Below are positions 1 to 64,000 of a stretch of DNA of 64,000 nucleotides, one piece after another. The notes beneath the pieces were generated by a model that searched no databases, was not told where the DNA came from, and saw only the letters and a list, made by a program, of their open reading frames with translations. This DNA is from Planctomycetota bacterium (GTDB lineage: Bacteria; Planctomycetota; Planctomycetia; Pirellulales; Pirellulaceae), in the NCBI GenBank assembly GCA_026692865.1, contig JAPLNI010000030.1, positions 62,001-126,000 on the forward strand, given 5' to 3'. The translations under genes were made by a program, and so were the position numbers. How positions within the stretch are numbered: position 1 is the first letter of the stretch; each line of letters opens with the position of its first letter.

Positions 1-1
1 C

Positions 2-1210
2 GACAACATGGAAAGCCTCTTCGCTGGTTTTCCTCATGAAATTGATGTGTGGATGTCGCACGGCGATCAAGTCAGCAACTTAAGCGATAGCTTCGAAACG
101 CTCGCCGGAACTTCAACTTGTCCATTCGCTGCGGTTCGCCACAAAACGCTGCCCATTTTCGGTCTTCAATTCCATCCTGAAGTCACCCACACTTCGCTGG
201 GTGGCACGCTAATTCACAACTTCCTTTACAACATTGCCGGTTGTGAAGGGCTTTGGCATTTAGGGGACTTCGCAGCCGAATCGATCCAGCTTATTCGCCA
301 AAAGGTGGGCAGCGATCGCGTTATTTGTGGGCTCTCCGGCGGTGTTGATAGTAGCGTAACCGCCGCACTCCTTTATAAGGCTATCGGTTCGCAGCTTTCG
401 TGCATCTTGATCGATAACGGACTTCTCCGCAAAGACGAACAAACTGCCGTCATCACCGAATTCACCAAGCACTTCAAAGCCGACTTGAGAGTTGTTAATG
501 CTGAAGCAAAATTCCTTGACGCTTTAAAAGGAATTACCGAACCGCAAGAGAAACGACGCCGAATCGGGCATGCGTTCATCGAATGCTTTCGCGAGGAAGC
601 CGAAAAAATACAAGGGGCCAAGTTTCTTGCCCAAGGCACACTCTACCCAGACGTGATCGAAAGCGGTGCCGCTCCAGATGGACCAGCGGCGACTATCAAG
701 CTTCATCACAACGTAGGCGGGCTTCCCGATGAGCTCGGCTTTGAATTGATTGAACCATTGCGAGATCTATTCAAGGACGAAGTTCGGCGACTGGGTAGCG
801 AACTTGGACTGCCAGAGCAACTCGTCTGGCGACATCCGTTTCCTGGTCCTGGACTGGCCGTGAGATGCCTTGGTGAAGTGACTCGCGAAAAGTTAGTTGT
901 ACTTCGTGAAGCAGATGAAATCGTTGTCAGCGAAATCAAAAATGCTTCCCTCTACCGTCAAACCTCGCAAGCCTTTGCCGTGCTGCTGCCTGTTCAAAGT
1001 GTCGGTGTCATGGGCGACGCAAGAACTTATGAAAATGCGGTCGCCGTGCGATGTGTAAACACGGACGACTTCATGACCGCTGACTGGAGCCATCTCCCTT
1101 ATGAAGTTCTCGCTCGAATCAGCACGCGTATCATCAACGAAGTGCGAGGAGTCAATCGAGTTTGTTATGACATCAGCAGCAAGCCTCCTGCAACCATCGA
1201 ATGGGAATAA
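2..1210 (+). CDS. guaA: GMP synthase (glutamine-hydrolysing), 5'-truncated by the window edge
   Basis: Converts XMP to GMP with ATP and glutamine-derived ammonia in cytosolic purine synthesis. The frame is open from the window edge, so the N-terminal part of the glutamine amidotransferase domain lies outside. What remains starts in that domain (MSHGD, then FHPEV carrying the catalytic His and Glu), followed by the ATP-pyrophosphatase domain with P-loop SGGVDSS at about residue 112 counted from the first Met at base 8, [11 protein letters not shown], and the family's hallmark C-terminus PPATIEWE. About 400 residues of the usual ~520 are present. A repeat-bearing gap of about 220 bp separates it from ettA. 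Confidence 0.97.
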
Positions 1211-1247
1211 GTTCATCCATCGGAGGTCAGGCTGGCCCAATCAACAC

Positions 1248-1312
1248 TGAGCCGATGGCGCTAGCCACGGGTTCCCCCCGGAATGGAATCACTGAATACG
1301 GAGGGAACCCGG
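1248..1312. repeat. Intergenic palindromic repeat, GGCGCTAGCCACGGG family
   Basis: The word gccgatggcgctagccacgg is followed by a run of C and an inverted repeat: cgggttcccccc (1268-1279) pairs with ggagggaacccg (1300-1311) with one mismatch. The same word recurs near 30611-30644 and, inverted, at 30701-30725. It therefore looks like a dispersed element rather than a dedicated guaA terminator, although the stem could stop transcription. There is no T-tract. Confidence 0.65.
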
Positions 1313-1434
1313 AGCGATCGCTCGCTGCTCAAGTAAAAGTTAGAAAATCGTCAAATTTCCAGTATTCGATACGATGCGAACCCATTTCGGATAGGCATGT
1401 ATCAAACCAGTTCATTAGCAATAATATTTGAATT

Positions 1435-3108
1435 ATGAGTCGACAATACATCTATCAAATCGAGGACCTGACCAAGAAACGTGGCCAAAAGGAAGTCCTT
1501 AAAAACATCTTCCTTGCGTTTTATCCCGGAGCAAAAATCGGAGTTCTCGGCTCCAACGGTGCAGGTAAAAGTACCCTTCTACGCATCATGTCCGGTGACG
1601 ACACACAATTCGATGGAACAGCGAAGCTCACCAAGGGTTTCACCGCCGGCTACCTTTCGCAAGAGCCACAACTGAATCCCGATAAAGACGTCCAAGGCAA
1701 CGTGGAAGAAGCCGTCGCATCGCGTCGTGTCGTGCTGGATAGGTATAACGAAATCTCCATGCAGCTTGGCGAAGTTACTGATGACAAGCTGATGGAAAAG
1801 CTCTGCGATGAAATGGCTCGACTTCAAGACATCATTGATAGCACCAACCTTTGGGAGCTCGACCGCGAAGTCGAACTTGCGATGTCGGTCATGAATCTAC
1901 CGCCAAGTGATGCTGATGTGACGAAGCTTTCCGGAGGAGAGCGACGTCGAATTGCACTTTGTAAACTTTTGATTCAACAGCCCGACTTGTTGCTACTAGA
2001 TGAACCGACTAACCACTTGGACGCTGAAGCTGTCGAGTGGCTTGAGTTGCATTTGGCTCAGTACAAGGGAACCGTCGTCGCTGTCACACACGATCGCTAC
2101 TTCTTGGATAACGTAGCCCAGTGGATCCTTGAGCTAGATCGTGGATCGGGGTATCCGTTCGAAGGAAACTATACGAACTGGCTTGAACAAAAGCAGAAAC
2201 GCTTACTGATCGAACAAAAGCACTCGGCGGCAAGGCAGAAGACCCTCGCAAAAGAACTCGAGTGGATCCGCATGTCACCGAAGGCACGACAAGCTAAGAG
2301 CAAGTCACGTATTTCGGCTTACGAAAAGATGGCTTCCGAACAATTCGAAGATCGACCAGACGAACTGGAAATGCAGATTCCACCAGGAAAACATCTTGGC
2401 GAAGTCGTCGTCGAGGCGACCGGGCTTTCGAAGTCGTTTGGCGACAAGATGCTCATCGATGATTTGACCTTCCGGTTACCAGCAGGTGGAATCGTCGGCG
2501 TAATCGGTCCGAACGGTGCTGGAAAAACAACCCTCTTCCGGATGATGACAGGCCAAGAGAAACCGGATGCTGGAACGCTTCGCGTCGGTGACACGGTCGA
2601 GTTCGGTTATGTCGATCAAAGTCGAGATTCACTCGACGCCGAGAACACAATCTACAAAGAAATCAGCGGTGGGAATGACCTCCTGGAAATGGGTGGAAAG
2701 AGGTTGAACTCGCGAGCTTACGTCTCGAAGTTCAATTTCAAAGGGACTGACCAAGAAAAGAAAGTCGGCGAACTATCCGGTGGTGAACGGAATCGTGTTC
2801 ACCTTGCCAAGCTTTTACGTCGTGGGTGCAACGTTTTGTTATTGGACGAACCGACCAACGACTTGGACATTGATACTTTGCGAGCACTTGAAGAAGCCAT
2901 CTCATCATTCGTCGGCTGCGTAGTTGTTATCTCGCACGATCGCTGGTTCCTGGACCGAATCGCTACGCACATCTTGGCCTTCGAAGGAGACGGACACGTC
3001 CATTGGTGCGAAGGAAACTTCGCAACCTATGAAGCCCAACGCCGTGAGCGACTAGGGATTAAAGACGACGAACCGAAGCGGTTTCGATATAAGAAGATAT
3101 CAGGTTAG
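1435..3108 (+). CDS. ettA: Energy-dependent translational throttle protein EttA (ABC-F ATPase)
   Basis: Ribosome-associated ABC-F ATPase without membrane domains; family members bind the ribosomal E site and gate elongation according to ATP/ADP. The 557 residues match the usual EttA length (~555). Two ABC domains are seen: Walker [10 protein letters not shown] (about residue 39) with signature LSGGERRR and [13 protein letters not shown], and Walker [10 protein letters not shown] (about 361) with signature LSGGERNR and [13 protein letters not shown]. The linker between them carries the basic arm typical of EttA ([20 protein letters not shown]). The C-terminus [10 protein letters not shown] also fits EttA rather than Uup or other ABC-F proteins. 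Start is the ATG at 1435. Confidence 0.95.
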
Positions 3109-3147
3109 CGGTGGGAATCGTTCCTAGGGCGTTGCCCTAGCAATGTT

Positions 3148-3232
3148 GAATATGGCCTTTGTCCAAAAATGCACATTGGGTTTCATTACCAGGGGCGTTG
3201 CCCCTGGCTATGGTGAGTATGGCCTTTGGCCA
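3148..3232. repeat. REP-like compound palindromic unit, left of the transposase
   Basis: Two palindromes form the unit. Palindrome A is ccaggggcgttgcccctgg (3189-3207; 8-bp arms, gtt loop). Palindrome B is tggcctttggcca (3220-3232). A degenerate A copy, ctagggcgttgccctag, lies just upstream (3124-3140) and a degenerate B copy (tggcctttgtcca) starts the unit. The same order of B, spacer and A-B occurs downstream of the transposase at 3889-3973, in direct orientation. Confidence 0.8.
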
Positions 3233-3317
3233 AAAATCCAAATATGATGCGCATAAATCATTTCGTCGAAAACAAATCACGGCGACGAAAACTAACCGTG
3301 TCGGCAAACGAAACCCA

Positions 3318-3398
3318 TGGCCAACGGCCTTTTTCATCATAGCCAGGGGCAACGCCCCTGGTATGCGAGTCGAGGTGAAATCGTTTGGCCAAAGGCCA
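3318..3398. repeat. REP-like units in inverted orientation, upstream of the transposase
   Basis: The palindromes of 3148-3232 recur here inverted: tggccaacggcc (3318-3329), ccaggggcaacgcccctgg (3343-3361) and tggccaaaggcca (3386-3398). Together with the left unit they form a head-to-head pair immediately before the transposase start codon. The 317 bp between ettA and the transposase hold nothing else recognisable. Confidence 0.8.
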
Positions 3399-3425
3399 TA
3401 TTCAAAAACCTTCGGAAACTGCAAG

Positions 3426-3878
3426 ATGCCGCAATCCTTGTCGCAACTTTATGTGCATTTGATCTTCAGTACAAAGGATCGATATCCATTCTTAACGGAC
3501 GATATTCGTGAACGAGTACATGCTTATCTTGCGACAATTCTCCGCGATATGGGTTCGCCTTATACGGTAGTAGGAGGAGTCGAAGATCACGTACATATCT
3601 TGTTTGACATGGGGCGGCTTCACGCAGCGAAAGATTTTGTGGAACAGATCAAACGGGAGTCATCCAAATTTGTTAAAACACTCCGGCCAAATTTAGACAA
3701 CTTTTATTGGCAAAGCGGATATGGCATCTTTTCTGTAAGTCCAACCCACCGGGAGAGCGTTGTTCTTTACATCAATAATCAGAAAGAACATCATCGATTG
3801 AAGACGTTTCAAGACGAATATCGCGATTTTCTGAATCGATACGGGATCGAATTCAATGAGCAATACGTTTGGGATTAA
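3426..3878 (+). CDS. IS200-like (Y1 HUH) transposase, REP-associated (RAYT-like)
   Basis: A 150-residue single-domain HUH transposase. The metal-binding motif is DHVHIL at about residue 54, and the candidate nucleophilic tyrosine lies in VVLYINNQKEHHR at about 115. The C-terminus YGIEFNEQYVWD is typical of small planctomycete and proteobacterial Y1 transposases. The start MPQSLSQLYVHLIFSTKDRY fits the family; the open frame continues upstream through the REP units to base 3159, but that part translates repeat DNA and is not believed. No second ORF (tnpB) is present. REP palindromes flank both sides, so it is more likely an immobile REP-processing transposase than a free insertion sequence. 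The domain looks intact. Confidence 0.88.
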   Translation: MPQSLSQLYVHLIFSTKDRYPFLTDDIRERVHAYLATILRDMGSPYTVVGGVEDHVHILFDMGRLHAAKDFVEQIKRESSKFVKTLRPNLDNFYWQSGYGIFSVSPTHRESVVLYINNQKEHHRLKTFQDEYRDFLNRYGIEFNEQYVWD

Positions 3879-3888
3879 CGGGATAATT

Positions 3889-3973
3889 GAATATGGCCGT
3901 TGGCCAAAAATGCGTGTTGGGTTTCGTTACCAGGGGCGTTGCCCCTGGCTAAGATGAATATGGCCTTTGGCCA
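3889..3973. repeat. REP-like compound palindromic unit, right of the transposase
   Basis: Starts 10 bp after the transposase stop. It holds tggccgttggcca (3893-3905), ccaggggcgttgcccctgg (3930-3948) and tggcctttggcca (3961-3973). It matches the left unit 3148-3232 in order, spacing and spacer words (ttgggtttc, ttaccagg), with scattered differences. The pair therefore brackets the transposase as direct repeats. Confidence 0.8.
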
Positions 3974-3982
3974 AGTCTTAAA

Positions 3983-4000
3983 GCTGCGACAAGTCGCAGC
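3983..4000. repeat. Perfect 8-bp-arm palindrome gctgcgacaagtcgcagc
   Basis: Arms gctgcgac and gtcgcagc with a 2-nt loop, 10 bp after the right REP unit. It differs in sequence from that unit but resembles in design the palindromes at 49627 and 49680: 8-bp arms and a short loop, close to a stop codon. Function unknown. Confidence 0.55.
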
Positions 4001-4009
4001 ACTCCAAAA

Positions 4010-4044
4010 GAAAACAGCCCCTTCGAGAGAACTCGACGGGGCTG
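4010..4044 (-). terminator. Intrinsic terminator of the PEP-CTERM gene
   Basis: Read on the minus strand, cagcccc and ggggctg arms (4038-4044 and 4015-4021) enclose an inner ctcg/cgag stem, followed by ttttcttttgg. It lies about 60 bp after the stop of the minus-strand gene ending at 4104, the right place for a rho-independent terminator. Confidence 0.75.
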
Positions 4045-4103
4045 AATGAAAGTTTTGTGACTCAACGTTCAAAGCCGAGATGAGACGGCTTGGAAGATGA
4101 CTA

Positions 4104-4865
4104 CTAGGCTGCAACGGAGGTCGAAGCATTCTTTCGACGATATCGCGATGCCACGCCTACAATGCCAACCAATGCAACAAGAGCCATCGACGATGGTTCA
4201 GGAACGGCAGTCGCGTCAATTGATAAATTGTCTACAAATTGGTCACCGGTGTTAGTAGTCTGTCTCCAACCGAAACCACCCAAGCGCACGATTGCCGCCG
4301 CGGCATCAGTGGCATTTACGGAACCAATTCCGGCAACTGAAAGCGATGCATTCGAGCCCGTAGTAAAGCCTAAAGTCACGTCATACACCGTACCAGCAAC
4401 AAGGTTCGTTGTTAAGTAAACGGCACTTCCAACCGTGCCCGTTGTGTTCCCGACGCCGATTTGATATTCGCCCGCTGCTGGGATTGTCGGTTGGCGGACA
4501 TAGAGACGCGCTATAAAATCGCTAGGCGCCCCTATGAAATCTGTATCCCCGATCAAGTGTGCGAAGTAGCCTCCGGTACCCGGGAGATCTAAAGGATCCA
4601 TGCGAAGTTGGAAGGTTGCCAACGCGGAACTTGAATCAACGAAATTAGCTCGAGTATCTTCCGTTTCGTTGTCGTTGAGAAAAAGCTCATTGGAAACGAC
4701 GTTTTGTTCGTTCGCGGTTCCAGAACTTGTTATCCACGGGGTTCCGGGTCTTGTAACTAACGGTCCATCGGGGTAGGTAAACGATTCGGTGAACACAATA
4801 GCCCCCCAGCTTTGGCAACTCACCGCCAACGTTGTAACGCAACCAAAAATGAACTTCTTCAACAT
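4104..4865 (-). CDS. Exported PEP-CTERM sorting-domain protein
   Basis: 253 residues. The N-terminus MLKKFIFGCVTTLAVSCQSWG is a Sec signal peptide. The C-terminus has the three-part PEP-CTERM signal: VPEPSS, the hydrophobic stretch MALVALVGIVGVA and basic SRYRRK. Family knowledge: such proteins are processed by an exosortase in the envelope. The body is Thr/Gly-rich and beta-type (possibly a concanavalin-like or autotransporter-type surface domain) with no catalytic motif I recognise. A strong Shine-Dalgarno (gaggag) lies 9 bp before the ATG, stronger than at most genes here. It forms a single transcription unit with its own terminator. No exosortase is visible in the window. Confidence 0.82.
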   Translation of the reverse strand: MLKKFIFGCVTTLAVSCQSWGAIVFTESFTYPDGPLVTRPGTPWITSSGTANEQNVVSNELFLNDNETEDTRANFVDSSSALATFQLRMDPLDLPGTGGYFAHLIGDTDFIGAPSDFIARLYVRQPTIPAAGEYQIGVGNTTGTVGSAVYLTTNLVAGTVYDVTLGFTTGSNASLSVAGIGSVNATDAAAAIVRLGGFGWRQTTNTGDQFVDNLSIDATAVPEPSSMALVALVGIVGVASRYRRKNASTSVAA

Positions 4866-5251
4866 AAGAAACTCTCCTCAAAAAACTACTCAAGTACATA
4901 AACTCGATGTCGTTGCCGTACTGACCAACCGCGCGATTGATAAGGAAGTACCGCTTGACTATTTTCTGTTGCAATGATTCATGTGTTAGAATAACGACGA
5001 AAAATCGGGTTGCAACGATTTTTCGATGAAGGTTTAAATAAGGTTTTGTGCGGCTTGGGTAGAGAATACGCCGCTGAAAGTCTATCTATCTAGGTTTGCT
5101 GGCTAAAGGGTGCTTTTGTCGCCCTTGATACGCATAAAGGCCCGGTTAGATGCCTTTTTTTTACTGGAGCAACTGCCGCAAAAAACATTGGCAATCAATT
5201 GGCCATTAAAAAACGTTGGAAAAGTTGAGTTTTTTATGCTCGAGACGGATT
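4866..5251. other. Intergenic region with a perfect 10-bp-arm hairpin
   Basis: 386 bp without a credible gene. It should hold the promoter of the PEP-CTERM gene. It contains a perfect inverted repeat, cgaaaaatcg (4998-5007) and cgatttttcg (5016-5025), separated by ggttgcaa. A weaker aaggc/gcctt stem followed by a run of T (about 5136-5161) reads as a possible plus-strand terminator, although no plus-strand gene precedes it. Confidence 0.5.
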
Positions 5252-5965
5252 TTAATTGTTTAGAATCGCGCCGACATACAGATCGCCGTCTGTGCGCCAC
5301 GGATCTCCGCCTCCGTTAAATCCTTGGAGCGTTGCGTGAAATCCTTTTACGATCGACTGTGCTTTAAGTTGCTCTGACTTTTCCAGGCAATCGAAGAGAT
5401 AGTTTCGTTCGGTATCAACATCTGCGTCGGTCACGTGAGTGATTTGACCTGTTGTCCTGCTAAGTCCAACTCGCTTGTCGTAGACAGCCGATCCGATCCA
5501 TCGGGGGCGACCATCATCGCTAAGCTTATCGGTCTTCCAGAATCGAACGTGATGTCGATGTCGAGGGTTATCGCCAACGGGCTGTTCAAAAGCGAGGTCT
5601 TCTTTTCGTCCGAAGAGATAGAGACTGCTTACGGGTGCCGATTCGTCGGGGCGTGAAAGAATCGTATCGGCTGCAATCTTCAAGTCGCTTTCAAGGCCCA
5701 GTGCTTGTGCAGGGAACCATTTGGCTGCCTTCATGATTTCCTGAATTTGCGTTGCGGTGCCGATGAGCGCCACATTAATCGGATCACCGGGATGATGATC
5801 GCTGGTGTGAGTGATCCGAGGCGAATCGTCATTGGATGGATCGCTCCGCAGTAATTCGAACCAGGCAATAGGGGCGACTAGGTAGGCAACAACCAGCCAC
5901 AGCAGGATAGATCCGCTAATGAACTTAATCGACGTTTTGGTGTAGCTTCGTTTCTTGTGGGTCAT
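5252..5965 (-). CDS. LssY C-terminal-domain protein, membrane-anchored
   Basis: 237 residues: a basic N-terminus, one membrane segment at about residues 15-37 (SGSILLWLVVAYLVAPIAW), then a single soluble domain. PINVALIGTATQIQEIMKAA, WFPAQAL, SSLYLFGRKEDLAFEQ and the RHRHHVRFW stretch are what I recognise as the LssY_C family (PF14067), whose biochemical role is not known. RHRHHVRFW is conserved in the family and could bind a metal or phosphate; that is inference. It is followed at 24 bp by the start region of the next minus-strand genes but reads as its own unit. Start ATG at 5965. Confidence 0.7.
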   Translation of the reverse strand: MTHKKRSYTKTSIKFISGSILLWLVVAYLVAPIAWFELLRSDPSNDDSPRITHTSDHHPGDPINVALIGTATQIQEIMKAAKWFPAQALGLESDLKIAADTILSRPDESAPVSSLYLFGRKEDLAFEQPVGDNPRHRHHVRFWKTDKLSDDGRPRWIGSAVYDKRVGLSRTTGQITHVTDADVDTERNYLFDCLEKSEQLKAQSIVKGFHATLQGFNGGGDPWRTDGDLYVGAILNN

Positions 5966-5989
5966 GTAGCCTGACGTTGTCCTTTTTGT

Positions 5990-6721
5990 TTATTCTTTGG
6001 GCCCTAGAAACATCAAGTGTTGCCAAGGAAGACCGTCGTATTCCGATAGTAATTGGAATCCGTTGGCTTCATACTCTTTAAGAATTTGTTTCTTGCTCAT
6101 CTTATGTTCGGGTTTGATTGGAACCGAGGCGTCCTCTTCGCGAAATTCAGCGAGTGCAATGCGTCCTGTCGGCTTGAGGGACTTGCGAATCTTTTTCAGC
6201 ATCGCTTCAGGGTCTGAGAATTCGTGATAGACATCGACCATCAGCAGCAAATCAATTTCATTATCCGGAAGCTTTGGGTCAGTGGTCGTCCCAAGGATCA
6301 TATCGATGTTATCGACTTTGGCTTCTATCGATCGGCGGCTCAGCAGTTGCAGCATCTCCGGTTGAATATCGACAGCCAAGACACGACCATTGGGAGCAAC
6401 CGCTTGGGCCATTTTTAACGAGTAGAACCCGTTACCACATCCCATATCGCAGACGATCATCCCTGGCTTTAAATCGAGTTGGTTCAAGAGTTTGGTGGGA
6501 TTCTCTTCCGATTCGCGTTCACCTCGGATAAGCCAATTGGCTGCAAGATGAGTCATCGCGGGGGCAATCCGCCGACCGAGATAAGTTCCGTAGGGAGCGC
6601 GTTTGCCTTTCTCTTGTGCATCGGCTTGTCGTGTGCAAACCGAATCGACAAGCGAAGCTAAAAGAAAAATGAGAAGCAGGGATTGAGTGCGGGTTGCGAA
6701 GCGATTGGAGAGAAATTGCAT
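5990..6721 (-). CDS. Exported class I SAM-dependent methyltransferase
   Basis: 243 residues. A signal peptide (TQSLLLIFLLASLVDSVCTRQADAQ, residues about 12-36) precedes a Rossmann-fold methyltransferase: motif I VCDMGCGNGFYSLKMA (about 90), the acidic end of strand 2 VLAVDIQPEM, and LLLMVDVYHEFSDPE as motif IV/post-IV. The methyltransferase fold is secure; the substrate is unknown. Export is unusual because SAM is cytosolic, although signal-bearing methyltransferases of this kind occur in planctomycetes and marine gammaproteobacteria. It sits about 20 bp downstream of the reductase at 6742, so the two may be cotranscribed. Confidence 0.85.
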   Translation of the reverse strand: MQFLSNRFATRTQSLLLIFLLASLVDSVCTRQADAQEKGKRAPYGTYLGRRIAPAMTHLAANWLIRGERESEENPTKLLNQLDLKPGMIVCDMGCGNGFYSLKMAQAVAPNGRVLAVDIQPEMLQLLSRRSIEAKVDNIDMILGTTTDPKLPDNEIDLLLMVDVYHEFSDPEAMLKKIRKSLKPTGRIALAEFREEDASVPIKPEHKMSKKQILKEYEANGFQLLSEYDGLPWQHLMFLGPKE

Positions 6722-6741
6722 CGTAGACTGTCCGTTCCGGG

Positions 6742-7758
6742 TTATATCGAACTAGCGGCAACCTGTTGCAGCCAGGGACTTATGCGTTCCAACTCTTGGA
6801 GTCGGTTGAGTTGTGGATTATATCCTAGTCGATCTCGTGCTGATTGAATCGAAAAATAATGATCGACCCCTAACTGAAGAGCTACGAATCGTGTCATGGG
6901 AGGCTCAGAGCGAATTCTCCCAGTGCGATAAATGGTCTCTAAAATCGCTCCAATTCGGTAAGCACTCTTCAATGAAATCTGCTTGTTAGGTACGACCAAT
7001 TTTGCTGCGGTAAGTATTTGAGAAACCCAAGTCCAACATGCAATCGGTTCGCCGTCGGTGATAAAGTACGCTCGACCAGCAGCACCAAGATCGTTGTCCA
7101 ATAGTTTTTTCATCGCAATAACATGCGCGTCGGCGGCACTGGACACATGGACTGTGTCCATCAAATTAGATCCATCTCCAACTCGTCGTAGCCGCCCTTG
7201 TCGACAACGTTGAATGAGTCGTGGCATAAGATGGGGATCGCCTTCCCCCCAAATCAAATGGGGCCTCAACGCAACGGTCAGCATATTCTTGGGGTCGTTC
7301 GAGGCGAGTACTTGCTGTTCAGAGATGGCTTTTGTACGAGGATAATCGCAAAGCCATGTTTGCGGATAGCTTACCGATTCATCGATGCCGGATTGTGGCG
7401 TTCCGTCGAAGGTAACGCTGGGGCTACTGCAATGAACAAACGCGCGAACACCACACTCCTTGGCCGCGCTGATAAGGTTGCTTGTCGCGGTAACGTTAAT
7501 CGATTCGAAATCGGATCGTTTTCCCCACACACCGGCTAGAGCAGCAGTGTGAATCACCGCGTCCATTCCTTCGACTGCGTCACGACACTGCATTGCATTC
7601 GTTACGTCGCCGACAATTGCTTGAACGCCGATTTGTCGAAGCTCTGGATAATCGTGCCGGGCGATTCCATGAACTCGATAGCCTTGGCGTGTTAGCTGCC
7701 GACAGATATGGCTTCCGAGAAAGCCACCGTAACCGGTAACTAAAACGCGAGTTGTCAT
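6742..7758 (-). CDS. NAD(P)-dependent 3-beta-HSD/epimerase family reductase, OleD-like
   Basis: 338 residues, extended short-chain dehydrogenase. The N-terminal nucleotide-binding motif is VTGYGGFLGSHICRQL; the catalytic motif is YPRTK (Y-x3-K) at about residue 140, preceded by VHCSSPSV. The patterns HDYPELRQIGVQAIVGDV, HTAALAGVWG and LRPHLIWGEGDPHLMPRLI are shared with 3-beta-hydroxysteroid dehydrogenases and with OleD-type 2-alkyl-3-oxoalkanoate reductases of long-chain olefin synthesis. No oleA, oleB or oleC lies nearby, so the substrate stays open. Its ATG overlaps the parA stop (ATGA), indicating translational coupling. Confidence 0.82.
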   Translation of the reverse strand: MTTRVLVTGYGGFLGSHICRQLTRQGYRVHGIARHDYPELRQIGVQAIVGDVTNAMQCRDAVEGMDAVIHTAALAGVWGKRSDFESINVTATSNLISAAKECGVRAFVHCSSPSVTFDGTPQSGIDESVSYPQTWLCDYPRTKAISEQQVLASNDPKNMLTVALRPHLIWGEGDPHLMPRLIQRCRQGRLRRVGDGSNLMDTVHVSSAADAHVIAMKKLLDNDLGAAGRAYFITDGEPIACWTWVSQILTAAKLVVPNKQISLKSAYRIGAILETIYRTGRIRSEPPMTRFVALQLGVDHYFSIQSARDRLGYNPQLNRLQELERISPWLQQVAASSI

Positions 7759-8606
7759 GAGATACTTGCAACAGGAGTGAGGGATTCTACTTCGTATAGT
7801 TTACCTCTTGGCTCCGGCGCGTCATGGCCTAAGACTTCACAAGCGAGAGAAAAGTAGTCTTCCGCTCCGTGCGAGTTGGGAGCGTAATTGAAGATCGACA
7901 GGCCAAAGCTGGGAGCTTCCGCCAGACGGATGTTACGTCGAATTTTTGTTTGGAAGAATTTGGCACCCGCCCACACTCCCGACTGCGAGGACTGAAGCGT
8001 TAGGAACTCTTGAACATCTCGCGAAACTTCAGCTGCCAACCTGGTTGATGATTCGTACATGCACAGCACAATCCCCGATAGCCGAAGCGTTGGGTTCAGT
8101 CGTTTCGCTACTAAATCAATTGTACGGAGCAGCTTACTCAAGCCGTGCAATGCGAGGAAGTGAGGCTGCAGCGGGAGGAAAACTTCGTCCACAGCCGTCA
8201 ACGCATTGAGCGTCAGGACATTCAGCGACGGTGGGCAGTCCAGGAGCATAAAGTCGAATTCTTCCGTATCGATCTCTAATCGATCCTTCAGAATCATCTC
8301 GCGACCAACTTCGCCCGCTAGCTCTATTTCAGCAGCAGCCAAATCCAAGCTTCCTGGCACGACAGCAAGGTGAGGATGGACCCACTTGCGCGCATCCGCC
8401 AACGAAGCATTATCGCACAGAACGTCGTACATACTCGGTTCGCCTTGATGCGTAGACATTCCCAAATGCAGAGACGCGTGCGATTGGGGGTCTAAATCGA
8501 TCAAACAAACACGCTGCCCGGCGTTCGCCAAAGCAGCAGCAAGATTCACAGACGTGGTCGTTTTTCCAACACCACCCTTTTGATTCAGAATAGCAATCTT
8601 TCGCAT
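7755..8606 (-). CDS. ParA/Soj-family ATPase (orphan, no ParB nearby)
   Basis: 283 residues. The deviant Walker A motif is KGGVGKTTTSVNLA at about residue 10, with VCLIDLDPQSHASLHLG and the Walker B-like FDFMLLDCPPSLNVLT. Family members form ATP-dependent dimers on the nucleoid and segregate chromosomes, plasmids or large protein complexes. The C-terminal FFQTKIRRNIRLAEAPSFG is typical of chromosomal Soj-type proteins. No parB or centromere-like repeat is seen, and the downstream partner is the reductase at 6742 with a 4-bp overlap, so a chromosome-partition role is not established. Confidence 0.9.
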   Translation of the reverse strand: MRKIAILNQKGGVGKTTTSVNLAAALANAGQRVCLIDLDPQSHASLHLGMSTHQGEPSMYDVLCDNASLADARKWVHPHLAVVPGSLDLAAAEIELAGEVGREMILKDRLEIDTEEFDFMLLDCPPSLNVLTLNALTAVDEVFLPLQPHFLALHGLSKLLRTIDLVAKRLNPTLRLSGIVLCMYESSTRLAAEVSRDVQEFLTLQSSQSGVWAGAKFFQTKIRRNIRLAEAPSFGLSIFNYAPNSHGAEDYFSLACEVLGHDAPEPRGKLYEVESLTPVASIS

Positions 8607-8715
8607 AGCATTTCATCCTTGAAGTAGCGTGGGATTTTTTCGGTAGCTGAACTCATGTCTCTGGATATCGTGATAGCTTAAGTGGCTCACGATCAACCCA
8701 CAGACAAAATGTGAT

Positions 8716-9330
8716 CTAGCAAGCACGTTTCGCGGTAGTCGATTGCCGACGATAAAGATACGGATTCAAGCTTGGATCGTTGTACATTTTAAATTGCCGA
8801 TAAGTCCGATGTCGTTTCACGCCAGAAAGTATTTCTTTGATAGCGGTATCCAAACATTGACCTAACTCGCTCTGTTGAACTCGACATATTGCGGAGCGTG
8901 TAAGCACTTTATCGCGATGCGCATCATCGATGTCGGGGCGATCGAGTTGTTCATCTAGATGGTAGATTCGGATTGCAATAATCGACAATCGATCGATCAT
9001 GGATCCGGGGGTCTCCGAGTTTTGAGTCGCATTTGCAACAAGAGTGATTTGTTTTTCTTCGAGATACGCGGTGAGCCAATCGTCCAGCTTCTCAATCCAG
9101 TCGTTTCGTTGTTGGTTGAGCTTGTCGATCGCACGCTTGACGGTCGTTATCTCGCTGTCGCTGACGTCAGGGCTTCTCGCGATATCTTCTTGATGCCACA
9201 GATCGTAGTTGTATCGGTGCTGCTGGCATGCAATTTCTAGCCAACTGGAACATGTGTTCAAGTAGTCAGACTTGTGCCATTGTTCTACAGCGGCGACTTG
9301 CATCGCGATGGTTTCGGAGGCGTTGAACAT
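8716..9330 (-). CDS. DUF4254 family protein
   Basis: 204 residues, mostly helical, no signal peptide. YDLWHQEDIARSPDVSD, VKRAIDKLNQQRNDWIEKLDDWL and NSETPGSMIDRLSIIAIRIYHLDEQ are the patterns I associate with DUF4254 (PF14063). Its function is unknown; I recall relatives near glycosyltransferase genes, but none is visible here. It lies 109 bp upstream of parA on the same strand. Start ATG at 9330. Confidence 0.72.
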   Translation of the reverse strand: MFNASETIAMQVAAVEQWHKSDYLNTCSSWLEIACQQHRYNYDLWHQEDIARSPDVSDSEITTVKRAIDKLNQQRNDWIEKLDDWLTAYLEEKQITLVANATQNSETPGSMIDRLSIIAIRIYHLDEQLDRPDIDDAHRDKVLTRSAICRVQQSELGQCLDTAIKEILSGVKRHRTYRQFKMYNDPSLNPYLYRRQSTTAKRAC

Positions 9331-9710
9331 AGTAATTCGGTCGTTGGAAGCGACGAAAGAGCCGGAAAAGGAAACTTACTTCCACGGTTTTAGCGAGACT
9401 TCACACTGGAGAACAAGGGCGATTTGCAAAGATTTGCATAATCGAAATTAGTGCATGCTAATGCCAGAGCATTCAATTGAGCCTCGGGGCTAGCGACCAA
9501 GGATCGACGTCCAGGGCGTTGAGCCACGTATTGAGCCACGTATTGAGCCTCGGGCATTAGCCGAGTTCAAAAGGCTATGACAAACCGCTTGTGCAGGAAC
9601 GTACAAAGACGCGGCTATGGCCAGCGGCTCAGAATTCATCGTGCCACTTGATTGGCGTCAAAACGGCGAGCTCACAGGTTGGCGAAAGCCGTCCGGGTTT
9701 ACCGGTCGTG
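9331..9710. other. Intergenic region with short tandem repeats
   Basis: 380 bp without a credible gene. It holds the direct repeat ttgagccacgta twice (9519-9530, 9531-9542), followed by a diverged third copy ttgagcctcggg (9543-9554). The word gagcctcggggctagcgacc (9479-9498) resembles the gagcc...gctagc core of the dispersed repeat at 1248. Confidence 0.5.
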
Positions 9711-10862
9711 TTATGCTATCCCTGCATCGATCGCTTGCATCAAGTCCGCTTGAAGATCTTCTGGGTCTTCCAAACCGATCGAAATTCGAATCAGTCCATC
9801 GGTGATCCCGAATCGCGCTTTGTCGGACGCTGCGTAGCTCGCATGCGACATGGTTGCTGGCTGCTCGATGAGCGACTCGACGGCACCCAGGCTTACTGCC
9901 AGTCCGAATAGCTTAGTTGCTTGGCAAACTCGTTTGGTTGCTTCCAAGTCCCCATCGACTTCGAATGTGATCATCGCTCCGTAGACGCCTGCCATTTGTT
10001 TCTTGGCAAGCTCATGACCAGGATGCCCTTCCAAGCCGGGGTATAGCACTCGTTTGATTTTGGGATGCTGTTCAAGCCATCGAGCGATAAGCATAGCCGA
10101 TCGACTTTGTTCGCGAACTCGCAAGTCGAGCGTCTTGATTCCTCGACCGAGCAAAAACGATTCGAACGGACCGAGCACAGCTCCGGTTGCGTTCTGCGTA
10201 AAGTAAAGATCCTTGAAAAGTTGTTCATCGCCCACGACTAATGCTCCCGAGAGGCAATCGCTGTGGCCTCCAAGGTATTTTGTCGCGGAGTGCATGACAA
10301 TATCGGCTCCCCACTCGAGCGGTCTGACTAGCGATGGGGTTGCAAACGTGTTGTCGATACCTAGGAGTGCGTTTCTGCTGTGTGAATAATCAGCGATCGC
10401 GCGGATGTCTGGAATCGTCATCAACGGATTACCAATCGTCTCAATCCAAGCCATCTTGGTGTTTGCCTGAAAGGCGGCTTGAAATGCTTGCGTGTCGTGT
10501 GCTGGAGCGAGCGTCACGTCGATACCGGATCGATTCAAAATCTTGTGCAGTAATCGATAGGTCCCGCCATAGATGTCGCTACCGGCCACAACGTGATCAC
10601 CAGCCTTGAGCAACATCATCGCGCCGTGGGTTGCTGCCATGCCTGATGCGTAAAGCAACGCTCCGACACCACCTTCCAGCGATGCGATAGTCTTTTCAAC
10701 TTGATTGCGGGTCGGCGAGCCTGATCGGGAGTAATCGAACTTGCCCCACTCGCCTGCTCCAGGTTGGATAAATGTCGTCGCGGTGTGGATCGGTGGAACA
10801 ACCGCGCCGGTTGCTGGATCCGGTTCAGCACCGACGTGAATGGAACGCGTTCGAAATTTCAT
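9711..10862 (-). CDS. Cystathionine gamma-synthase/lyase family PLP enzyme
   Basis: 383 residues, Cys/Met metabolism PLP family, the usual length of MetB/MetC/CGL. PLP-binding and subunit-contact motifs: YSRSGSPTR near residue 44, ASGMAATHG, IDNTFATP and the Schiff-base lysine in HSATKYLGGHSD at about 196. The C-terminal SLGAVESLIEQPATMSH is the family's carboxylate-binding region. Sequence alone does not settle gamma-synthase, gamma-lyase or beta-lyase activity. Its ATG overlaps the stop of the preceding paralogue by 4 bp. The most economical reading is a two-step transsulfuration operon with this protein as the lyase. Confidence 0.88.
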   Translation of the reverse strand: MKFRTRSIHVGAEPDPATGAVVPPIHTATTFIQPGAGEWGKFDYSRSGSPTRNQVEKTIASLEGGVGALLYASGMAATHGAMMLLKAGDHVVAGSDIYGGTYRLLHKILNRSGIDVTLAPAHDTQAFQAAFQANTKMAWIETIGNPLMTIPDIRAIADYSHSRNALLGIDNTFATPSLVRPLEWGADIVMHSATKYLGGHSDCLSGALVVGDEQLFKDLYFTQNATGAVLGPFESFLLGRGIKTLDLRVREQSRSAMLIARWLEQHPKIKRVLYPGLEGHPGHELAKKQMAGVYGAMITFEVDGDLEATKRVCQATKLFGLAVSLGAVESLIEQPATMSHASYAASDKARFGITDGLIRISIGLEDPEDLQADLMQAIDAGIA

Positions 10863-12082
10863 GAGTCTAATGCTTGTGCGAGGTCATCAATCAAATCTTG
10901 TGTGTCTTCGATACCGCAAGCCATGCGAATCATGTTGTCCGGAATCCCGAATTGAGCTCGTTGCTCTGGAGGATAGTTGAAGTAGCTCATCACCAGCGGT
11001 TGCTCGATCAGCGATTCGACGCCGCCGAGACTTGGACCGATTCTCGCGATTCGACAAGCATCGACAACGTCTGCCGTCTTTCTCCAGTCAGCATCCTTGA
11101 TTAAGAAAGTGATCAAGCCACCGAATCCACGCATGGTTCGCTTTGCCACATCGTGAGTTGGATGCGACGAGAGTCCGGGATAGTAAACGTGCTCGATGCG
11201 AGGGTGCTTCGCAAGGAAGTCTGCGATCGCTTGTCCATTCTGGTTGTGACGTTCCATTCGTAGCGCAAACGTTTTCAAGCCACGTTCGAGGAGGTAAAGG
11301 TTGTGGGCCGAATTGATACCACCCATGATTCCGCGAAGATTGCGAACCGATTCCAGCTTTTCCTTGGAGCCAACAATCGAACCGGCAAGCAAGTCATTGT
11401 GACCGCCGAGATACTTTGTGCATGAATGCCAGACGTAGTCGACTCCGTAGTCAAGCGGTCGTATGTTGTAGGGGCTCGCGAGCGTTGCATCGATCATCGT
11501 TTCGACTTTGTGCTCTTTGCCAAGTGCTGCGAATTGCTCCAAGTCGATCACGGTTAAGTGTGGATTGGTAGGAGATTCACTCACCAGCATTTTCGTCTTG
11601 GAGTTTATCGCTGCTTCCATCGCGTTGAAGTCACCGGTAGGTACTTGGCGAGTCACCACTCCGAATCGAGCGAGATGCTTCGAGCAGAACTCGCGACTGC
11701 GATGGTAGCATTGGTCAAAGAAAACGATTTCGTCCCCTGCATTCAGCTTGGCCATGTACAGGCCGACCGCCGCAGCCATACCACTTGCGAAAACGATTGC
11801 ATCTTCCCCGTTGTCCAGCGCTGCGAGTTTCCGCTCCACTACTTTTTCATTTGGGCTGCCGTATCTTCCGTACTCTTCGCGGGGTTGCTTCTGTTCGATA
11901 AAGTCGATGACACTCTTAGTCGACTCGAACGTGTAAGTACTGCTGCAACAAATCGCGTCGGTAATCGCATCAGCCATTTTTTGGCGAGCTTCACCCGCGT
12001 GGACGCATTGTGTACTCGGGCCGGCGACCCGAAGTGGAGCTGGTGTGTCGTCGATAGTTTGTTCAACCTTTTGAGTCTGCAT
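10859..12082 (-). CDS. metB: Cystathionine gamma-synthase, plant-type
   Basis: 408 residues from the ATG at 12082; a TTG at 12115 would add 11 residues but lacks support. Joins an activated homoserine to cysteine (or sulfide). The PLP lysine lies in WHSCTKYLGGHNDLLAG; also seen are YGRYGSPN, ASGMAAAVG, VSESPTNPHL and SLGGVESLIEQPLVMSY. VHAGEARQ...DAITDAI, NLRGIMGGINSAHNLYLLERGLKT and HPRIEHVYYPGLSSHP resemble plant cystathionine gamma-synthases more than E. coli MetB. First gene of the overlapping pair with 9711-10862. A strong terminator hairpin 45-105 bp upstream suggests regulated readthrough. Confidence 0.82.
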   Translation of the reverse strand: MQTQKVEQTIDDTPAPLRVAGPSTQCVHAGEARQKMADAITDAICCSSTYTFESTKSVIDFIEQKQPREEYGRYGSPNEKVVERKLAALDNGEDAIVFASGMAAAVGLYMAKLNAGDEIVFFDQCYHRSREFCSKHLARFGVVTRQVPTGDFNAMEAAINSKTKMLVSESPTNPHLTVIDLEQFAALGKEHKVETMIDATLASPYNIRPLDYGVDYVWHSCTKYLGGHNDLLAGSIVGSKEKLESVRNLRGIMGGINSAHNLYLLERGLKTFALRMERHNQNGQAIADFLAKHPRIEHVYYPGLSSHPTHDVAKRTMRGFGGLITFLIKDADWRKTADVVDACRIARIGPSLGGVESLIEQPLVMSYFNYPPEQRAQFGIPDNMIRMACGIEDTQDLIDDLAQALDS

Positions 12083-12126
12083 CGTGTTCAGAACTTTACA
12101 ATCAAGTCTTTGCAATAAGAAGCATC

Positions 12127-12186
12127 AATAAAAAACCGCACTCTTGCTTCTGCCGAACAAGTTTGGCAGATTCGAGAATGCGGTTT
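12127..12186 (-). terminator. Strong terminator hairpin in front of the cystathionine synthase genes
   Basis: On the minus strand, aaaccgca (12186-12179) pairs with tgcggttt (12140-12133), around an inner tctgcc/ggcaga stem, and is followed by ttttttatt. It is complete as a rho-independent terminator and ends about 45 bp before the ATG at 12082. It therefore ends an upstream transcript or acts as an attenuator for metB. Confidence 0.7.
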
Positions 12187-12336
12187 CGCAAAGCTATCGG
12201 TTGTATTCAAAGGCTCGAATTGAATCGGTCTTTCTCACTCATCCATTGCCTATTCTCTTCATCTTCGATTCAAGACGCTCGATTTTGGCAAAGTCCGATG
12301 GCTCTTTAGCAGTGTTTGGCTGCAAGCGGCCGCAAA
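12133..12336 (-). ncRNA. Candidate small RNA or attenuated leader upstream of metB
   Basis: A promoter-like element (12343-12372) would start a transcript near 12336 that ends in the hairpin at 12133-12186, giving about 200 nt without a convincing ORF. Inside, ttgaatcg and cgattcaa can pair over a loop of about 37 nt, and ctttgcc may pair with the ggcaatgg segment. I could not match it to 6S RNA, SRP RNA, RNase P, tmRNA or a SAM riboswitch. It may be a free-standing RNA or the leader of the two PLP genes. Confidence 0.35.
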
Positions 12337-12342
12337 TCCCGT

Positions 12343-12372
12343 ATACTAGAAGTGTACCCCACGCCCTGGCAA
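12343..12372 (-). promoter_or_regulatory. Sigma70-like promoter element for the candidate leader RNA
   Basis: On the minus strand TTGCCA (12372-12367, five of six with the -35 consensus), an 18-nt spacer and TAGTAT (12348-12343, four of six with the -10). Predicted start is near 12336. Planctomycete promoters are poorly defined, so this is tentative. Confidence 0.35.
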
Positions 12373-12582
12373 TATTCAACTGTCGGTGCGTAAATACGCC
12401 AAGACAATCTCCAGTTCGGCGACCTGCCCTGGAGCTTAGCGAGCTGAAACTCGAATCGATTATCGGGCTGCCTAACGTTTGTTTTCTCGACAGCGTTACC
12501 ATGCGTTTTCCAGCTCGTAAAAAGTACTACTTTATTAACGTTGAAGCCGTTCATTACAAAACTGTTACTCCCGAGCGAACTT

Positions 12583-14001
12583 ATGCCGAGAAACATACCC
12601 CACCAGAATTCGAAGCAGTTGGCAATCGCTGCCGTAGTTTGCTCCGTTATCGTACTTGTAGGCGCAGCCGGTCAACCGCAGCCAGCGTTTGGGCAAGATA
12701 GCCAATCCACAGCCGCGTTGGATGCTCGCGAGCCAGATCCCGCGGCCATTCAAAGCTGGATCCGCGACCTTGGTTCCCCGTCTACTGACTTGCGAGAGGC
12801 GGCTGCGGATCACCTCTACAGATCGGGGAGTCTCGCCCTTCCGTTGGTCAAGCGATCCGTTACCGAATCAGACGAACCGGAGGTGCGGGCACGCTGCGCG
12901 AGCCTAGCAATTGCGATTGAAAATGATGATCTCGGTAAACGCGTAGATCAGTTTCTTCGAGAATCGGACCCGAACAAAACGTACGGACTCGATAACTGGC
13001 CCAGCTTTTCTGAGATCGTTGGACCTGGCAGGCTCTCAAAGCGACTCTTCAAAGAGATGATCGAAGCGCATCCCAGCTTCGCCGAAGATGACTTCGCAGA
13101 TAACGACATTCTCCTTAACAAGACCGGGAAAGTAGGACGAGAAGTTTTGGGAAGGAACGATGTCCTTCTTACTCAGACCGAAAAACTTGGACGTGATGTT
13201 CTTACGGCGCTTCGATCAGGCGAGGAAACGAGGCTCGGAGATGTGGTGACACTGATGTTTGCAAGTGTCCAACTTAGTAAACGCAATATGAATGTGCCTC
13301 GAGACATAGAACTCACTACTTCGACACTGACTCGACGAACGCCGTTTCCTCAGGAAGTTCAAGGCACGGCTCTTGGAACACCGCTCAAAGCACTCTTTCG
13401 GGAATGGATGAAAACGGCGACCTCGGAACCGCAGATGATCATGATCACGTGCATGGAGCTTGGATTAGAGGAAGGTAAAGACGTAGCAAAAAAGCACCTT
13501 GCGGATAAAAACGTTGGGCCCGACTTGTTCGAGATATCGATGGCTTGCATGATGCGATTTGCGGCAACAGAGGACCTTCCGTCGATTGAACCATGGACCA
13601 CCGACGATCGTGGACTCACACCAGTGTTTCCGGTCTCGACGAACACATCAATGCGACAGATTCCTGCGCCTTTTGGAGTCCCTCGCATCGAAGCCATTGA
13701 TCCCCAATCACCGATAACTCCCAAAATCGAAGACGTCCAAGCTCAGTATCGGGACTTGGCTCTGGCGGCTGGCTTAAAGGCGTTGAGCGAAGACGTAACA
13801 AAGTATTATCCGAGAGCACAATGGCATCCCTACCGTGGCTTCGCAGCAACCACCCTCGCACTTCCTGTAGCCGACAATTCAAAACGAGACGCGGTTCTTG
13901 CACGTTGGAAAGAGCTAGTTGAATTAAACGCGAAGCCTTTACCTAGCGCAGGTGAAAGTGACACGCCCGCGCTCACGCCACCTGTTGAAATCAAAAACTA
14001 G
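12583..14001 (+). CDS. Secreted protein with HEAT-like repeat segment, function unknown
   Basis: 472 residues from the ATG at 12583; an upstream in-frame TTG at 12541 is less likely because the signal peptide sits well behind the ATG: QLAIAAVVCSVIVLVGAAG, then a likely cleavage after AFGQ. The following segment, IQSWIRDLGSPSTDLREAAADHLYRSG and LVKRSVTESDEPEVRARCASLAIAIE, looks like one or two HEAT-type helical repeats as in many planctomycete secreted proteins. The central NDILLNKTGKVGREVLGRNDVLLTQ stretch repeats a short unit (NDxLLxxTxKxGRxVL). No catalytic motif is recognised. Confidence 0.75.
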   Translation: MPRNIPHQNSKQLAIAAVVCSVIVLVGAAGQPQPAFGQDSQSTAALDAREPDPAAIQSWIRDLGSPSTDLREAAADHLYRSGSLALPLVKRSVTESDEPEVRARCASLAIAIENDDLGKRVDQFLRESDPNKTYGLDNWPSFSEIVGPGRLSKRLFKEMIEAHPSFAEDDFADNDILLNKTGKVGREVLGRNDVLLTQTEKLGRDVLTALRSGEETRLGDVVTLMFASVQLSKRNMNVPRDIELTTSTLTRRTPFPQEVQGTALGTPLKALFREWMKTATSEPQMIMITCMELGLEEGKDVAKKHLADKNVGPDLFEISMACMMRFAATEDLPSIEPWTTDDRGLTPVFPVSTNTSMRQIPAPFGVPRIEAIDPQSPITPKIEDVQAQYRDLALAAGLKALSEDVTKYYPRAQWHPYRGFAATTLALPVADNSKRDAVLARWKELVELNAKPLPSAGESDTPALTPPVEIKN

Positions 14002-14271
14002 TTAAGCCATTAAGTAGAAGCCATCCCCAAAAAAGCCTGACTCACAAAATTCTGACGTACAAAACTCTGGTAACGCAGAAGCAAATTCAGCGCTGTCTTG
14101 TCGGTAGCCTACGTAATCAAATTAATCAAAAATTTGATAGAAATGGCGATTATAGTTCTCGATTCTTTTCCGGATTTTTATCATCGCAGTGACCAAACGT
14201 GTCACAACCGATGAGATATTGATCTGATGAAATTTGGCTCCCACGGTTTTCTTTTTACGAGGGGTTTTGCT

Positions 14272-14904
14272 ATGAGGAATGATTTAACGGACATCACTTT
14301 GGTTGTGGACCGCAGTGGTTCTATGCAGTCGATCCGCGACGATGCCGAAGGAGGTGTGAATGCGTTTATTGAAGGCCAGGCCAAAGAATCGGGAGAAGCA
14401 CTATTGACCTTGGTGCAGTTTGATACCGAGTACGAGTTTCTTCACAAAGGAGTTCCGGTATCGCAAGCGGTTGGTTACAAGCTGGTTCCACGAGGTAGTA
14501 CCGCATTGCTAGATGCTGTCGGACGAGCAATGAACGAAACGGGACAACGACTCGCTTTGATGGCCGAGCAGGATCGACCGGGTTTGGTTGTATTTGTGGT
14601 GATGACCGACGGCGAAGAGAACTCTAGCAAAGAGTTCTCGAAAGCAGACATCAAAAAAATGATCCAGCTCCAGCAAGAAAGGTACGGTTGGCATTTTACG
14701 TTCCTAGGTGCCGACCAAGACGTGTTCGCAGAAGCTAGAGAAATGGGTATGGCAAACTCCAGCGCGGCCAGTTTCACCAAGCACAAAGTCGCCGAAGCCT
14801 ACCGTGCTACTGGTGCGAAGGTGTCGCGGATGCGTAAACAAAGCATCGATTGCTTGCCCGTCGCTAACGATTTTACTATCCAGGAGCATGAGGAAATGCA
14901 GTAG
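14272..14904 (+). CDS. Von Willebrand factor A domain protein
   Basis: 210 residues, a single cytosolic VWA domain. The MIDAS motif is DRSGS at about residue 14 (D-x-S-x-S), with the second and third metal ligands likely in RGSTALLDAV (Thr) and VMTDGEENSS (Asp). Such stand-alone VWA proteins are metal-dependent protein-binding modules; the partner is unknown. The ATG at 14272 directly precedes the domain and has a gaggggtt stretch upstream; an in-frame ATG at 14227 would add 15 residues of poor quality. The final ~25 residues (RMRKQSIDCLP...) are outside the domain. Confidence 0.85.
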   Translation: MRNDLTDITLVVDRSGSMQSIRDDAEGGVNAFIEGQAKESGEALLTLVQFDTEYEFLHKGVPVSQAVGYKLVPRGSTALLDAVGRAMNETGQRLALMAEQDRPGLVVFVVMTDGEENSSKEFSKADIKKMIQLQQERYGWHFTFLGADQDVFAEAREMGMANSSAASFTKHKVAEAYRATGAKVSRMRKQSIDCLPVANDFTIQEHEEMQ

Positions 14905-15012
14905 TTGTATTCTCCGATAACGACCCGAGAGATGGGTTGGAATCGTCATCAACGCGATCGTTTAGGCTAGAATTGTGAAATTACCTAGATACATCTTTCT
15001 GGAGTCAAATCA

Positions 15013-15207
15013 ATGAACGATCAAGCTCAATTCTTTGTTGGTTGGGGAACGTTGTCTTTGATCAATGCGGGACTGGCGCAAAGCAAAAACCGGAGTGGTT
15101 TACTTTGGTGGATTGCGTCGCTCGTCTTCGGCCCTTTGGCAACCTTCTTGATTGTGATTTTGGCTCGTGTAGGACCTTCGCCTTATGAAAAAACTGATTT
15201 AGACTAA
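15013..15207 (+). CDS. Small membrane protein, function unknown
   Basis: 64 residues with a good Shine-Dalgarno (ctggag) 9 bp before the ATG. One clear membrane segment (LLWWIASLVFGPLATFLIVILA, about residues 30-51) follows a shorter hydrophobic stretch (FFVGWGTLSLINAGLAQ); the C-terminus is polar. It is reminiscent of small antitoxin- or hydrophobe-type membrane proteins, but I do not recognise a family. Located between the VWA gene and the large membrane proteins, same strand. Confidence 0.6.
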   Translation: MNDQAQFFVGWGTLSLINAGLAQSKNRSGLLWWIASLVFGPLATFLIVILARVGPSPYEKTDLD

Positions 15208-15292
15208 CATGAATCGTCGGTACCGAGGAGGCAATGAATGCCTGGTGTTAGACTCCGCTTATTTGAGACGCACGCTAGTTTAAAGTGACATC

Positions 15293-18217
15293 ATGGAAAT
15301 CGGTTGGGGCATCATTGGGCTGCTGATTTTTATCTTCTTTTGGGCGGGTACTGGTCATTTAATTTGGAAGATTGGGCGATGGTGCTTGGGGGGATTTCGA
15401 GAGGCTGCTGATATCCGGCGAGAAGTTCAGCCCAGACCGGTAAAGTTTGAAGCACTCAACCCGGCAAGCGATCTCAAAGGTGCTTATCGACTTCTGGATT
15501 ATTCCGTTATTCAAGGGTGGCTTGAGCCATCCCAACGCCAAATGCTGGTCGATTTGCTCGCCAATTTGAAGGAACGCATCGAACCAAAGACGGCGGCACA
15601 GGCGAAAGCAGCAGACTCGATAGCGAATGCTTCGATAGCCAATTTCTCGAAAGCGGCGGACCCGGAAGTTGTTTCTCAACCTCCAGTTTCCCAAGCGGAC
15701 TCGTCAAATCCGATTGGAGTCATGGTTGCCAGGGCGACTGAGAACGAGCCAGAAATCGAGCCCGAGTGGAAATCGATTCCGAAACCGTCGCTTCCCACTC
15801 CAATGCTTCCTGCCGAGTCGATTTCGACGCCGAGATCCAGGTTGGCACCAGTGCATGCTTTGGATGCAGATTATTCGGAAGACAAGCAAATTGAACCGGC
15901 TCCAAAGAATACGGGACGATTGAAGACGAATTTACTTCAGTCGTTTATGGAACGATCAAACATTCGTTGGATTGAGTTGGTCAGCGCTGCATTGATTGTT
16001 GTTTGCTCGGTTGGACTGGTGATTAGTTTATGGAGCACGCTGTCGAAAACGAATCGCTTTTTCCCGTCGGTGGTCTTCATGTTAGCAACAGTTGCTGTTC
16101 ATGCGGCAGGTCAGTACACGCTGAAGCAATGGAAGCTGCGTAGCACCTCACGCGGAATCCTGCACATTGGATTGATGCTCATTCCATTGTCGGTTTTGGT
16201 GAGTATCCTTTTGGTTCGACGCGACGGAGAGCCACCCGTGTTTACGGTCACGGTGGGAGGCATGATCGTGGTCGGATTGGTTGTTTATGGGTGGCTTGCG
16301 AAAACGGCTTCGCAGTCGCTCTATGGTGGTCGATGGCCGTCGTTGACAATCCTGACCGTGCTCGCGAGTTTATCGTTGGTCGCTTCTTACTGGGTTGGTC
16401 AGACCGTCATAGAAGCATCGCCCAACCAAGCAATCGCGTTTGCTTGTTGGATACTGTTACCAGTTGTTTTTGCTTCTTCGATCGTCACGCAATCGATCGG
16501 TCGGAGTGTTCTGGACAGTAAGAGCATCAACGACTCTGTTATTCGGCGATCATTAGGGATCATGACACAGGCAACGTTCGCGATGAGTGTTGCTATCAGT
16601 TTTGCATTCCTTCAATGGAAGTCGAATGCAGCAATGCTTACAGGGCTTTGGATTCCGGTTGCGGGAGCGTTGAGTGTTTTGGCTTCTTGGGGATGGTCCC
16701 ATTGTCAGGAGCTATTGAACCGTAACTTGAAAGCAGACAGTACTGAAGCGATGCTGTTTAATCGTGATCACTCAAAGTCAGTGGGTGGAAGTACTCTTGC
16801 TATTATGTCATGGTTAGCGGCCGTGTTCGCGGTGGTTGGGCTCGCTGTGGTGGCGTGGCAGGGTTGCGACTTACGAGTGTCACTTTTTGCGATGTTGGTT
16901 GTCGTAGGTGCTTTATGGTTTACGCAGGGTGTTGCGCTACGAGTTGGATGGAGTTTAATCGCAAGTTGGATCGCTTTTCTCACGTCGGTAGCTTTGTTCA
17001 TCGAGTCGCTTGGAGGAGCGGATTCTAACTTGGTCGCGGTTGATTGGATCTCTCGCGGACGTGTGACTAGCGTTACGATTGTCGGCTTCGTCGGGCTCCT
17101 GATAGGATGCGTTTGGCAAGTCATTCATCACTTACCATTTGTGATTTTTCATCGACGAGAGGCTCAGACGTGGGCATTTGCAGCTCCCAAACGTCGTTGG
17201 TTTGATCTTCGCAAGATCGAAGCAATCCTAAGCAACGCATCACTGATCGCTGGAGCGTTTCTTTTTTTAGTGAGTGCAATCTTGTCGCTTGTTGCGTGCC
17301 TGGTTCCTTGGGGTTTGACTCCCTATGGCGGTGACTGGGCGGCAATTTTTGTTCTCGCTTATGGATTGTTGGCGATTATCGCTGCGATCGCATGGCAGGA
17401 ACGCTCCATGCGATTTGGGCTGGGTGATCAATCGCTCAATAAGAACTCGTTCGCGATCACTTGTCTTTGCATCACGGGGCAAATATTGGGCTTGATTGGA
17501 ATCATCCGTATTTTTCATTCGAGTCCGATTCTGGCAAACTGGCTTAGCGAAGCAAGACCGGGATATGCATGGGCGATCGGGCTAGCGTTGCTAGCGGTCG
17601 CGTGGGGATTGATTGCGGTTGTACTTAGCAGAAGACACAAATCGCTTCACATCGATTTGCAGTCGCCGATTACTGCAAACGTTCAGAATATGTTGACTAG
17701 CGGTGCTTTAGTCTTGATTGGCGTATCGACGTTTGTGTTATGGCTTCCCGTACCGATTTGGGAAATGAAGTATGCGGTTCAGTATGGTTGGACCCTTCCG
17801 CTGGTCCTGCTTTGTGCGTGGCGAGTACTACGAAGCGAGGCCCTTCGCGAGCTACTTATCCTTGCAGCAATCGCTTGGCTTTCGGTTTTGTTTTGGTCCA
17901 TGCAACTTCAGCTTCAATGGTATGAATCGCTTGGACCGGTCGGAGTTGCGTCGATTGTCTCCGTTATTGCTGTAATGGTCTCGATCGTTTGCGATTACTT
18001 GCGTGTTATTGGTTCGGCTAGCTCAACAGGTTCGACTTCGGAGGCGTTGAGTCCTGGGTTCTCGGTACCTGTGGTTGTTGTCGGGACGGTGTTGGTGTTG
18101 ATGGGGGTACTGTTCTGGCCAGGTTACTTTCATGCACTTTCAAGTATCCGAGGACAAGCGGCACTCAATACTCGTGTTGTGTCAGGAATTGGAGGTTGGG
18201 TCTTTAACGCGTTGTAG
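15293..18217 (+). CDS. Very large polytopic membrane protein, function unknown (first of a pair)
   Basis: 974 residues. An N-terminal anchor (GIIGLLIFIFFWAGTGHLIW, residues 5-24) is followed by a ~190-residue soluble part with a short helical segment (YRLLDYSVIQGWLEPSQRQMLVDLLANLKERI) and a Pro/Ser-rich linker, then about 18-20 closely spaced hydrophobic segments from about residue 225 to the end. No transporter or enzyme motif is recognised; the layout recalls the DUF2339 type of giant bacterial membrane proteins, but this is only a resemblance. The next gene, also giant and polytopic, starts about 23 bp downstream in another frame. Start ATG at 15293. Confidence 0.75.
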   Translation: MEIGWGIIGLLIFIFFWAGTGHLIWKIGRWCLGGFREAADIRREVQPRPVKFEALNPASDLKGAYRLLDYSVIQGWLEPSQRQMLVDLLANLKERIEPKTAAQAKAADSIANASIANFSKAADPEVVSQPPVSQADSSNPIGVMVARATENEPEIEPEWKSIPKPSLPTPMLPAESISTPRSRLAPVHALDADYSEDKQIEPAPKNTGRLKTNLLQSFMERSNIRWIELVSAALIVVCSVGLVISLWSTLSKTNRFFPSVVFMLATVAVHAAGQYTLKQWKLRSTSRGILHIGLMLIPLSVLVSILLVRRDGEPPVFTVTVGGMIVVGLVVYGWLAKTASQSLYGGRWPSLTILTVLASLSLVASYWVGQTVIEASPNQAIAFACWILLPVVFASSIVTQSIGRSVLDSKSINDSVIRRSLGIMTQATFAMSVAISFAFLQWKSNAAMLTGLWIPVAGALSVLASWGWSHCQELLNRNLKADSTEAMLFNRDHSKSVGGSTLAIMSWLAAVFAVVGLAVVAWQGCDLRVSLFAMLVVVGALWFTQGVALRVGWSLIASWIAFLTSVALFIESLGGADSNLVAVDWISRGRVTSVTIVGFVGLLIGCVWQVIHHLPFVIFHRREAQTWAFAAPKRRWFDLRKIEAILSNASLIAGAFLFLVSAILSLVACLVPWGLTPYGGDWAAIFVLAYGLLAIIAAIAWQERSMRFGLGDQSLNKNSFAITCLCITGQILGLIGIIRIFHSSPILANWLSEARPGYAWAIGLALLAVAWGLIAVVLSRRHKSLHIDLQSPITANVQNMLTSGALVLIGVSTFVLWLPVPIWEMKYAVQYGWTLPLVLLCAWRVLRSEALRELLILAAIAWLSVLFWSMQLQLQWYESLGPVGVASIVSVIAVMVSIVCDYLRVIGSASSTGSTSEALSPGFSVPVVVVGTVLVLMGVLFWPGYFHALSSIRGQAALNTRVVSGIGGWVFNAL

Positions 18218-18240
18218 TCGCTTTGGCATCCCACGGCGTG

Positions 18241-21200
18241 ATGGTTGTGCATTTATTTCGGCGTCGCGCGAGTGCGTTGGATTGGACTCTTTTGAACTCG
18301 CTTCCGTTGGTTATGGCACTTGGTATATCGGCTTGGTTGGCAAGTCTATGGTCGTTTCCGGCAATTCTTTGGGTTCTCGCTGTTTCGATTATCTTGTCGG
18401 AGATTATCCCGTTATGTGTTCTGAAGTGGCGTGAAATTTCGGAAAATGCTTGGGAAGAATTCATTGGTCCTATTGATCCAGCAACGAATCAAACAGAAAA
18501 GGAAATTGATTTCATTGGTGGGCTCCGAAACTTTCGGTACTCTCTTGGGCTGGTTCTGGTTCTGCTGACGATTGTTGGTGCGACTGCTGCATTGATTGGA
18601 AATCTTCGATTGCCCGAAGGTTACTCGCCATTGGAAGAAACGCTGATTTGGTTTGGACCCTGGATGTCGGTTATTGTCCTTCGATGGATTCGAAGCGTTT
18701 GGTTGTGCAGTTCGCAAGTGGCGATGACGACGCTTGGCTTGCTGTTGGCTTTGAGTGCTGCGACGTTTGGTATCTCGTTGATTCTCATGGTGAATCACGC
18801 TGAGGATGATTTAGAGTTTACTGATTCATATTTATCTGGGCCGTCGGTGACGCTGTGTATTCGGTTTCTCCAAGTTTTCGGTTTTGCACTCGGGGCGATT
18901 TCATGGTTGACAATCGCTTGTTGTTTTTTCAAGAACTTCGCGACGCTCAAAATGCTCAGTCCGCAAACGTCCCTTCGCACATTGCTAAGCAAATCCGCGA
19001 AAGGTGGGCGATGGAAGCGAGCCGAAGAATCGATCAGTACCTTATCCAATTTGGCGATAGGAGTGTTGGTTGTTTTGTCGATGGGTTCGGCTTTGGTTGT
19101 CATTTGTTATCCAGAAGCAATTTTTCCTGCATTGAGCGATCTGGGGAGCGGTTGGTCGATCGCGGTTTACGTTGCTGCTTTGTCGATCGCAGTTATTTCG
19201 CTTGTTGGGCAAGGTGCTAGCAAGTTCGGGCTTCTAGCCGTGGGACTTGGGTTGTTAGCGCCACTTGCCAGTTGCGTTTATGCGAATCTACTGGTGCAGT
19301 TCCCGAATTGGCAGTTTGCAGGAGCAAGAGATTTTGAGCCTTATCGAAGTTTAGTTACGCTTTGGCTTGTTGCTCTTTTGATAGGCCTGACGCTTCGGTG
19401 GCTTCGACCGATTGAGGTTTCGCGAACTTCATTTGCAGCGCAGCAACTCTGGGTTTTCATTGCGATCGCTTGTGGTGTGTTGAGCTTTATAAGTTCTGTT
19501 AGCGATCCCAATGTATGGTGGTCGACCGGGCAATTGAGCGTGCTTGCCGTGCTCGCTGCAATCAGCGGAGTTTTATCCGGTCAATCTTGGCGCGGGCATG
19601 TTGCTGCCGTTATTGCGTCGGCAGCTGTATTTATGGCGATTGGATTTGGCGTGCGAAGGAATTCGCCACTGGATGACATATGGATTGCGATGGCCGGACC
19701 GATTTTCGTTGGTTATTTAAGCGTCCTACTTCGCCTTTGGTTCGACCGCAAGCATGACGAGAACGCGTCTAAGCTCGCAAAAGTTTTTGATCAATATACG
19801 GGTGCTCGACACGTTGATAGTTCGGTAAGTTTACATATCCCTGTCTTGTCATTGGGCTTGGCGGCGGTTTGGGTTTACGCAAGCCCTAAGATTATTGGTC
19901 AAGCGTCACAAAATGGGTTACCGATCGGCTTGTTAGCAGCGTTCGCATTCGGCTTGAGCTTGCTTCGACTCTTCCGACCAATTACCTGGGTGCAGTTTGC
20001 ATCGATTTACGCTTCGTCTTTGTCACTTGTTTCGACGATCGCGTTGATCGTGTGTGCGAACCTTCAACTTCCGCGTGAAATTAGCTGGTTGATATGGACA
20101 GCTTCCATTGCTACCGGCACGAGTGCTATGGCGTTTGCATTGCGTGAAGCAAGTTCATCAAGAGGTCGATGGCTCAGAGCTTCAACGGACGAGCAAGGGG
20201 AAGCGTTTCATCGAGAGATCGCGTTCGTGCAAATTTGGATGCCTAGGTTGCATTGCATCCTAGGAGCATTATTGATGTTACCGACGATTTGGTTGGTCCT
20301 TGCTAGCGATGCACCAGAAGTTCGTAAATTGGCGTCGCTACTTCCGTTACTGATTGCAACGAGTATCTTGTCGGTTGTGGGCAGGGAGAACCAAATCGCA
20401 TGGCAACGAACGGGACTGGCTTTACTTTCGGGGGCAATATTCTTGTTTGCAATCGCTTCGGCACCCGTGTCGTGGTTGGCTCACGGACCATCTGAAAACT
20501 GGTTGTTCTTTCAACGTTTGCTTGTGGCTGGCGTGTCGATCTCGTGGGGATATTGGGGAGCTGGGCTTTACTTCGCTGCGAACGAAAGCTTCAAATCGGA
20601 CAACCCAGAATTGATTGCGAACGAAGACGAGAAGTCTACTACACGTCGCTGGCTGGATGCGTTGTTTCTTTTTAGTTGGGCGGTGATCGCGATCGCGATG
20701 GTGGCTGGAGTCTTGCTAATTGGGTACTCGTTGCCTAGGAGTTCACGTGACGACATCGCAACTGCCAGCGGTATGAACAAAACGTTTCTTATCCTAGGAT
20801 GGGTCGCGATATTTTGGAGATGTGTCCAGTCGGCCGCCTTTCCGCTTGGGATCGATTCGCGGTTGACGCGGGGCAGTCGTAAGATGCTGGTTTACTTCGC
20901 TGAAGCTAGCTTGGTTGGTGCGGTAGCTTCGATTTACCTTTGCTTCCCGTATTTGTTCTCTGGCGTATTGGCCAATTGGTGGCCTGTCATCCTGTTCGCT
21001 ATTGCGATGACAAGTCTCGCGGTTGGTCAAACGCTCTCTAAAACCAAACTAGAAATTCTTACAGATCCAATCACCCGCAGCGCTCTGTTGCTTCCTGTGA
21101 TTCCACTGGCAGGTATCTGGGGATCGAAGTTTGGGCCAGGGCTCTACAACAGCTTTGGTTGGGACAGACTAGAGTCGTATAGCTTGCTGCTATTGATTGC

Positions 21201-21762
21201 TGGCGGTTTGTATGGACTGCACAGTTGGATAAGCCGCTCGATTGGGTTTCGGTTTTTATCTGCGTGTTTAACGCTGATGGCTTTCTGGACTTTATTGCAA
21301 AGCCAACCGAACTTGCAATTCTTTGAGCATCCACAGTTCTGGCTCTTACCACCAGCCATCGCGAGCTTAGGATTCGTTGAATGGAATCAAAATCGGCTAA
21401 CGGAAGCTGCCGTCACAGCGACTCGGTACATCGCGATACTCGTGGCGTATTTAAGTAGTACCGCAGAGATGATGATCCGAGCTTTTGATGGACAGTTTTG
21501 GCCGCCACTTGTGTTGCTATTGATTTCCGTGATTGGAATGGTGGCGGGGTTTCTTACACGAGTTCGTGCGTTTCTCTACTGCGGATCGGCATTTATCTTC
21601 ATCGCTTTACTTGGGATGGTTTGGCATGCTCAGCAAGCAATTGACCAAGTATGGCCATGGTGGGCCTTTGGGATCGCCATTGGAGTGGCGATCATCGCAA
21701 GCCTTGGTTATCTCGAGAAGAATCGGCCCCGAGTCGTCGCTTACTTGGATTCCTTAAAATGA
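18241..21762 (+). CDS. Very large polytopic membrane protein, function unknown (second of a pair)
   Basis: 1173 residues from the ATG at 18241; a TTG at 18223 would add six. Membrane segments begin almost at once (LPLVMALGISAWLASLWSFP) and continue through the whole chain, about 28-32 in all, with charged loops such as KWREISENAWEEF and RHVDSS. There is no long soluble domain and no recognised motif. It is probably cotranslated with 15293-18217, and the two may form one complex. In relatives they might be one reading frame; a sequencing frameshift at the junction (about 18205-18241) cannot be excluded, but both ends look natural. Confidence 0.75.
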   Translation: MVVHLFRRRASALDWTLLNSLPLVMALGISAWLASLWSFPAILWVLAVSIILSEIIPLCVLKWREISENAWEEFIGPIDPATNQTEKEIDFIGGLRNFRYSLGLVLVLLTIVGATAALIGNLRLPEGYSPLEETLIWFGPWMSVIVLRWIRSVWLCSSQVAMTTLGLLLALSAATFGISLILMVNHAEDDLEFTDSYLSGPSVTLCIRFLQVFGFALGAISWLTIACCFFKNFATLKMLSPQTSLRTLLSKSAKGGRWKRAEESISTLSNLAIGVLVVLSMGSALVVICYPEAIFPALSDLGSGWSIAVYVAALSIAVISLVGQGASKFGLLAVGLGLLAPLASCVYANLLVQFPNWQFAGARDFEPYRSLVTLWLVALLIGLTLRWLRPIEVSRTSFAAQQLWVFIAIACGVLSFISSVSDPNVWWSTGQLSVLAVLAAISGVLSGQSWRGHVAAVIASAAVFMAIGFGVRRNSPLDDIWIAMAGPIFVGYLSVLLRLWFDRKHDENASKLAKVFDQYTGARHVDSSVSLHIPVLSLGLAAVWVYASPKIIGQASQNGLPIGLLAAFAFGLSLLRLFRPITWVQFASIYASSLSLVSTIALIVCANLQLPREISWLIWTASIATGTSAMAFALREASSSRGRWLRASTDEQGEAFHREIAFVQIWMPRLHCILGALLMLPTIWLVLASDAPEVRKLASLLPLLIATSILSVVGRENQIAWQRTGLALLSGAIFLFAIASAPVSWLAHGPSENWLFFQRLLVAGVSISWGYWGAGLYFAANESFKSDNPELIANEDEKSTTRRWLDALFLFSWAVIAIAMVAGVLLIGYSLPRSSRDDIATASGMNKTFLILGWVAIFWRCVQSAAFPLGIDSRLTRGSRKMLVYFAEASLVGAVASIYLCFPYLFSGVLANWWPVILFAIAMTSLAVGQTLSKTKLEILTDPITRSALLLPVIPLAGIWGSKFGPGLYNSFGWDRLESYSLLLLIAGGLYGLHSWISRSIGFRFLSACLTLMAFWTLLQSQPNLQFFEHPQFWLLPPAIASLGFVEWNQNRLTEAAVTATRYIAILVAYLSSTAEMMIRAFDGQFWPPLVLLLISVIGMVAGFLTRVRAFLYCGSAFIFIALLGMVWHAQQAIDQVWPWWAFGIAIGVAIIASLGYLEKNRPRVVAYLDSLK

Positions 21763-21900
21763 TTACTCGAATACAATACTGACAACGTTTACGGAAATTA
21801 ACAAGGCACATTGCATCTAAAGTGCTCCTGCCATCGCTTTGAAGTGACTCCAATTTTGCAAGATTCTAGCTCCTCAATCATCGATCCTAGCCGCATTTTG

Positions 21901-22323
21901 GTGAGCCTGGTTGATTGTAAAATTGTTTCGTCGGCAATGCTGGAACGGGCGAATCGACCGAGTTGTGGTTCGGTGTTGTTGTTCTTGGGGACCACGCGGC
22001 AGTGGACAGGAGAAGATGAGACGGAGTCTTTGTTCTATGAAGCGTACGGAGAAATGGCGATTCACGGACTTGGTGGAATTGCATCTGACGCATTGAAGCG
22101 TTGGGGGCTAGAATGGGTCGAGATTGTTCATCGCTTGGGACGCGTTGCGGTCGGTGAAGCGAGCGTCGCTGTGGTCGTAGCTTCGCCTCATCGGAAGGAG
22201 TCTTTTGCAGCTGGAGAATGGATCATGGAACGGCTGAAGGCAGACGTTCCCATCTGGAAGCGAGATCACTCGCCCAAGGACCAACCGCCACAATGGCTAC
22301 ACCCGCGGCCATCGCCGCAATAA
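21901..22323 (+). CDS. moaE: Molybdopterin synthase catalytic subunit MoaE
   Basis: Transfers sulfur from MoaD thiocarboxylate to precursor Z in molybdenum cofactor synthesis. About 140 residues from the GTG at 21901, matching the family length; a TTG at 21811 with a weak aagg site would give 170. Motifs: SVLLFLGTTRQ, FYEAYGEMA, VEIVHRLGRVAVGEASVAVVVASPHRKESF and the two catalytic lysines in RLKADVPIWKRD. One base separates its stop from the moaA ATG. MoaD, which completes the synthase, is not visible in this window. Confidence 0.9.
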   Translation: MSLVDCKIVSSAMLERANRPSCGSVLLFLGTTRQWTGEDETESLFYEAYGEMAIHGLGGIASDALKRWGLEWVEIVHRLGRVAVGEASVAVVVASPHRKESFAAGEWIMERLKADVPIWKRDHSPKDQPPQWLHPRPSPQ

Positions 22324-22324
22324 C

Positions 22325-23341
22325 ATGCAATCCATACCGCTTCCAACTATCAATAATCCGCTTGTCGATTCATTTCAACGCACGCATCGCTCTTTGCGAA
22401 TTAGTGTCACCGATCGTTGCAACATTCGCTGTCAGTACTGTATGCCTGCGGGCCTGGTCCAGTTCTTACCACGCAGCCAATTACTGACCTACGAGCAGAT
22501 TGAGAGGCTAGTACAAGCGTTGGTGCCAGTCGGCATTACGCGACTGCGTTTAACGGGTGGTGAGCCACTCGTGCGAGCGAAAGTTGAAACGCTCGTTAAG
22601 CTTTTGTCGTCTGTTCCTGGCGTCGAGTCGATTGCGTTGACGACAAACGCGATGTTGCTGGCAGAACAAATCGACGAGCTATTCGATGCGGGGCTTCGGA
22701 ACATCAACATCTCGCTGGATACGCTTCGGGATTCTGTATTTAAAAAGCTAACACGACGCGATGGGTTGGAGAAAGTGCTCGCCGGAATCGATGCAGCAGT
22801 CAAACGAGGATTAAAGCCGAAGCTGAATGCGGTTTTGTTGCGCGACATCAATTTGGAGGATGCGGCAGAATTGGTTGAGTTTGCTTTGGAACGCCAGTTA
22901 ACCATCAGGTTTATTGAATATATGCCTCTGGATGCGGACGGAAGTTGGGACGGGACTCAAATGATCTCTGGCGACGAGTTACGATCGCTTCTGAAAAAGC
23001 GGTTCGGCCCCATGGTGATGCTTGATCGGGAAGATCCGTCCAGACCTTCGACGAATTTTAGCTTCCAAAACCTATCGGGAACTGTTGGATTCATTGATTC
23101 GGTCTCACAGCCTTTTTGCGGTGCTTGTGACCGCCTGCGATTGACTGCCGAGGGACTTATGCGTAACTGTTTGTTCGGAAAAGAGGAGTGGGACTTGCGT
23201 CCGTTTTTACAAAGTGAATTCAATCCTGAACGGCTTGTGGAACGCGCGCGCGAATGCGTGGCTAGTAAATTTGCAGCCCATGGAATAGGTACGCCAGAAT
23301 TTGTTTCTCCCGAGCGAACGATGCACAGGATCGGTGGCTGA
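22325..23341 (+). CDS. moaA: GTP 3',8-cyclase MoaA (radical SAM)
   Basis: First step of molybdenum cofactor synthesis, GTP to 3',8-cyclo-GTP with MoaC. 338 residues, normal length. The N-terminal radical-SAM cluster motif is CNIRCQYC (about residues 36-43), followed by LRLTGGEPLVR; the C-terminal second cluster is in FCGACDRLRLTAEG with the third Cys in RNCLF. The chain ends in the Gly-Gly tail (HRIGG) that MoaA needs. ATG at 22325 directly after the moaE stop; its TGA overlaps the next ATG (TGATG). Confidence 0.96.
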   Translation: MQSIPLPTINNPLVDSFQRTHRSLRISVTDRCNIRCQYCMPAGLVQFLPRSQLLTYEQIERLVQALVPVGITRLRLTGGEPLVRAKVETLVKLLSSVPGVESIALTTNAMLLAEQIDELFDAGLRNINISLDTLRDSVFKKLTRRDGLEKVLAGIDAAVKRGLKPKLNAVLLRDINLEDAAELVEFALERQLTIRFIEYMPLDADGSWDGTQMISGDELRSLLKKRFGPMVMLDREDPSRPSTNFSFQNLSGTVGFIDSVSQPFCGACDRLRLTAEGLMRNCLFGKEEWDLRPFLQSEFNPERLVERARECVASKFAAHGIGTPEFVSPERTMHRIGG

Positions 23342-24636
23342 TGATCAGTAGCCAAGGCAAGACTGCGCGGCGCGTCTACATGGATCATGCAGCAACAAGC
23401 TGGCCGAAAATGCCCGGAGTCAACGCGGCTTGGATGGACTATCAAGAACGAGTCGGGATCACGGCTGGCCGTGGAAGCTATCGATCGTCGGTTTTGGCTC
23501 AGTCGATTGTCGAAGATGTTCGACGAAGGCTGGCTGGAATGATCGGTGCTAAATCCGCTTCTTCGATCGCAATGGTGCATAACGGAACGGCAGCTCTTAA
23601 TTTAGCTTTTGCAGGTTTGCTCAAGAAGGACGAGCACGTTGTGACGACCGCTGTTGAACATAATAGCGTTCTTCGGCCCTTGCACTTGCTGAGTAAGACC
23701 GTTGGAATCCGATTGACGATTGTCGACTGCGATGCGACAGGTTGGGTTGATCCAGAAGATGTTCAAAAGGCACTGGAACCAAACACGCGGATGGTTGCTA
23801 TCACGCATGCCTCGAATGTGACAGGCCGGATTCAATCGATAGATGCAATCGGGACAATGTTGGCTTCGCGTGAAACGTTGTTTTTGGTCGATGCGGCTCA
23901 GACCTTAGGATATACTCCGATCAATGTCGAAGGTCTTGGGATCGATCTGCTAGCTGCACCGGGACACAAGGGAGCAGGTGGCGTCATGGGGTGCGGGATG
24001 TTGTACGCCAACGAGGATGCAGCCTTTCAACTTAATGCTCCTTGGGTGGGTGGTTCGGGAACTCAAAGCGAATCGTTAGATGGTCCCACCGAGTGGCCTG
24101 CCAAAGCGGAAGCAGGTAACTTAAACATCCCGGCAATTGCAGCTTGGCAAGCAGGTCTGAAATGGTTGGAGACATCCCATCAAGAGAGTTTGAATTCCAA
24201 TCGCGAAACGTTTTTGGTTCATCCTGTGATTGAAGAAAACTATCGACGTCTGCTTGCAATTCTTCGCCAGTGGAAAAACTGTTCCGTAATTGGTCATGGC
24301 TGGGAGACTGGTCATGGTATGAATATTGGTCTTAGTTCGAATACCGACCATAAAGCAGGCAGAACTCACCATGCGAGTGTCGATGCGTATGTGCCGGTTG
24401 TGAGTGTTCGAAGTAATGCTCCTTCGATTTCGGTTGGCGATCTTGCCGCAATTCTGGATAGCTCTTTTGAGATCGAGGTGCGATCAGGTTTGCATTGTGC
24501 AGCGTTGATCCATGAAAAGCTCGGAACGCTTCTTGAAGGAGGAACGGTGCGATTTAGCATCGGACATACGACTACGCGTGAAGACTTGGACCATTTGGAA
24601 ATCGCTGTTCAAGAGCTCAACGGAGTTATGTCGTGA
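23341..24636 (+). CDS. Cysteine desulfurase-like class V aminotransferase, linked to moaEA
   Basis: 431 residues, PLP fold type I. YMDHAATSWPKMP and the AGRGSYR segment are typical of the cysteine desulfurase subgroup I recall as TIGR01977, rather than of IscS/SufS proper. The PLP lysine is in APGHKGAGG, substrate His in VEHNS, and the likely catalytic Cys in VRSGLHCA near residue 383. Expected role: take sulfur from cysteine as a persulfide. Its position, overlapping moaA by one base, suggests the acceptor is in molybdenum cofactor synthesis (MoaD recharging or cofactor sulfuration); this is inference. It overlaps the following GTG by four bases. Confidence 0.85.
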   Translation: MISSQGKTARRVYMDHAATSWPKMPGVNAAWMDYQERVGITAGRGSYRSSVLAQSIVEDVRRRLAGMIGAKSASSIAMVHNGTAALNLAFAGLLKKDEHVVTTAVEHNSVLRPLHLLSKTVGIRLTIVDCDATGWVDPEDVQKALEPNTRMVAITHASNVTGRIQSIDAIGTMLASRETLFLVDAAQTLGYTPINVEGLGIDLLAAPGHKGAGGVMGCGMLYANEDAAFQLNAPWVGGSGTQSESLDGPTEWPAKAEAGNLNIPAIAAWQAGLKWLETSHQESLNSNRETFLVHPVIEENYRRLLAILRQWKNCSVIGHGWETGHGMNIGLSSNTDHKAGRTHHASVDAYVPVVSVRSNAPSISVGDLAAILDSSFEIEVRSGLHCAALIHEKLGTLLEGGTVRFSIGHTTTREDLDHLEIAVQELNGVMS

Positions 24637-25088
24637 TTGACGAGCATATAGAGTTTCCGTGGTATCAATCAGGACTCGCGTTTGAATGTACGCAATGTGG
24701 TAATTGCTGCAGTGGCCCCGAGACAGGATATGTTTGGGTGACTGATGAAGAAATCGATCGCCTTGCAGTTGCGATGGACATGGAAGACGACGTGGAGGGC
24801 TTCAAGCAAAAGTTTGTTAGGCAAGTTCTCGCAAGTCAAAGCTTGGTGGAATACTCCGACGGCGATTGCATTTTCTTAGACCCGAAGACTCGCGAATGCA
24901 TGGTTTACGAGGCCAGACCAGTCCAATGCCGAACATGGCCTTTCTGGCCACAAACAGTCTCGTCACCAGCAGATTGGGCAAGAGCCGCCAAGGGCTGTCC
25001 CGGTTGCAATCATGGGCCCGTTTATGAATTGCCAACGATTGCAGCACATTTAGATTCAACGATCAAACACCAACTACCGCAAGCTTAG
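24633..25088 (+). CDS. YkgJ-type cysteine-cluster protein
   Basis: 151 residues from a GTG start overlapping the preceding stop (GTGA). Cys-rich motif CTQCGNCCSGPE at about residue 19, further CIFL/CMVYEARPVQCRTWPFWP and CPGCNHG, the layout of the CxxCxxCC YkgJ/UPF0153 family, thought to bind zinc or an iron-sulfur cluster. Translational coupling to the desulfurase makes a cluster or sulfur-related role plausible. Cytosolic; no signal or membrane segment. Confidence 0.85.
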   Translation: MIDEHIEFPWYQSGLAFECTQCGNCCSGPETGYVWVTDEEIDRLAVAMDMEDDVEGFKQKFVRQVLASQSLVEYSDGDCIFLDPKTRECMVYEARPVQCRTWPFWPQTVSSPADWARAAKGCPGCNHGPVYELPTIAAHLDSTIKHQLPQA

Positions 25089-25101
25089 TAGGATCTTTTC
25101 T

Positions 25102-26088
25102 ATGAGACAACGATGGGGCTTTCTGGGAACAGGCCGTGTGACCAACCGCATGGTGCAAGCTGTAGCACAATCACAGTCCTCGTCGCTTGTTGCGATTGCA
25201 AGTCGATCGGTCGAGCGAGCTCATCAGTGGATTATACGGCAACATCTTCATGAGTCGGCAATTGGGATTCTCACGATGGGGAGCTATCGAGAGCTAATCC
25301 AAACTCCCGGAATTGATTGGATCTATAACGCGTTGCCGCCGAGTTGTCATTTTGAGTATTCGGCCGAAGCGTTGCTTGCTGGAAAGAATGTACTTTGCGA
25401 GAAGCCGCTTTGCTTGAACGCCACGGAAGCGTCTGAGTTACAAGCCATCGCGGTTCGCACAGGGCGACGACTGGTTCATGCGACTGCGTTTCCGCATCAT
25501 CCGCGGTCTCATGCTTCTCGTAAGTTGATACTCGCAGGCGAAATCGGTGATGTGCGTCGTGTCACGATGGCTTGTACATTTGTCGACGCATTTCGACGCG
25601 AGAATGAACATCGCGTCGATCCAATGCTTGGAGGTGGTTGCCTGCTTGATCTGGGTTGGTACTGCGTTGCGGCGACCATGTGGCTCACAGATTTAACTGT
25701 GAAGTCGATGCAGGTGACTGGCTCAAAGCGTATGGGTGTTTGGGAAAGCGTTCAGGCACTCGCAACACTATCTAACGGCGCGATCGCTCATTGGGACTGC
25801 GGATTTGACACCGCCTCTCGTAAGTGGATCGAGGTTGCTGGAACAGAAGGCTCATGGATTTGCGACGACTTCATTCGGCCTTGGGACAACGCCAAACCAC
25901 GATATTGGCTGCATGGTCACGCAGGGAAATCAACAGCCGAACTGATCGGTGAGGATTTCTTTCAAGAAGCTGCCATGATCGACGCGTGTTGCAATGCACC
26001 CGACGAATGGATTACGAGTCAAATGGATCAAGCAGTCGAGATACATTGCGTACTAGATGCTTTGGATGTTGCGGCTGTTGTCCCCTAA
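25102..26088 (+). CDS. Gfo/Idh/MocA family oxidoreductase, cytosolic
   Basis: 328 residues. The N-terminal Rossmann motif is WGFLGTGRVTNRMV; EKPLCLN is the family's conserved lysine-proline signature; GGGCLLDLGWYCV carries the usual aspartate in the C-terminal domain. Family members oxidise or reduce sugars and related polyols with NAD(P); the substrate here is unknown. Unlike the member at 55525 it has no Tat signal. 13 bp after the YkgJ-like gene with a ggatc box before the ATG, so probably the last gene of the moaE operon, converging on nusB. Confidence 0.88.
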   Translation: MRQRWGFLGTGRVTNRMVQAVAQSQSSSLVAIASRSVERAHQWIIRQHLHESAIGILTMGSYRELIQTPGIDWIYNALPPSCHFEYSAEALLAGKNVLCEKPLCLNATEASELQAIAVRTGRRLVHATAFPHHPRSHASRKLILAGEIGDVRRVTMACTFVDAFRRENEHRVDPMLGGGCLLDLGWYCVAATMWLTDLTVKSMQVTGSKRMGVWESVQALATLSNGAIAHWDCGFDTASRKWIEVAGTEGSWICDDFIRPWDNAKPRYWLHGHAGKSTAELIGEDFFQEAAMIDACCNAPDEWITSQMDQAVEIHCVLDALDVAAVVP

Positions 26089-26108
26089 CCAGCGATCCAT
26101 ACCTTCAA

Positions 26109-26618
26109 TCAAGCGATTGACGGTGATGATTCTGCTTGATTAGATTCCAGGGAATCCGATGCGTTTTGGCTGGAGGGTGTAGATGGCGATTCGCTTGCTG
26201 GGTGGGCTTCTTTTCTACTGGTCTCGCGTAGAATCTTATCGAGAATACCGTTGACGAATGAACCCGAGTTTACGTGGCCATATCGCTTTGCCAGTTCGAT
26301 CGCTTCGTTGATAACGACTCGACCAGGAACTTTCCCGAAGACCATTTCGTAGGTTGCTAACCTTATTACGTTTCGATCGATGGTCGACATACGTTTAACG
26401 GACCAATTCGCTGCGTGTAAGCCGACCAGAGAATCGATTTCGCTGCGACGTTTACGAACGCCTGCGAGTAATTCTTCGCCAAAGGCTATAAGAGGCTTGT
26501 TTCGAAGCATACGACTTTCGATAAACTGCTTTGAAAGCATCATGTCTCGAGTTGGATTCATGTCGTCTTCGTAAAGGACCTGAAGAACAACTTCGCGGGC
26601 ACGGCGTCTTGTAGTCAT
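26109..26618 (-). CDS. nusB: Transcription antitermination factor NusB
   Basis: 169 residues. TRRRAREVVLQVLYEDDMN, LLAGVRKRRSEIDSLVG, ANWSVKRMSTIDRNVIRLATYEM and VVINEAIELAKRYGHVNSGSFVNGILDKI are NusB landmarks. It binds boxA RNA with NusE to support rRNA antitermination. The last ~30 residues (Ser/Pro/Glu-rich, ASESPSTPSSQ...) extend beyond the usual fold and are probably disordered. Divergent from the decarboxylase at 26711. Confidence 0.93.
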   Translation of the reverse strand: MTTRRRAREVVLQVLYEDDMNPTRDMMLSKQFIESRMLRNKPLIAFGEELLAGVRKRRSEIDSLVGLHAANWSVKRMSTIDRNVIRLATYEMVFGKVPGRVVINEAIELAKRYGHVNSGSFVNGILDKILRETSRKEAHPASESPSTPSSQNASDSLESNQAESSPSIA

Positions 26619-26710
26619 AAAAACTTTGAGTTGAGCAGTAAATCAAAATTCCAAAGATCATCGACGAGAGGATCGTCGAAAACTTGTCTATCGTGTGATA
26701 GAACGTTCAC

Positions 26711-28006
26711 ATGAAGATACCATGCAATCCTAAATCCGAAAATGCTTTCTTGCAAAACTCGCCAAGTTGGCCCAATTTGCTGGATAAAAGGACGGTCGAA
26801 AGGCTTGTAAAGAAGCACGGAACGCCTTTGCTGGTTGGAAGGAAATCGCTGGTTCGCAAACGTTTTCTTGCGATTCAGCAATCTCTGCCGCAAGTCGACG
26901 TCTACTATGCGATGAAGGCGAACTCGGATCGAGCTCTGCTAAGGGTTTTGCACGAGATGGGTGCTGGTTTCGATGTTGCGTCCGAAGGGGAGTGCAATCG
27001 AGTTCGCGACGTGAGTGGGTCGCTTTGCAATACGGTCTTTAGTAATCCGTGCAAAACTGTGCAAGCGATCCGCAAGGCATACGCTATGGGTTGCCGGAAA
27101 TTTGTTTTTGATTGCCATTCGGAGCTTGAGAAACTGGTTCGTCTGCCGATTGAAGCTAGCTTGCATCTTCGGATAATTGTTCCTGCCGGATCGTGTCGAG
27201 TGAATCTTTCACGGCGGTTTGGTGCCGCAACGGAGCAAGTCGAGTCGCTTGCCACTCTCGCCTCGCATCATGGTCGCAGCATTAACGGATTAGCATTTCA
27301 CGTTGGCTCGCAAGCGACTGACCCGGAGGATTTTGAAGTTGCCTTCAAATTGGCGGAAGTTGCTCGAAAGCTGCTTTATCGATCCGGTCACAAGATTGAT
27401 TGCGTCAACTTTGGCGGCGGTTTTCCCGTTGATTACGGAGACGGCGAATCCTCGCAAACAGACTCGCTATTTTCCAAAGCCACTCACGAAGAATACTTAA
27501 GTAGAGTTATCGAATTGCGAAATCAATATTTGCAGTTGGAAACAAATAATGATTTCTCTGCCGATCAAAAAGCCTCCGGGCAACAAATTCAATCCAGCAC
27601 GCAGGGTACGATTCGATGGATGGCCGAACCGGGGCGATCGTTGGTCGCGGAGGCGGTTACGCTGCTAACAAGTGTAATTGGCGTGAAGACACTTTGGGAT
27701 GGTAAGCCACTTTATACGATTGACGATGGTGTGTACGGGAGTTTTTCTGGTCGTTACTTTCCACTGGATCATTTCCGTTTTTTTCCGATCGCTTCAACGG
27801 ATTCCAGCGAGTCTGAGAAGATCGCCATCCCTTCGATGATTTGCGGGCCTTCGTGCGACGGCGGCGATGTTCTATCGGAGTCGCAAGCGATGCCAAGCTT
27901 GAGAATCGGGAGCTTGCTTCAGGTCCCAATGATGGGGGCTTACACAAGTGTTGGTGCAAGTCATTTCAACGGTCTCGAAAAGGCGCGACGCATATGGATC
28001 GAGTAG
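26711..28006 (+). CDS. Group IV (ornithine/diaminopimelate-type) PLP decarboxylase
   Basis: 431 residues, alanine-racemase-type barrel plus beta domain. The PLP lysine is in VYYAMKANSD at about residue 68, the phosphate-binding parts are FHVGSQ, NFGGGFP and AEPGRSLVAE, and the second-subunit active-site Cys lies in GPSCDGGDVL. GPSCD and YTIDDGVYGSFSG favour ornithine/lysine decarboxylase over LysA; a carboxynorspermidine role is less likely. Product would be putrescine or cadaverine. An insertion of about 40 Ser/Gln-rich residues (QLETNNDFSADQKASG...) interrupts the barrel. The ATG follows the divergent nusB by 92 bp. Confidence 0.85.
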   Translation: MKIPCNPKSENAFLQNSPSWPNLLDKRTVERLVKKHGTPLLVGRKSLVRKRFLAIQQSLPQVDVYYAMKANSDRALLRVLHEMGAGFDVASEGECNRVRDVSGSLCNTVFSNPCKTVQAIRKAYAMGCRKFVFDCHSELEKLVRLPIEASLHLRIIVPAGSCRVNLSRRFGAATEQVESLATLASHHGRSINGLAFHVGSQATDPEDFEVAFKLAEVARKLLYRSGHKIDCVNFGGGFPVDYGDGESSQTDSLFSKATHEEYLSRVIELRNQYLQLETNNDFSADQKASGQQIQSSTQGTIRWMAEPGRSLVAEAVTLLTSVIGVKTLWDGKPLYTIDDGVYGSFSGRYFPLDHFRFFPIASTDSSESEKIAIPSMICGPSCDGGDVLSESQAMPSLRIGSLLQVPMMGAYTSVGASHFNGLEKARRIWIE

Positions 28007-28201
28007 ATGGCTGGTCCCTATTTCGAGGTCGCAATGCACTTTGCCCGTGGCCATCAAGTGCGGCTATGAAGCTCACTGCGGCAAGGCGGGCCTGTTAGTT
28101 TGGGTAATTTAATCGGTCTCGCGTATTCTAGTTTGATCTTCCGCTAGCCTTTGTCCGAAGAATCGAAATACCTTATTCGATTCCTTAGGATGATCATTGG
28201 C

Positions 28202-28471
28202 ATGGCCGTCGTTAACGCAGACAGCTTACGCAATACTCTCGGTGGGCAACTCCAGTTGTCGCAGTCGGATCTCGCAGAACGGATGCGCGAGACGCTCCTG
28301 GTGCGAAACGGTGTTTACTGCGCACGAAGATTTGCAATCGACGGGTATACATTGACTTGGTTCGTCGAAGAGAATCAAGTCAAGCTAACCGGTCCTAATG
28401 GCAAGCTTCTTTCTGCCACTTCGGCGCTCGCATTTGTTCACCAGCAATCCTCTGGTCGCCGCGCTGCATAG
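28202..28471 (+). CDS. Small conserved-looking protein of unknown function
   Basis: 89 residues from the ATG at 28202; ATG at 28190 and TTG at 28151 are alternatives. Sequence is balanced and soluble (NTLGGQLQLSQSDLAERMRETLLVR, then RFAIDGYTLTWFVEENQVKL), suggesting a small alpha/beta fold. I do not recognise the family. Intergenic on the left (195 bp) and convergent with the YraN-like gene on the right. Confidence 0.55.
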   Translation: MAVVNADSLRNTLGGQLQLSQSDLAERMRETLLVRNGVYCARRFAIDGYTLTWFVEENQVKLTGPNGKLLSATSALAFVHQQSSGRRAA

Positions 28472-28510
28472 CACTCAAAGATCTCGTCCATCTCGACGAA
28501 GTCTTGGTTT

Positions 28511-28918
28511 TTAGCTGAACCACTGGTACTTGCCGGTGGCTTCAAAGGCGTTTTCAAAATGACGAACCGATAGAGGATTCAAGACTACTTCAACCACGTC
28601 GAATCGGGCTGGGCAGTCGAGCAGTCGGTACTTCTTGAGGAACTCGAGTGCCAAACGTGTTAGTCGTTCCTGCTTGCGATCATCGACGGCGTCCGAAGGA
28701 CCACCTTCGCTTGGATTGGTCCACGCTTTGACTTCGACAAAGACGATTTGCTTTGCCCCGGTGCGTGTTTTGCCGAGTACCACCAAATCGATTTCGCCGA
28801 GTGAAGTTCGATAGCTACGAAAGAGAATGCGGTAGCCCGATCGTTTCAAGTGTTGCTCTGCGATCCGCTCGCCACGCTCACCGACAGATACAGACTGGGT
28901 ATCAATCTTCGAAGCCAT
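28511..28918 (-). CDS. YraN/UPF0102 family endonuclease-like protein
   Basis: 135 residues from the ATG at 28918, the usual length; an upstream GTG at 28999 would add a basic 27-residue N-terminus. Landmarks: GERGERIAEQHLKRSGYRILFRSYRTSLGEIDLVV and IVFVEVKAW, giving the GEIDL...VEVK nuclease motif (D...ExK) of the PD-(D/E)XK superfamily, and KQERLTRLALEFLKKY. Its function is unsettled; it commonly sits near SRP and ribosome genes, as here next to ffh. Confidence 0.88.
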   Translation of the reverse strand: MASKIDTQSVSVGERGERIAEQHLKRSGYRILFRSYRTSLGEIDLVVLGKTRTGAKQIVFVEVKAWTNPSEGGPSDAVDDRKQERLTRLALEFLKKYRLLDCPARFDVVEVVLNPLSVRHFENAFEATGKYQWFS

Positions 28919-29011
28919 CAACCATGTCAAACGCTTTTTGATATGCGTTAAAGCGGATTGAATTCTTGCTTTTGAGATCAAAAGTTCTCGTCCTCGCACT
29001 AGATTTTGACT

Positions 29012-30487
29012 CTAGTTCTTACGTTTGGCTTTTCGCACAGCTTTGTCACGTTCTTTTTGTAAGCGTTCTCGTTCTTTGGGTGTGAGTCGTTTTCCCGTGC
29101 TTTGCTTGAGCGACATGCCCTGCATGGGGTTCATAGGATTGTTCGACATCATCCCTTGCATCTGCTGAAGGGCAGCCATCTTTTCTCGCGCGCCACCGCT
29201 AGACATCATCTTCATGAAGCCAGCGATTTGATCAAACTGTTTGAGGAGTTCATTCACCATCGGTGCTGTCGCTCCGCATCCTGCTGCGATTCGCATTCGA
29301 CGTTGGTTGTCGATGATCTTGGGATTGTCTCGTTCGGTTGGAGTCATTGAATCAATGATTCCGGCGATGCGTCGCATTTCTTTATCGCTGTCAGCGCTTT
29401 GAAGGGCTTTGGACATTTCACCCATGCCTGGCATTAAGCCCATCATCTTTTGCATCAGACCAGGCTTGCGTAGCTTTTGCATCATGTCGCGGAATTCGGT
29501 AAGGCCAAATTGGCCCTTCTTCATCCGCTCTTCCATTGCTTTGCGTTCGTCCTCGTCGACTAGTCGATGGGCTTCTCGAGCGACTTCCAGAATGTCGCCC
29601 ATTTGAAGGATACGGCTAGCCATTCCTTCGGGACGAAACGGCTCCAGTGCATCAAGGTGTTCTCCCGTTCCGAGGAACTTGATGGGGACTTGCGTAACGG
29701 CCTTGACGCTCAGCAACGCTCCACCACGAGCATCTCCGTCCAGCTTGGTCATGATGACACCGTCAAGCTCGAGTGCGGCGTTGAACGCACCAGCACTGTT
29801 GACCGCATCTTGACCGGTCATCCCGTCGACCACCAGCAAGACTTGATCCGGTTTGACGCTTCGATCGATTGACTTGAGCTGGCCCATCAGTTCTTCATCG
29901 ATGGCCAAGCGTCCGGCGGTATCGAGAATTACGACATCAGCACCGGCTGCTTTTGCAGCAGCGATACCCTCTTGGCAAACTGCGACCGGGTCCGAGGCGC
30001 CTTCCTTGGAGAAGACTCCGACTCCCAGTTGTCGCCCGAGTACGTGAAGCTGCTCGATAGCGGCTGGGCGCTGAAGGTCAGCTGCGATCAGGTAGGGCTT
30101 GAACTTGGATTCTTTGATTAACTGCGCGAGCTTACCGCAGGTCGTGGTCTTTCCGGCTCCTTGGAGACCGCAAAGCATGATTGTTTTGACTTGTCCACGT
30201 TGTAGCGGAATTGTGTTGTCGACTGGCCCGAGAATCGCGACTAATTGGTCGTAAACGATTCGAATCAGCTCTTCGCTGGGTTTGAGAGAGAGAAGAACGC
30301 GTTTCCCGAGGGCAGCCTCGGTGACTCGTCCCATAAACTGCTCGACCACCGAAATGCTGACGTCCGCCTCCAAAAGGGAGGTTTCCACTAGCTTTAAGCC
30401 ATCCCGCATGTTGGCTTCGGTGAGCTTTCCCTTGCCTCGAATGCTCTTGAATGCGGATTGGAGATTTTCGGATAAGGAATCGAACAT
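29012..30487 (-). CDS. ffh: Signal recognition particle GTPase Ffh
   Basis: 491 residues. The N domain is followed by the GTPase: P-loop GLQGAGKTTTCGK at about residue 107, LIAADLQRPAAIEQL, DTAGRLAIDEELM and TKLDGDARGG. The C-terminal M domain is methionine-rich (MQKMMGLMPGMGEM, MKMMSSGG, MQGMMSNNPMNPMQGM) and binds signal peptides and 4.5S RNA. Length and motifs are normal, with a basic C-terminal tail ERERLQKERDKAVRKAKRKN. It targets exported and membrane proteins, of which this window has many. It lies 93 bp upstream of the YraN-like gene. Confidence 0.97.
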   Translation of the reverse strand: MFDSLSENLQSAFKSIRGKGKLTEANMRDGLKLVETSLLEADVSISVVEQFMGRVTEAALGKRVLLSLKPSEELIRIVYDQLVAILGPVDNTIPLQRGQVKTIMLCGLQGAGKTTTCGKLAQLIKESKFKPYLIAADLQRPAAIEQLHVLGRQLGVGVFSKEGASDPVAVCQEGIAAAKAAGADVVILDTAGRLAIDEELMGQLKSIDRSVKPDQVLLVVDGMTGQDAVNSAGAFNAALELDGVIMTKLDGDARGGALLSVKAVTQVPIKFLGTGEHLDALEPFRPEGMASRILQMGDILEVAREAHRLVDEDERKAMEERMKKGQFGLTEFRDMMQKLRKPGLMQKMMGLMPGMGEMSKALQSADSDKEMRRIAGIIDSMTPTERDNPKIIDNQRRMRIAAGCGATAPMVNELLKQFDQIAGFMKMMSSGGAREKMAALQQMQGMMSNNPMNPMQGMSLKQSTGKRLTPKERERLQKERDKAVRKAKRKN

Positions 30488-31025
30488 CTTCTGAAACTCT
30501 TGAGAAACGGTTGGGACTTTTGTTCAGGTAAAAGGTTATCGCAGCCGCCTCGGTTCTACCAGTCGTATGGCGGCACAATGAAGCTGGCCTTGTGAAAATG
30601 CGGTTTCTTGTGAGCCGTGAGCGCTAGCTCAGGGTTCCCCCCGGCCAACCTCCCCAACAAAACCGACATAACCCAAACCAACCACCAGTCGCCGCGCGAC
30701 ACCCGTGGCTAGCGCCATCGGCTCAAGGCTTGGGCAGCATCAGAGTGTGAGTCTGGGGAACTTTTCCGGGCGTAACACTATCCAAGCCCAATAGATCACC
30801 CAGGGGAGCACCCTGCGCTGGCTGTAACGAGAGCACCGATTAGGAGGCCTCGATGAAGCAAATCAGGGCCGTAAAACCGGTATAGATTTGCTAGGAAGTG
30901 CCTTTCGGGAGCTTCTTTCGTTGCAATCAAAAGGGTCGTAATTAGAATCCAAAGATAGGTGTACGGGAATTTTCTCACCGTATTTCCTTAGATAATCGCT
31001 TCATTTTGTCACCTGAAAGTCGCAT
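30488..31025. other. 538-bp intergenic region between ffh and the giant dockerin protein
   Basis: It should hold divergent promoters for ffh (minus) and the 5291-aa gene (plus). It carries a pair of dispersed repeats (30611-30644 and 30701-30725) in opposite orientation. A 60-codon minus ORF (30796-30978) is present but has no supporting features. I see no clear -10/-35 for the giant gene. Confidence 0.5.
30611..30725. repeat. Inverted pair of the GGCGCTAGCCACGGG repeat family
   Basis: Copy 1 (30611-30644) reads tgagccgtgagcgctagctc, then agggttccccccgg. Copy 2 (30701-30725) is the reverse complement of the word at 1248-1269: acccgtggctagcgccatcg, then gctca. The C-run of copy 1 and the core of copy 2 make a head-to-head arrangement. 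Confidence 0.65.
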
Positions 31026-34000
31026 ATGACCATCGGTCGCAACGGAAATCGTTCCCAACTTCGACGTCAAAAACTAGGCAAAGCACGTAAACTTTCGCAG
31101 TCCCGCCAGGCTCTGCTGGAGTCTTTGGAGCTTCGTCAATTGATGACTGTCGGACCGCAATTAATCGCGATGCAGTCCAACGAAGGGACGGTCGTTTCCG
31201 AAGGGCAGATCCTCAATACGAGCCCTCGAGAACTGGTCTTCCGTTTTAGCGATTCTTCGAACATCGATCCGGCGACTCTTAGCGGTATTCAGATCACTCG
31301 CTCTGGTGGCGATAGTGCATTCGACCGAGCTTACGTTAGCACGGATTTGGGTACCAACGGAACGGTCGTCATGGACTTTGCCGCGGCAGTTCCTGGACAA
31401 CCTGGCAATGGAACTCGCGTAACGTTTACTTCCGTTGCGCAGGCCACTTCTGGCGTTCCCGTTCTGACGGTCGGAGCCAAGAGCGTTAACATCCAGTTGA
31501 ACACGCTTGCCGGTTTCAAGACGACCGCACAAAACATTCTGACCGCATTCCAAAACTCGCCTGCTGCTCGTTCGGTTGTCATTGCATCGATCCTTCGAGG
31601 AGTTCCTACAACCGTTGTTGCGGACACTGCTCCTGTGGGGCAGACATTGACTCTTACGGGAGCCAATACACCTAAGGCAACCACAAACCTGAACGCTGGT
31701 GCTGCAGTTCAAGTCGACTTCACTGCTTCGCAACCTGGCGTATCAGGACTGAATACGCGAGTTATTATTACAAGTCGAAATTTTGGTGGTCCTGGTCTTC
31801 CAAACGTTTCCGTCGTCGGTCAAACGATCAACGTACAAGTCAACAGCAACGTCAACAATGCGACAACTCTTGGCGAGTTTGTTGACGCCATCAACAGCAA
31901 TACGGCCGCTGCACAACTCTTGACAGCAAGAATCGCTAGCGGACTTCGCTCGACTCGAATCGGAACAACCGTTGTCAATAACACAACGATTCCACTTGGT
32001 GGACTTAACGATGTCAACATTGTCCCTGGTTATATCGGTTTGGGTGATACACCGAATGAAGTCATCGTTCGTTTCGCTGAAACGCTACCTGATGATATTT
32101 ATCGCGTCGACATTCTCGGTACGGGGATCACCGCTTTAAGAGGGATCAACGGTCAAGCTTACAACAATGGTACCGATACGAGCAGAACGTTTGAACTGGA
32201 TCTTGGGGCATTAGTAGCAAGCGTGGTTCCGCAACCAGTTGTTACCACCAACGGTGCCCGAAATCAGCTACTCAATGAGATCCACGTCTACTTCAATAAT
32301 GACGATCTCAACTTGCAAGACGCACGAAATCCAGCGTTCTATCAACTTCGATATTTGCGTGGAACGGTCGATTCAAATGACGACTTGGTTGTCTATCCAC
32401 AGACGGCGACTTATGACGCAGGTACTGATCGAGTTGTCCTAAGGTTTGCGCGTAATCTCGATGGTTTTGCTTCCTCAGCAGGCCTAACCGTAGAAGCGAT
32501 GCGTCTGCGAGTGGGTAGTCGTGTTGACGCCAATAAGTTTGCGGTACTTCCGGTAAATGCGCTCGTAGCCGTTCCTTTGTCGGCTCCTTCAACGATTACG
32601 TTCGGGCTAAACGAAGAACCGGGTGATCAGTTTTCAACGGCTAAGAATTTGAATACATCCGGCTGGACTATTTCAACTTCCGCACCAAGTTCGGCAGTCC
32701 TGAATGCATTGATTTCCAATCCGACTCCATTTTCACTGGATTTCCCTGGAGCCGATTCCGAACCAGGCAATCGAAAGATTCGTTATCAACAACACGTCAC
32801 CGGAGTGGATGCTGATGGTATAGAAGTTATCGAGTACAACTTCCAAGGCTTCTTAGGAACAGCCAACGGTAGCAATCAACTCAATGCGATTACCGATGGC
32901 CAAAAGGAAATCGTCCGAAATATATTCGATCTCTATCAGAACTATTTGGGCGTAAGATTTGTTGAGACAACTTCGCGCGGTGCAACGATTGCTGTCGGAG
33001 ACATGCGAGCCATCGATCCTACTGCAGTCAATGGGCTGGGTGGACAGACGCTTATCAACGGCACGTTGCTGGCAAACGGGCAGCCCGCTGTTATTTTTGA
33101 TATTCAAGATTCAGAATCATCTACGAACAATATTTTTGGAACCGAGTTGTTCCGAACTTTTGCCCGAGGCATTGGTAATTTGTTAGGTCTCGGGACTGCT
33201 GATGAAGTTCCTGGTTTGACTGTTCAAAGCAATATTCCTCCAGTGAATCCGGGAATTGATACGGAACTGGTTTATCCAGGTAATGCCGATATTGTTTATG
33301 GGCAGTACATGCATCGCCCGGAAAGCAAGGACATCGATCTTTACCGATTCAACATCCCCGCAAGAGGCGAAGTTCGAATCGAAGTAAGTGCTGAACGAAT
33401 AGTGGCACGTGATCCCGTAACCGGCGAGTTGCGTGGTGATGCTAGCTTGTTAGATGCATCACTTCGATTGTATCGAAGATCTGTCGATGGAAGTTGGACT
33501 GAAGTTGCAGCCAACGACAACTACTTTAGCGAAGACTCGCAGATTCGTTTGAATCTTGAGCCAGGCGATTACATTGTCGGTGTCAGTGCCAAAGGGAACC
33601 AATCTTACGATCCGAACATTCCCGATTCAGGATTGGGTGGCCGATCTGAGGGCAAGTATCAACTTCGATTGGATTTTAATCCTCCGCAAACCGCCTCGCT
33701 ACGCGATTCTACGGGAGTCGCGATTGATGGTGATGCCGATGGAAAGCCAGGCGGTTTCTTTGATTTTTGGTTTGTGCCAAACAGTGCAACCAATATGATT
33801 TATGTTAGTAAGAATGCGCCAGTTCCCGGAGCAAATCCACAGCCAAATACCGGTAACGGTTCTTTGTTAACTCCGTTCAACACAATCGCGGAGGCACTAG
33901 AGCTCGCAGCAAAAGACCTTAATCGTAAGGTGGTTCGATTACTTGGCAACGGCGGTACAGACGGCGATATCGCAACAGCCGGTGACAACTTTGCTTACGA

Positions 34001-37000
34001 AGTTGGCTTTAATCGACTTGGACAAGTTCAAGCCGATGGGCCTACCTTTGATGTTCCTTCCAACGTAACCGTGATGATCGACGCAGGTGCGATCGTGAAG
34101 CTTAGCCGCGCTAAGATTGGTGTTGGCAGTTCGACTGTTTCGGTGAATCGAAGCGGTGGCGCACTTCAAGTGTTGGGGATACCGCGATTCATCGATTCAA
34201 GCGGACGAGTAGTTGCCGATTTGGCCGGTAACCCGGTACCAGGTAACGTTTACTTCACGTCGCTTAACGATTCCTCAGTTGGAATTGGAAGCAACCGCGA
34301 CACAAATAGGCCTGCGGCCGCACCGGCGGATTGGGGCGGGATCGATATTCGCAATCAAGTCGATGCGTCTTTAGTAAGTGTCGCAGGGTCGACTCGCGCA
34401 AACAAAGAAGCGAACGGGCTCTTCTTGAACTCGATCATTCATGCTGATTTAAGATTCGGAGGCGGAAGCGTTGTATTCGATGGTGTATCGCAGGTTATCA
34501 CTCCAATCCACATGGTCGATTCTCGACCGCTGATTGCTAACAGTTTGATCTCTAGATCCGCAGACGCGGCCATTGCTGCGACTCCAAATAGTTTCTTGGA
34601 AAGTAATTTCCAAGATCCTGTTTCACAAGCAAGGGCTTCCGCACTATTCATTTCCGACCTTGAGCGAGTTGGACCGGACATTCGCGGTAATCGTCTAACA
34701 AACAATTCGGTCAACGGTTTGTTTGTCAAAACAAAAACGACTCCGACATCGACAGTAGAAAAGATTACGATCCCTGGTAGGTTCAACGATACAGATATCG
34801 TGCACGTTATCTCTGAGAACCTTGTGATTCAAGGTGCAACCGGTGGCTATGTTGCCACGACTGAATCTCCTTCAGCTATCGCTGTGGTCGCGACTCCATC
34901 GAGCGTGTTAGGACTTACTAATGGACTCTCTGCACTTACTGGCCCTACGAATGGATACCGGTACAAGTTTACGTTCTATACACCTGCGTCTAACTTTGAG
35001 TCGCCCGCATCAGCATCAACACGTTTGATCCAAGTTCAAACTCCAACAGGTGTCGACTCTGGACAAATCCTGTTGACTGGACTTCCCGTGTTGCTCCCAA
35101 CGCAAGTTCTCCGGATCTATCGCTCGTCGGTTGTCAACGGAGTTGAGTCTGTGTCTTACTTGGTTGGGACAACTAGTCCGACACAAACAAGCTTTACGGA
35201 TAACTTTGCAGCACCTGAAATTGTTGCTGCGACGCCATCGACTATTTCCACTGTTCTTGCAACTCCGCCAACCGGAATTTCGGTTGGAACGGCAAACGAC
35301 TCCTTTCTTACCAACGGACTTGTTTCAGGTCGCTATCGCTATCAGATTTCCTACATGGAAGTTGACGGCAGTGAAGGATTGCCAGCGACTGTAGCACAGG
35401 ACGCCGTGGTTGTTACGACTGTGGTTGGCAGCGCCACTGGACGCGTGATTTTAGATAATTTGCCGCTAGATACAAGCTTTGGCGCGGCAACTCGGATTCT
35501 TAAAATATATAGAGTGCCAGTCGATCCAATTTCACTCGCAATTACCGGAAGTTTCCAATTAGTTGGAGCTCTTCCTTCGGGAACAAGAACGTTTGTCGAC
35601 TCCAACGTTAAAGTTGCGTTTGCACCACCGGCTGTACCGCTTAGTACGTTGATCCCGCCTACCATTCCGGTTGGAGGACTCGCTCCAGTCTTGTCGTTTA
35701 ATGCAACTAGCGGACTACAATCAGGCAACAGCTATCAGTATTCATACTCGGTAGCGAATACCGCTGGTGCTGAGAGTGCAAGAAGTTCAGATACCGTGGT
35801 CACGTTGACCGCCGGCGTTAACACTATTCAAATTCGATCATTACCGACAATCGCAGCTAACGAAACTCTACGAATTTATCGTTCGAGAGTTAGTAACCCG
35901 GCTACACCGCCCGTGGTAACGCTTGATCCACCTATCTTGGTAGGAGTCGTTTCGAGTGGTGTCACTAGCTTTACAGATACCGATGCTCGGGTCATCCCTG
36001 CGTTTAACACATCTGTGGGCACGACAATTCCTACTCCAGCACTCTCGGTAGTGTTCGTTCCCCAAGTCGCCATCGGAGCGAATGGTACACCGGCTCTTGT
36101 TAACGGAATAACTCAAGGCACCTATCAGTATCAAATCTCAATCGTCGAAACGGTTGTCAATCCGAATTCTGGTATATCGGAGTTCTTAGAGAGTGAGCCG
36201 ACCGGGACTTTGCCTAGTCCCCTTGCAACGGTGAACGTAACCAATACAGGTTCGGTCGCAAACGGAACGGTCAGGATTTCCAACCTCCCGTCAATTGCTG
36301 CGACTCAGAGATATCGTATTTATCGCGCATTGGTGACCCCTGGTGCACCGGTAGCCTCATCTCCGTTCCTTCTCGTTGCCGAGTTACCTGCAACGACCAC
36401 AAGTTTCGTAGATGCGAGGGCGACAGCGGGAATCATCTTACCAACGGTTTCGGACACTTCGCTCAACGATTTATCTGGAGCATTAACAGCGAGAACGAAT
36501 GGTTCTCTTAAAATCGATCCCGGCACTGTGATTAAGCTCCAGGGTTCACGGATAGAGGTGAACGGCGGTGCTCAGCTCCTCGCTGAAGGTACTGATGGAT
36601 CGCCAATCATCATGACCAGTATTAACGATACGCGTTATGGTGCTGGCGGAACATTTGATACAGCCAATCGACGCGGGACCGTCGCTCCTGTTGCGGGTAA
36701 CTTCGGTGGTGTATTTATCGGCCAGGCAAGCACAGGATCGTTTGACTTCGTACGGTTCGCTTTCGGTGGTGGCACGACGCGTATTGATGGCGGATTTGCT
36801 TCGTTTAATGCAATCGAAGGCCATCAAGCAGAGCTTCGAATCACTAATTCCCGATTCGAGGATAATGCTTCAGGAATCGAAGCGCTCACGCCGACCAATC
36901 GCGCCGGACGTGGTACTAACTTTGATGCAACGATTTTCGTGCGAGGCTCGCAGCCAATCATCGTCGACAACCGAATCACGAATAATGCATCGGCAGCTAT

Positions 37001-40000
37001 CAACATAGACGTCGATTCGCTCAACAGTCAGTACCTAGTCGATAAGGGACGCCAGTCGGGGTTTGTGCAGTCAACACGAAGCAAGGATACGGCACGAATT
37101 GACAATCAAGGACCGATGATCGCTGGTAATGAATTGGCGAACAACGGTGTCAATGGAATGATTGTTCGCGGCCAGACGATTACAACGGAAAGTGTTTGGG
37201 ATGACGCTGATATCGTTCACGTAGTTCGAGATGAAATCATCTCGTCGAATCTTTACACCTATGGTGGGCTGAGATTAAAGAGCAATAGTTCGTCGAGTCT
37301 TGTAGTGAAGTTCGGTGGTAGCGATTCGACCGTAACGAAGGGGCTTACGGCGACCGGAAGAAACCTCGATATTGCAGATCGAATTGGTGGAAGTGTTCAG
37401 ATTGTCGGTGTTCCTAACTTCCCGGTTATCTTGACTACTATTGATGACGACTCGGTTGGGGCTGGTTTTACTCCGACTGGAATTCCGGTTACCGATACCG
37501 ATAACAACGGTGCTTTTCAAACGCTGTCAGAGCTTCCGACAATTGGTGAAGTCAATCGTGGAATCACTATTGATAACGATGTTGCTACAAACGTGGTAGG
37601 ACATTTCGAGTATACACCGGCAGCGGGCGGGGAAGTCACGTCGTTGATTCCAACAAGTGGTATCACTGCACAAGGAAACACTCAGCTTTTGACAAATGCG
37701 AACGTAATATTCGCGTTCCAAAACTTCGTCGATTTAGGTGCCGATGGTGGCGCCATACGCTTGGGTAACACCACAATCACGCTTCAACCGACTCTCATTG
37801 CGCCCGACGTCGTAATAAGTGAAGGAAATTTTGTCGGAAATGGTAATGCCGTTGTTAGCTGGCGTGTTCGAAGCTCGTTTGAAAACGGTGTCGCTCAATT
37901 GGTGAATACGGTTACATTTACCAGTACAGCGAGCCTCGGCTCACTTCGCCTTGTCAATTACTTAGACGAAGACATCTTATCTAACGCGGATGATTTGCTA
38001 TTCACTACTGGAACTCCTGGCGGTGCGGACTTCAGAGCGTTTACGATTGATGGTGCAGAACGTATTGGATTTTCCCATGGCGGAGCTTATCTTCCTGGCG
38101 AAGGCCTTATCAACGCAACGTATGCCGGATGGGCTGCTGACGTATTCCCTCTGCTTACCACCGCGATTACAGGACCCGGAACAACTTACTCCATTACTGG
38201 AAATATCAACCAAGCGAACCTCCCTCAATTGAACGACCCGACAATAGGTATCGCGTTTGGTCCTACAGACATCACTACTGCGTTTGCTTGGGATGTTGAC
38301 CCCACAGCGACGACATCGACTATTACGACCTTCCTCGAATTGTTGCCGCGAGAAGTCCAAAACGCTGTCGCTCCAGGTGGTTGGCGTGGTTTGTTGTTTG
38401 AAACGGGAGCGAATGATCGTAACGTTTCGGTTGTGACCGAGCGTGAGTCAGCTCAAACCAGTGCAGAGGCGAGGAACGAGCAAACCTCTCCGGGCAATGC
38501 GGCTACGTCCAACGATAACCCGAGCACAGGTCAATTGCTCGGAACTCTTGCTTCGTCAGCTAAAGCAGGTGACGAGAATGCGAGATTGGGTTACCAAATT
38601 CATGGCGTAATTAACCGGCCATCGGATCGCGATGTTTACTCTTTCTATGCCGACAGCGGGACCGAAGTTTGGTTGGATATTGATCGAACAAGCAACAGCC
38701 TTGATACCGTAGTTGAGTTGATTGACGCAGATGGAAAAATCTTGGCTTCGTCCGACAATAGCAACGCGGAAGAAGCTGCCGGAGCCGTTACGTTTGCCGC
38801 TATCGATCCGGTGACAGGAAGACAAATCGTTGCGAATCCGCTTCGCAAGTCTGCGATTCAGACTTTCCCAATCGATTCACGTGGTCAAGCAAAGGATTTG
38901 TATAGTACAAATCCTAAGGATGCTGGTTTCCGAGTCGTTCTTCCAGGGAACTCCAGAAACACACTCTATCAAGTTCGAGTTCGAAGCAGCGATTCCGCGC
39001 AAGCAGGCGTGCTGGACTCCAGGAGCGGCACGAATGGCAAATCCAAAGGGGCTTATCAACTTCAAATTCGACTCACCGAAGCTCAAGAATTTCCGGGAGC
39101 GTCGGTCAGTTTCGCAGACATCCGTTTCGCTACGACCGGAATTGATTTAGCAGGTGTTCCTCGTCATTCGCCTCTTCTCGGAGAAGCGGCAGAGCAGGTA
39201 GATACAGCAACAGCTCCAAGCAATAACACATTTGCGACAGCACAAGAGCTCGGTAATTTGCTGCAAACCGATCGCGCAACGATAAGTGTTGCAGGCAATC
39301 TTTCCTCACCAACGGATGTCGATTGGTACGCCTTTACGCTTGACTATCAAGTCTTGCAAACGGACTTACAGAGATACTTCTCTACAGTCTTTGACGTTGA
39401 TTATGCAGATGGCATCGGTCGTCCGGATACTTCGGTGTACTTGTTTAACGCAGCGGGTAACTTGTTGAGTCAGGGGCTCAATAGCAACATTCTTGACGAT
39501 CGAGCTGGAGCCTTAAAAGGTGCTGACAACTCCGATCTCAGTCGCGGTTCGGCTGGAACGCTCGATCCATTCTTGGGGCCGATAGAACTCGGTGCGGCAG
39601 GCAGTACAATTTCATCTGGAAGGTACTTCATTGCCATCACAAACCAAGGTCGTATTCCAACGCAGGTTGCTGCCTTTAATGATCCAACCAGTGGAAATCC
39701 ATTGCTTCGGCTGCAGCCATCCAACAATACGCAATGGATTGTTGAAGATCGTGTTGGTTCCGTGGGTGGTTCGACCGCTCAGCCACCAGTAACAACAAAC
39801 TTTTTACCTGCCGCTTCGGCTGCTGTACCGTTTTCGCTCAGTGATGTAGCGTTGTATCTTAGCTCTGACAGTGGGTTAAACGGCACGAATATTTTCATCG
39901 CTAACCCGATGACAGGTACTTCAGACTTTGTTGGCACTAACGGTCAAGACGTCAACGACATTGCGTTTCGATACAACGGGGACCTTCGTGGATTCAATCG

Positions 40001-43000
40001 TGTTTTGACAGTACCTGGCAACGTCGACGCCGACGGAGAGGTTGATTATCAGCATCTCAATGATGCTACTGGAGCTGCAACTTCGGTAGGTGCATTCAAC
40101 CTTCAGACATCGGTCCTAGATAGGACGGTTGCGCCTCCAGCCCTTGCTGCTGCTGATGTTGGATTTAACATTGAGGCGGTGGCATTCGGGAATTTTGGTG
40201 TTCAAGGTGGTGGTTTTGGCGGTCCGGAAACTGGACTGGTCGTTGGTAACAGACCTGTGATCAATCCTCTATCCGATGGTGTTCAAGCCACGCGATTACC
40301 AACCACTGCCCGTGGCACGAATGTTGTATATCGATTCAATCCGGACACGGGTGCGGTGATTGGGACTACTAACTTTAATGGGACAACACCAGGTGGTGGA
40401 GCTTTCATTCTCGGGAACGGTACCGAAACCGACGAACTCGGCTACATCGACACGACGACCCCTTCCGGCTTGCCTTCGCGTCGACTGACATTCATTGACG
40501 CTACAACCTTTAATTCGACTGCCATTCCTCCGATCACAACGCCGGTTCTCAACGACGGGGATAACTTTGTGATTCAGCTACCAACGGGCCAAACGCGTAC
40601 TTTTGAATTTGATACTGGACCCGAGTTCCGATTAACGCTGGACCCCGTTAACGGGCCGTTCTTAGCGGACGGTTCAACGTTTACGTTAAGTAATGGACAA
40701 AGTTTTGAGATCCAGACGAACTCAACTCCTGTTCAAGCAGGTGCGAGACCGATCCTTTACAACACGAATATGAACAATGCTCAGTTTGCGATTGCCTTGC
40801 AAGCGGCGATGGATCTAAGCGGGCCTCAGTTTACGGTTCAGAGCAATCTAGGCTTTGGCATTGGACAAGATGGATCGCGATTCAACATTGCAGGTGCGGG
40901 TGTTCTGCAAGGAACAACTGGCTCGTTTGCCGACCCAGTAGTTGTCAACATAACGAACCCAGGAAGCGCGACTCTTAACAATCCGAACGCTGTTCAAGTA
41001 ACTTTCCTGGCGCAAGACACTGGGGCGATACTTGCGCAAAAGGCCTCGACGGCCATAAACGCACAGGGTTTTCTTGGGGTCTCAACGACAATTGTTGGTG
41101 ATAGTATTGTCCTCACGGGTGCAACCATTGCCTCTACTCAGGGAGCCATTTTCCAAGATCAAGTTGCGGCTGGTGGAACGATTACCGGTATTGCTGTCCA
41201 GAACGTCGCGGGAAGCCCGGTCTTCGCGATCTCAACTACAGGTGGACTCTATCGAGTCAACACAACGCTTACTGCGAACGCGGGAAACATTGGAACTTTT
41301 GTTGGGCAGATAGCAGCCCCTGCGGGAACGGTCTTTACTGGATTGACTGCAGGTCCGAGAACGCTTCAGGGTGGTCAGTATGCGAACCTATTGTTCGCAA
41401 CGACCCGGAGTGGCAGTGTTTTCGCATTCAACACCAGCGGGGTTCTCCAGCCAGTATTTGCCTTGGGAGCATCAAGTATCAACACGGGGCTGGCGAATCT
41501 GAACGGACTTGCGTTTTCCACACTTGACTACAATCTGTTCAACGTGAGTAACCAACGTGGAGCTGATGCCGGTCACGGTAATCCTGGCTCACCAGATGGA
41601 ATTGTCACCGCGACTCCTGGTGGGCAGAGTTGGCATTTCGCGTATGAAGGTGGAAACCAGAATCCAAATGCCCTATACGACGGCGTGACAAATCCTTCGG
41701 CGCAGGCGCGCTTCGATGCTGGTCCAACAACCAACACTTATAACTTCCCGGGTGGAGCAACTGGTGTTTTGCAGTCGCAACCAATTTCTCTCTCGAATAT
41801 CGCCGCTGGTGATACTCCTTACTTTTACTTCACCTATTTCTCGACGACGGAATCCGCCAACAACACCGACAATGATCTGATTCGTATCAAGGCAATCGGA
41901 GACGACGGTATTTGGCGTGAGCTAGGTAACAACGACGTTGATTTGAATTCGCCTGTGATTTTCAACAACTCGGCGACACAAACGGGTTGGAAGCAAGCTC
42001 GAGTGAATATTGCCCAGTTTGCTGGGAATCAGAACGTGCGATTCCGCTTTGAATTCAGCACAGGCGGTGGAATCAGCAGCGACCCGGGGGCTGAACTGCG
42101 TGTGGTTCCAGGCAATCAGCTAAGCGACGGGCAGACATTTACTGTTGCAGGGACCGTGTTCGAGATCAATAAAGGATCCACGCTTACTGTTCCTGCTGGA
42201 TCGTCTATCGCCAACGGTTCGACGCTAATAGTTTCAGGAACGACCTACACGTTCCGACAAGGAACTCCTCCACTTTCGCCATCGGCAACCGACATCTATT
42301 ACACAACATCGCAATCAGCCTCCGGCATGACTGGATTGATCGCAACGGCAATTCTTGCTTCAGGGCCGACGGTCAGCGGAAATAGAATTCAGTTAGCCAC
42401 GGGCTCCTTCACGTTACCAACAGGAAGTTCTTTCGTTGTACAAGGCAACGCTGGGACGACTGTTGGAAATCTACCTGTTAACATTTCAGAGACCATGTCC
42501 GCTAGCGAAGTCGCTATTGCGGTTCGTGATGCTCTTCGCGCATCGATTGGTAACGGAAGTACTTACGATATCTTCCCAACTCGCGAAGAGTTCGTCAGTC
42601 TTCCCGGTGTTCGAAGCGGTGTGGTCGCTGGGCCATTTACGGTCAACTTCCCAGATCCTAATTTGCGTCAGTTTGCATCCGTAGCGAATCCGTCTCCAAC
42701 AAATCGCCTAGTCAATAACGCGTTTGAAGGGATTTATTTAGATGACTTCGTGATTGGCGTGGCTGAACGTGGTGAGACCATCGGCGGTTCTAGCACCGAT
42801 ACGACTTTTGTTGCAAATCCAAACGCAATCGCTAACTCAATCAATGTTGGAGCCTACCAGCTCGAAATACGCGGTGGTCAGGAGTATGGCGTTCCAACAC
42901 AAGCGGGACTTCAATACCCAACCACGGTTAATTCGTCGTTAACGGGAATCAACACTCGTTTATCGCTTGGTGCAACCATCACCTTGCCAAATGCTACGGG

Positions 43001-46000
43001 AATTGTAAATGGCGATAGTTTCACGATCTCCGATGGGAACTCCTCGGTACTTTTCGTGTTCTCTGATACTGCATCGCCAGCACCGCTCCCCGTTGGAGCG
43101 ATCGCCGTGCCGTATAGCGTGTCGATTGCGAATCCTCGAACAGGTGTAATTGGCGCGGAAACGTCTTCGACTTTGGCTGGAAGACTTCGAGACATTTTGA
43201 ACAGTTCCGTTATTCAGTCGCGACTGAAGATCACGGCGATTTCGCTCACTGGTGCAGCGACTGGGCCTTCTGGTCCAGAGCTTGCATTGTCGAGTAACGC
43301 TGTAGTAACAGTTCCAACCCGCCCGGCTGGTTCGACGCTTGCCCCTGTGGTTTCAGTGACTCGATACGTTGGTAAAGGCGATTCCAACACTCCACGCGAT
43401 CAAGGGCAGATCATTGTCGAAAATTCCAAGATCTCCGATTCGGCTCAGTACGGAATTGTTCTTAGACCCGATGCTCGAGATCCTATAAGTGGTGGTAACA
43501 ACCCAAGCCCAGGCGCCGTTCGCAATACGGTTGTATTGAATACGGAACGCCTCGCACCTGGTGCGGTGATCATGAATAACGAGATCATTGGAAACCGCGT
43601 TGGCGGAATTCAGATCGTCGGCGACAACGCAGCCAACACGACCGTTCCTTCGTCAATTCCGTTTGCTAGAATTATCAATAATACGATTGTTGGCGGCTCG
43701 ATAATCAAGACAGAGGTTTTGGGACCACAAGTCTTCAATGATCTGCTGTTTCCAAACGGATCAATTTCCTTTGCAGATTCGGTGATCTCCTACTTGCCAA
43801 ACTTTAGCAATGGCTTGGCCCCTGCTGCTGGAGTTGCCATCGCAACGGACGCATTGGGGATTCCAAATTACACTGGCGGGTTTGCGGAACCAGCTACGGG
43901 ACAAGGTGCTGTTTCTCTTGGTTCTGGTGGACGATTGACAGTCCAGTTAACAGATAACCTTCTGACAGGATCGAACGATGCAAGGCCCGATTTGGCGATC
44001 ATTGAAGTCGGTGATTCGGAGCGTGCATTTGTCGAAGTCAGTACTGATGGAGTGACCTATACTTCAGTCGGTTCGATTAGCGGTACCGTTCGCACGATTG
44101 ATTTAGATTTCTACGGATTCAATCGTGATAGTCGACTTCGGTTTGTGCGTATAACCGATGACATCTTGGAGGGCGCTACAAGCGGTGAAACTGTCGGTGC
44201 TGACATCGATGCTATCGGTGCCTTGTCGAGTGTTCCTGCTACAGTTTATGCAGCTGGCGGAATCGGTATCGATATCGGTGCGAATACGAGCCCAACTCTA
44301 TTGAACAATATTGTTGTTAACAGTGTGACGGGCCTGAACGTTGCTGCGGGCTCGACCCTAAATCCGAATGTAACTGTTTCAACAGTCGGTCCTGTTGTCG
44401 GCGGAATGGTCTTCCAACGCAACACCGCAGACGTGGGCGGCATTGCGACATTCGGACAGTCGGTACTTCAACCGAATGCTAACGTTGAATTATTCCAAGA
44501 CGCTGCCAACCGGATTTTCTATCCAAACGTCGGTGCTCCCACGATTGACTCGACAATTGATTCATTACTGGATCGTCCGGGTTTGATTGCTGTCAAGCAA
44601 CCGCTCGGCTTAGATCTTTCTCCGATCATCGCTCCAACTTACGATCTTAATGGACTCCTACGAGTCGATGATCCAACCGTCAACACACCATCGGGTGTGG
44701 GACAGAACGTTTTCAAGGATCGTGGTGCTCAAGATCGATCAGACAACCTTGGACCAAGTGCAGTTCTCCTGCTGCCAGTCGATAACAGTACAACCAGCGG
44801 CGATTCTAATCCGCTTGTCGGCACCGTTCAGATTAGCAACCAGACATTGCCTTACTTCGAAATTCGATTGATTGACGGAGTCGATCTCGGTAGCAGTTCG
44901 AACGGATCGGGAATAGATGCTCAATCGGTTAGTGGTGCAGGGATCGTTGTTACTCGCGATGATGTCGAATTGATTCAAGGTATTGACTATCGGTTCGGCT
45001 TCGATGCCACTAGCAATACGATTCGGCTCACCCCAATCGCAGGTGTGTGGACATCGGATGCTGTTTACAAGATTCGATTCGTCTCTGCCGGCGAAAGCGT
45101 GATTCCGCTTAATACGATTGCAAATCTTGCCGACGGAACGACTTATGTTATTCTGGACGCCAATGGAGATTACAAGACCTTCGAGCTGGATCTTGGTATT
45201 CGCTTGACAGTTCCAACGGTAACTAACGGAACGACTCAAAGCTTGTTGGATGGATCGCAGTTTATTCTCAGCGATGGTATCCAGACATTGACTTACGAAT
45301 TCGATTCAGACGGTGTTTTTGCGACCAATTCCGTTGTGATCCCAATCCTCGCGACAGAGACTCCGGCAGTAGTTGCCACCAGGATGATCGCAGCGATTCG
45401 TGCTTCGGGATTAAATGCTTCTGTGAATTCGGTTTCTAGTGACAGCATTCAAGTTCTTGGGGCGACAGTTACGCTTGATTCAAACACAAGCCGCTTACGC
45501 TCCGTAGGGAGCAATGGAACGATCTCGACATCGATTCCGATTGTCCTAAATGCGGGATTGTTGATCGATGGAAATGCTGTTGCAACGGCAGTCGCAGATG
45601 CAATTCGAGCAGCCGCTTTACCGGGCGTGACGGTCTCGCAGAATGGACAGAACCTACTGCTGAAAGGGACACAAGGCGTCTATGGAACGGGTGCAACGGT
45701 TGCGGGTGAAATCAAGGACATGGCTGGAAATGCCTTACGAGCAAACGGAGATAGTGGCGATACGACATTGACCATTATCCTGGCTGACGGTTTCGACTAT
45801 GGTGACACGCCTCAGCCTCTTTATGCAACCAGCAAAGTAAACAATGGACCTCGACATCGCATTGCAGATGGATTCTATCTTGGCTTGGGCGTAAGTGCTG
45901 AAGGAGATGCTCTCCCCGCAGGAACGGATACGTTGGACGATGGGATTGCTTTTCCAGCAACGTTTGTCAAGGGTTACTCGACATCGATAACAGTGACGGC

Positions 46001-46901
46001 CGCGGGTATCTCTGCAGATCGAATGGGCTACTTGAACGCTTGGATCGACTACAATCGAGATGGTGTCTTCGCCGATAGCGAACGGATAACAAACTTGGGA
46101 GGTCGATTGCTGGTAAATGGAAACAGCAACAATCTTCAAGTGACGATCCCAGGTGATGTTACCCCGGGCTCTCTGAATGCACGTTTCCGATACAGCTCGG
46201 TCGCTACTCTAGGACCTCTTGGAGAGGCTGCAGATGGAGAAGTCGAAGACTACGTCATCACCGTCGGTAACAATGCATATCAGAACCCGACCAACCAGTT
46301 CGACGTGAACAACGATACGTTCGTTTCACCGATCGATGTGTTGCAAGTGATTAACTACCTGAATCGAAATCCAGGACAGATTTCAACTCAGTTGCCAATT
46401 AATCCGACGACGCCGGTTCCGCCTTATGTGGATGTCAATGGCGACAGCTTTGTCACTCCTCTGGATGTGTTGCTGGTCATCAATGAACTCAACCTGCGTT
46501 CAAGAGCACGTTCGGCAGGCGGTGAGGGTGAGAGCGTTTCAGCTGACACATGGGTTTCTTCAAGTGCTCAGGTCCCGTCTCAGTCAATCGTGCCAGCGTC
46601 GCCTAACTTCGCAAGTCCGCCAGTTCAAAGCCTGCCAGCTCAGAACCAGCCAGGGCAAAGCAGTGCCTCCAATCTGGTATCACAATCGGTTTCGCAATCG
46701 TCGGGTCAATCAACAGACTCGGAAGCAGCTTCCGGCAGTGTGGTTGCATCGGTTGACAATCTCTGGGCCGCTAGCAGTAGCGGAGCGGTAGATTGGCTCG
46801 ATGAAATCGATTCGTCTTTGGGAAGTTTGAGTAACAACGAAACGTCCAACAGCCAAACGGTCGACGGTTTGTTCGCACGGTTGGAAGGTTTTGGGAGCTG
46901 A
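31026..46901 (+). CDS. Giant exported modular protein (5291 aa) with dockerin, PPC, GEVED and beta-helix modules
   Basis: Basic N-terminus, then LLESLELRQLM (residues 30-40), the planctomycete N-terminal export-like motif. Modules in order (approximate residues): Ig-like/Big domains (45-480); metalloprotease-like segment without zinc ligands, RGIGNLLGLGT at 714-724; PPC-type domain (745-885); parallel beta-helix (900-1280); four Fn3-like modules with RIYRS-type strands (1298-1800); second beta-helix copy (1820-2090); PPC domains (2490-2690, 2730-2890); propeller-like region (2930-3500); MAM/jelly-roll-like segment (3535-3690); beta-helix (4125-4430); Big-like (4575-4690); GEVED (4922-5082); dockerin pair (5090-5158); Ser/Gln-rich tail. 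Units around NGDSFTISDG and LLDGSQFILSDG recur. Probably a surface or matrix protein; enzyme activity not shown. Confidence 0.88.
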   Translation: MTIGRNGNRSQLRRQKLGKARKLSQSRQALLESLELRQLMTVGPQLIAMQSNEGTVVSEGQILNTSPRELVFRFSDSSNIDPATLSGIQITRSGGDSAFDRAYVSTDLGTNGTVVMDFAAAVPGQPGNGTRVTFTSVAQATSGVPVLTVGAKSVNIQLNTLAGFKTTAQNILTAFQNSPAARSVVIASILRGVPTTVVADTAPVGQTLTLTGANTPKATTNLNAGAAVQVDFTASQPGVSGLNTRVIITSRNFGGPGLPNVSVVGQTINVQVNSNVNNATTLGEFVDAINSNTAAAQLLTARIASGLRSTRIGTTVVNNTTIPLGGLNDVNIVPGYIGLGDTPNEVIVRFAETLPDDIYRVDILGTGITALRGINGQAYNNGTDTSRTFELDLGALVASVVPQPVVTTNGARNQLLNEIHVYFNNDDLNLQDARNPAFYQLRYLRGTVDSNDDLVVYPQTATYDAGTDRVVLRFARNLDGFASSAGLTVEAMRLRVGSRVDANKFAVLPVNALVAVPLSAPSTITFGLNEEPGDQFSTAKNLNTSGWTISTSAPSSAVLNALISNPTPFSLDFPGADSEPGNRKIRYQQHVTGVDADGIEVIEYNFQGFLGTANGSNQLNAITDGQKEIVRNIFDLYQNYLGVRFVETTSRGATIAVGDMRAIDPTAVNGLGGQTLINGTLLANGQPAVIFDIQDSESSTNNIFGTELFRTFARGIGNLLGLGTADEVPGLTVQSNIPPVNPGIDTELVYPGNADIVYGQYMHRPESKDIDLYRFNIPARGEVRIEVSAERIVARDPVTGELRGDASLLDASLRLYRRSVDGSWTEVAANDNYFSEDSQIRLNLEPGDYIVGVSAKGNQSYDPNIPDSGLGGRSEGKYQLRLDFNPPQTASLRDSTGVAIDGDADGKPGGFFDFWFVPNSATNMIYVSKNAPVPGANPQPNTGNGSLLTPFNTIAEALELAAKDLNRKVVRLLGNGGTDGDIATAGDNFAYEVGFNRLGQVQADGPTFDVPSNVTVMIDAGAIVKLSRAKIGVGSSTVSVNRSGGALQVLGIPRFIDSSGRVVADLAGNPVPGNVYFTSLNDSSVGIGSNRDTNRPAAAPADWGGIDIRNQVDASLVSVAGSTRANKEANGLFLNSIIHADLRFGGGSVVFDGVSQVITPIHMVDSRPLIANSLISRSADAAIAATPNSFLESNFQDPVSQARASALFISDLERVGPDIRGNRLTNNSVNGLFVKTKTTPTSTVEKITIPGRFNDTDIVHVISENLVIQGATGGYVATTESPSAIAVVATPSSVLGLTNGLSALTGPTNGYRYKFTFYTPASNFESPASASTRLIQVQTPTGVDSGQILLTGLPVLLPTQVLRIYRSSVVNGVESVSYLVGTTSPTQTSFTDNFAAPEIVAATPSTISTVLATPPTGISVGTANDSFLTNGLVSGRYRYQISYMEVDGSEGLPATVAQDAVVVTTVVGSATGRVILDNLPLDTSFGAATRILKIYRVPVDPISLAITGSFQLVGALPSGTRTFVDSNVKVAFAPPAVPLSTLIPPTIPVGGLAPVLSFNATSGLQSGNSYQYSYSVANTAGAESARSSDTVVTLTAGVNTIQIRSLPTIAANETLRIYRSRVSNPATPPVVTLDPPILVGVVSSGVTSFTDTDARVIPAFNTSVGTTIPTPALSVVFVPQVAIGANGTPALVNGITQGTYQYQISIVETVVNPNSGISEFLESEPTGTLPSPLATVNVTNTGSVANGTVRISNLPSIAATQRYRIYRALVTPGAPVASSPFLLVAELPATTTSFVDARATAGIILPTVSDTSLNDLSGALTARTNGSLKIDPGTVIKLQGSRIEVNGGAQLLAEGTDGSPIIMTSINDTRYGAGGTFDTANRRGTVAPVAGNFGGVFIGQASTGSFDFVRFAFGGGTTRIDGGFASFNAIEGHQAELRITNSRFEDNASGIEALTPTNRAGRGTNFDATIFVRGSQPIIVDNRITNNASAAINIDVDSLNSQYLVDKGRQSGFVQSTRSKDTARIDNQGPMIAGNELANNGVNGMIVRGQTITTESVWDDADIVHVVRDEIISSNLYTYGGLRLKSNSSSSLVVKFGGSDSTVTKGLTATGRNLDIADRIGGSVQIVGVPNFPVILTTIDDDSVGAGFTPTGIPVTDTDNNGAFQTLSELPTIGEVNRGITIDNDVATNVVGHFEYTPAAGGEVTSLIPTSGITAQGNTQLLTNANVIFAFQNFVDLGADGGAIRLGNTTITLQPTLIAPDVVISEGNFVGNGNAVVSWRVRSSFENGVAQLVNTVTFTSTASLGSLRLVNYLDEDILSNADDLLFTTGTPGGADFRAFTIDGAERIGFSHGGAYLPGEGLINATYAGWAADVFPLLTTAITGPGTTYSITGNINQANLPQLNDPTIGIAFGPTDITTAFAWDVDPTATTSTITTFLELLPREVQNAVAPGGWRGLLFETGANDRNVSVVTERESAQTSAEARNEQTSPGNAATSNDNPSTGQLLGTLASSAKAGDENARLGYQIHGVINRPSDRDVYSFYADSGTEVWLDIDRTSNSLDTVVELIDADGKILASSDNSNAEEAAGAVTFAAIDPVTGRQIVANPLRKSAIQTFPIDSRGQAKDLYSTNPKDAGFRVVLPGNSRNTLYQVRVRSSDSAQAGVLDSRSGTNGKSKGAYQLQIRLTEAQEFPGASVSFADIRFATTGIDLAGVPRHSPLLGEAAEQVDTATAPSNNTFATAQELGNLLQTDRATISVAGNLSSPTDVDWYAFTLDYQVLQTDLQRYFSTVFDVDYADGIGRPDTSVYLFNAAGNLLSQGLNSNILDDRAGALKGADNSDLSRGSAGTLDPFLGPIELGAAGSTISSGRYFIAITNQGRIPTQVAAFNDPTSGNPLLRLQPSNNTQWIVEDRVGSVGGSTAQPPVTTNFLPAASAAVPFSLSDVALYLSSDSGLNGTNIFIANPMTGTSDFVGTNGQDVNDIAFRYNGDLRGFNRVLTVPGNVDADGEVDYQHLNDATGAATSVGAFNLQTSVLDRTVAPPALAAADVGFNIEAVAFGNFGVQGGGFGGPETGLVVGNRPVINPLSDGVQATRLPTTARGTNVVYRFNPDTGAVIGTTNFNGTTPGGGAFILGNGTETDELGYIDTTTPSGLPSRRLTFIDATTFNSTAIPPITTPVLNDGDNFVIQLPTGQTRTFEFDTGPEFRLTLDPVNGPFLADGSTFTLSNGQSFEIQTNSTPVQAGARPILYNTNMNNAQFAIALQAAMDLSGPQFTVQSNLGFGIGQDGSRFNIAGAGVLQGTTGSFADPVVVNITNPGSATLNNPNAVQVTFLAQDTGAILAQKASTAINAQGFLGVSTTIVGDSIVLTGATIASTQGAIFQDQVAAGGTITGIAVQNVAGSPVFAISTTGGLYRVNTTLTANAGNIGTFVGQIAAPAGTVFTGLTAGPRTLQGGQYANLLFATTRSGSVFAFNTSGVLQPVFALGASSINTGLANLNGLAFSTLDYNLFNVSNQRGADAGHGNPGSPDGIVTATPGGQSWHFAYEGGNQNPNALYDGVTNPSAQARFDAGPTTNTYNFPGGATGVLQSQPISLSNIAAGDTPYFYFTYFSTTESANNTDNDLIRIKAIGDDGIWRELGNNDVDLNSPVIFNNSATQTGWKQARVNIAQFAGNQNVRFRFEFSTGGGISSDPGAELRVVPGNQLSDGQTFTVAGTVFEINKGSTLTVPAGSSIANGSTLIVSGTTYTFRQGTPPLSPSATDIYYTTSQSASGMTGLIATAILASGPTVSGNRIQLATGSFTLPTGSSFVVQGNAGTTVGNLPVNISETMSASEVAIAVRDALRASIGNGSTYDIFPTREEFVSLPGVRSGVVAGPFTVNFPDPNLRQFASVANPSPTNRLVNNAFEGIYLDDFVIGVAERGETIGGSSTDTTFVANPNAIANSINVGAYQLEIRGGQEYGVPTQAGLQYPTTVNSSLTGINTRLSLGATITLPNATGIVNGDSFTISDGNSSVLFVFSDTASPAPLPVGAIAVPYSVSIANPRTGVIGAETSSTLAGRLRDILNSSVIQSRLKITAISLTGAATGPSGPELALSSNAVVTVPTRPAGSTLAPVVSVTRYVGKGDSNTPRDQGQIIVENSKISDSAQYGIVLRPDARDPISGGNNPSPGAVRNTVVLNTERLAPGAVIMNNEIIGNRVGGIQIVGDNAANTTVPSSIPFARIINNTIVGGSIIKTEVLGPQVFNDLLFPNGSISFADSVISYLPNFSNGLAPAAGVAIATDALGIPNYTGGFAEPATGQGAVSLGSGGRLTVQLTDNLLTGSNDARPDLAIIEVGDSERAFVEVSTDGVTYTSVGSISGTVRTIDLDFYGFNRDSRLRFVRITDDILEGATSGETVGADIDAIGALSSVPATVYAAGGIGIDIGANTSPTLLNNIVVNSVTGLNVAAGSTLNPNVTVSTVGPVVGGMVFQRNTADVGGIATFGQSVLQPNANVELFQDAANRIFYPNVGAPTIDSTIDSLLDRPGLIAVKQPLGLDLSPIIAPTYDLNGLLRVDDPTVNTPSGVGQNVFKDRGAQDRSDNLGPSAVLLLPVDNSTTSGDSNPLVGTVQISNQTLPYFEIRLIDGVDLGSSSNGSGIDAQSVSGAGIVVTRDDVELIQGIDYRFGFDATSNTIRLTPIAGVWTSDAVYKIRFVSAGESVIPLNTIANLADGTTYVILDANGDYKTFELDLGIRLTVPTVTNGTTQSLLDGSQFILSDGIQTLTYEFDSDGVFATNSVVIPILATETPAVVATRMIAAIRASGLNASVNSVSSDSIQVLGATVTLDSNTSRLRSVGSNGTISTSIPIVLNAGLLIDGNAVATAVADAIRAAALPGVTVSQNGQNLLLKGTQGVYGTGATVAGEIKDMAGNALRANGDSGDTTLTIILADGFDYGDTPQPLYATSKVNNGPRHRIADGFYLGLGVSAEGDALPAGTDTLDDGIAFPATFVKGYSTSITVTAAGISADRMGYLNAWIDYNRDGVFADSERITNLGGRLLVNGNSNNLQVTIPGDVTPGSLNARFRYSSVATLGPLGEAADGEVEDYVITVGNNAYQNPTNQFDVNNDTFVSPIDVLQVINYLNRNPGQISTQLPINPTTPVPPYVDVNGDSFVTPLDVLLVINELNLRSRARSAGGEGESVSADTWVSSSAQVPSQSIVPASPNFASPPVQSLPAQNQPGQSSASNLVSQSVSQSSGQSTDSEAASGSVVASVDNLWAASSSGAVDWLDEIDSSLGSLSNNETSNSQTVDGLFARLEGFGS

Positions 46902-47064
46902 GTTCGCTTCAAACAATCGTTATAATCGAAAAAGCTTTGCAAAACGAAGGGTTTTGCTGAGCTGGTGGTACGGAAACCGCTAGAGGCTAGCCTTGGGGGG
47001 AACTAAGCTGAGGGAATGTCGTCAAAGGTTACGAGATTTCTGATCCCTTCGTGAAAAGACGAAA
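46902..47064. other. Gap between the two dockerin proteins with hairpin and a repeat fragment
   Basis: gcaaaac (46939-46945) and gttttgc (46951-46957) form a 7-bp stem, a weak terminator without a T-tract. The stretch gctagaggctagccttgggg (46979-46998) followed by ggaac resembles an inverted, degraded copy of the gctagc...ccccc repeat family. The promoter of the following gene is not obvious. Confidence 0.4.
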
Positions 47065-49626
47065 ATGCCTCAATTTTGGCAAGTCTTAAAGAGTTCGAAT
47101 CTACCGGAAGTCATTTCGCGTAGCGGGTTCGGTTTCTGCTTGAGGCAAGTAAAGCCACTCCAAGCAAAAAGATCGCGACGACTTTCGATTGAATCGCTAG
47201 AGACGCGAAAGTTGATGGCGAGTCTTCCTTTCGGAGCGTCTCCAGACGATCTCGGGGAGTTCCTGCTTGGCCGCGTTGCCGTAACGCCAGTGCTTCTTGA
47301 AAGCAACGGAGCAATCGACGAGAACATCCTGAACTGGACTGCTCAGCAAAAGACGGAAGTCCTCCAAAACATCACCGAAGGCCTTCAGTGGTGGAAGGAT
47401 CTGCTGGCAACGAAATCATCGATCATGCAGCTTGACTGGGTGATTGATACGACATTTATCGACGCGCCCGTTGAAACTTCTTACGAACCGATCACGCGAG
47501 TGTCTAACGACTACGCGAAGTGGGTTCCAGAATTCTTGGACGATGTTGGTTTTAGCAACGCCTCCAATTTGGATGCGGGGATTCGCGCCTTCAATCACTC
47601 GCAACGCGTGAAGCTCGACACGGATTGGTCATTTACTATCTTTGTGGTGAACTCGCGACCCAATCAAATCTTCGCGCCCGGAGGTAGTTTCTCGCGAGCC
47701 TTTGCGTTTGCAGGTGGTTTGTATTTTATTACACCTTCAAACCGCCCCGCTTCGACGTATACCCATGAGACGGGACATATGTTTTGGGCTAGAGACGAAT
47801 ACCAAGGCGGAGGCAATTACTACCAGAATCGCGGCTACTACGATTCCCAAAATACGAACGCAATCGATTTAAACCCTGACTTAAATTTCCAACAGTCCCT
47901 CAGCATCATGTCCGCCGGGGTGAATTTGGAGACTGCTTACGATACTATTACGACATCGCAAGCGACACTCGCTCAGTTAGGTTGGCAAGACAGCGATGGG
48001 GATGGGATCTTTGATGTACTGGATGTACCCTTGCAATTGGATGGGGTTGGGCGATTCAATCCCACCACAAATACTTATCAATTCACAGGCAAGGCTTCTG
48101 CAAAGGCACTTCCCAACCGGAATTCAGCGGGGTTGCAGAATGATATTACGCTCAATCGCGTGGGCCGAATCGAGTATCGTTTTGATGATAACGCACCATG
48201 GATAACTGCTGTCACACTGAACCAATATCAAGCAGATTTAAACCTTTCAATCGCGGTTCCCTCCGGAACAACTGGAAGCATTCAGATAAGGGCTGTTGAT
48301 CCGCGAATTGGAATCACCAGTGGCGTGTTTCGAGGATCGCTACTCGGAGCTGATCTTACAGCCGAAAGCGGTATCGCTGGATTTGCTTGGTCTGACACAA
48401 CGAATGATGGACTGTGGCAATCGACCGAGCCTGGTTTCTTTGGATTAACGGTTCAAGTAGTGGATGCCAACGGTGTTGCTCGCAATGTACAAACGCGACT
48501 AGAACCGGATAACCTTCAGAATGGTGTGATTGCTCCTACGGCCTTTGCGGGGGCGACTCTTCGCGCGATCGGAATGGATGCGGATGGCACGCTTGGCGTC
48601 ACGACGGATTCTCGTGCAACAACGGGAACGAGGGTGCTTATTCCCTATTCACCGATTGCGAGAACATTCCGAGCTGGATGGCGTGATGACGACCAAAACC
48701 TGCGTATCAATCTCAACACTCTACAATCCACGATCTCGGTAGACGTCATCGGTATCGACGCGGTCAACTTCGGAAGGCTGGAGGTTTACTCGGCTTCCGG
48801 CCAGCTCTTGGAGAGAATCACTTCAGCGAGTCTAACTGCAGGAAGCTCTGCAACACTTACCGTGACGCGTCCCACCGAGGACATCTCGTACGCCATCGTA
48901 AAAGGCCATGCAGGCACGAGAATCGGAATCGATAACATTCGATTCGGTGCGATCATGCAAACTACAACCGGGCCGTTTGGCGAGTATCGACTCCCAGGAC
49001 TTTCTCCAGGGACTTATTCGCTTCTCGTGATGCCCAGCAACGGCGGTTACACTCCCATTCCCAGAACAGCCAGGACGCGTGCCACAACGGTGGAGCTGAC
49101 GCAACCAACGGTGAACGTGAATTTCGGACTGTTCACCCCTCCGAGCCCTTGGCAAAATCGAACGAATCAGTTTGATGTAAACAAGGATGGAAATGTGTTT
49201 GCGTTGGATGTGCTTCTGGTGATCAACGCGATCAATACTCATGGAATCCTTGAGTTGCCGGGGTCGAGTGTTCCAGCAACATTTTCAATTGATGTCAACG
49301 GAGACAGCATGCTGACTCCGTTAGATGTTTTGACAGTAATCAACTTCATCAATGCATCGAACCGAGGAATGGAAGGTGCCGACGGTGAGGAACCTCCTGA
49401 AGGCCTCCAGGGACTCTATCTGGGGGATGATGAAATCCCTGAAGCGATCCTTGTCGGTGGCTTATCTTCGGCAATCGATAACCAGGAAGAATCTGGGTTG
49501 CTTGGCCTAGTTGGCTCTTCGAGGGGAGCTATTCCTGAGATCAAGCCACAGCGCCATGGACTGCTCGCCTTCGATTCGCCAACCTTAATCGACTCGGCAT
49601 TTTCGTCACTCAATCTAAACTCGTAG
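47065..49626 (+). CDS. Exported dockerin protein with HETGH metalloprotease-like domain
   Basis: 853 residues. After a basic leader the motif IESLETRKLMA (about 43-53) matches the N-terminus of the upstream giant. A domain of about 200 residues holds THETGHMFWARDEYQGG at about residue 234, a zinc-type HExxH with an acidic third-ligand candidate downstream (ARDEY), followed by the SIMSAG loop, which could be the Met-turn. SDGDGIFDVLD is a calcium-binding TSP3-like repeat, AGFAWSDTTNDGLWQSTEPG a SdrD-B-like domain, and two dockerin units (FDVNKDGNVFALDVLLVINA, then IDVNGDSMLTPLDVL) lie near 700-765. No substrate is known. Tail of about 80 residues is unstructured. Confidence 0.85.
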   Translation: MPQFWQVLKSSNLPEVISRSGFGFCLRQVKPLQAKRSRRLSIESLETRKLMASLPFGASPDDLGEFLLGRVAVTPVLLESNGAIDENILNWTAQQKTEVLQNITEGLQWWKDLLATKSSIMQLDWVIDTTFIDAPVETSYEPITRVSNDYAKWVPEFLDDVGFSNASNLDAGIRAFNHSQRVKLDTDWSFTIFVVNSRPNQIFAPGGSFSRAFAFAGGLYFITPSNRPASTYTHETGHMFWARDEYQGGGNYYQNRGYYDSQNTNAIDLNPDLNFQQSLSIMSAGVNLETAYDTITTSQATLAQLGWQDSDGDGIFDVLDVPLQLDGVGRFNPTTNTYQFTGKASAKALPNRNSAGLQNDITLNRVGRIEYRFDDNAPWITAVTLNQYQADLNLSIAVPSGTTGSIQIRAVDPRIGITSGVFRGSLLGADLTAESGIAGFAWSDTTNDGLWQSTEPGFFGLTVQVVDANGVARNVQTRLEPDNLQNGVIAPTAFAGATLRAIGMDADGTLGVTTDSRATTGTRVLIPYSPIARTFRAGWRDDDQNLRINLNTLQSTISVDVIGIDAVNFGRLEVYSASGQLLERITSASLTAGSSATLTVTRPTEDISYAIVKGHAGTRIGIDNIRFGAIMQTTTGPFGEYRLPGLSPGTYSLLVMPSNGGYTPIPRTARTRATTVELTQPTVNVNFGLFTPPSPWQNRTNQFDVNKDGNVFALDVLLVINAINTHGILELPGSSVPATFSIDVNGDSMLTPLDVLTVINFINASNRGMEGADGEEPPEGLQGLYLGDDEIPEAILVGGLSSAIDNQEESGLLGLVGSSRGAIPEIKPQRHGLLAFDSPTLIDSAFSSLNLNS

Positions 49627-49646
49627 CAGATGTCGCAAGACATCTG
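49627..49646. repeat. Palindrome cagatgtcgcaagacatctg
   Basis: Perfect 8-bp arms with a gcaa loop, starting directly after the stop codon of the dockerin protein, embedded in gtagc...gacgcgg. No T-tract follows, so it is not a standard terminator. It is similar in design to the palindromes at 3983 and 49680. Confidence 0.55.
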
Positions 49647-49679
49647 ACGCGGTAGCCTATATTCAATAATCGATGACTT

Positions 49680-49699
49680 CTGAATTCTTACGAATTCAG
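49680..49699. repeat. Palindrome ctgaattcttacgaattcag
   Basis: Perfect 8-bp arms with a ttac loop between the convergent genes ending at 49626 and 49732, followed by ctacc. Together with the palindrome at 49627 it occupies most of the 105-bp gap. It may be a bidirectional terminator or a REP-like element. Confidence 0.5.
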
Positions 49700-49731
49700 C
49701 TACCCCACAGTTAGATAGATTGGACTCAGTA

Positions 49732-51021
49732 CTAATCGATTTTGTAACACATGATTTTGTCTTGCTCTCGCAAGAACAATTTACCGTTGGCAATTGCAGG
49801 ATAAGACCAAGACTCTTTTTCTTGGAAGGCCGGCTCAAAGGTTCGGACAAGATCATACTTCTTGGGGCTCGCTTTGAGGATCGAGACCTTGCCATTTTGA
49901 AATCGAAATACAATATGTCCGTCTGCATAAGCGACGCTCGATTCGCCACTTCCCGCACCGCGCTGTGGGCCCCAAGCGATCTTGCCGGACTTCATTTCAA
50001 CACAGATTGGCAATCCGCTTCCATTGCCATGTCCGCAATAGATATAGCCGTCAACTAGAACCATTCCGCCATGTTTGTTCTGAAGGGTTTTTGAAGGCAA
50101 GAAGTAGACTTCCTTCATTTGCACTTCGTCTTTTCCCTTCTTCGTCAGCTCTAGCAATGCTGACCCCGTATCATAACCAGTCGAACAGAAAATCTGATTC
50201 TCATCAACGATTACTGTTGGGATGTTCGCGGTCGTATTGCCAACACCAGTGTATCGCCACAAAAGTTCTCCATCGCTTGCACGAACTCCAACCACTCCCT
50301 TTCCAACCAGTTGAACATACTGCTTCACTCCGCCACCATTGGAGATCACGATCGAAGCATAGCCCGCGCCTTCGTTTAGCTTTTTAGTGTCGCTGCTAGT
50401 ATCACCAAGCTTCGATGCCCAGACTTCATCGCCGGTTTGTTTGTCCAGTGCAACGATCAACCCGTCAGCTCCACCCGGGGTGCATAACACCAAACCACCA
50501 TCGACTAATGGGGACTCGGAAAAGCCCCATCCACTCATCATTTTGCCATTCCACTGCTTAAAGTCTTTAGTCCAAACTAAATTTCCATTTGCACTCTCAA
50601 GGCAAGTAATGCTTCCCCCAGAACCGACCACATAGAGTTTGTCTCCGTCGACGGTTGGAGTGCTGCGTGAACCTTCGTAAGAGTGACGAGGTTTCCCGTT
50701 GCTTATCGAGGTTGACCACAGAACATTTCCTGTCCCCTCATCTATCGCGGAGACCGTTTGGCCATCCTTCAAATTGCCAGTCGTATAAACGCGACCATCG
50801 GCGATGGAAACACTTGCATAGCCACTACCAACGCCTTCAGCTGTCCAAAGAAGCTCAGGATCGTTCTCCGCGATCTTCGTCCACAGAGCCTTCTCGCCAC
50901 TCTTTCCATCGCGATTGGCACCTCGAAATTGAGGCCATGACTCCGCGTAAACATTCTCCACAACGACCGAAGGTAGAACGCTCACAGCGAGCAAAAAAAG
51001 AAACTTGTGTGATTTTTTCAT
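49732..51021 (-). CDS. Exported PQQ-like beta-propeller protein
   Basis: 429 residues. Signal peptide KFLFLLAVSVLPSVVVENVYA, then WPQFRGANRDG, the usual start of planctomycete PQQ-type propellers. Blades repeat the pattern IADGRVYTTGN...VSAIDEGTGNVLWST, VDGDKLYVVGSGGSITCLESANGNLVWT, CTPGGADGLIVALDKQTGDEVWAS and the like (about seven). No heme or quinone ligand set is evident, so enzymatic use of PQQ is doubtful; a binding or scaffolding role is equally possible. Convergent with the dockerin gene and downstream of the acyltransferase. Confidence 0.85.
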   Translation of the reverse strand: MKKSHKFLFLLAVSVLPSVVVENVYAESWPQFRGANRDGKSGEKALWTKIAENDPELLWTAEGVGSGYASVSIADGRVYTTGNLKDGQTVSAIDEGTGNVLWSTSISNGKPRHSYEGSRSTPTVDGDKLYVVGSGGSITCLESANGNLVWTKDFKQWNGKMMSGWGFSESPLVDGGLVLCTPGGADGLIVALDKQTGDEVWASKLGDTSSDTKKLNEGAGYASIVISNGGGVKQYVQLVGKGVVGVRASDGELLWRYTGVGNTTANIPTVIVDENQIFCSTGYDTGSALLELTKKGKDEVQMKEVYFLPSKTLQNKHGGMVLVDGYIYCGHGNGSGLPICVEMKSGKIAWGPQRGAGSGESSVAYADGHIVFRFQNGKVSILKASPKKYDLVRTFEPAFQEKESWSYPAIANGKLFLREQDKIMCYKID

Positions 51022-51057
51022 GAAAGGAAGACCTTGGAAGAAGTGCCTGAAACCAAC

Positions 51058-52305
51058 TTAGATTCGAACGTAAATTTTTCTCTGATTCATCCAATAGAGT
51101 ATCAGCCAAATGATAACGAATGTTATTGACCCAACAAAAACTGGAGTTGAATGAGGAAAGCGAGCTTCTGTCGCGTCCCACAAAGGCCCGAGCCATGCCG
51201 TTATTCGATCCTCCAGGAACACAGCCGTTGTGTGAGCCATGACATACGCAACAATCGAATTCGATCCGATCACGACCAGAGGGAACGCCCAAGCCTGCCA
51301 ACCCGCGAGATCAGAAACAAGATAAAAAAAGAGCAAAAATGCAAAGCACCAACCGCCACTCCACAGAACCCAAGTTGGAGTCCACAGTCGCTTGACGATC
51401 GGACATAGCTGGGCCCAATCAACACTCCAAGCAAGCCCCCAACACACGACGATGGCTACTAAGAAACAAGTCACTTTGTTTCCTGTGCTCTTATCGGACC
51501 GAAGCCAATTGCCTGCAACCAAACCAAGTAACATGGTTGCGAGCGTGGGAATAAAACTCAGCGTCGCATAGCCTCCATCAGAATGCGAAAATGGTTTCTC
51601 GCGTGGAAAAAGATTCATCCACCAGCGGTCAAATGCCCAAGCTAGATTCGAGTTCTTATTCCAGTGTGCCTCCAAACCTGAATGATGGTTAGGCCAATTG
51701 GAAGCAACGCCAACGGCAGCATAATCAAACGTTTCTGGAGGAGTAGGATATGCGGTGAATGCCACCCAATACCCAATCAACACAATGGCAATCGCAGCAT
51801 AGGTCACCATCCTCGGAAGCATGGCAATTAAAAACAAAAATGGATACCCAAGTCCAATTTGACAAAGCGTATCATCAAATCGAAATACAACGCGGTCGCT
51901 ATCTAGACTTCGAAGCAAAACTCCTAGCGCGATGAGGATGAAGCTTCGACTGAGAGCGTGAAGAAACATCCGCCCCCATGATTGCCCCGTCGCGATCCGT
52001 TTTCTGATTGAGAATGCAAGAGCACAGCCGACAAGGAACGTAAAGCTGGGCTGAATGAGATCATGAAGCGAACAACCTTCCCACTCAACGTGCGTCGTGT
52101 TGAAGTGAATAAAACTCCAGAATCCGCGATGCAATTCGCTGAGACTGGTATCTAGTTTTCGATGTCGTGACAACGAATCAAGATGAACCATCTCCAGCAG
52201 CATCAGGAACATCACCAATCCACGATAGATATCGATGGAGGCGATGCGATTAGGGGCTGCTGTGGGATTGTCAGGAACAGTCTGGGTTTCAATCTTTTGC
52301 ATCAT
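51058..52305 (-). CDS. HGSNAT/DUF5009-like membrane acyltransferase
   Basis: About 415 residues with ten or so membrane segments. IASIDIYRGLVMFLMLLEMVHL, EGCSLHDLIQPSFTFLVGCALAFSI and DTLCQIGLGYPFLFLIAM correspond to the heparan-alpha-glucosaminide N-acetyltransferase-like family. A conserved His in EWEGCSLHDLIQP is a plausible acyl acceptor by family knowledge. It would acetylate a sugar at the outer face of the membrane. ATG at 52305 (52302 also possible; a TTG at 52311 is unlikely) lies inside the msrA 3' end, overlapping by about 17 bp. Confidence 0.85.
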   Translation of the reverse strand: MMQKIETQTVPDNPTAAPNRIASIDIYRGLVMFLMLLEMVHLDSLSRHRKLDTSLSELHRGFWSFIHFNTTHVEWEGCSLHDLIQPSFTFLVGCALAFSIRKRIATGQSWGRMFLHALSRSFILIALGVLLRSLDSDRVVFRFDDTLCQIGLGYPFLFLIAMLPRMVTYAAIAIVLIGYWVAFTAYPTPPETFDYAAVGVASNWPNHHSGLEAHWNKNSNLAWAFDRWWMNLFPREKPFSHSDGGYATLSFIPTLATMLLGLVAGNWLRSDKSTGNKVTCFLVAIVVCWGLAWSVDWAQLCPIVKRLWTPTWVLWSGGWCFAFLLFFYLVSDLAGWQAWAFPLVVIGSNSIVAYVMAHTTAVFLEDRITAWLGPLWDATEARFPHSTPVFVGSITFVIIWLILYWMNQRKIYVRI

Positions 52306-53038
52306 CGCCAAACAGTTCTATAAACTTTCGAACCTTGGAAGCGACAACACCTTGGCAATAGGGATTCCCTGGGTTATCGTTGAAGTAGTTTTGATGATAA
52401 TCTTCAGCAGGATAAAAATTGATGAGAGGATCGATATCCGTGACGATCTTTCCATTGAAGACTTTATCATCCAATTTCTTTCGCACGTCCTCTGCAGTTT
52501 TCTTTTGTTCCTCGTCCTGGTAAAACACGACCGAACGATACTGAGGCCCTGAATCTGCACCTTGACGGTTCTTCGTCGTAGGATCGTGCGTTTTGAAGAA
52601 AACGATGAGAAGCTTTTCAAACGAGACGATCGATGGGTCGTAAGTAATTTGAATAACTTCGACGTGTCCAGTCTTTTTACCGCAAACCTGTTCGTAGGTT
52701 GGGTTCACCACATGTCCGCCGCTGTAACCGGAGACGACTTGATCTACCCCTTTAAGTCTTTGAAAGACGGCTTCTGTACACCAAAAGCATCCACCACCAA
52801 ATGTTGCCTGCTTCAATTTCTTGTCTCCTTGGGTTTCCGATGAAGGGGTAGATTCTGCTGCGATCAATTTGGTGTTCATCAAGGCATTACCAGCAGCAAC
52901 CAGTCCAACTACCACGAACGGAAGCGAGCGTGCAAAAAAACTGATAAAGTTTCGCCGCTCGACCTGGGGGAGAGCCGACGCCGAATCCGGAAGGCTATCA
53001 GCAGATTTCGGTCTAAAAAACCTTTGAAACGCTTTCAT
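52289..53038 (-). CDS. msrA: Peptide-methionine (S)-S-oxide reductase MsrA, exported form
   Basis: 249 residues, longer than the ~180-210 of cytosolic MsrA because of an N-terminal ~60-residue segment with RRNFISFFARSLPFVVVGLVAAGNAL, a twin-arginine-like signal or anchor. The catalytic domain has the nucleophile in GGGCFWCTEAVF (about 82) and HVEVIQITYDP, SGPQYRSVVFY and FYPAEDYHQNYF. It repairs oxidised methionine, here probably in the periplasm. The C-terminal recycling cysteine may be CQGVV near residue 229. It overlaps the acyltransferase start. Confidence 0.93.
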   Translation of the reverse strand: MKAFQRFFRPKSADSLPDSASALPQVERRNFISFFARSLPFVVVGLVAAGNALMNTKLIAAESTPSSETQGDKKLKQATFGGGCFWCTEAVFQRLKGVDQVVSGYSGGHVVNPTYEQVCGKKTGHVEVIQITYDPSIVSFEKLLIVFFKTHDPTTKNRQGADSGPQYRSVVFYQDEEQKKTAEDVRKKLDDKVFNGKIVTDIDPLINFYPAEDYHQNYFNDNPGNPYCQGVVASKVRKFIELFGDDAKD

Positions 53039-53243
53039 GAGGGAGACTCTTTCTGGAGGAGGTGGGGTCTTCGCAGTTCAAAATGTCAGTGTTTTTCCCA
53101 ATCTCAGGCGGAGCCTTATTATAGGCATTCAAACGAGAGTTTTGCAGCAGCCAATTTCTTGTTAAGCTTATTCTTGAGAAGTTCCTTGATAGAAACGAAT
53201 ACCATTGAGAAAGCCACTACAAGAGCAAGACATTAAAGGCTCT

Positions 53244-54011
53244 ATGCTGGTCCTGGGTACAGGCACCAGTGTGGGAGTTCCCGTCATCGGTTGCGGTTGC
53301 GACGTTTGTACGAGCACGAACCCTCGCAACAATCGCACCCGCTGCTCCGTGTTGTTCGGGCTTCCCAATGGAAATCTGCTGATAGACACGCCGCCCGATC
53401 TCCGAGTGCAGTTAGTTCGAGAACGAATCGGACGCGTCGATGCTGTCGCATTTACTCATGAGCATGCTGATCATTTGCATGGACTGGACGATTTGCGATT
53501 ATTTCCATTTACGCTGGGGCATCCGGTTCCGTTGTACTGCGAAGCGAAGGTAGAAAATCGCATTCGCGCTGTCTTTGACTATGCGTTTTCAAGCACCGCG
53601 CCGACGCATCCTGGAGGTGCTCCGCAGCTTTCTTTGCAATCGATCGACGAATTCCCTATTGAGATTCTTGGCACTACCATTACGCCCATTCGCCTGTTGC
53701 ACGGGCCTAGGTTTCAAGTCCTGGGTTTCCGAGTTGGGAACGTTGCCTATTGCACCGATGTGAAATCCATACCGGACGATAGCATGGTGAAACTTCAAAA
53801 TCTCGATACGCTGATTCTCGGAGCCTTAAGATATTCGGACCATCCCACGCATATGTCGGTCGACGAGGCACTCGCGATGGTCGAATTGCTTCGACCGAAG
53901 ATGACGTTTCTCACACACACCTCGCACGAATTGGAGTACGAGGCGATGAACAGTCGATTGCCCGAGAATGTCAAATTGGCTTATGACGGCCAAAAAATTT
54001 CATTGAGCTAG
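53244..54011 (+). CDS. PhnP-like metallo-beta-lactamase-fold hydrolase
   Basis: 255 residues from the ATG at 53244, which has aaagg upstream; a TTG at 53205 would add 13. LGTGTSVGVPVIGCGCDVC is the PhnP/Lipoyl-type start, with CGCDVCTS a possible structural zinc site. The metal motif is FTHEHADHLHGLDDL (HxHxDH) near residue 70; later ligands likely include His in LLHGPRF, YCTDVKSIP and the final THTSHELE. PhnP is a cyclic ribose phosphodiesterase; other members cleave different phosphoesters, so the substrate is uncertain. Its stop overlaps the next, convergent gene. Confidence 0.87.
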   Translation: MLVLGTGTSVGVPVIGCGCDVCTSTNPRNNRTRCSVLFGLPNGNLLIDTPPDLRVQLVRERIGRVDAVAFTHEHADHLHGLDDLRLFPFTLGHPVPLYCEAKVENRIRAVFDYAFSSTAPTHPGGAPQLSLQSIDEFPIEILGTTITPIRLLHGPRFQVLGFRVGNVAYCTDVKSIPDDSMVKLQNLDTLILGALRYSDHPTHMSVDEALAMVELLRPKMTFLTHTSHELEYEAMNSRLPENVKLAYDGQKISLS

Positions 54012-54400
54012 TTTCCTGCGACGGCCTTATCAGCGCGAACGTAAGGATTCACAATCGTGACTTGCTTTCCAACGGCTGTTGGAAACTCTTGCGCCGATTC
54101 GACAGGAACAGACCACTGCACGGGCGATTGCTTAGGGCGAATGTTGTAAGTTGGATTTCCACCTAGCAGCGATTGCGAGGCAAACGGGCTATCACCATAC
54201 GGTCGCTCATAACGTCGTCCGTAATACACGGGCGGGAAAATCGAAAAATAGGGAGGTGTTGGTAGGCGGTATGAATAACCGTTGTTGTAGCCACTCATGA
54301 AAGTGCTACCAATAAATGGATCAAACGCTTTTGCTTCTTGGACGCTCGAAGAGACGCCAGCGCAGGCAACAATCGCAACCAGAACAAACCGACGAATCAT
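54008..54400 (-). CDS. Small secreted Tyr/Pro-rich protein, unknown function
   Basis: 130 residues. The signal peptide FVLVAIVACAGVSSSVQEAKA ends near residue 25. The body is rich in Tyr, Pro, Gly and Asn (YNNGYSYRLPTPPYFSIFPP, YYGRRYERPYGDSPFASQSL), a composition seen in many short planctomycete secreted proteins. No enzyme motif. Convergent with the MBL gene with a 4-bp overlap of the stops; intact. Confidence 0.7.
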   Translation of the reverse strand: MIRRFVLVAIVACAGVSSSVQEAKAFDPFIGSTFMSGYNNGYSYRLPTPPYFSIFPPVYYGRRYERPYGDSPFASQSLLGGNPTYNIRPKQSPVQWSVPVESAQEFPTAVGKQVTIVNPYVRADKAVAGN

Positions 54401-55081
54401 GATGAACCTCTTGAGAAATTTTCTTGGACGGAGGCCTGTTTTTTTGCAGCGAAAGCCACGTATCGCATTCCCCGTGCTAACTCCTTCTAGCTTAATCAGA
54501 TGAGGATCAATTTCAATGAAAAGCCAACGCCGAATCGCAAAATTGTCTTCGATTTAATGACGTTGGGCCAAGGAAGCAGGCCTTCCCAGAGCGTCTTGCT
54601 TGCGTCTGATATCAAAAAATTTCGCAATTCTTTGGTCGCGATTAGCGAGGATATACGCGAATGAATCAACGGATTTAGATGTAATCGAACGTGTCCAATA
54701 TCCATCGCATAACGAAGCGATGAACACATTTAAGCCATAGCTGGGACACGGAAGGCACGGACCACACGGATTTCACGTGATTGTTCGATAACCGATCTGT
54801 AACACAAACGGTTACTAAAAATTGGATGAGCACAAAACCGTGGCGCTCATATTTGCGTGCAAAAGTAGTTTTGTTTTTCATTGCCCGCGAATAGCGCGGA
54901 TCTACGCGAATGAATTAACAATTCTTGACGTAGTCGAAAGCGACTTTTATCCGGCATTTATCCGCGATCATTCGCGTGATTCGCGGGCAGAAAGATCGCG
55001 ATTTTTGATATGCCCGGTGCGATGGCGCTGTGCCAAACAGCTTCGATATTGTTTTGCAGAAGCAGGCCTCCCCAGGGCGAT
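54401..55081. other. 680-bp non-coding region with duplicated and palindromic segments
   Basis: Two related 30-bp segments, 54637-54666 and 54886-54915, differ at three positions (cgcga..agcg, then acgcgaatgaat). tgcccgcgaat (54882-54892) and acgcgaatga (54904-54913) pair perfectly with attcgcgggca (54979-54989) and tcattcgcgt (54968-54977), making a roughly 108-nt hairpin. A further duplicated word, agcaggccttcccag...gcg (54571-54593) and agcaggcctccccagggcg (55058-55079), brackets the region. No credible ORF. Confidence 0.6.
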
Positions 55082-55456
55082 TTACTTTCGTTTAATATTG
55101 AACCACTTCCGGAATCGAGACCCGGGCTTGTTCGTGCTTATGAGACCAAGCGGTGCAGGAGTTGCTAAGTGACCTACCGCGTGTGTCACTTGCTGATGAC
55201 AACTAGTGCACAGGACTGGTGGTTTGGGGATTGGTCTGTTGCAGTATGGACACTCAAATGCGGCGATCGGACGCCCGGCTGCTGCCCATAAGCCATTCAC
55301 TTCTGTAGAGAGAACCCAATTGGAATCATCTTTGCGGATGAGTGTGTCTTCATGGATGACTCCGTCGCGGATCAGTTGCAGCAACTCTTTCGCACTAATT
55401 GGACCGCGATCGTCTGACTTTACCGAGGCGTCAATCCGGTAGAACCACTGAGTCAT
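55082..55456 (-). CDS. GYF_2 (DUF4339) domain protein with zinc ribbon
   Basis: 124 residues. The N-terminal GYF_2 domain is recognisable by WFYRIDASVKSDDRGPISAKELLQLIRDGVIHEDTLIRKDDSNWV; it likely binds proline-rich peptides or serves as a peptide-sensing module. Then ECPYCNRPIPKPPVLCTSC is a four-Cys zinc ribbon. The C-terminus is basic (GSRFRKWFNIKRK). No signal or membrane segment, so it appears cytosolic. Its partner is unknown. Confidence 0.8.
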   Translation of the reverse strand: MTQWFYRIDASVKSDDRGPISAKELLQLIRDGVIHEDTLIRKDDSNWVLSTEVNGLWAAAGRPIAAFECPYCNRPIPKPPVLCTSCHQQVTHAVGHLATPAPLGLISTNKPGSRFRKWFNIKRK

Positions 55457-55524
55457 TCCTTTGTCCTCTTATCAGCACAAATTCTACCTGCCATAGATAC
55501 GCATCAAATCAGGATCAAACTGCA

Positions 55525-56877
55525 TTACGAGAACTTGTATTTCCCGGGTGTTCGGACATCAACTTCCGGTGCCGTTCCCCAGGCTAATTCCTTCGGTCCA
55601 AGTGTTTGTTCTGACTGCATTGCTTGCTCCCAAGTGACGGGTTTGCCTGAATAGCAAGCCTCACGTCCCATAATAGCCATGAGAGTACTTTTGCACATGT
55701 AGTCGCCATTGTTGAGGGGCTTACCATCGCGAATCGACTTGAACAGCGCAACGTGTTCTAGGTCGTACATGTTTGGTTTTTCTCCCACGCCTTCATAAGC
55801 GTACTTCCAAGGTCGCGCGCCTTTGATTTCGTGAGCGAGAAGTTTTGCACTGCCTTCTAAGCCATACACGTAGTCTTCGGTCTCGTTGAAACAGCCTTCC
55901 ATTTGACGTGTCGCTGCGTAGGTTTTTGTTCCGTCGGCCCATTCATAAACTACATAAAAATGGTCGTAGACATCTCCATACTCGGCACTTGTTCTTACTT
56001 GCCGACCTCCCATCCCATAGCATCGCACCGGGGGAACGTCGTGTCGAAGCCAAAGTGCTTTGTCGAGCGAGTGAATAAACTGCTCGACATAATGATCACC
56101 ACTTAACCAACGATAGTACATCCAATTCAAGACTTGGTTGTGCATCGGTGTCCAGTCTGGTTCCGGGTTACGAATCCAAAGCGTCCCAGCCAAATAATTG
56201 CACTGCGAGTTTTGAATCTGTCCGATAGCACCATCAAAAATTCGGTCCATCGTGGCGCGAACTCCAAGGTCGTATCTCCAGCAAAGGCCTGAGACAAGCG
56301 ATAGACCTTTCTTTTCTGCTAGACGCGAACTCTCGATGACGCTGCGAACACCAACGGGGTCCACAGCAACCGGCTTCTCACAAAAAATATGTTTTCCCGC
56401 AGCGACAGCGGCTGCCATCTGTGCAGGACGAAATCCAGGAGGCGTGCAAAGCAAAACAACATCGATGTCGGTATCGAGAACGCGTTGGCATGAATCCCAG
56501 CCAGTGAAGCAATTTTCCTCAGCCACTTCATATTGGTCTTTGAGAGTTCGCTTTAAAAGCTTCTTCCCCATATCGAGTCGATTCTCGAAAATTTCACCAA
56601 TTGCCGTAAGCCTGCAGCCTGGGTCTGCTTGCATGGCATCGCCTGCTGCACCGTTACCACGTCCACCACAGCCAACCAAACCAACCTTAATTATGTCGCT
56701 GCCGGCAGCATGGGCACTTCGCGATAAAAACTCTTGAGTTGCGAGCGTTCCCAGACTCACGCTTGCGGCAGTCTTGCCAATAAATCCGCGTCGAGTGGTC
56801 GTGCGAGACTCGGGAATGAGCGAACCATTTTGATTGGTCGTAGAGACATTTTGGCTGGTTACAACATCAACTGGCAT
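55525..56877 (-). CDS. Tat-exported Gfo/Idh/MocA family oxidoreductase
   Basis: 450 residues from the ATG at 56877; an in-frame TTG at 56964 would extend it by 29. Twin-arginine signal TTRRGFIGKTAASVSLGTLA (about 34) and cleavage near AHAAG. The dehydrogenase Rossmann motif is VGLVGCGGRGNGA, then VVLLCTPPG and the family lysine in CEKPVAVDP; C-terminal domain with HYVEQFIHSLDKALWL and MYDLEHVALFKSIRDG. Planctomycetes have many such periplasmic paralogues, thought to act on sugars with a tightly bound NAD(P); the substrate is unknown. Located between the GYF_2 protein and the giant protein, same strand as both. Confidence 0.92.
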   Translation of the reverse strand: MPVDVVTSQNVSTTNQNGSLIPESRTTTRRGFIGKTAASVSLGTLATQEFLSRSAHAAGSDIIKVGLVGCGGRGNGAAGDAMQADPGCRLTAIGEIFENRLDMGKKLLKRTLKDQYEVAEENCFTGWDSCQRVLDTDIDVVLLCTPPGFRPAQMAAAVAAGKHIFCEKPVAVDPVGVRSVIESSRLAEKKGLSLVSGLCWRYDLGVRATMDRIFDGAIGQIQNSQCNYLAGTLWIRNPEPDWTPMHNQVLNWMYYRWLSGDHYVEQFIHSLDKALWLRHDVPPVRCYGMGGRQVRTSAEYGDVYDHFYVVYEWADGTKTYAATRQMEGCFNETEDYVYGLEGSAKLLAHEIKGARPWKYAYEGVGEKPNMYDLEHVALFKSIRDGKPLNNGDYMCKSTLMAIMGREACYSGKPVTWEQAMQSEQTLGPKELAWGTAPEVDVRTPGKYKFS

Positions 56878-56966
56878 TAGAGTGCTTTCAAAATCATAGG
56901 AGAGATGGTGTCGGTGGGCCGTCACGGCGGGATACTCGATTGTAACAAAAATCGAGGGTCGCAAGT

Positions 56967-59900
56967 TTATTTTTTTGCGATCGATCTCGCTGCCACGTTA
57001 CTCTCTTGAAACACATACTGCCTTAACGCAAGAATAAACGAAAACGCCAATAGAAGTGGTCCGCTCCAGACACGCATCCATCCCATATTTAAAGGTGCCG
57101 AATCAAAATTTATATCGCTCACAATTGAAACATCGAAAAGCATTATCCACAGCAATATTCCGATCACTCCAAAGAGAAGCCAGGGGCGAATCCGCATGTG
57201 CTGGATCGCGACATCAAGGGCTTGATCAGCTCGCTTCCTCAACCCGGGAACGATCGAAAACATCATCAATAAAACTCCGGAAACTACGAAAAAGTAAGAG
57301 CCAGCGAGTCGAGATGACTCCGTTGCAACGCGGCTTGATAGTTCAACACGCAGCTCGCCTTTATCAGAAGAATTCAAGACAAACGTGGGATTTCTCTTCG
57401 AGAGCATCGCTTCAGGAGAACAGTTAGCATCCAGGATATTCGATGAGTATATCATCGACGGATCACGCCGCCATTGAACGGCTGATTTGTCGCGTACAGC
57501 GAGCCAATCATCTACGGTTTTCGTCAGAGCGCTGTCGATGGTTGGGAAAAGCAGATCGCACGCAAACGCTTGCCATCCCACCCACCAACGATCACGCTGA
57601 GGCAGAGTTGAATCGAGTGCGGTACTGGATGCTGTGTCGGAACAAGTTGCAAAGAGACTCAGCATCGATTCGTTCAACTTCTCGTGCGATAAACTCGTCC
57701 ACTCGACTTGTCTCAGCTTGTTATCTTGGTCAAGAAAAATCGGATCGACTTCTACGAATATTTTGGATGCTTTAGGTTCGTCCAAATACGGGAGGTTGAT
57801 TGCGTGTGAGAGTCCATCGCTCTTCGGTTGTTGAATCGGTACCGCGAATGCAACTCGGATGAACTGCGGAAGAACCGATGAATGGAGCTGAATTTCCGCG
57901 GACGATATGGTTTTCTCGGACTCATTGGGCTTCGCTATAAACGGACACGAAACACCGTTTACGCTGGCTGATAGAAGCCGCATACTGCTTGGGAACTTAA
58001 GCGACGAAACTGATACGCCTTTGGGTTCGAGAATGAAAAATGATTCTAGCTGCGCTGCATCTGCACCTTGCGATTGAATTCGATGCACACTCAAGGAAAC
58101 GGCAGACAAAGCAACTGTTCCTTTTAGCAAATTCAGTTGTACATCGGGTTGTTGCGAAAACGGAACAAACCAAGCAAACTCATTGGCGGGTGACGGTAAC
58201 TCTTTCAAGCTCTCTGGAACTTGTTTTGAACTCCGAACCCCTGAGGTCGTCCAAGATAATTTTCTTCCGTTGACTGTTTTCGGAACCGCTATCCATTGAT
58301 CAACCAAAGGTCCATTCAATAAGCGAACACTTGGTACAGATAAGCCAGTCGTTGATTGGTCGCTGTCAAGTTGGTACTCGATTGAGAAAGAAAATGGTTC
58401 TTTCGAATTCATCGTAACTTCCGAGTTGGGATTTCGTTTGGGAGAAACCAAGAGCAATCGTCTCCCCGGTTCGGGTGAGTCAAACTGTGTGAGTGTACTT
58501 TCACTTATAAGCGAAGGAACTATCTCAGTGGGGACGTCAAATAGGAGTCCGCCAATCTTGCTTTCGCCTCGGCTTACCGAACCAATTAGTCGGTACTTCC
58601 ACGCGCTACCTTCGAAAGCCAACACAGAGACCGAGTGGCCTCGGATGTCATCCATCGATGGTCTTATGCGGTATTGCATTGTCAGTGGTGATTTGCGATT
58701 GGCCTGTTGCAAGTCATCTGACGATTCAGTAACAAGCAAATCCGCATCCCACAAGTGTTCGTGGATCCCATCCACCGAGAAGTTGTTCTCTCCCAAGGTT
58801 TCAGATGATTGATCGTTTTTAAAAAGTTGGAATGGAAGTGCTGAGGCGACCGAAGGAGTTAAACTCGGCGGTTGCTTCTGACTAGATACTTCGTCTTCAA
58901 TTTTCGGTTGGGTTGCCATAGGCATGAGTGTTGAAGATAGATTGAATCCCTCGGTTCCCTGAAACTCAATCGGTAAATCAAGCAGACGCGAGGCAGATAC
59001 ATGAAGCGATGTTGTACTTGCGTTCCGTACGGCAACCGACGGAAGTCGCCTCCATTGGTTTCCCCTGGAGTAAATCTGCTTGTATCGGACTTTGAATCGC
59101 TTCGATTCATATCTCGACGTATTCGCGAACACTTGGACTTGGCTTGTACCATCGTCGAGGATCGATTCGGCAAATGGTATCTCATTGCCATCACTTTGAA
59201 TTGACTGTACACGAGTCGCAGCGCTAGTGAGCAGTACAAAATCGGACATCGCTCGACCCATCACTTCGAACTGGAACTCCGTAACTCCGGAAACAGAATC
59301 CGAGCCAAATTCAAGGCTGCTTTTCACATCGACAGAAGGTTGCGAGGTTTTTGAGGTTGGTTGAATTGAAAGTGTTGCCGAAAGGTCCTGAGTCCTGAAG
59401 GCTTGGATGGTTTCTTTATCGGTGCTCGTCCACAGAAACGGAGACTTAGGGGCGAACGGTAACCAACCGCCATTTCGATTAATGTCCCATCGAGAATCGC
59501 TACTTTGCGAGATCGCAACCGAACGCGCATCAACAATCGTGTCACTGAGTTCTATTGCAGGGAGGCTGATCATCGGCGATTTTGCATCGTGGCTTCTGTG
59601 AAGAAATAAGCGTAACTGCCGACGAGAGGCATCAGAAACATCTTTCCATTGAACGCGAAATCGCTTCTTTAAGTTGGTGCTTCCCGCCAGAACATCGATT
59701 ACTTTTCCATCACCCCAATCGAAGCCAATTGGCTCCCATTGGCGCTCGCATTCAACGTCGAAATAGTTCTGTTCCGTCGACGGTCCTGGGCAAGTAACAA
59801 CACATTTTGCGACAGAATGATTGGAAGATATCGACCATTCTAGATCGACGTTTGCTCTGACCGTAGTTGTTGTGAGCCTCGGTTGCCCCTGCCGCCATCG

Positions 59901-62900
59901 GACTATGATTTCGTTTCGTTTCCCAAGTGCGATTGTATAGCGACCGACACCAGGATTTGTAACTTGTCCAACCGCATTGCTTTGGAGGTCGGCTGTATCG
60001 AGCCCGAATATATCAACCGTTGAATTAGCGATGGGAATGACTGGGAATCGAATAGAAGAAACATTTCTCAGATCAATATCCAATGGGCATCGAAACTTGA
60101 TCTTGATATCCATACGAGCACGAACGCTCGGACGCAACTCAATGAAGGATTCATTTGAAGAAACGTCGATAGGAACTGTCTGGTCCACACCATCCATCGA
60201 AACACTAACGATGGTCGATTTATCCCCAGGTAAAACAATTCGAATCAATTCGTCAGGATCTTCAATGTTCCAATTGTAGAGCGATGTAACGATGCAGTTT
60301 GGATTGGTAAATGTCCCTTCAAGGCTACTGTCAATTAGGACTTCATGCTTGGCAGAGAGGACGTAGTTGCTCGTCGCAGGCGTCGAGTTACGACGATTGA
60401 GCCACTTCAGAAATTCTTCGCCGACATAGGCAATATCACCCGAAAGTTGTCCTGAACCATCGACGGGGAATATGACGCTGTAGAATGGCTTTTGCTGTGC
60501 GGTGCTTTGTTGAGAATCAACTTCCGATTCCTGTGCGAACGTTGTCGTTTGACAGGCACTTACGGTGAGCATGAAGATTAATAAAGCTGTTCCTTTGGTT
60601 GTTTGGATCGACTTGCTGTTGCCATTGGCTAGAGAGGCTTTTGCTGTAAGAGCATGCGTCGCGACGTTTTCTTTGTTGTCGTTGACGAGTCGATGAAGCA
60701 AGACAAATAGAAAACCAACGATTGCCGAGCTTGTAATCAATTGAAGCCAATCGACCATCGGTTCAGGCACTATCACGATTCCAATGAATAGCAGACTCAT
60801 CATCATTAGACATGCGGCAGGCGAATACCGAGATAGCAAGAAGGTACCGATGAATGTCGCGATGATAAATATCGATTGCCAAGCATTCACTTTGCTGGTG
60901 TATTGCAAATGCATGTCATTTGTATCGATGACGGGGGTTGTTGTGTAGCCGCCGGAATAATTCAGAAAAGCAAATGGACTATTGATGAGCCACCTCCTTG
61001 ATTTGAAACGGCCGTCTAGATTTGCTTGTTTCCAATCCCAGTAAGCGCTTTGCGTGTCGCTTGATTCAACGAGCTGCTTCTGCTTCGCGTCCAACAATGA
61101 AAATGAAAAGGCATCGGGCATTGTGATGATCGACTCGCGCCCTAGTACTTCGCAGGTTGGTTGGAGATTTGGCCAATCGATTCTACTTCCATCCTCAAGT
61201 GGTATCGGTGTGCCATCGAGAACGAGTTTGATTACCGAGGGCCGAGAGGTTGAGCCAGTTGTTTGTCTTACTTTGGGGAGCAGAACCATCCATGGGTGTT
61301 GCTCTGATTTGGTGGGAACAACTTGGAGTAGATGCTCGTCTTCCAGCGACGCGTTTCTGATCTTCCAACCATTGGCAATCTTGAATTCAAAATAAGATGT
61401 TTCCTTGTGGTGAAGGCTTACTGAAACGTATGCATCTCGACGCCCATCGGTTGAGATCTTTTGTTCTGTTATCAGCTTGCTAATCCATGCGTCGGGAGAT
61501 TGGTGTTTGCGAACAATAGAAATGCGAAGATCAGGGGATTGAGCATAGAGAACTCGTTGATAGCGCAATCCACTATCATCAAACCATAAACCTTGTGGTT
61601 GAAGTCGACCATCAAAGCTGGCCTTGGGTAATTCTGCGATGGACAAATTCGACTCGATATCCAGTCTTGCACGCAATTGATTTGCTTCGGGTATCAGTGG
61701 TAGTTCCACGGGGGCATCTAGCGGAGAGCGACAGACCGATTCCAATTCAAAACTAGATGAACTTGGGTTAGGAAGCACAAGCCTGAAACGCTGACTTCCG
61801 TCAACGCTGGAAGACTTTTTAGGATCGAGCTTTTTCGATTTGTCATTGCTTCCTTGCGTGTCAATTGGTATCGATTCAATAGGAGCCCAATTTCCTACAT
61901 TCGATGGACCAATTGATCGGTAGTTCCATTGCAAACCAGTCGCACTCGAGTTTGAAAGCGACACGAGTACGCTCGTGACAGTCCCTGCAATGGGCGTGCA
62001 ACGAACCGTATAGGTGGTCTGAATTTCCTGGTCGTTACTTGTTGGACGGATGCGAGTATCAAGTTCGGCAGTGAATGGGGCCGCCTGACGACAGAAGGCG
62101 AGTTTCGGTACTCTTCCTGCATCGGGTTTGATAAGCCAGAATCCGCCCAAACGCGGAAGCATTAGTTGATATGCAGCAGGCAGGTCGGCTTCAGGAATAC
62201 GAGATGCAATCAGTCCCGCATTTCCATCAATTGTATATCGTCCTGTTGCTTCGATTATGTAGAAATCGGATTGCGAGAAGTCCTTGAAAGTAATCGGACG
62301 GCATGCCTCGAGATAGAGAATTGCATCGTTGCCTAATGGCTTGTCGGCGGGTCTAGCAGAATCGTTCGATTTCGTTTTCTTGCAAATGATTTCAAGACTA
62401 AGCGATTGTGCCTCGGAGACCGTGCTCGCCGTAATGTCATAAACGAAACCTCCTGGTGATTGAGCGCGTTGATCGACTCGATTGCGGAAACTCGCGGTTG
62501 CCTTCGAAGCGTCAATTGGTTGCACAGACTCCAGCGTCCAAGAGCTATCGGTTTCTATGGTGAACGAGCCTGAGTTCACGAATCTCGCAGGGAGCAAAAT
62601 CCGAGTCGTTGCAGTGAACCCATCGTTGGTATTAATGAGTCGTGTTACTGAGTCGACCGGTTGCTGAGTTGACGCGTGAGTTGCCTTGAGAAATGCATTT
62701 GGTGGATTGCCTTGCCATGAAAAGTTGAGCTCCCTTAGCTCTCTACTACCACTCTTGCTTCCACTTTCAGCCGCTATTGCACTCGGAACACTAGTTCGAA
62801 CCGAAGTCGCAGTCCAATTGTCAGCGAGTCGAATCGAAGTGGAGCCGTCCAGCACATATCGACTGTCCCATCGGATCGTCGGTAGCTTGCCTGAGTTATT

Positions 62901-64000
62901 CTCAGGAACCCAAGCCGCGATCGCCTTCACGGTGACTTGCGATGATTTTTGAAATGCGTTCTGAAGCGGCTTCTCGATGCTGACCACAATCGTGTTGGCT
63001 GTCTCGCCTGCTTTCCACGTTCGCGAAGTGCTATTGATAAGCACGTCAGTGATTCCCAAGCCAGCGTCAACACTCAAAACGGCGTCATACATCTCCCCGA
63101 GAGCGTTCGCCGCGTTCGAACCGTCGAATGAATAATCGACTTGCGTGGTTGAAGAAACCTCGAGCCCTCGTGCGTTCAAGTCATACTCGATTCGTTGGCT
63201 GTTGATTGTTCCTGAGAACGGTAACGCGATGCGAGTTGCGTCTTTTCCAATCGTAAACGTGGAGGTGCCTGAAACGGGTAGATAAACAATCCACCAGTTT
63301 CCGGATGTATAAGCACGAGCAAACTCGACAGGCCAGTCACTGGGGATCGATCCGCTTATGTCCTTCAGCTTTGTTGCTATATTCTCACTTGATGGAATCG
63401 ACCATCCAGGTGGTAGATCGAGCAGTAATCGCGATTGCACCGCAGATGGAAGGGTAAGCGAAAAGCGAATTTGTGATCGATTGTCGTTCCATTCTCCTCG
63501 GGCACTCCAGCCGATCCATGCTTGTACCGCCTTCGTTAAAGGCAACTCCGCCATGCCGCTGGATCGAAAACGAATCGCATTTGAAAAATCCTCTGGCTGT
63601 GTCTCGGGTTTCTTTGCCAAGCGCAGAGGCCGCCAAGCGATTGTGGTTTCCGGAATTGTCCAGACGCTTCCATTGCTGGCTGGGTTTTGCAAATCAATGG
63701 TCCAGCGTGAACCATTCGATACAAGATCTTGGCCCACCAAGCGAGCGACATAAACCGCTTCTGAAAGGTAAGGAGAAGAAAATGAGCGAGAGTCATCTTC
63801 GGATGGTAAAGCACCATTAATAAGCTCCACAAGCTTTTCTCGATCGGTCGGAACAAAGTTTTCACCGAGTATCGACAAATCGGACTCGGGAACAAAGACT
63901 TGCCGTACTTGAAACCCAGTAGATCCATTCGGTTCCGCGTTGAGTGGTGCTTGCATCGAGTCTTCAACAGGCTGCTGTTGGCCTATCGCAGCGATGGGTA
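56967..64000 (-). CDS. Giant envelope protein (>2330 aa), tandem fusion of two membrane-anchored units, 5'-truncated
   Basis: The frame is open to the window edge: upstream of the ATG at 63956 it reads PIAAIGQQQPVEDS, so the start may be outside; the last part of a signal peptide is possible. Unit 1 (~1000 residues of beta-rich sequence) ends in three membrane segments (about 60695-60885). There follows TKGTALLIFMLTVSACQTTTFAQ (about 60535-60605), which resembles a signal peptide with lipobox VSAC. Unit 2 (~1150 residues, beta-rich) ends in further membrane segments (FFVVSGVLLMMFSIVP, LLFGVIGILLWIMLF, GPLLLAFSFILALRQYV). No enzyme motif is recognised. Probably a large periplasmic scaffold fixed in the membrane at each unit. 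Confidence 0.7.
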   Translation of the reverse strand, partial: PIAAIGQQQPVEDSMQAPLNAEPNGSTGFQVRQVFVPESDLSILGENFVPTDREKLVELINGALPSEDDSRSFSSPYLSEAVYVARLVGQDLVSNGSRWTIDLQNPASNGSVWTIPETTIAWRPLRLAKKPETQPEDFSNAIRFRSSGMAELPLTKAVQAWIGWSARGEWNDNRSQIRFSLTLPSAVQSRLLLDLPPGWSIPSSENIATKLKDISGSIPSDWPVEFARAYTSGNWWIVYLPVSGTSTFTIGKDATRIALPFSGTINSQRIEYDLNARGLEVSSTTQVDYSFDGSNAANALGEMYDAVLSVDAGLGITDVLINSTSRTWKAGETANTIVVSIEKPLQNAFQKSSQVTVKAIAAWVPENNSGKLPTIRWDSRYVLDGSTSIRLADNWTATSVRTSVPSAIAAESGSKSGSRELRELNFSWQGNPPNAFLKATHASTQQPVDSVTRLINTNDGFTATTRILLPARFVNSGSFTIETDSSWTLESVQPIDASKATASFRNRVDQRAQSPGGFVYDITASTVSEAQSLSLEIICKKTKSNDSARPADKPLGNDAILYLEACRPITFKDFSQSDFYIIEATGRYTIDGNAGLIASRIPEADLPAAYQLMLPRLGGFWLIKPDAGRVPKLAFCRQAAPFTAELDTRIRPTSNDQEIQTTYTVRCTPIAGTVTSVLVSLSNSSATGLQWNYRSIGPSNVGNWAPIESIPIDTQGSNDKSKKLDPKKSSSVDGSQRFRLVLPNPSSSSFELESVCRSPLDAPVELPLIPEANQLRARLDIESNLSIAELPKASFDGRLQPQGLWFDDSGLRYQRVLYAQSPDLRISIVRKHQSPDAWISKLITEQKISTDGRRDAYVSVSLHHKETSYFEFKIANGWKIRNASLEDEHLLQVVPTKSEQHPWMVLLPKVRQTTGSTSRPSVIKLVLDGTPIPLEDGSRIDWPNLQPTCEVLGRESIITMPDAFSFSLLDAKQKQLVESSDTQSAYWDWKQANLDGRFKSRRWLINSPFAFLNYSGGYTTTPVIDTNDMHLQYTSKVNAWQSIFIIATFIGTFLLSRYSPAACLMMMSLLFIGIVIVPEPMVDWLQLITSSAIVGFLFVLLHRLVNDNKENVATHALTAKASLANGNSKSIQTTKGTALLIFMLTVSACQTTTFAQESEVDSQQSTAQQKPFYSVIFPVDGSGQLSGDIAYVGEEFLKWLNRRNSTPATSNYVLSAKHEVLIDSSLEGTFTNPNCIVTSLYNWNIEDPDELIRIVLPGDKSTIVSVSMDGVDQTVPIDVSSNESFIELRPSVRARMDIKIKFRCPLDIDLRNVSSIRFPVIPIANSTVDIFGLDTADLQSNAVGQVTNPGVGRYTIALGKRNEIIVRWRQGQPRLTTTTVRANVDLEWSISSNHSVAKCVVTCPGPSTEQNYFDVECERQWEPIGFDWGDGKVIDVLAGSTNLKKRFRVQWKDVSDASRRQLRLFLHRSHDAKSPMISLPAIELSDTIVDARSVAISQSSDSRWDINRNGGWLPFAPKSPFLWTSTDKETIQAFRTQDLSATLSIQPTSKTSQPSVDVKSSLEFGSDSVSGVTEFQFEVMGRAMSDFVLLTSAATRVQSIQSDGNEIPFAESILDDGTSQVQVFANTSRYESKRFKVRYKQIYSRGNQWRRLPSVAVRNASTTSLHVSASRLLDLPIEFQGTEGFNLSSTLMPMATQPKIEDEVSSQKQPPSLTPSVASALPFQLFKNDQSSETLGENNFSVDGIHEHLWDADLLVTESSDDLQQANRKSPLTMQYRIRPSMDDIRGHSVSVLAFEGSAWKYRLIGSVSRGESKIGGLLFDVPTEIVPSLISESTLTQFDSPEPGRRLLLVSPKRNPNSEVTMNSKEPFSFSIEYQLDSDQSTTGLSVPSVRLLNGPLVDQWIAVPKTVNGRKLSWTTSGVRSSKQVPESLKELPSPANEFAWFVPFSQQPDVQLNLLKGTVALSAVSLSVHRIQSQGADAAQLESFFILEPKGVSVSSLKFPSSMRLLSASVNGVSCPFIAKPNESEKTISSAEIQLHSSVLPQFIRVAFAVPIQQPKSDGLSHAINLPYLDEPKASKIFVEVDPIFLDQDNKLRQVEWTSLSHEKLNESMLSLFATCSDTASSTALDSTLPQRDRWWVGWQAFACDLLFPTIDSALTKTVDDWLAVRDKSAVQWRRDPSMIYSSNILDANCSPEAMLSKRNPTFVLNSSDKGELRVELSSRVATESSRLAGSYFFVVSGVLLMMFSIVPGLRKRADQALDVAIQHMRIRPWLLFGVIGILLWIMLFDVSIVSDINFDSAPLNMGWMRVWSGPLLLAFSFILALRQYVFQESNVAARSIAKK

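Follow-up and report, generated by a model that had tools for sequence, protein, structure and literature searches.

A probable matrixin-like pseudoprotease domain in a giant protein of a Pirellulaceae planctomycete

A giant open reading frame in the window (the whole stretch of 64,000 nucleotides of Pirellulaceae DNA that was analysed) contains a short stretch resembling the zinc-binding motif of the metzincins, HExxHxxGxxH, with every zinc ligand replaced, and this raises the question of whether the protein carries a protease domain that has lost catalysis and kept its fold, as the earlier note on this DNA had proposed, or only an accidental likeness to one.

The substituted motif and its setting

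The stretch FRTFARGIGNLLGLGT occupies residues 709–724 (bases 33150–33197) of the 5291-residue reading frame. R714, G715, N718 and T724 stand at the H, E, H and H positions of HExxHxxGxxH, and none of the four catalytic residues is kept, so that the substitutions described by the earlier note are correct residue for residue. According to the alignment, the Met-turn position is changed as well, to Gln734. The features of the giant gene and its neighbours are as follows.

31026..46901, + strand: giant reading frame, 5291 residues, probably secreted, planctomycete host
N-terminus of the giant reading frame: PF07595, a planctomycete extracellular motif, matched weakly (12.2 bits against a cut-off of 25.5)
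32820..33317, + strand: probable matrixin-like pseudoprotease domain, residues ~599–764, from intact homologues, AlphaFold2 model and PDB fold matches
32895..32948, + strand: predicted first long helix, residues 624–641 (model helix 74–91), with IFDLYQNYL inside
33144..33182, + strand: predicted active-site helix, residues 707–719 (model helix 157–169)
33165..33197, + strand: substituted zinc motif, residues 714–724, RGIGNLLGLGT in place of HExxHxxGxxH
33216..33230, + strand: Met-turn equivalent, residues 731–735, LTVQS with Gln734, placed by alignment only, model confidence being low here
33276..33314, + strand: probable equivalent of the last matrixin helix, residues 751–763, PGNADIVYGQYMH
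33333..33590, + strand: PPC-like domain behind the pseudoprotease, residues 770–855 (PF04151, E 0.00037, 21.7 bits, below the cut-off of 25.9)
38625..38819, + strand: second PPC domain, residues 2534–2598 (PF04151, 27.0 bits, cut-off 25.9)
46029..46262, + strand: GEVED domain, residues 5002–5079 (PF20009, E 2.3e-16)
46299..46493, + strand: dockerin type I, residues 5092–5156 (PF00404, E 8.3e-14)
29012..30487, − strand: ffh (SRP54), divergent neighbour upstream of the giant gene
47065..49626, + strand: dockerin protein of 853 residues, downstream of the giant gene

The ends of the pseudoprotease domain are approximate, having been taken from the model and the alignment; IFDLYQNYLGVRF begins at residue 633. 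Residues 751–763 are placed as the last helix because the Pfam Matrixin match of an intact relative (L059) reaches profile position 158 of 159 and by comparison with DDILAAQTLYG of a paralogue in the same genome, and the pattern of the canonical matrixin in that paralogue supports both this helix and the Met-turn position.

As regards the surroundings, a divergent upstream ffh accompanies related giants at 13 of the 80 named loci retained (the best 80 of 122; L128–L139 and L146), a count among loci some of which do not span the upstream stretch, and it is also found at L211, a locus identical with L133. A relative of the 853-residue dockerin protein (57% over 292 residues) adjoins the giant of another genome, G024. 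The window also holds a second large reading frame (56967–63956, − strand, 2329 residues), for which a Pfam search at E 0.01 gave no match.

Relatives and predicted fold

When the window domain alone was compared with Pfam at E values up to 1, no family was found, and its best match among PDB sequences was MMP-12 at an E value of 0.49, colinear across about 100 residues; the 13 PDB sequences listed comprised 12 of MMP-12 and one of a calcium-dependent kinase (E 1.8). Membership in a protease family therefore depends on the relatives of the domain and on its predicted fold.

The relatives were gathered from two sources. The domain is present in 59 of the 98 genomes searched, its own included (130 match rows, with the short fragments G040:C269 and G010:C605 left out), and a scan of a named-genome collection gave 122 relatives, the best 80 of which were retained. 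The titles of 78 of these 80 records name planctomycetes, among them Rhodopirellula, Rubripirellula, Roseimaritima and Stieleria, and the other two (L148 and L203) are titled 'bacterium' only. Of 211 domain hits, 189 were left once duplicates had been removed, 188 after removal of one low-scoring row and 184 after four fragments lacking the motif region had been set aside, so that every copy in the census has residues at each of the four motif positions. HExxHxxGxxH is intact in 68 of the 184, with all four catalytic residues in 68/68 and the usual reading MHEIGHLLGLGH...TIM, whereas 94 keep none of the four and 22 are partly eroded (four keep three residues, four keep two and 14 keep one); the census leans towards substituted relatives because the query was itself a substituted domain and the best 80 of 122 named relatives were kept. 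In the 98-genome search set alone, 54 of 123 copies are intact. Three loci gave domain hits in two frames, representing a frameshift that may be real or a sequencing error; the motif is intact in two of them (L007/L193 and L022) and substituted in the third (L127).

The closest intact homologues over the domain are L007 (46% identical; E 1e-39 against the window domain) and L010 (41% identical), and where they align with the substituted motif they read HEIGHLLGIGH and HEIGHLLRLGH. The alignment with homologous giants that the earlier note had called for thus yielded relatives with an intact motif and spoke against a chance likeness; it also narrowed the metzincin assignment, which was borne out, to matrixin-like relatives (Pfam PF00413). 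Five of the six intact relatives tested passed the Pfam Matrixin cut-off (L014, L013, L075, L059 and L015), and the sixth, L020, fell just under it (23.6 against 24). Intact relatives match matrix metalloproteinases and karilysin, L013 matching MMP-12 at an E value of 3.3e-07.

An AlphaFold2 model of residues 551–770 was computed from an alignment of 60 rows (the window copy and loci from the named-genome scan). The mean pLDDT was 70.4, with block means of 74–92 over model residues 51–170 and low values at both ends, the stretch after the motif being modelled poorly (block means 34–66). The top Foldseek match of the window model was MMP-12 (E 1.9e-05), and the best match by VIA-align was MMP-9 (Z 12.3, 2.9 Å over 144 residues); the 50 VIA-align matches listed were all metzincins, namely 49 matrix metalloproteinases and the protease 1h71, which is presumably serralysin-like. 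Since model helix 157–169 corresponds to residues 707–719, R714, G715 and N718 would lie on the predicted active-site helix. The fold so obtained, which is of the metzincin type as anticipated, is partly a family-level result, because intact relatives were present in the alignment of the model. A model of an intact relative likewise gave mostly matrix metalloproteinases in Foldseek, but these superposed less well (rmsd 5 to 11 Å); row 7 among its matches was an AB5 toxin entry, the A chain of which we take to be itself a metzincin-type protease.

An accidental resemblance in a domain that is no metzincin would be in keeping with the lack of a direct Pfam hit and the PDB sequence match at E 0.49 only, but it is hard to square with intact motifs among the aligned relatives and with a structural match scoring Z 12.3, and we regard it as extremely improbable. 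By predicted fold and by descent as read from the alignment, the domain is instead a matrixin-like metzincin (PF00413), the sequence link running through its intact relatives; the catalytic domains of matrixins, or matrix metalloproteinases, are presumably those of MEROPS M10A. As in the matrixins, of which karilysin is a bacterial example, the core fold and the position of the active-site helix are recognizable in the prediction, and the intact relatives share HExxHxxGxxH and, in many cases, the Met of the Met-turn; unlike the matrixins, the window copy lacks all four catalytic residues and is embedded at residues ~600–765 of a protein of 5291 residues. With none of the motif residues present and Gln734 in place of Met, the domain is, as judged from its residues, predicted not to be an active matrixin peptidase. 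The substituted motif, the intact relatives and the predicted MMP fold together lead to a dead matrixin-like domain with a retained fold, and the proposal of lost catalysis and kept fold is accordingly well supported by sequence together with the predicted structure.

Repeated loss of the motif and selection on the domain

In a tree computed with the motif columns removed and without an inferred root, the window copy falls within a group of 53 rows (SH-aLRT 97) that is dead throughout and is nested in a group of 81 lost rows (SH-aLRT 90). The tree requires a minimum of 20 changes of motif state, four of them forced by starred branches. Substituted copies also stand beside intact relatives, as for L008 near L010 and L007, and for L091 near L070. 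In a subset of 46 rows, the placing of all 20 lost rows in a single clade was rejected (p-AU 3.4e-06), a value that does not come from a group named beforehand, because the rows of the subset were picked by hand after inspection of the tree. HExxHxxGxxH is the ancestral state of metzincins, and the changes of state are therefore read as losses; as far as the aligned sequences tell, the motif has been lost several times independently in this family.

The substituted copies are under strong constraint. Between the window gene and its counterpart in a genome of the same genus (G001), dS over the domain is 0.79, dN 0.017 and dN/dS 0.022, corresponding to 79.5 synonymous and 8.5 non-synonymous changes in 220 codons, and the 27 codons around the motif carry ten synonymous changes and one non-synonymous change. 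The ratio is 0.045 over the whole alignable gene (3564 codons), and similarly low values of 0.026 for the 540 residues before the domain and 0.029 for the next 140 residues indicate that the low dN/dS is not specific to the domain. Among close pairs (more than 72% identical, dS 0.05 to 2, values with dS well over 1 being rough), dN/dS had a median of 0.062 and a maximum of 0.146 for 38 pairs of dead copies, and a median of 0.068 and a maximum of 0.289 for six pairs of intact copies, the maximum belonging to a pair of which the frameshifted locus L022 is one member; the pairs are not independent because rows are shared among them. On these figures the constraint on the dead domains looks about equal to that on the intact ones.

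A domain that is decaying and functionless would explain why motif residues have been lost in many ways and why partly eroded copies exist (four, four and 14 copies, as above). The strong purifying selection on the window domain (dN/dS 0.022) means that it is not decaying; its ratio is lower than that of the gene as far as aligned (0.045), no dead pair among the 38 exceeds 0.146, and substituted groups of 53 and 22 rows retain the domain. We therefore consider decay very improbable here; it could still apply to some single recent losses, though not to the window group. Being a homologue of an enzyme family without the catalytic residues, with a predicted fold that is kept and under selection, the domain answers to the usual description of a pseudoprotease, as read from sequence and model.

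What the selection acts on may be sought in the columns of the 53-row window group. The catalytic columns have entropies of 1.5–2.5 bits against a mean of 1.40 over all columns, whereas Gly717, Gly721, Gly723 and Gln734, the last at the Met-turn position, are each invariant in 53/53. The first His column contains R (15), F (15), Q (13) and L (10); the Glu column G (28), A (19) and others (6); the second His column Q (28), V (14), R (7), N (2) and K (2); and the third His column Y (22) and N (10), the rest being others. Within the group, the former active-site positions settle differently in each dead subclade. The Pirellula-type subclade has R714 and G715 in 15/15, its pattern being R, G, and either V or N, plus Gln where the Met would stand, and the Rhodopirellula-type subclade has F or L at the first position, Gln at the second His in 25/25, Tyr or Phe at the third His in 25/25 and Gln at the Met position in 25/25. 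The copy of Rhodopirellula baltica (L157), which also belongs to the 53-row group, shows FGQY at the four catalytic positions.

These columns bear on whether the domain is a mere structural spacer or folding unit that is packed on the next domain and binds no ligand, a reading that we consider rather unlikely. In favour of a spacer, the glycines of the scaffold are retained in the window group whereas its catalytic columns vary, and RPESKDIDLYRF, which follows the domain where the weak PPC match begins, is conserved among dead as well as intact copies. The renewed fixation in the subclades (R714 and G715 in 15/15; Gln and Gln in 25/25) suggests instead that the cleft is in use, although it could also be structural or reflect short divergence. 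We infer that the fold has been kept and that the cleft may have been turned to another use.

Coupled loss of the Met and of the motif was considered and is unsupported when phylogeny is taken into account (four independent pairs, starred branches, median p 1). Met stands at the Met-turn position in 44 of 67 intact copies against 24 of 93 copies with none of the four residues, a raw difference that is partly fed by the Gln in 53/53 rows of the window group; 23 of the 67 intact relatives have no Met there.

We consider it probable that residues ~599–764 form a matrixin-like pseudoprotease whose fold is kept and used as a non-catalytic part of the giant protein. The domain would descend from a zinc peptidase in a family with intact relatives; the loss of the three His and the Glu would have removed the residues for binding the catalytic zinc and activating water; and the retained fold, held in its dead form by strong purifying selection, may serve as a ligand-binding groove or a packing interface. 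The giant protein itself would be exported, with its PPC, GEVED and dockerin modules, to a place at or outside the cell surface. The role as a binding module suggested by the earlier note is plausible.

Paralogues, tandem arrays and known pseudoproteases

The genome of the window holds two further copies, which are neighbours on contig C57 (274304–309067 of that contig, G000). The first reading frame (5702 residues; L209, 2304–19412) has a substituted motif (TGMH), and the second (5791 residues; L210, 1692–19067), 279 bases after it, has an intact one and, closer to the N-terminus, a further matrixin domain of canonical type (HEAGHGIGLGH...KLMEPF...DDILAAQTLYG; residues 319–462 of L210, also L216). 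At E 0.001, the only Pfam Matrixin matches in this genome are the two domains of the 5791-residue reading frame.

The N-terminal canonical matrixin (HExGHGxGxxH, KLMEP, DDIxxxQxLYGD) is found in six genomes (G000, G011, G026, G038, G014 and G029; further loci L217, which is the same as L224, L219, L220, L221 and L222) and is intact in all six, even in G026 and G038, where the family domain is substituted; it is absent from the stretch of G037 that was examined (L223).

Copies on the same strand and no more than 45 kb apart form 16 arrays in 15 of the 59 genomes. The motif of the first gene is substituted in 16/16 arrays, and that of the last gene is intact in 12 and substituted in four (G038, G046, G012 and one of G017). 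In 15 of the 16, the first gene comes from a single clade of 22 rows. Of the 20 listed rows of this clade, 14 are followed by 25 kb or more of contig, and all but L042 of these (13 rows) stand in an array.

Such an order invites the reading that an active matrixin giant made by the same cell has the dead domain as its regulator or helper, whether decoy, inhibitor or complex partner. Intact and substituted copies occur together in 25 of the 59 genomes, the arrays begin with a substituted and mostly end with an intact gene, the window genome has its substituted and intact pair 279 bases apart on C57, and a single open frame in G026, and another in G038, encodes both an intact matrixin on the N-terminal side and a substituted second domain (L219/L118 and L220/L091). 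The window gene, however, is part of no array, in the tree the window group is distinct from the array clade, 13 of the 59 genomes have substituted copies only and 21 intact copies only, and the arrays are not 16 independent events because the gene order was probably inherited by descent. For the window domain we think such a partnership unlikely and prefer a non-catalytic part of the giant protein itself. A wider reading, in which the extracellular giants of the Pirellulaceae group pair dead matrixins, encoded first in arrays or alone as in the window, with live ones as subunits of one surface machine, the dead domain holding the substrate and the live one cutting it, is decidedly doubtful.

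A cohesin–dockerin assembly such as the 'planctosome', of which passages of PMC6461901 speak, was also considered and is unsupported: the window genome has 19 dockerin type I matches, and a search of it for cohesin PF00963 at E 0.001 gave no match, more divergent cohesins being possible.

Inactive zincins are already known, bacteria included, and the best studied are mammalian ADAMs, according to passages of PMC3650047, in which zincin families with a substituted HExxH, CLCA among them, provide a known comparison; that account centres on CLCA, and its main text contains neither 'planctomyc' nor 'Pirellula'. The pseudoprotease ADAMs (M12) resemble the present case in that non-catalytic metzincin domains are kept in proteins with other roles (passages of PMC11266112). 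The ADAMs are animal membrane proteins of another metzincin family, whereas the present family is bacterial and M10-like, with repeated loss beside intact paralogues. Giant genes of planctomycetes are likewise known, and their domains have led to guesses at roles in adhesion or at the surface (passages of PMC5177795). Stieleria varia has the consecutive giants Pla52n_17480, 17490 and 17500, the last annotated Matrixin, and this trio resembles the arrays described here, by description, in that surface-type giants stand side by side; the passages concerned make no comparison of active and inactive forms (PMC7717043). Sequences of PF00413 without the canonical motif were removed from the data of PMC12587646, according to passages of that paper. 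No account of inactive matrixin domains of planctomycetes was found among the listed results of the literature searches, which covered few subscription journals and no bioRxiv-type preprints. Inactive zincins, ADAM pseudoproteases and giant planctomycete genes are thus known already, and inactive matrixin domains in such giants appear to be new.

In conclusion, this study describes a bacterial matrixin-like family in which 68 of 184 copies are intact and 116 are changed, with losses that appear independent and dead forms that are under strong selection, and the family offers a natural series for asking what uses an enzyme fold finds once catalysis is lost. The ordered tandem arrays make a partnership of pseudoprotease and protease directly testable, and through the domain one part of the giant planctomycete proteins, the roles of which have so far been guessed from domain names (passages of PMC5177795 and PMC7717043), becomes open to experimental test.
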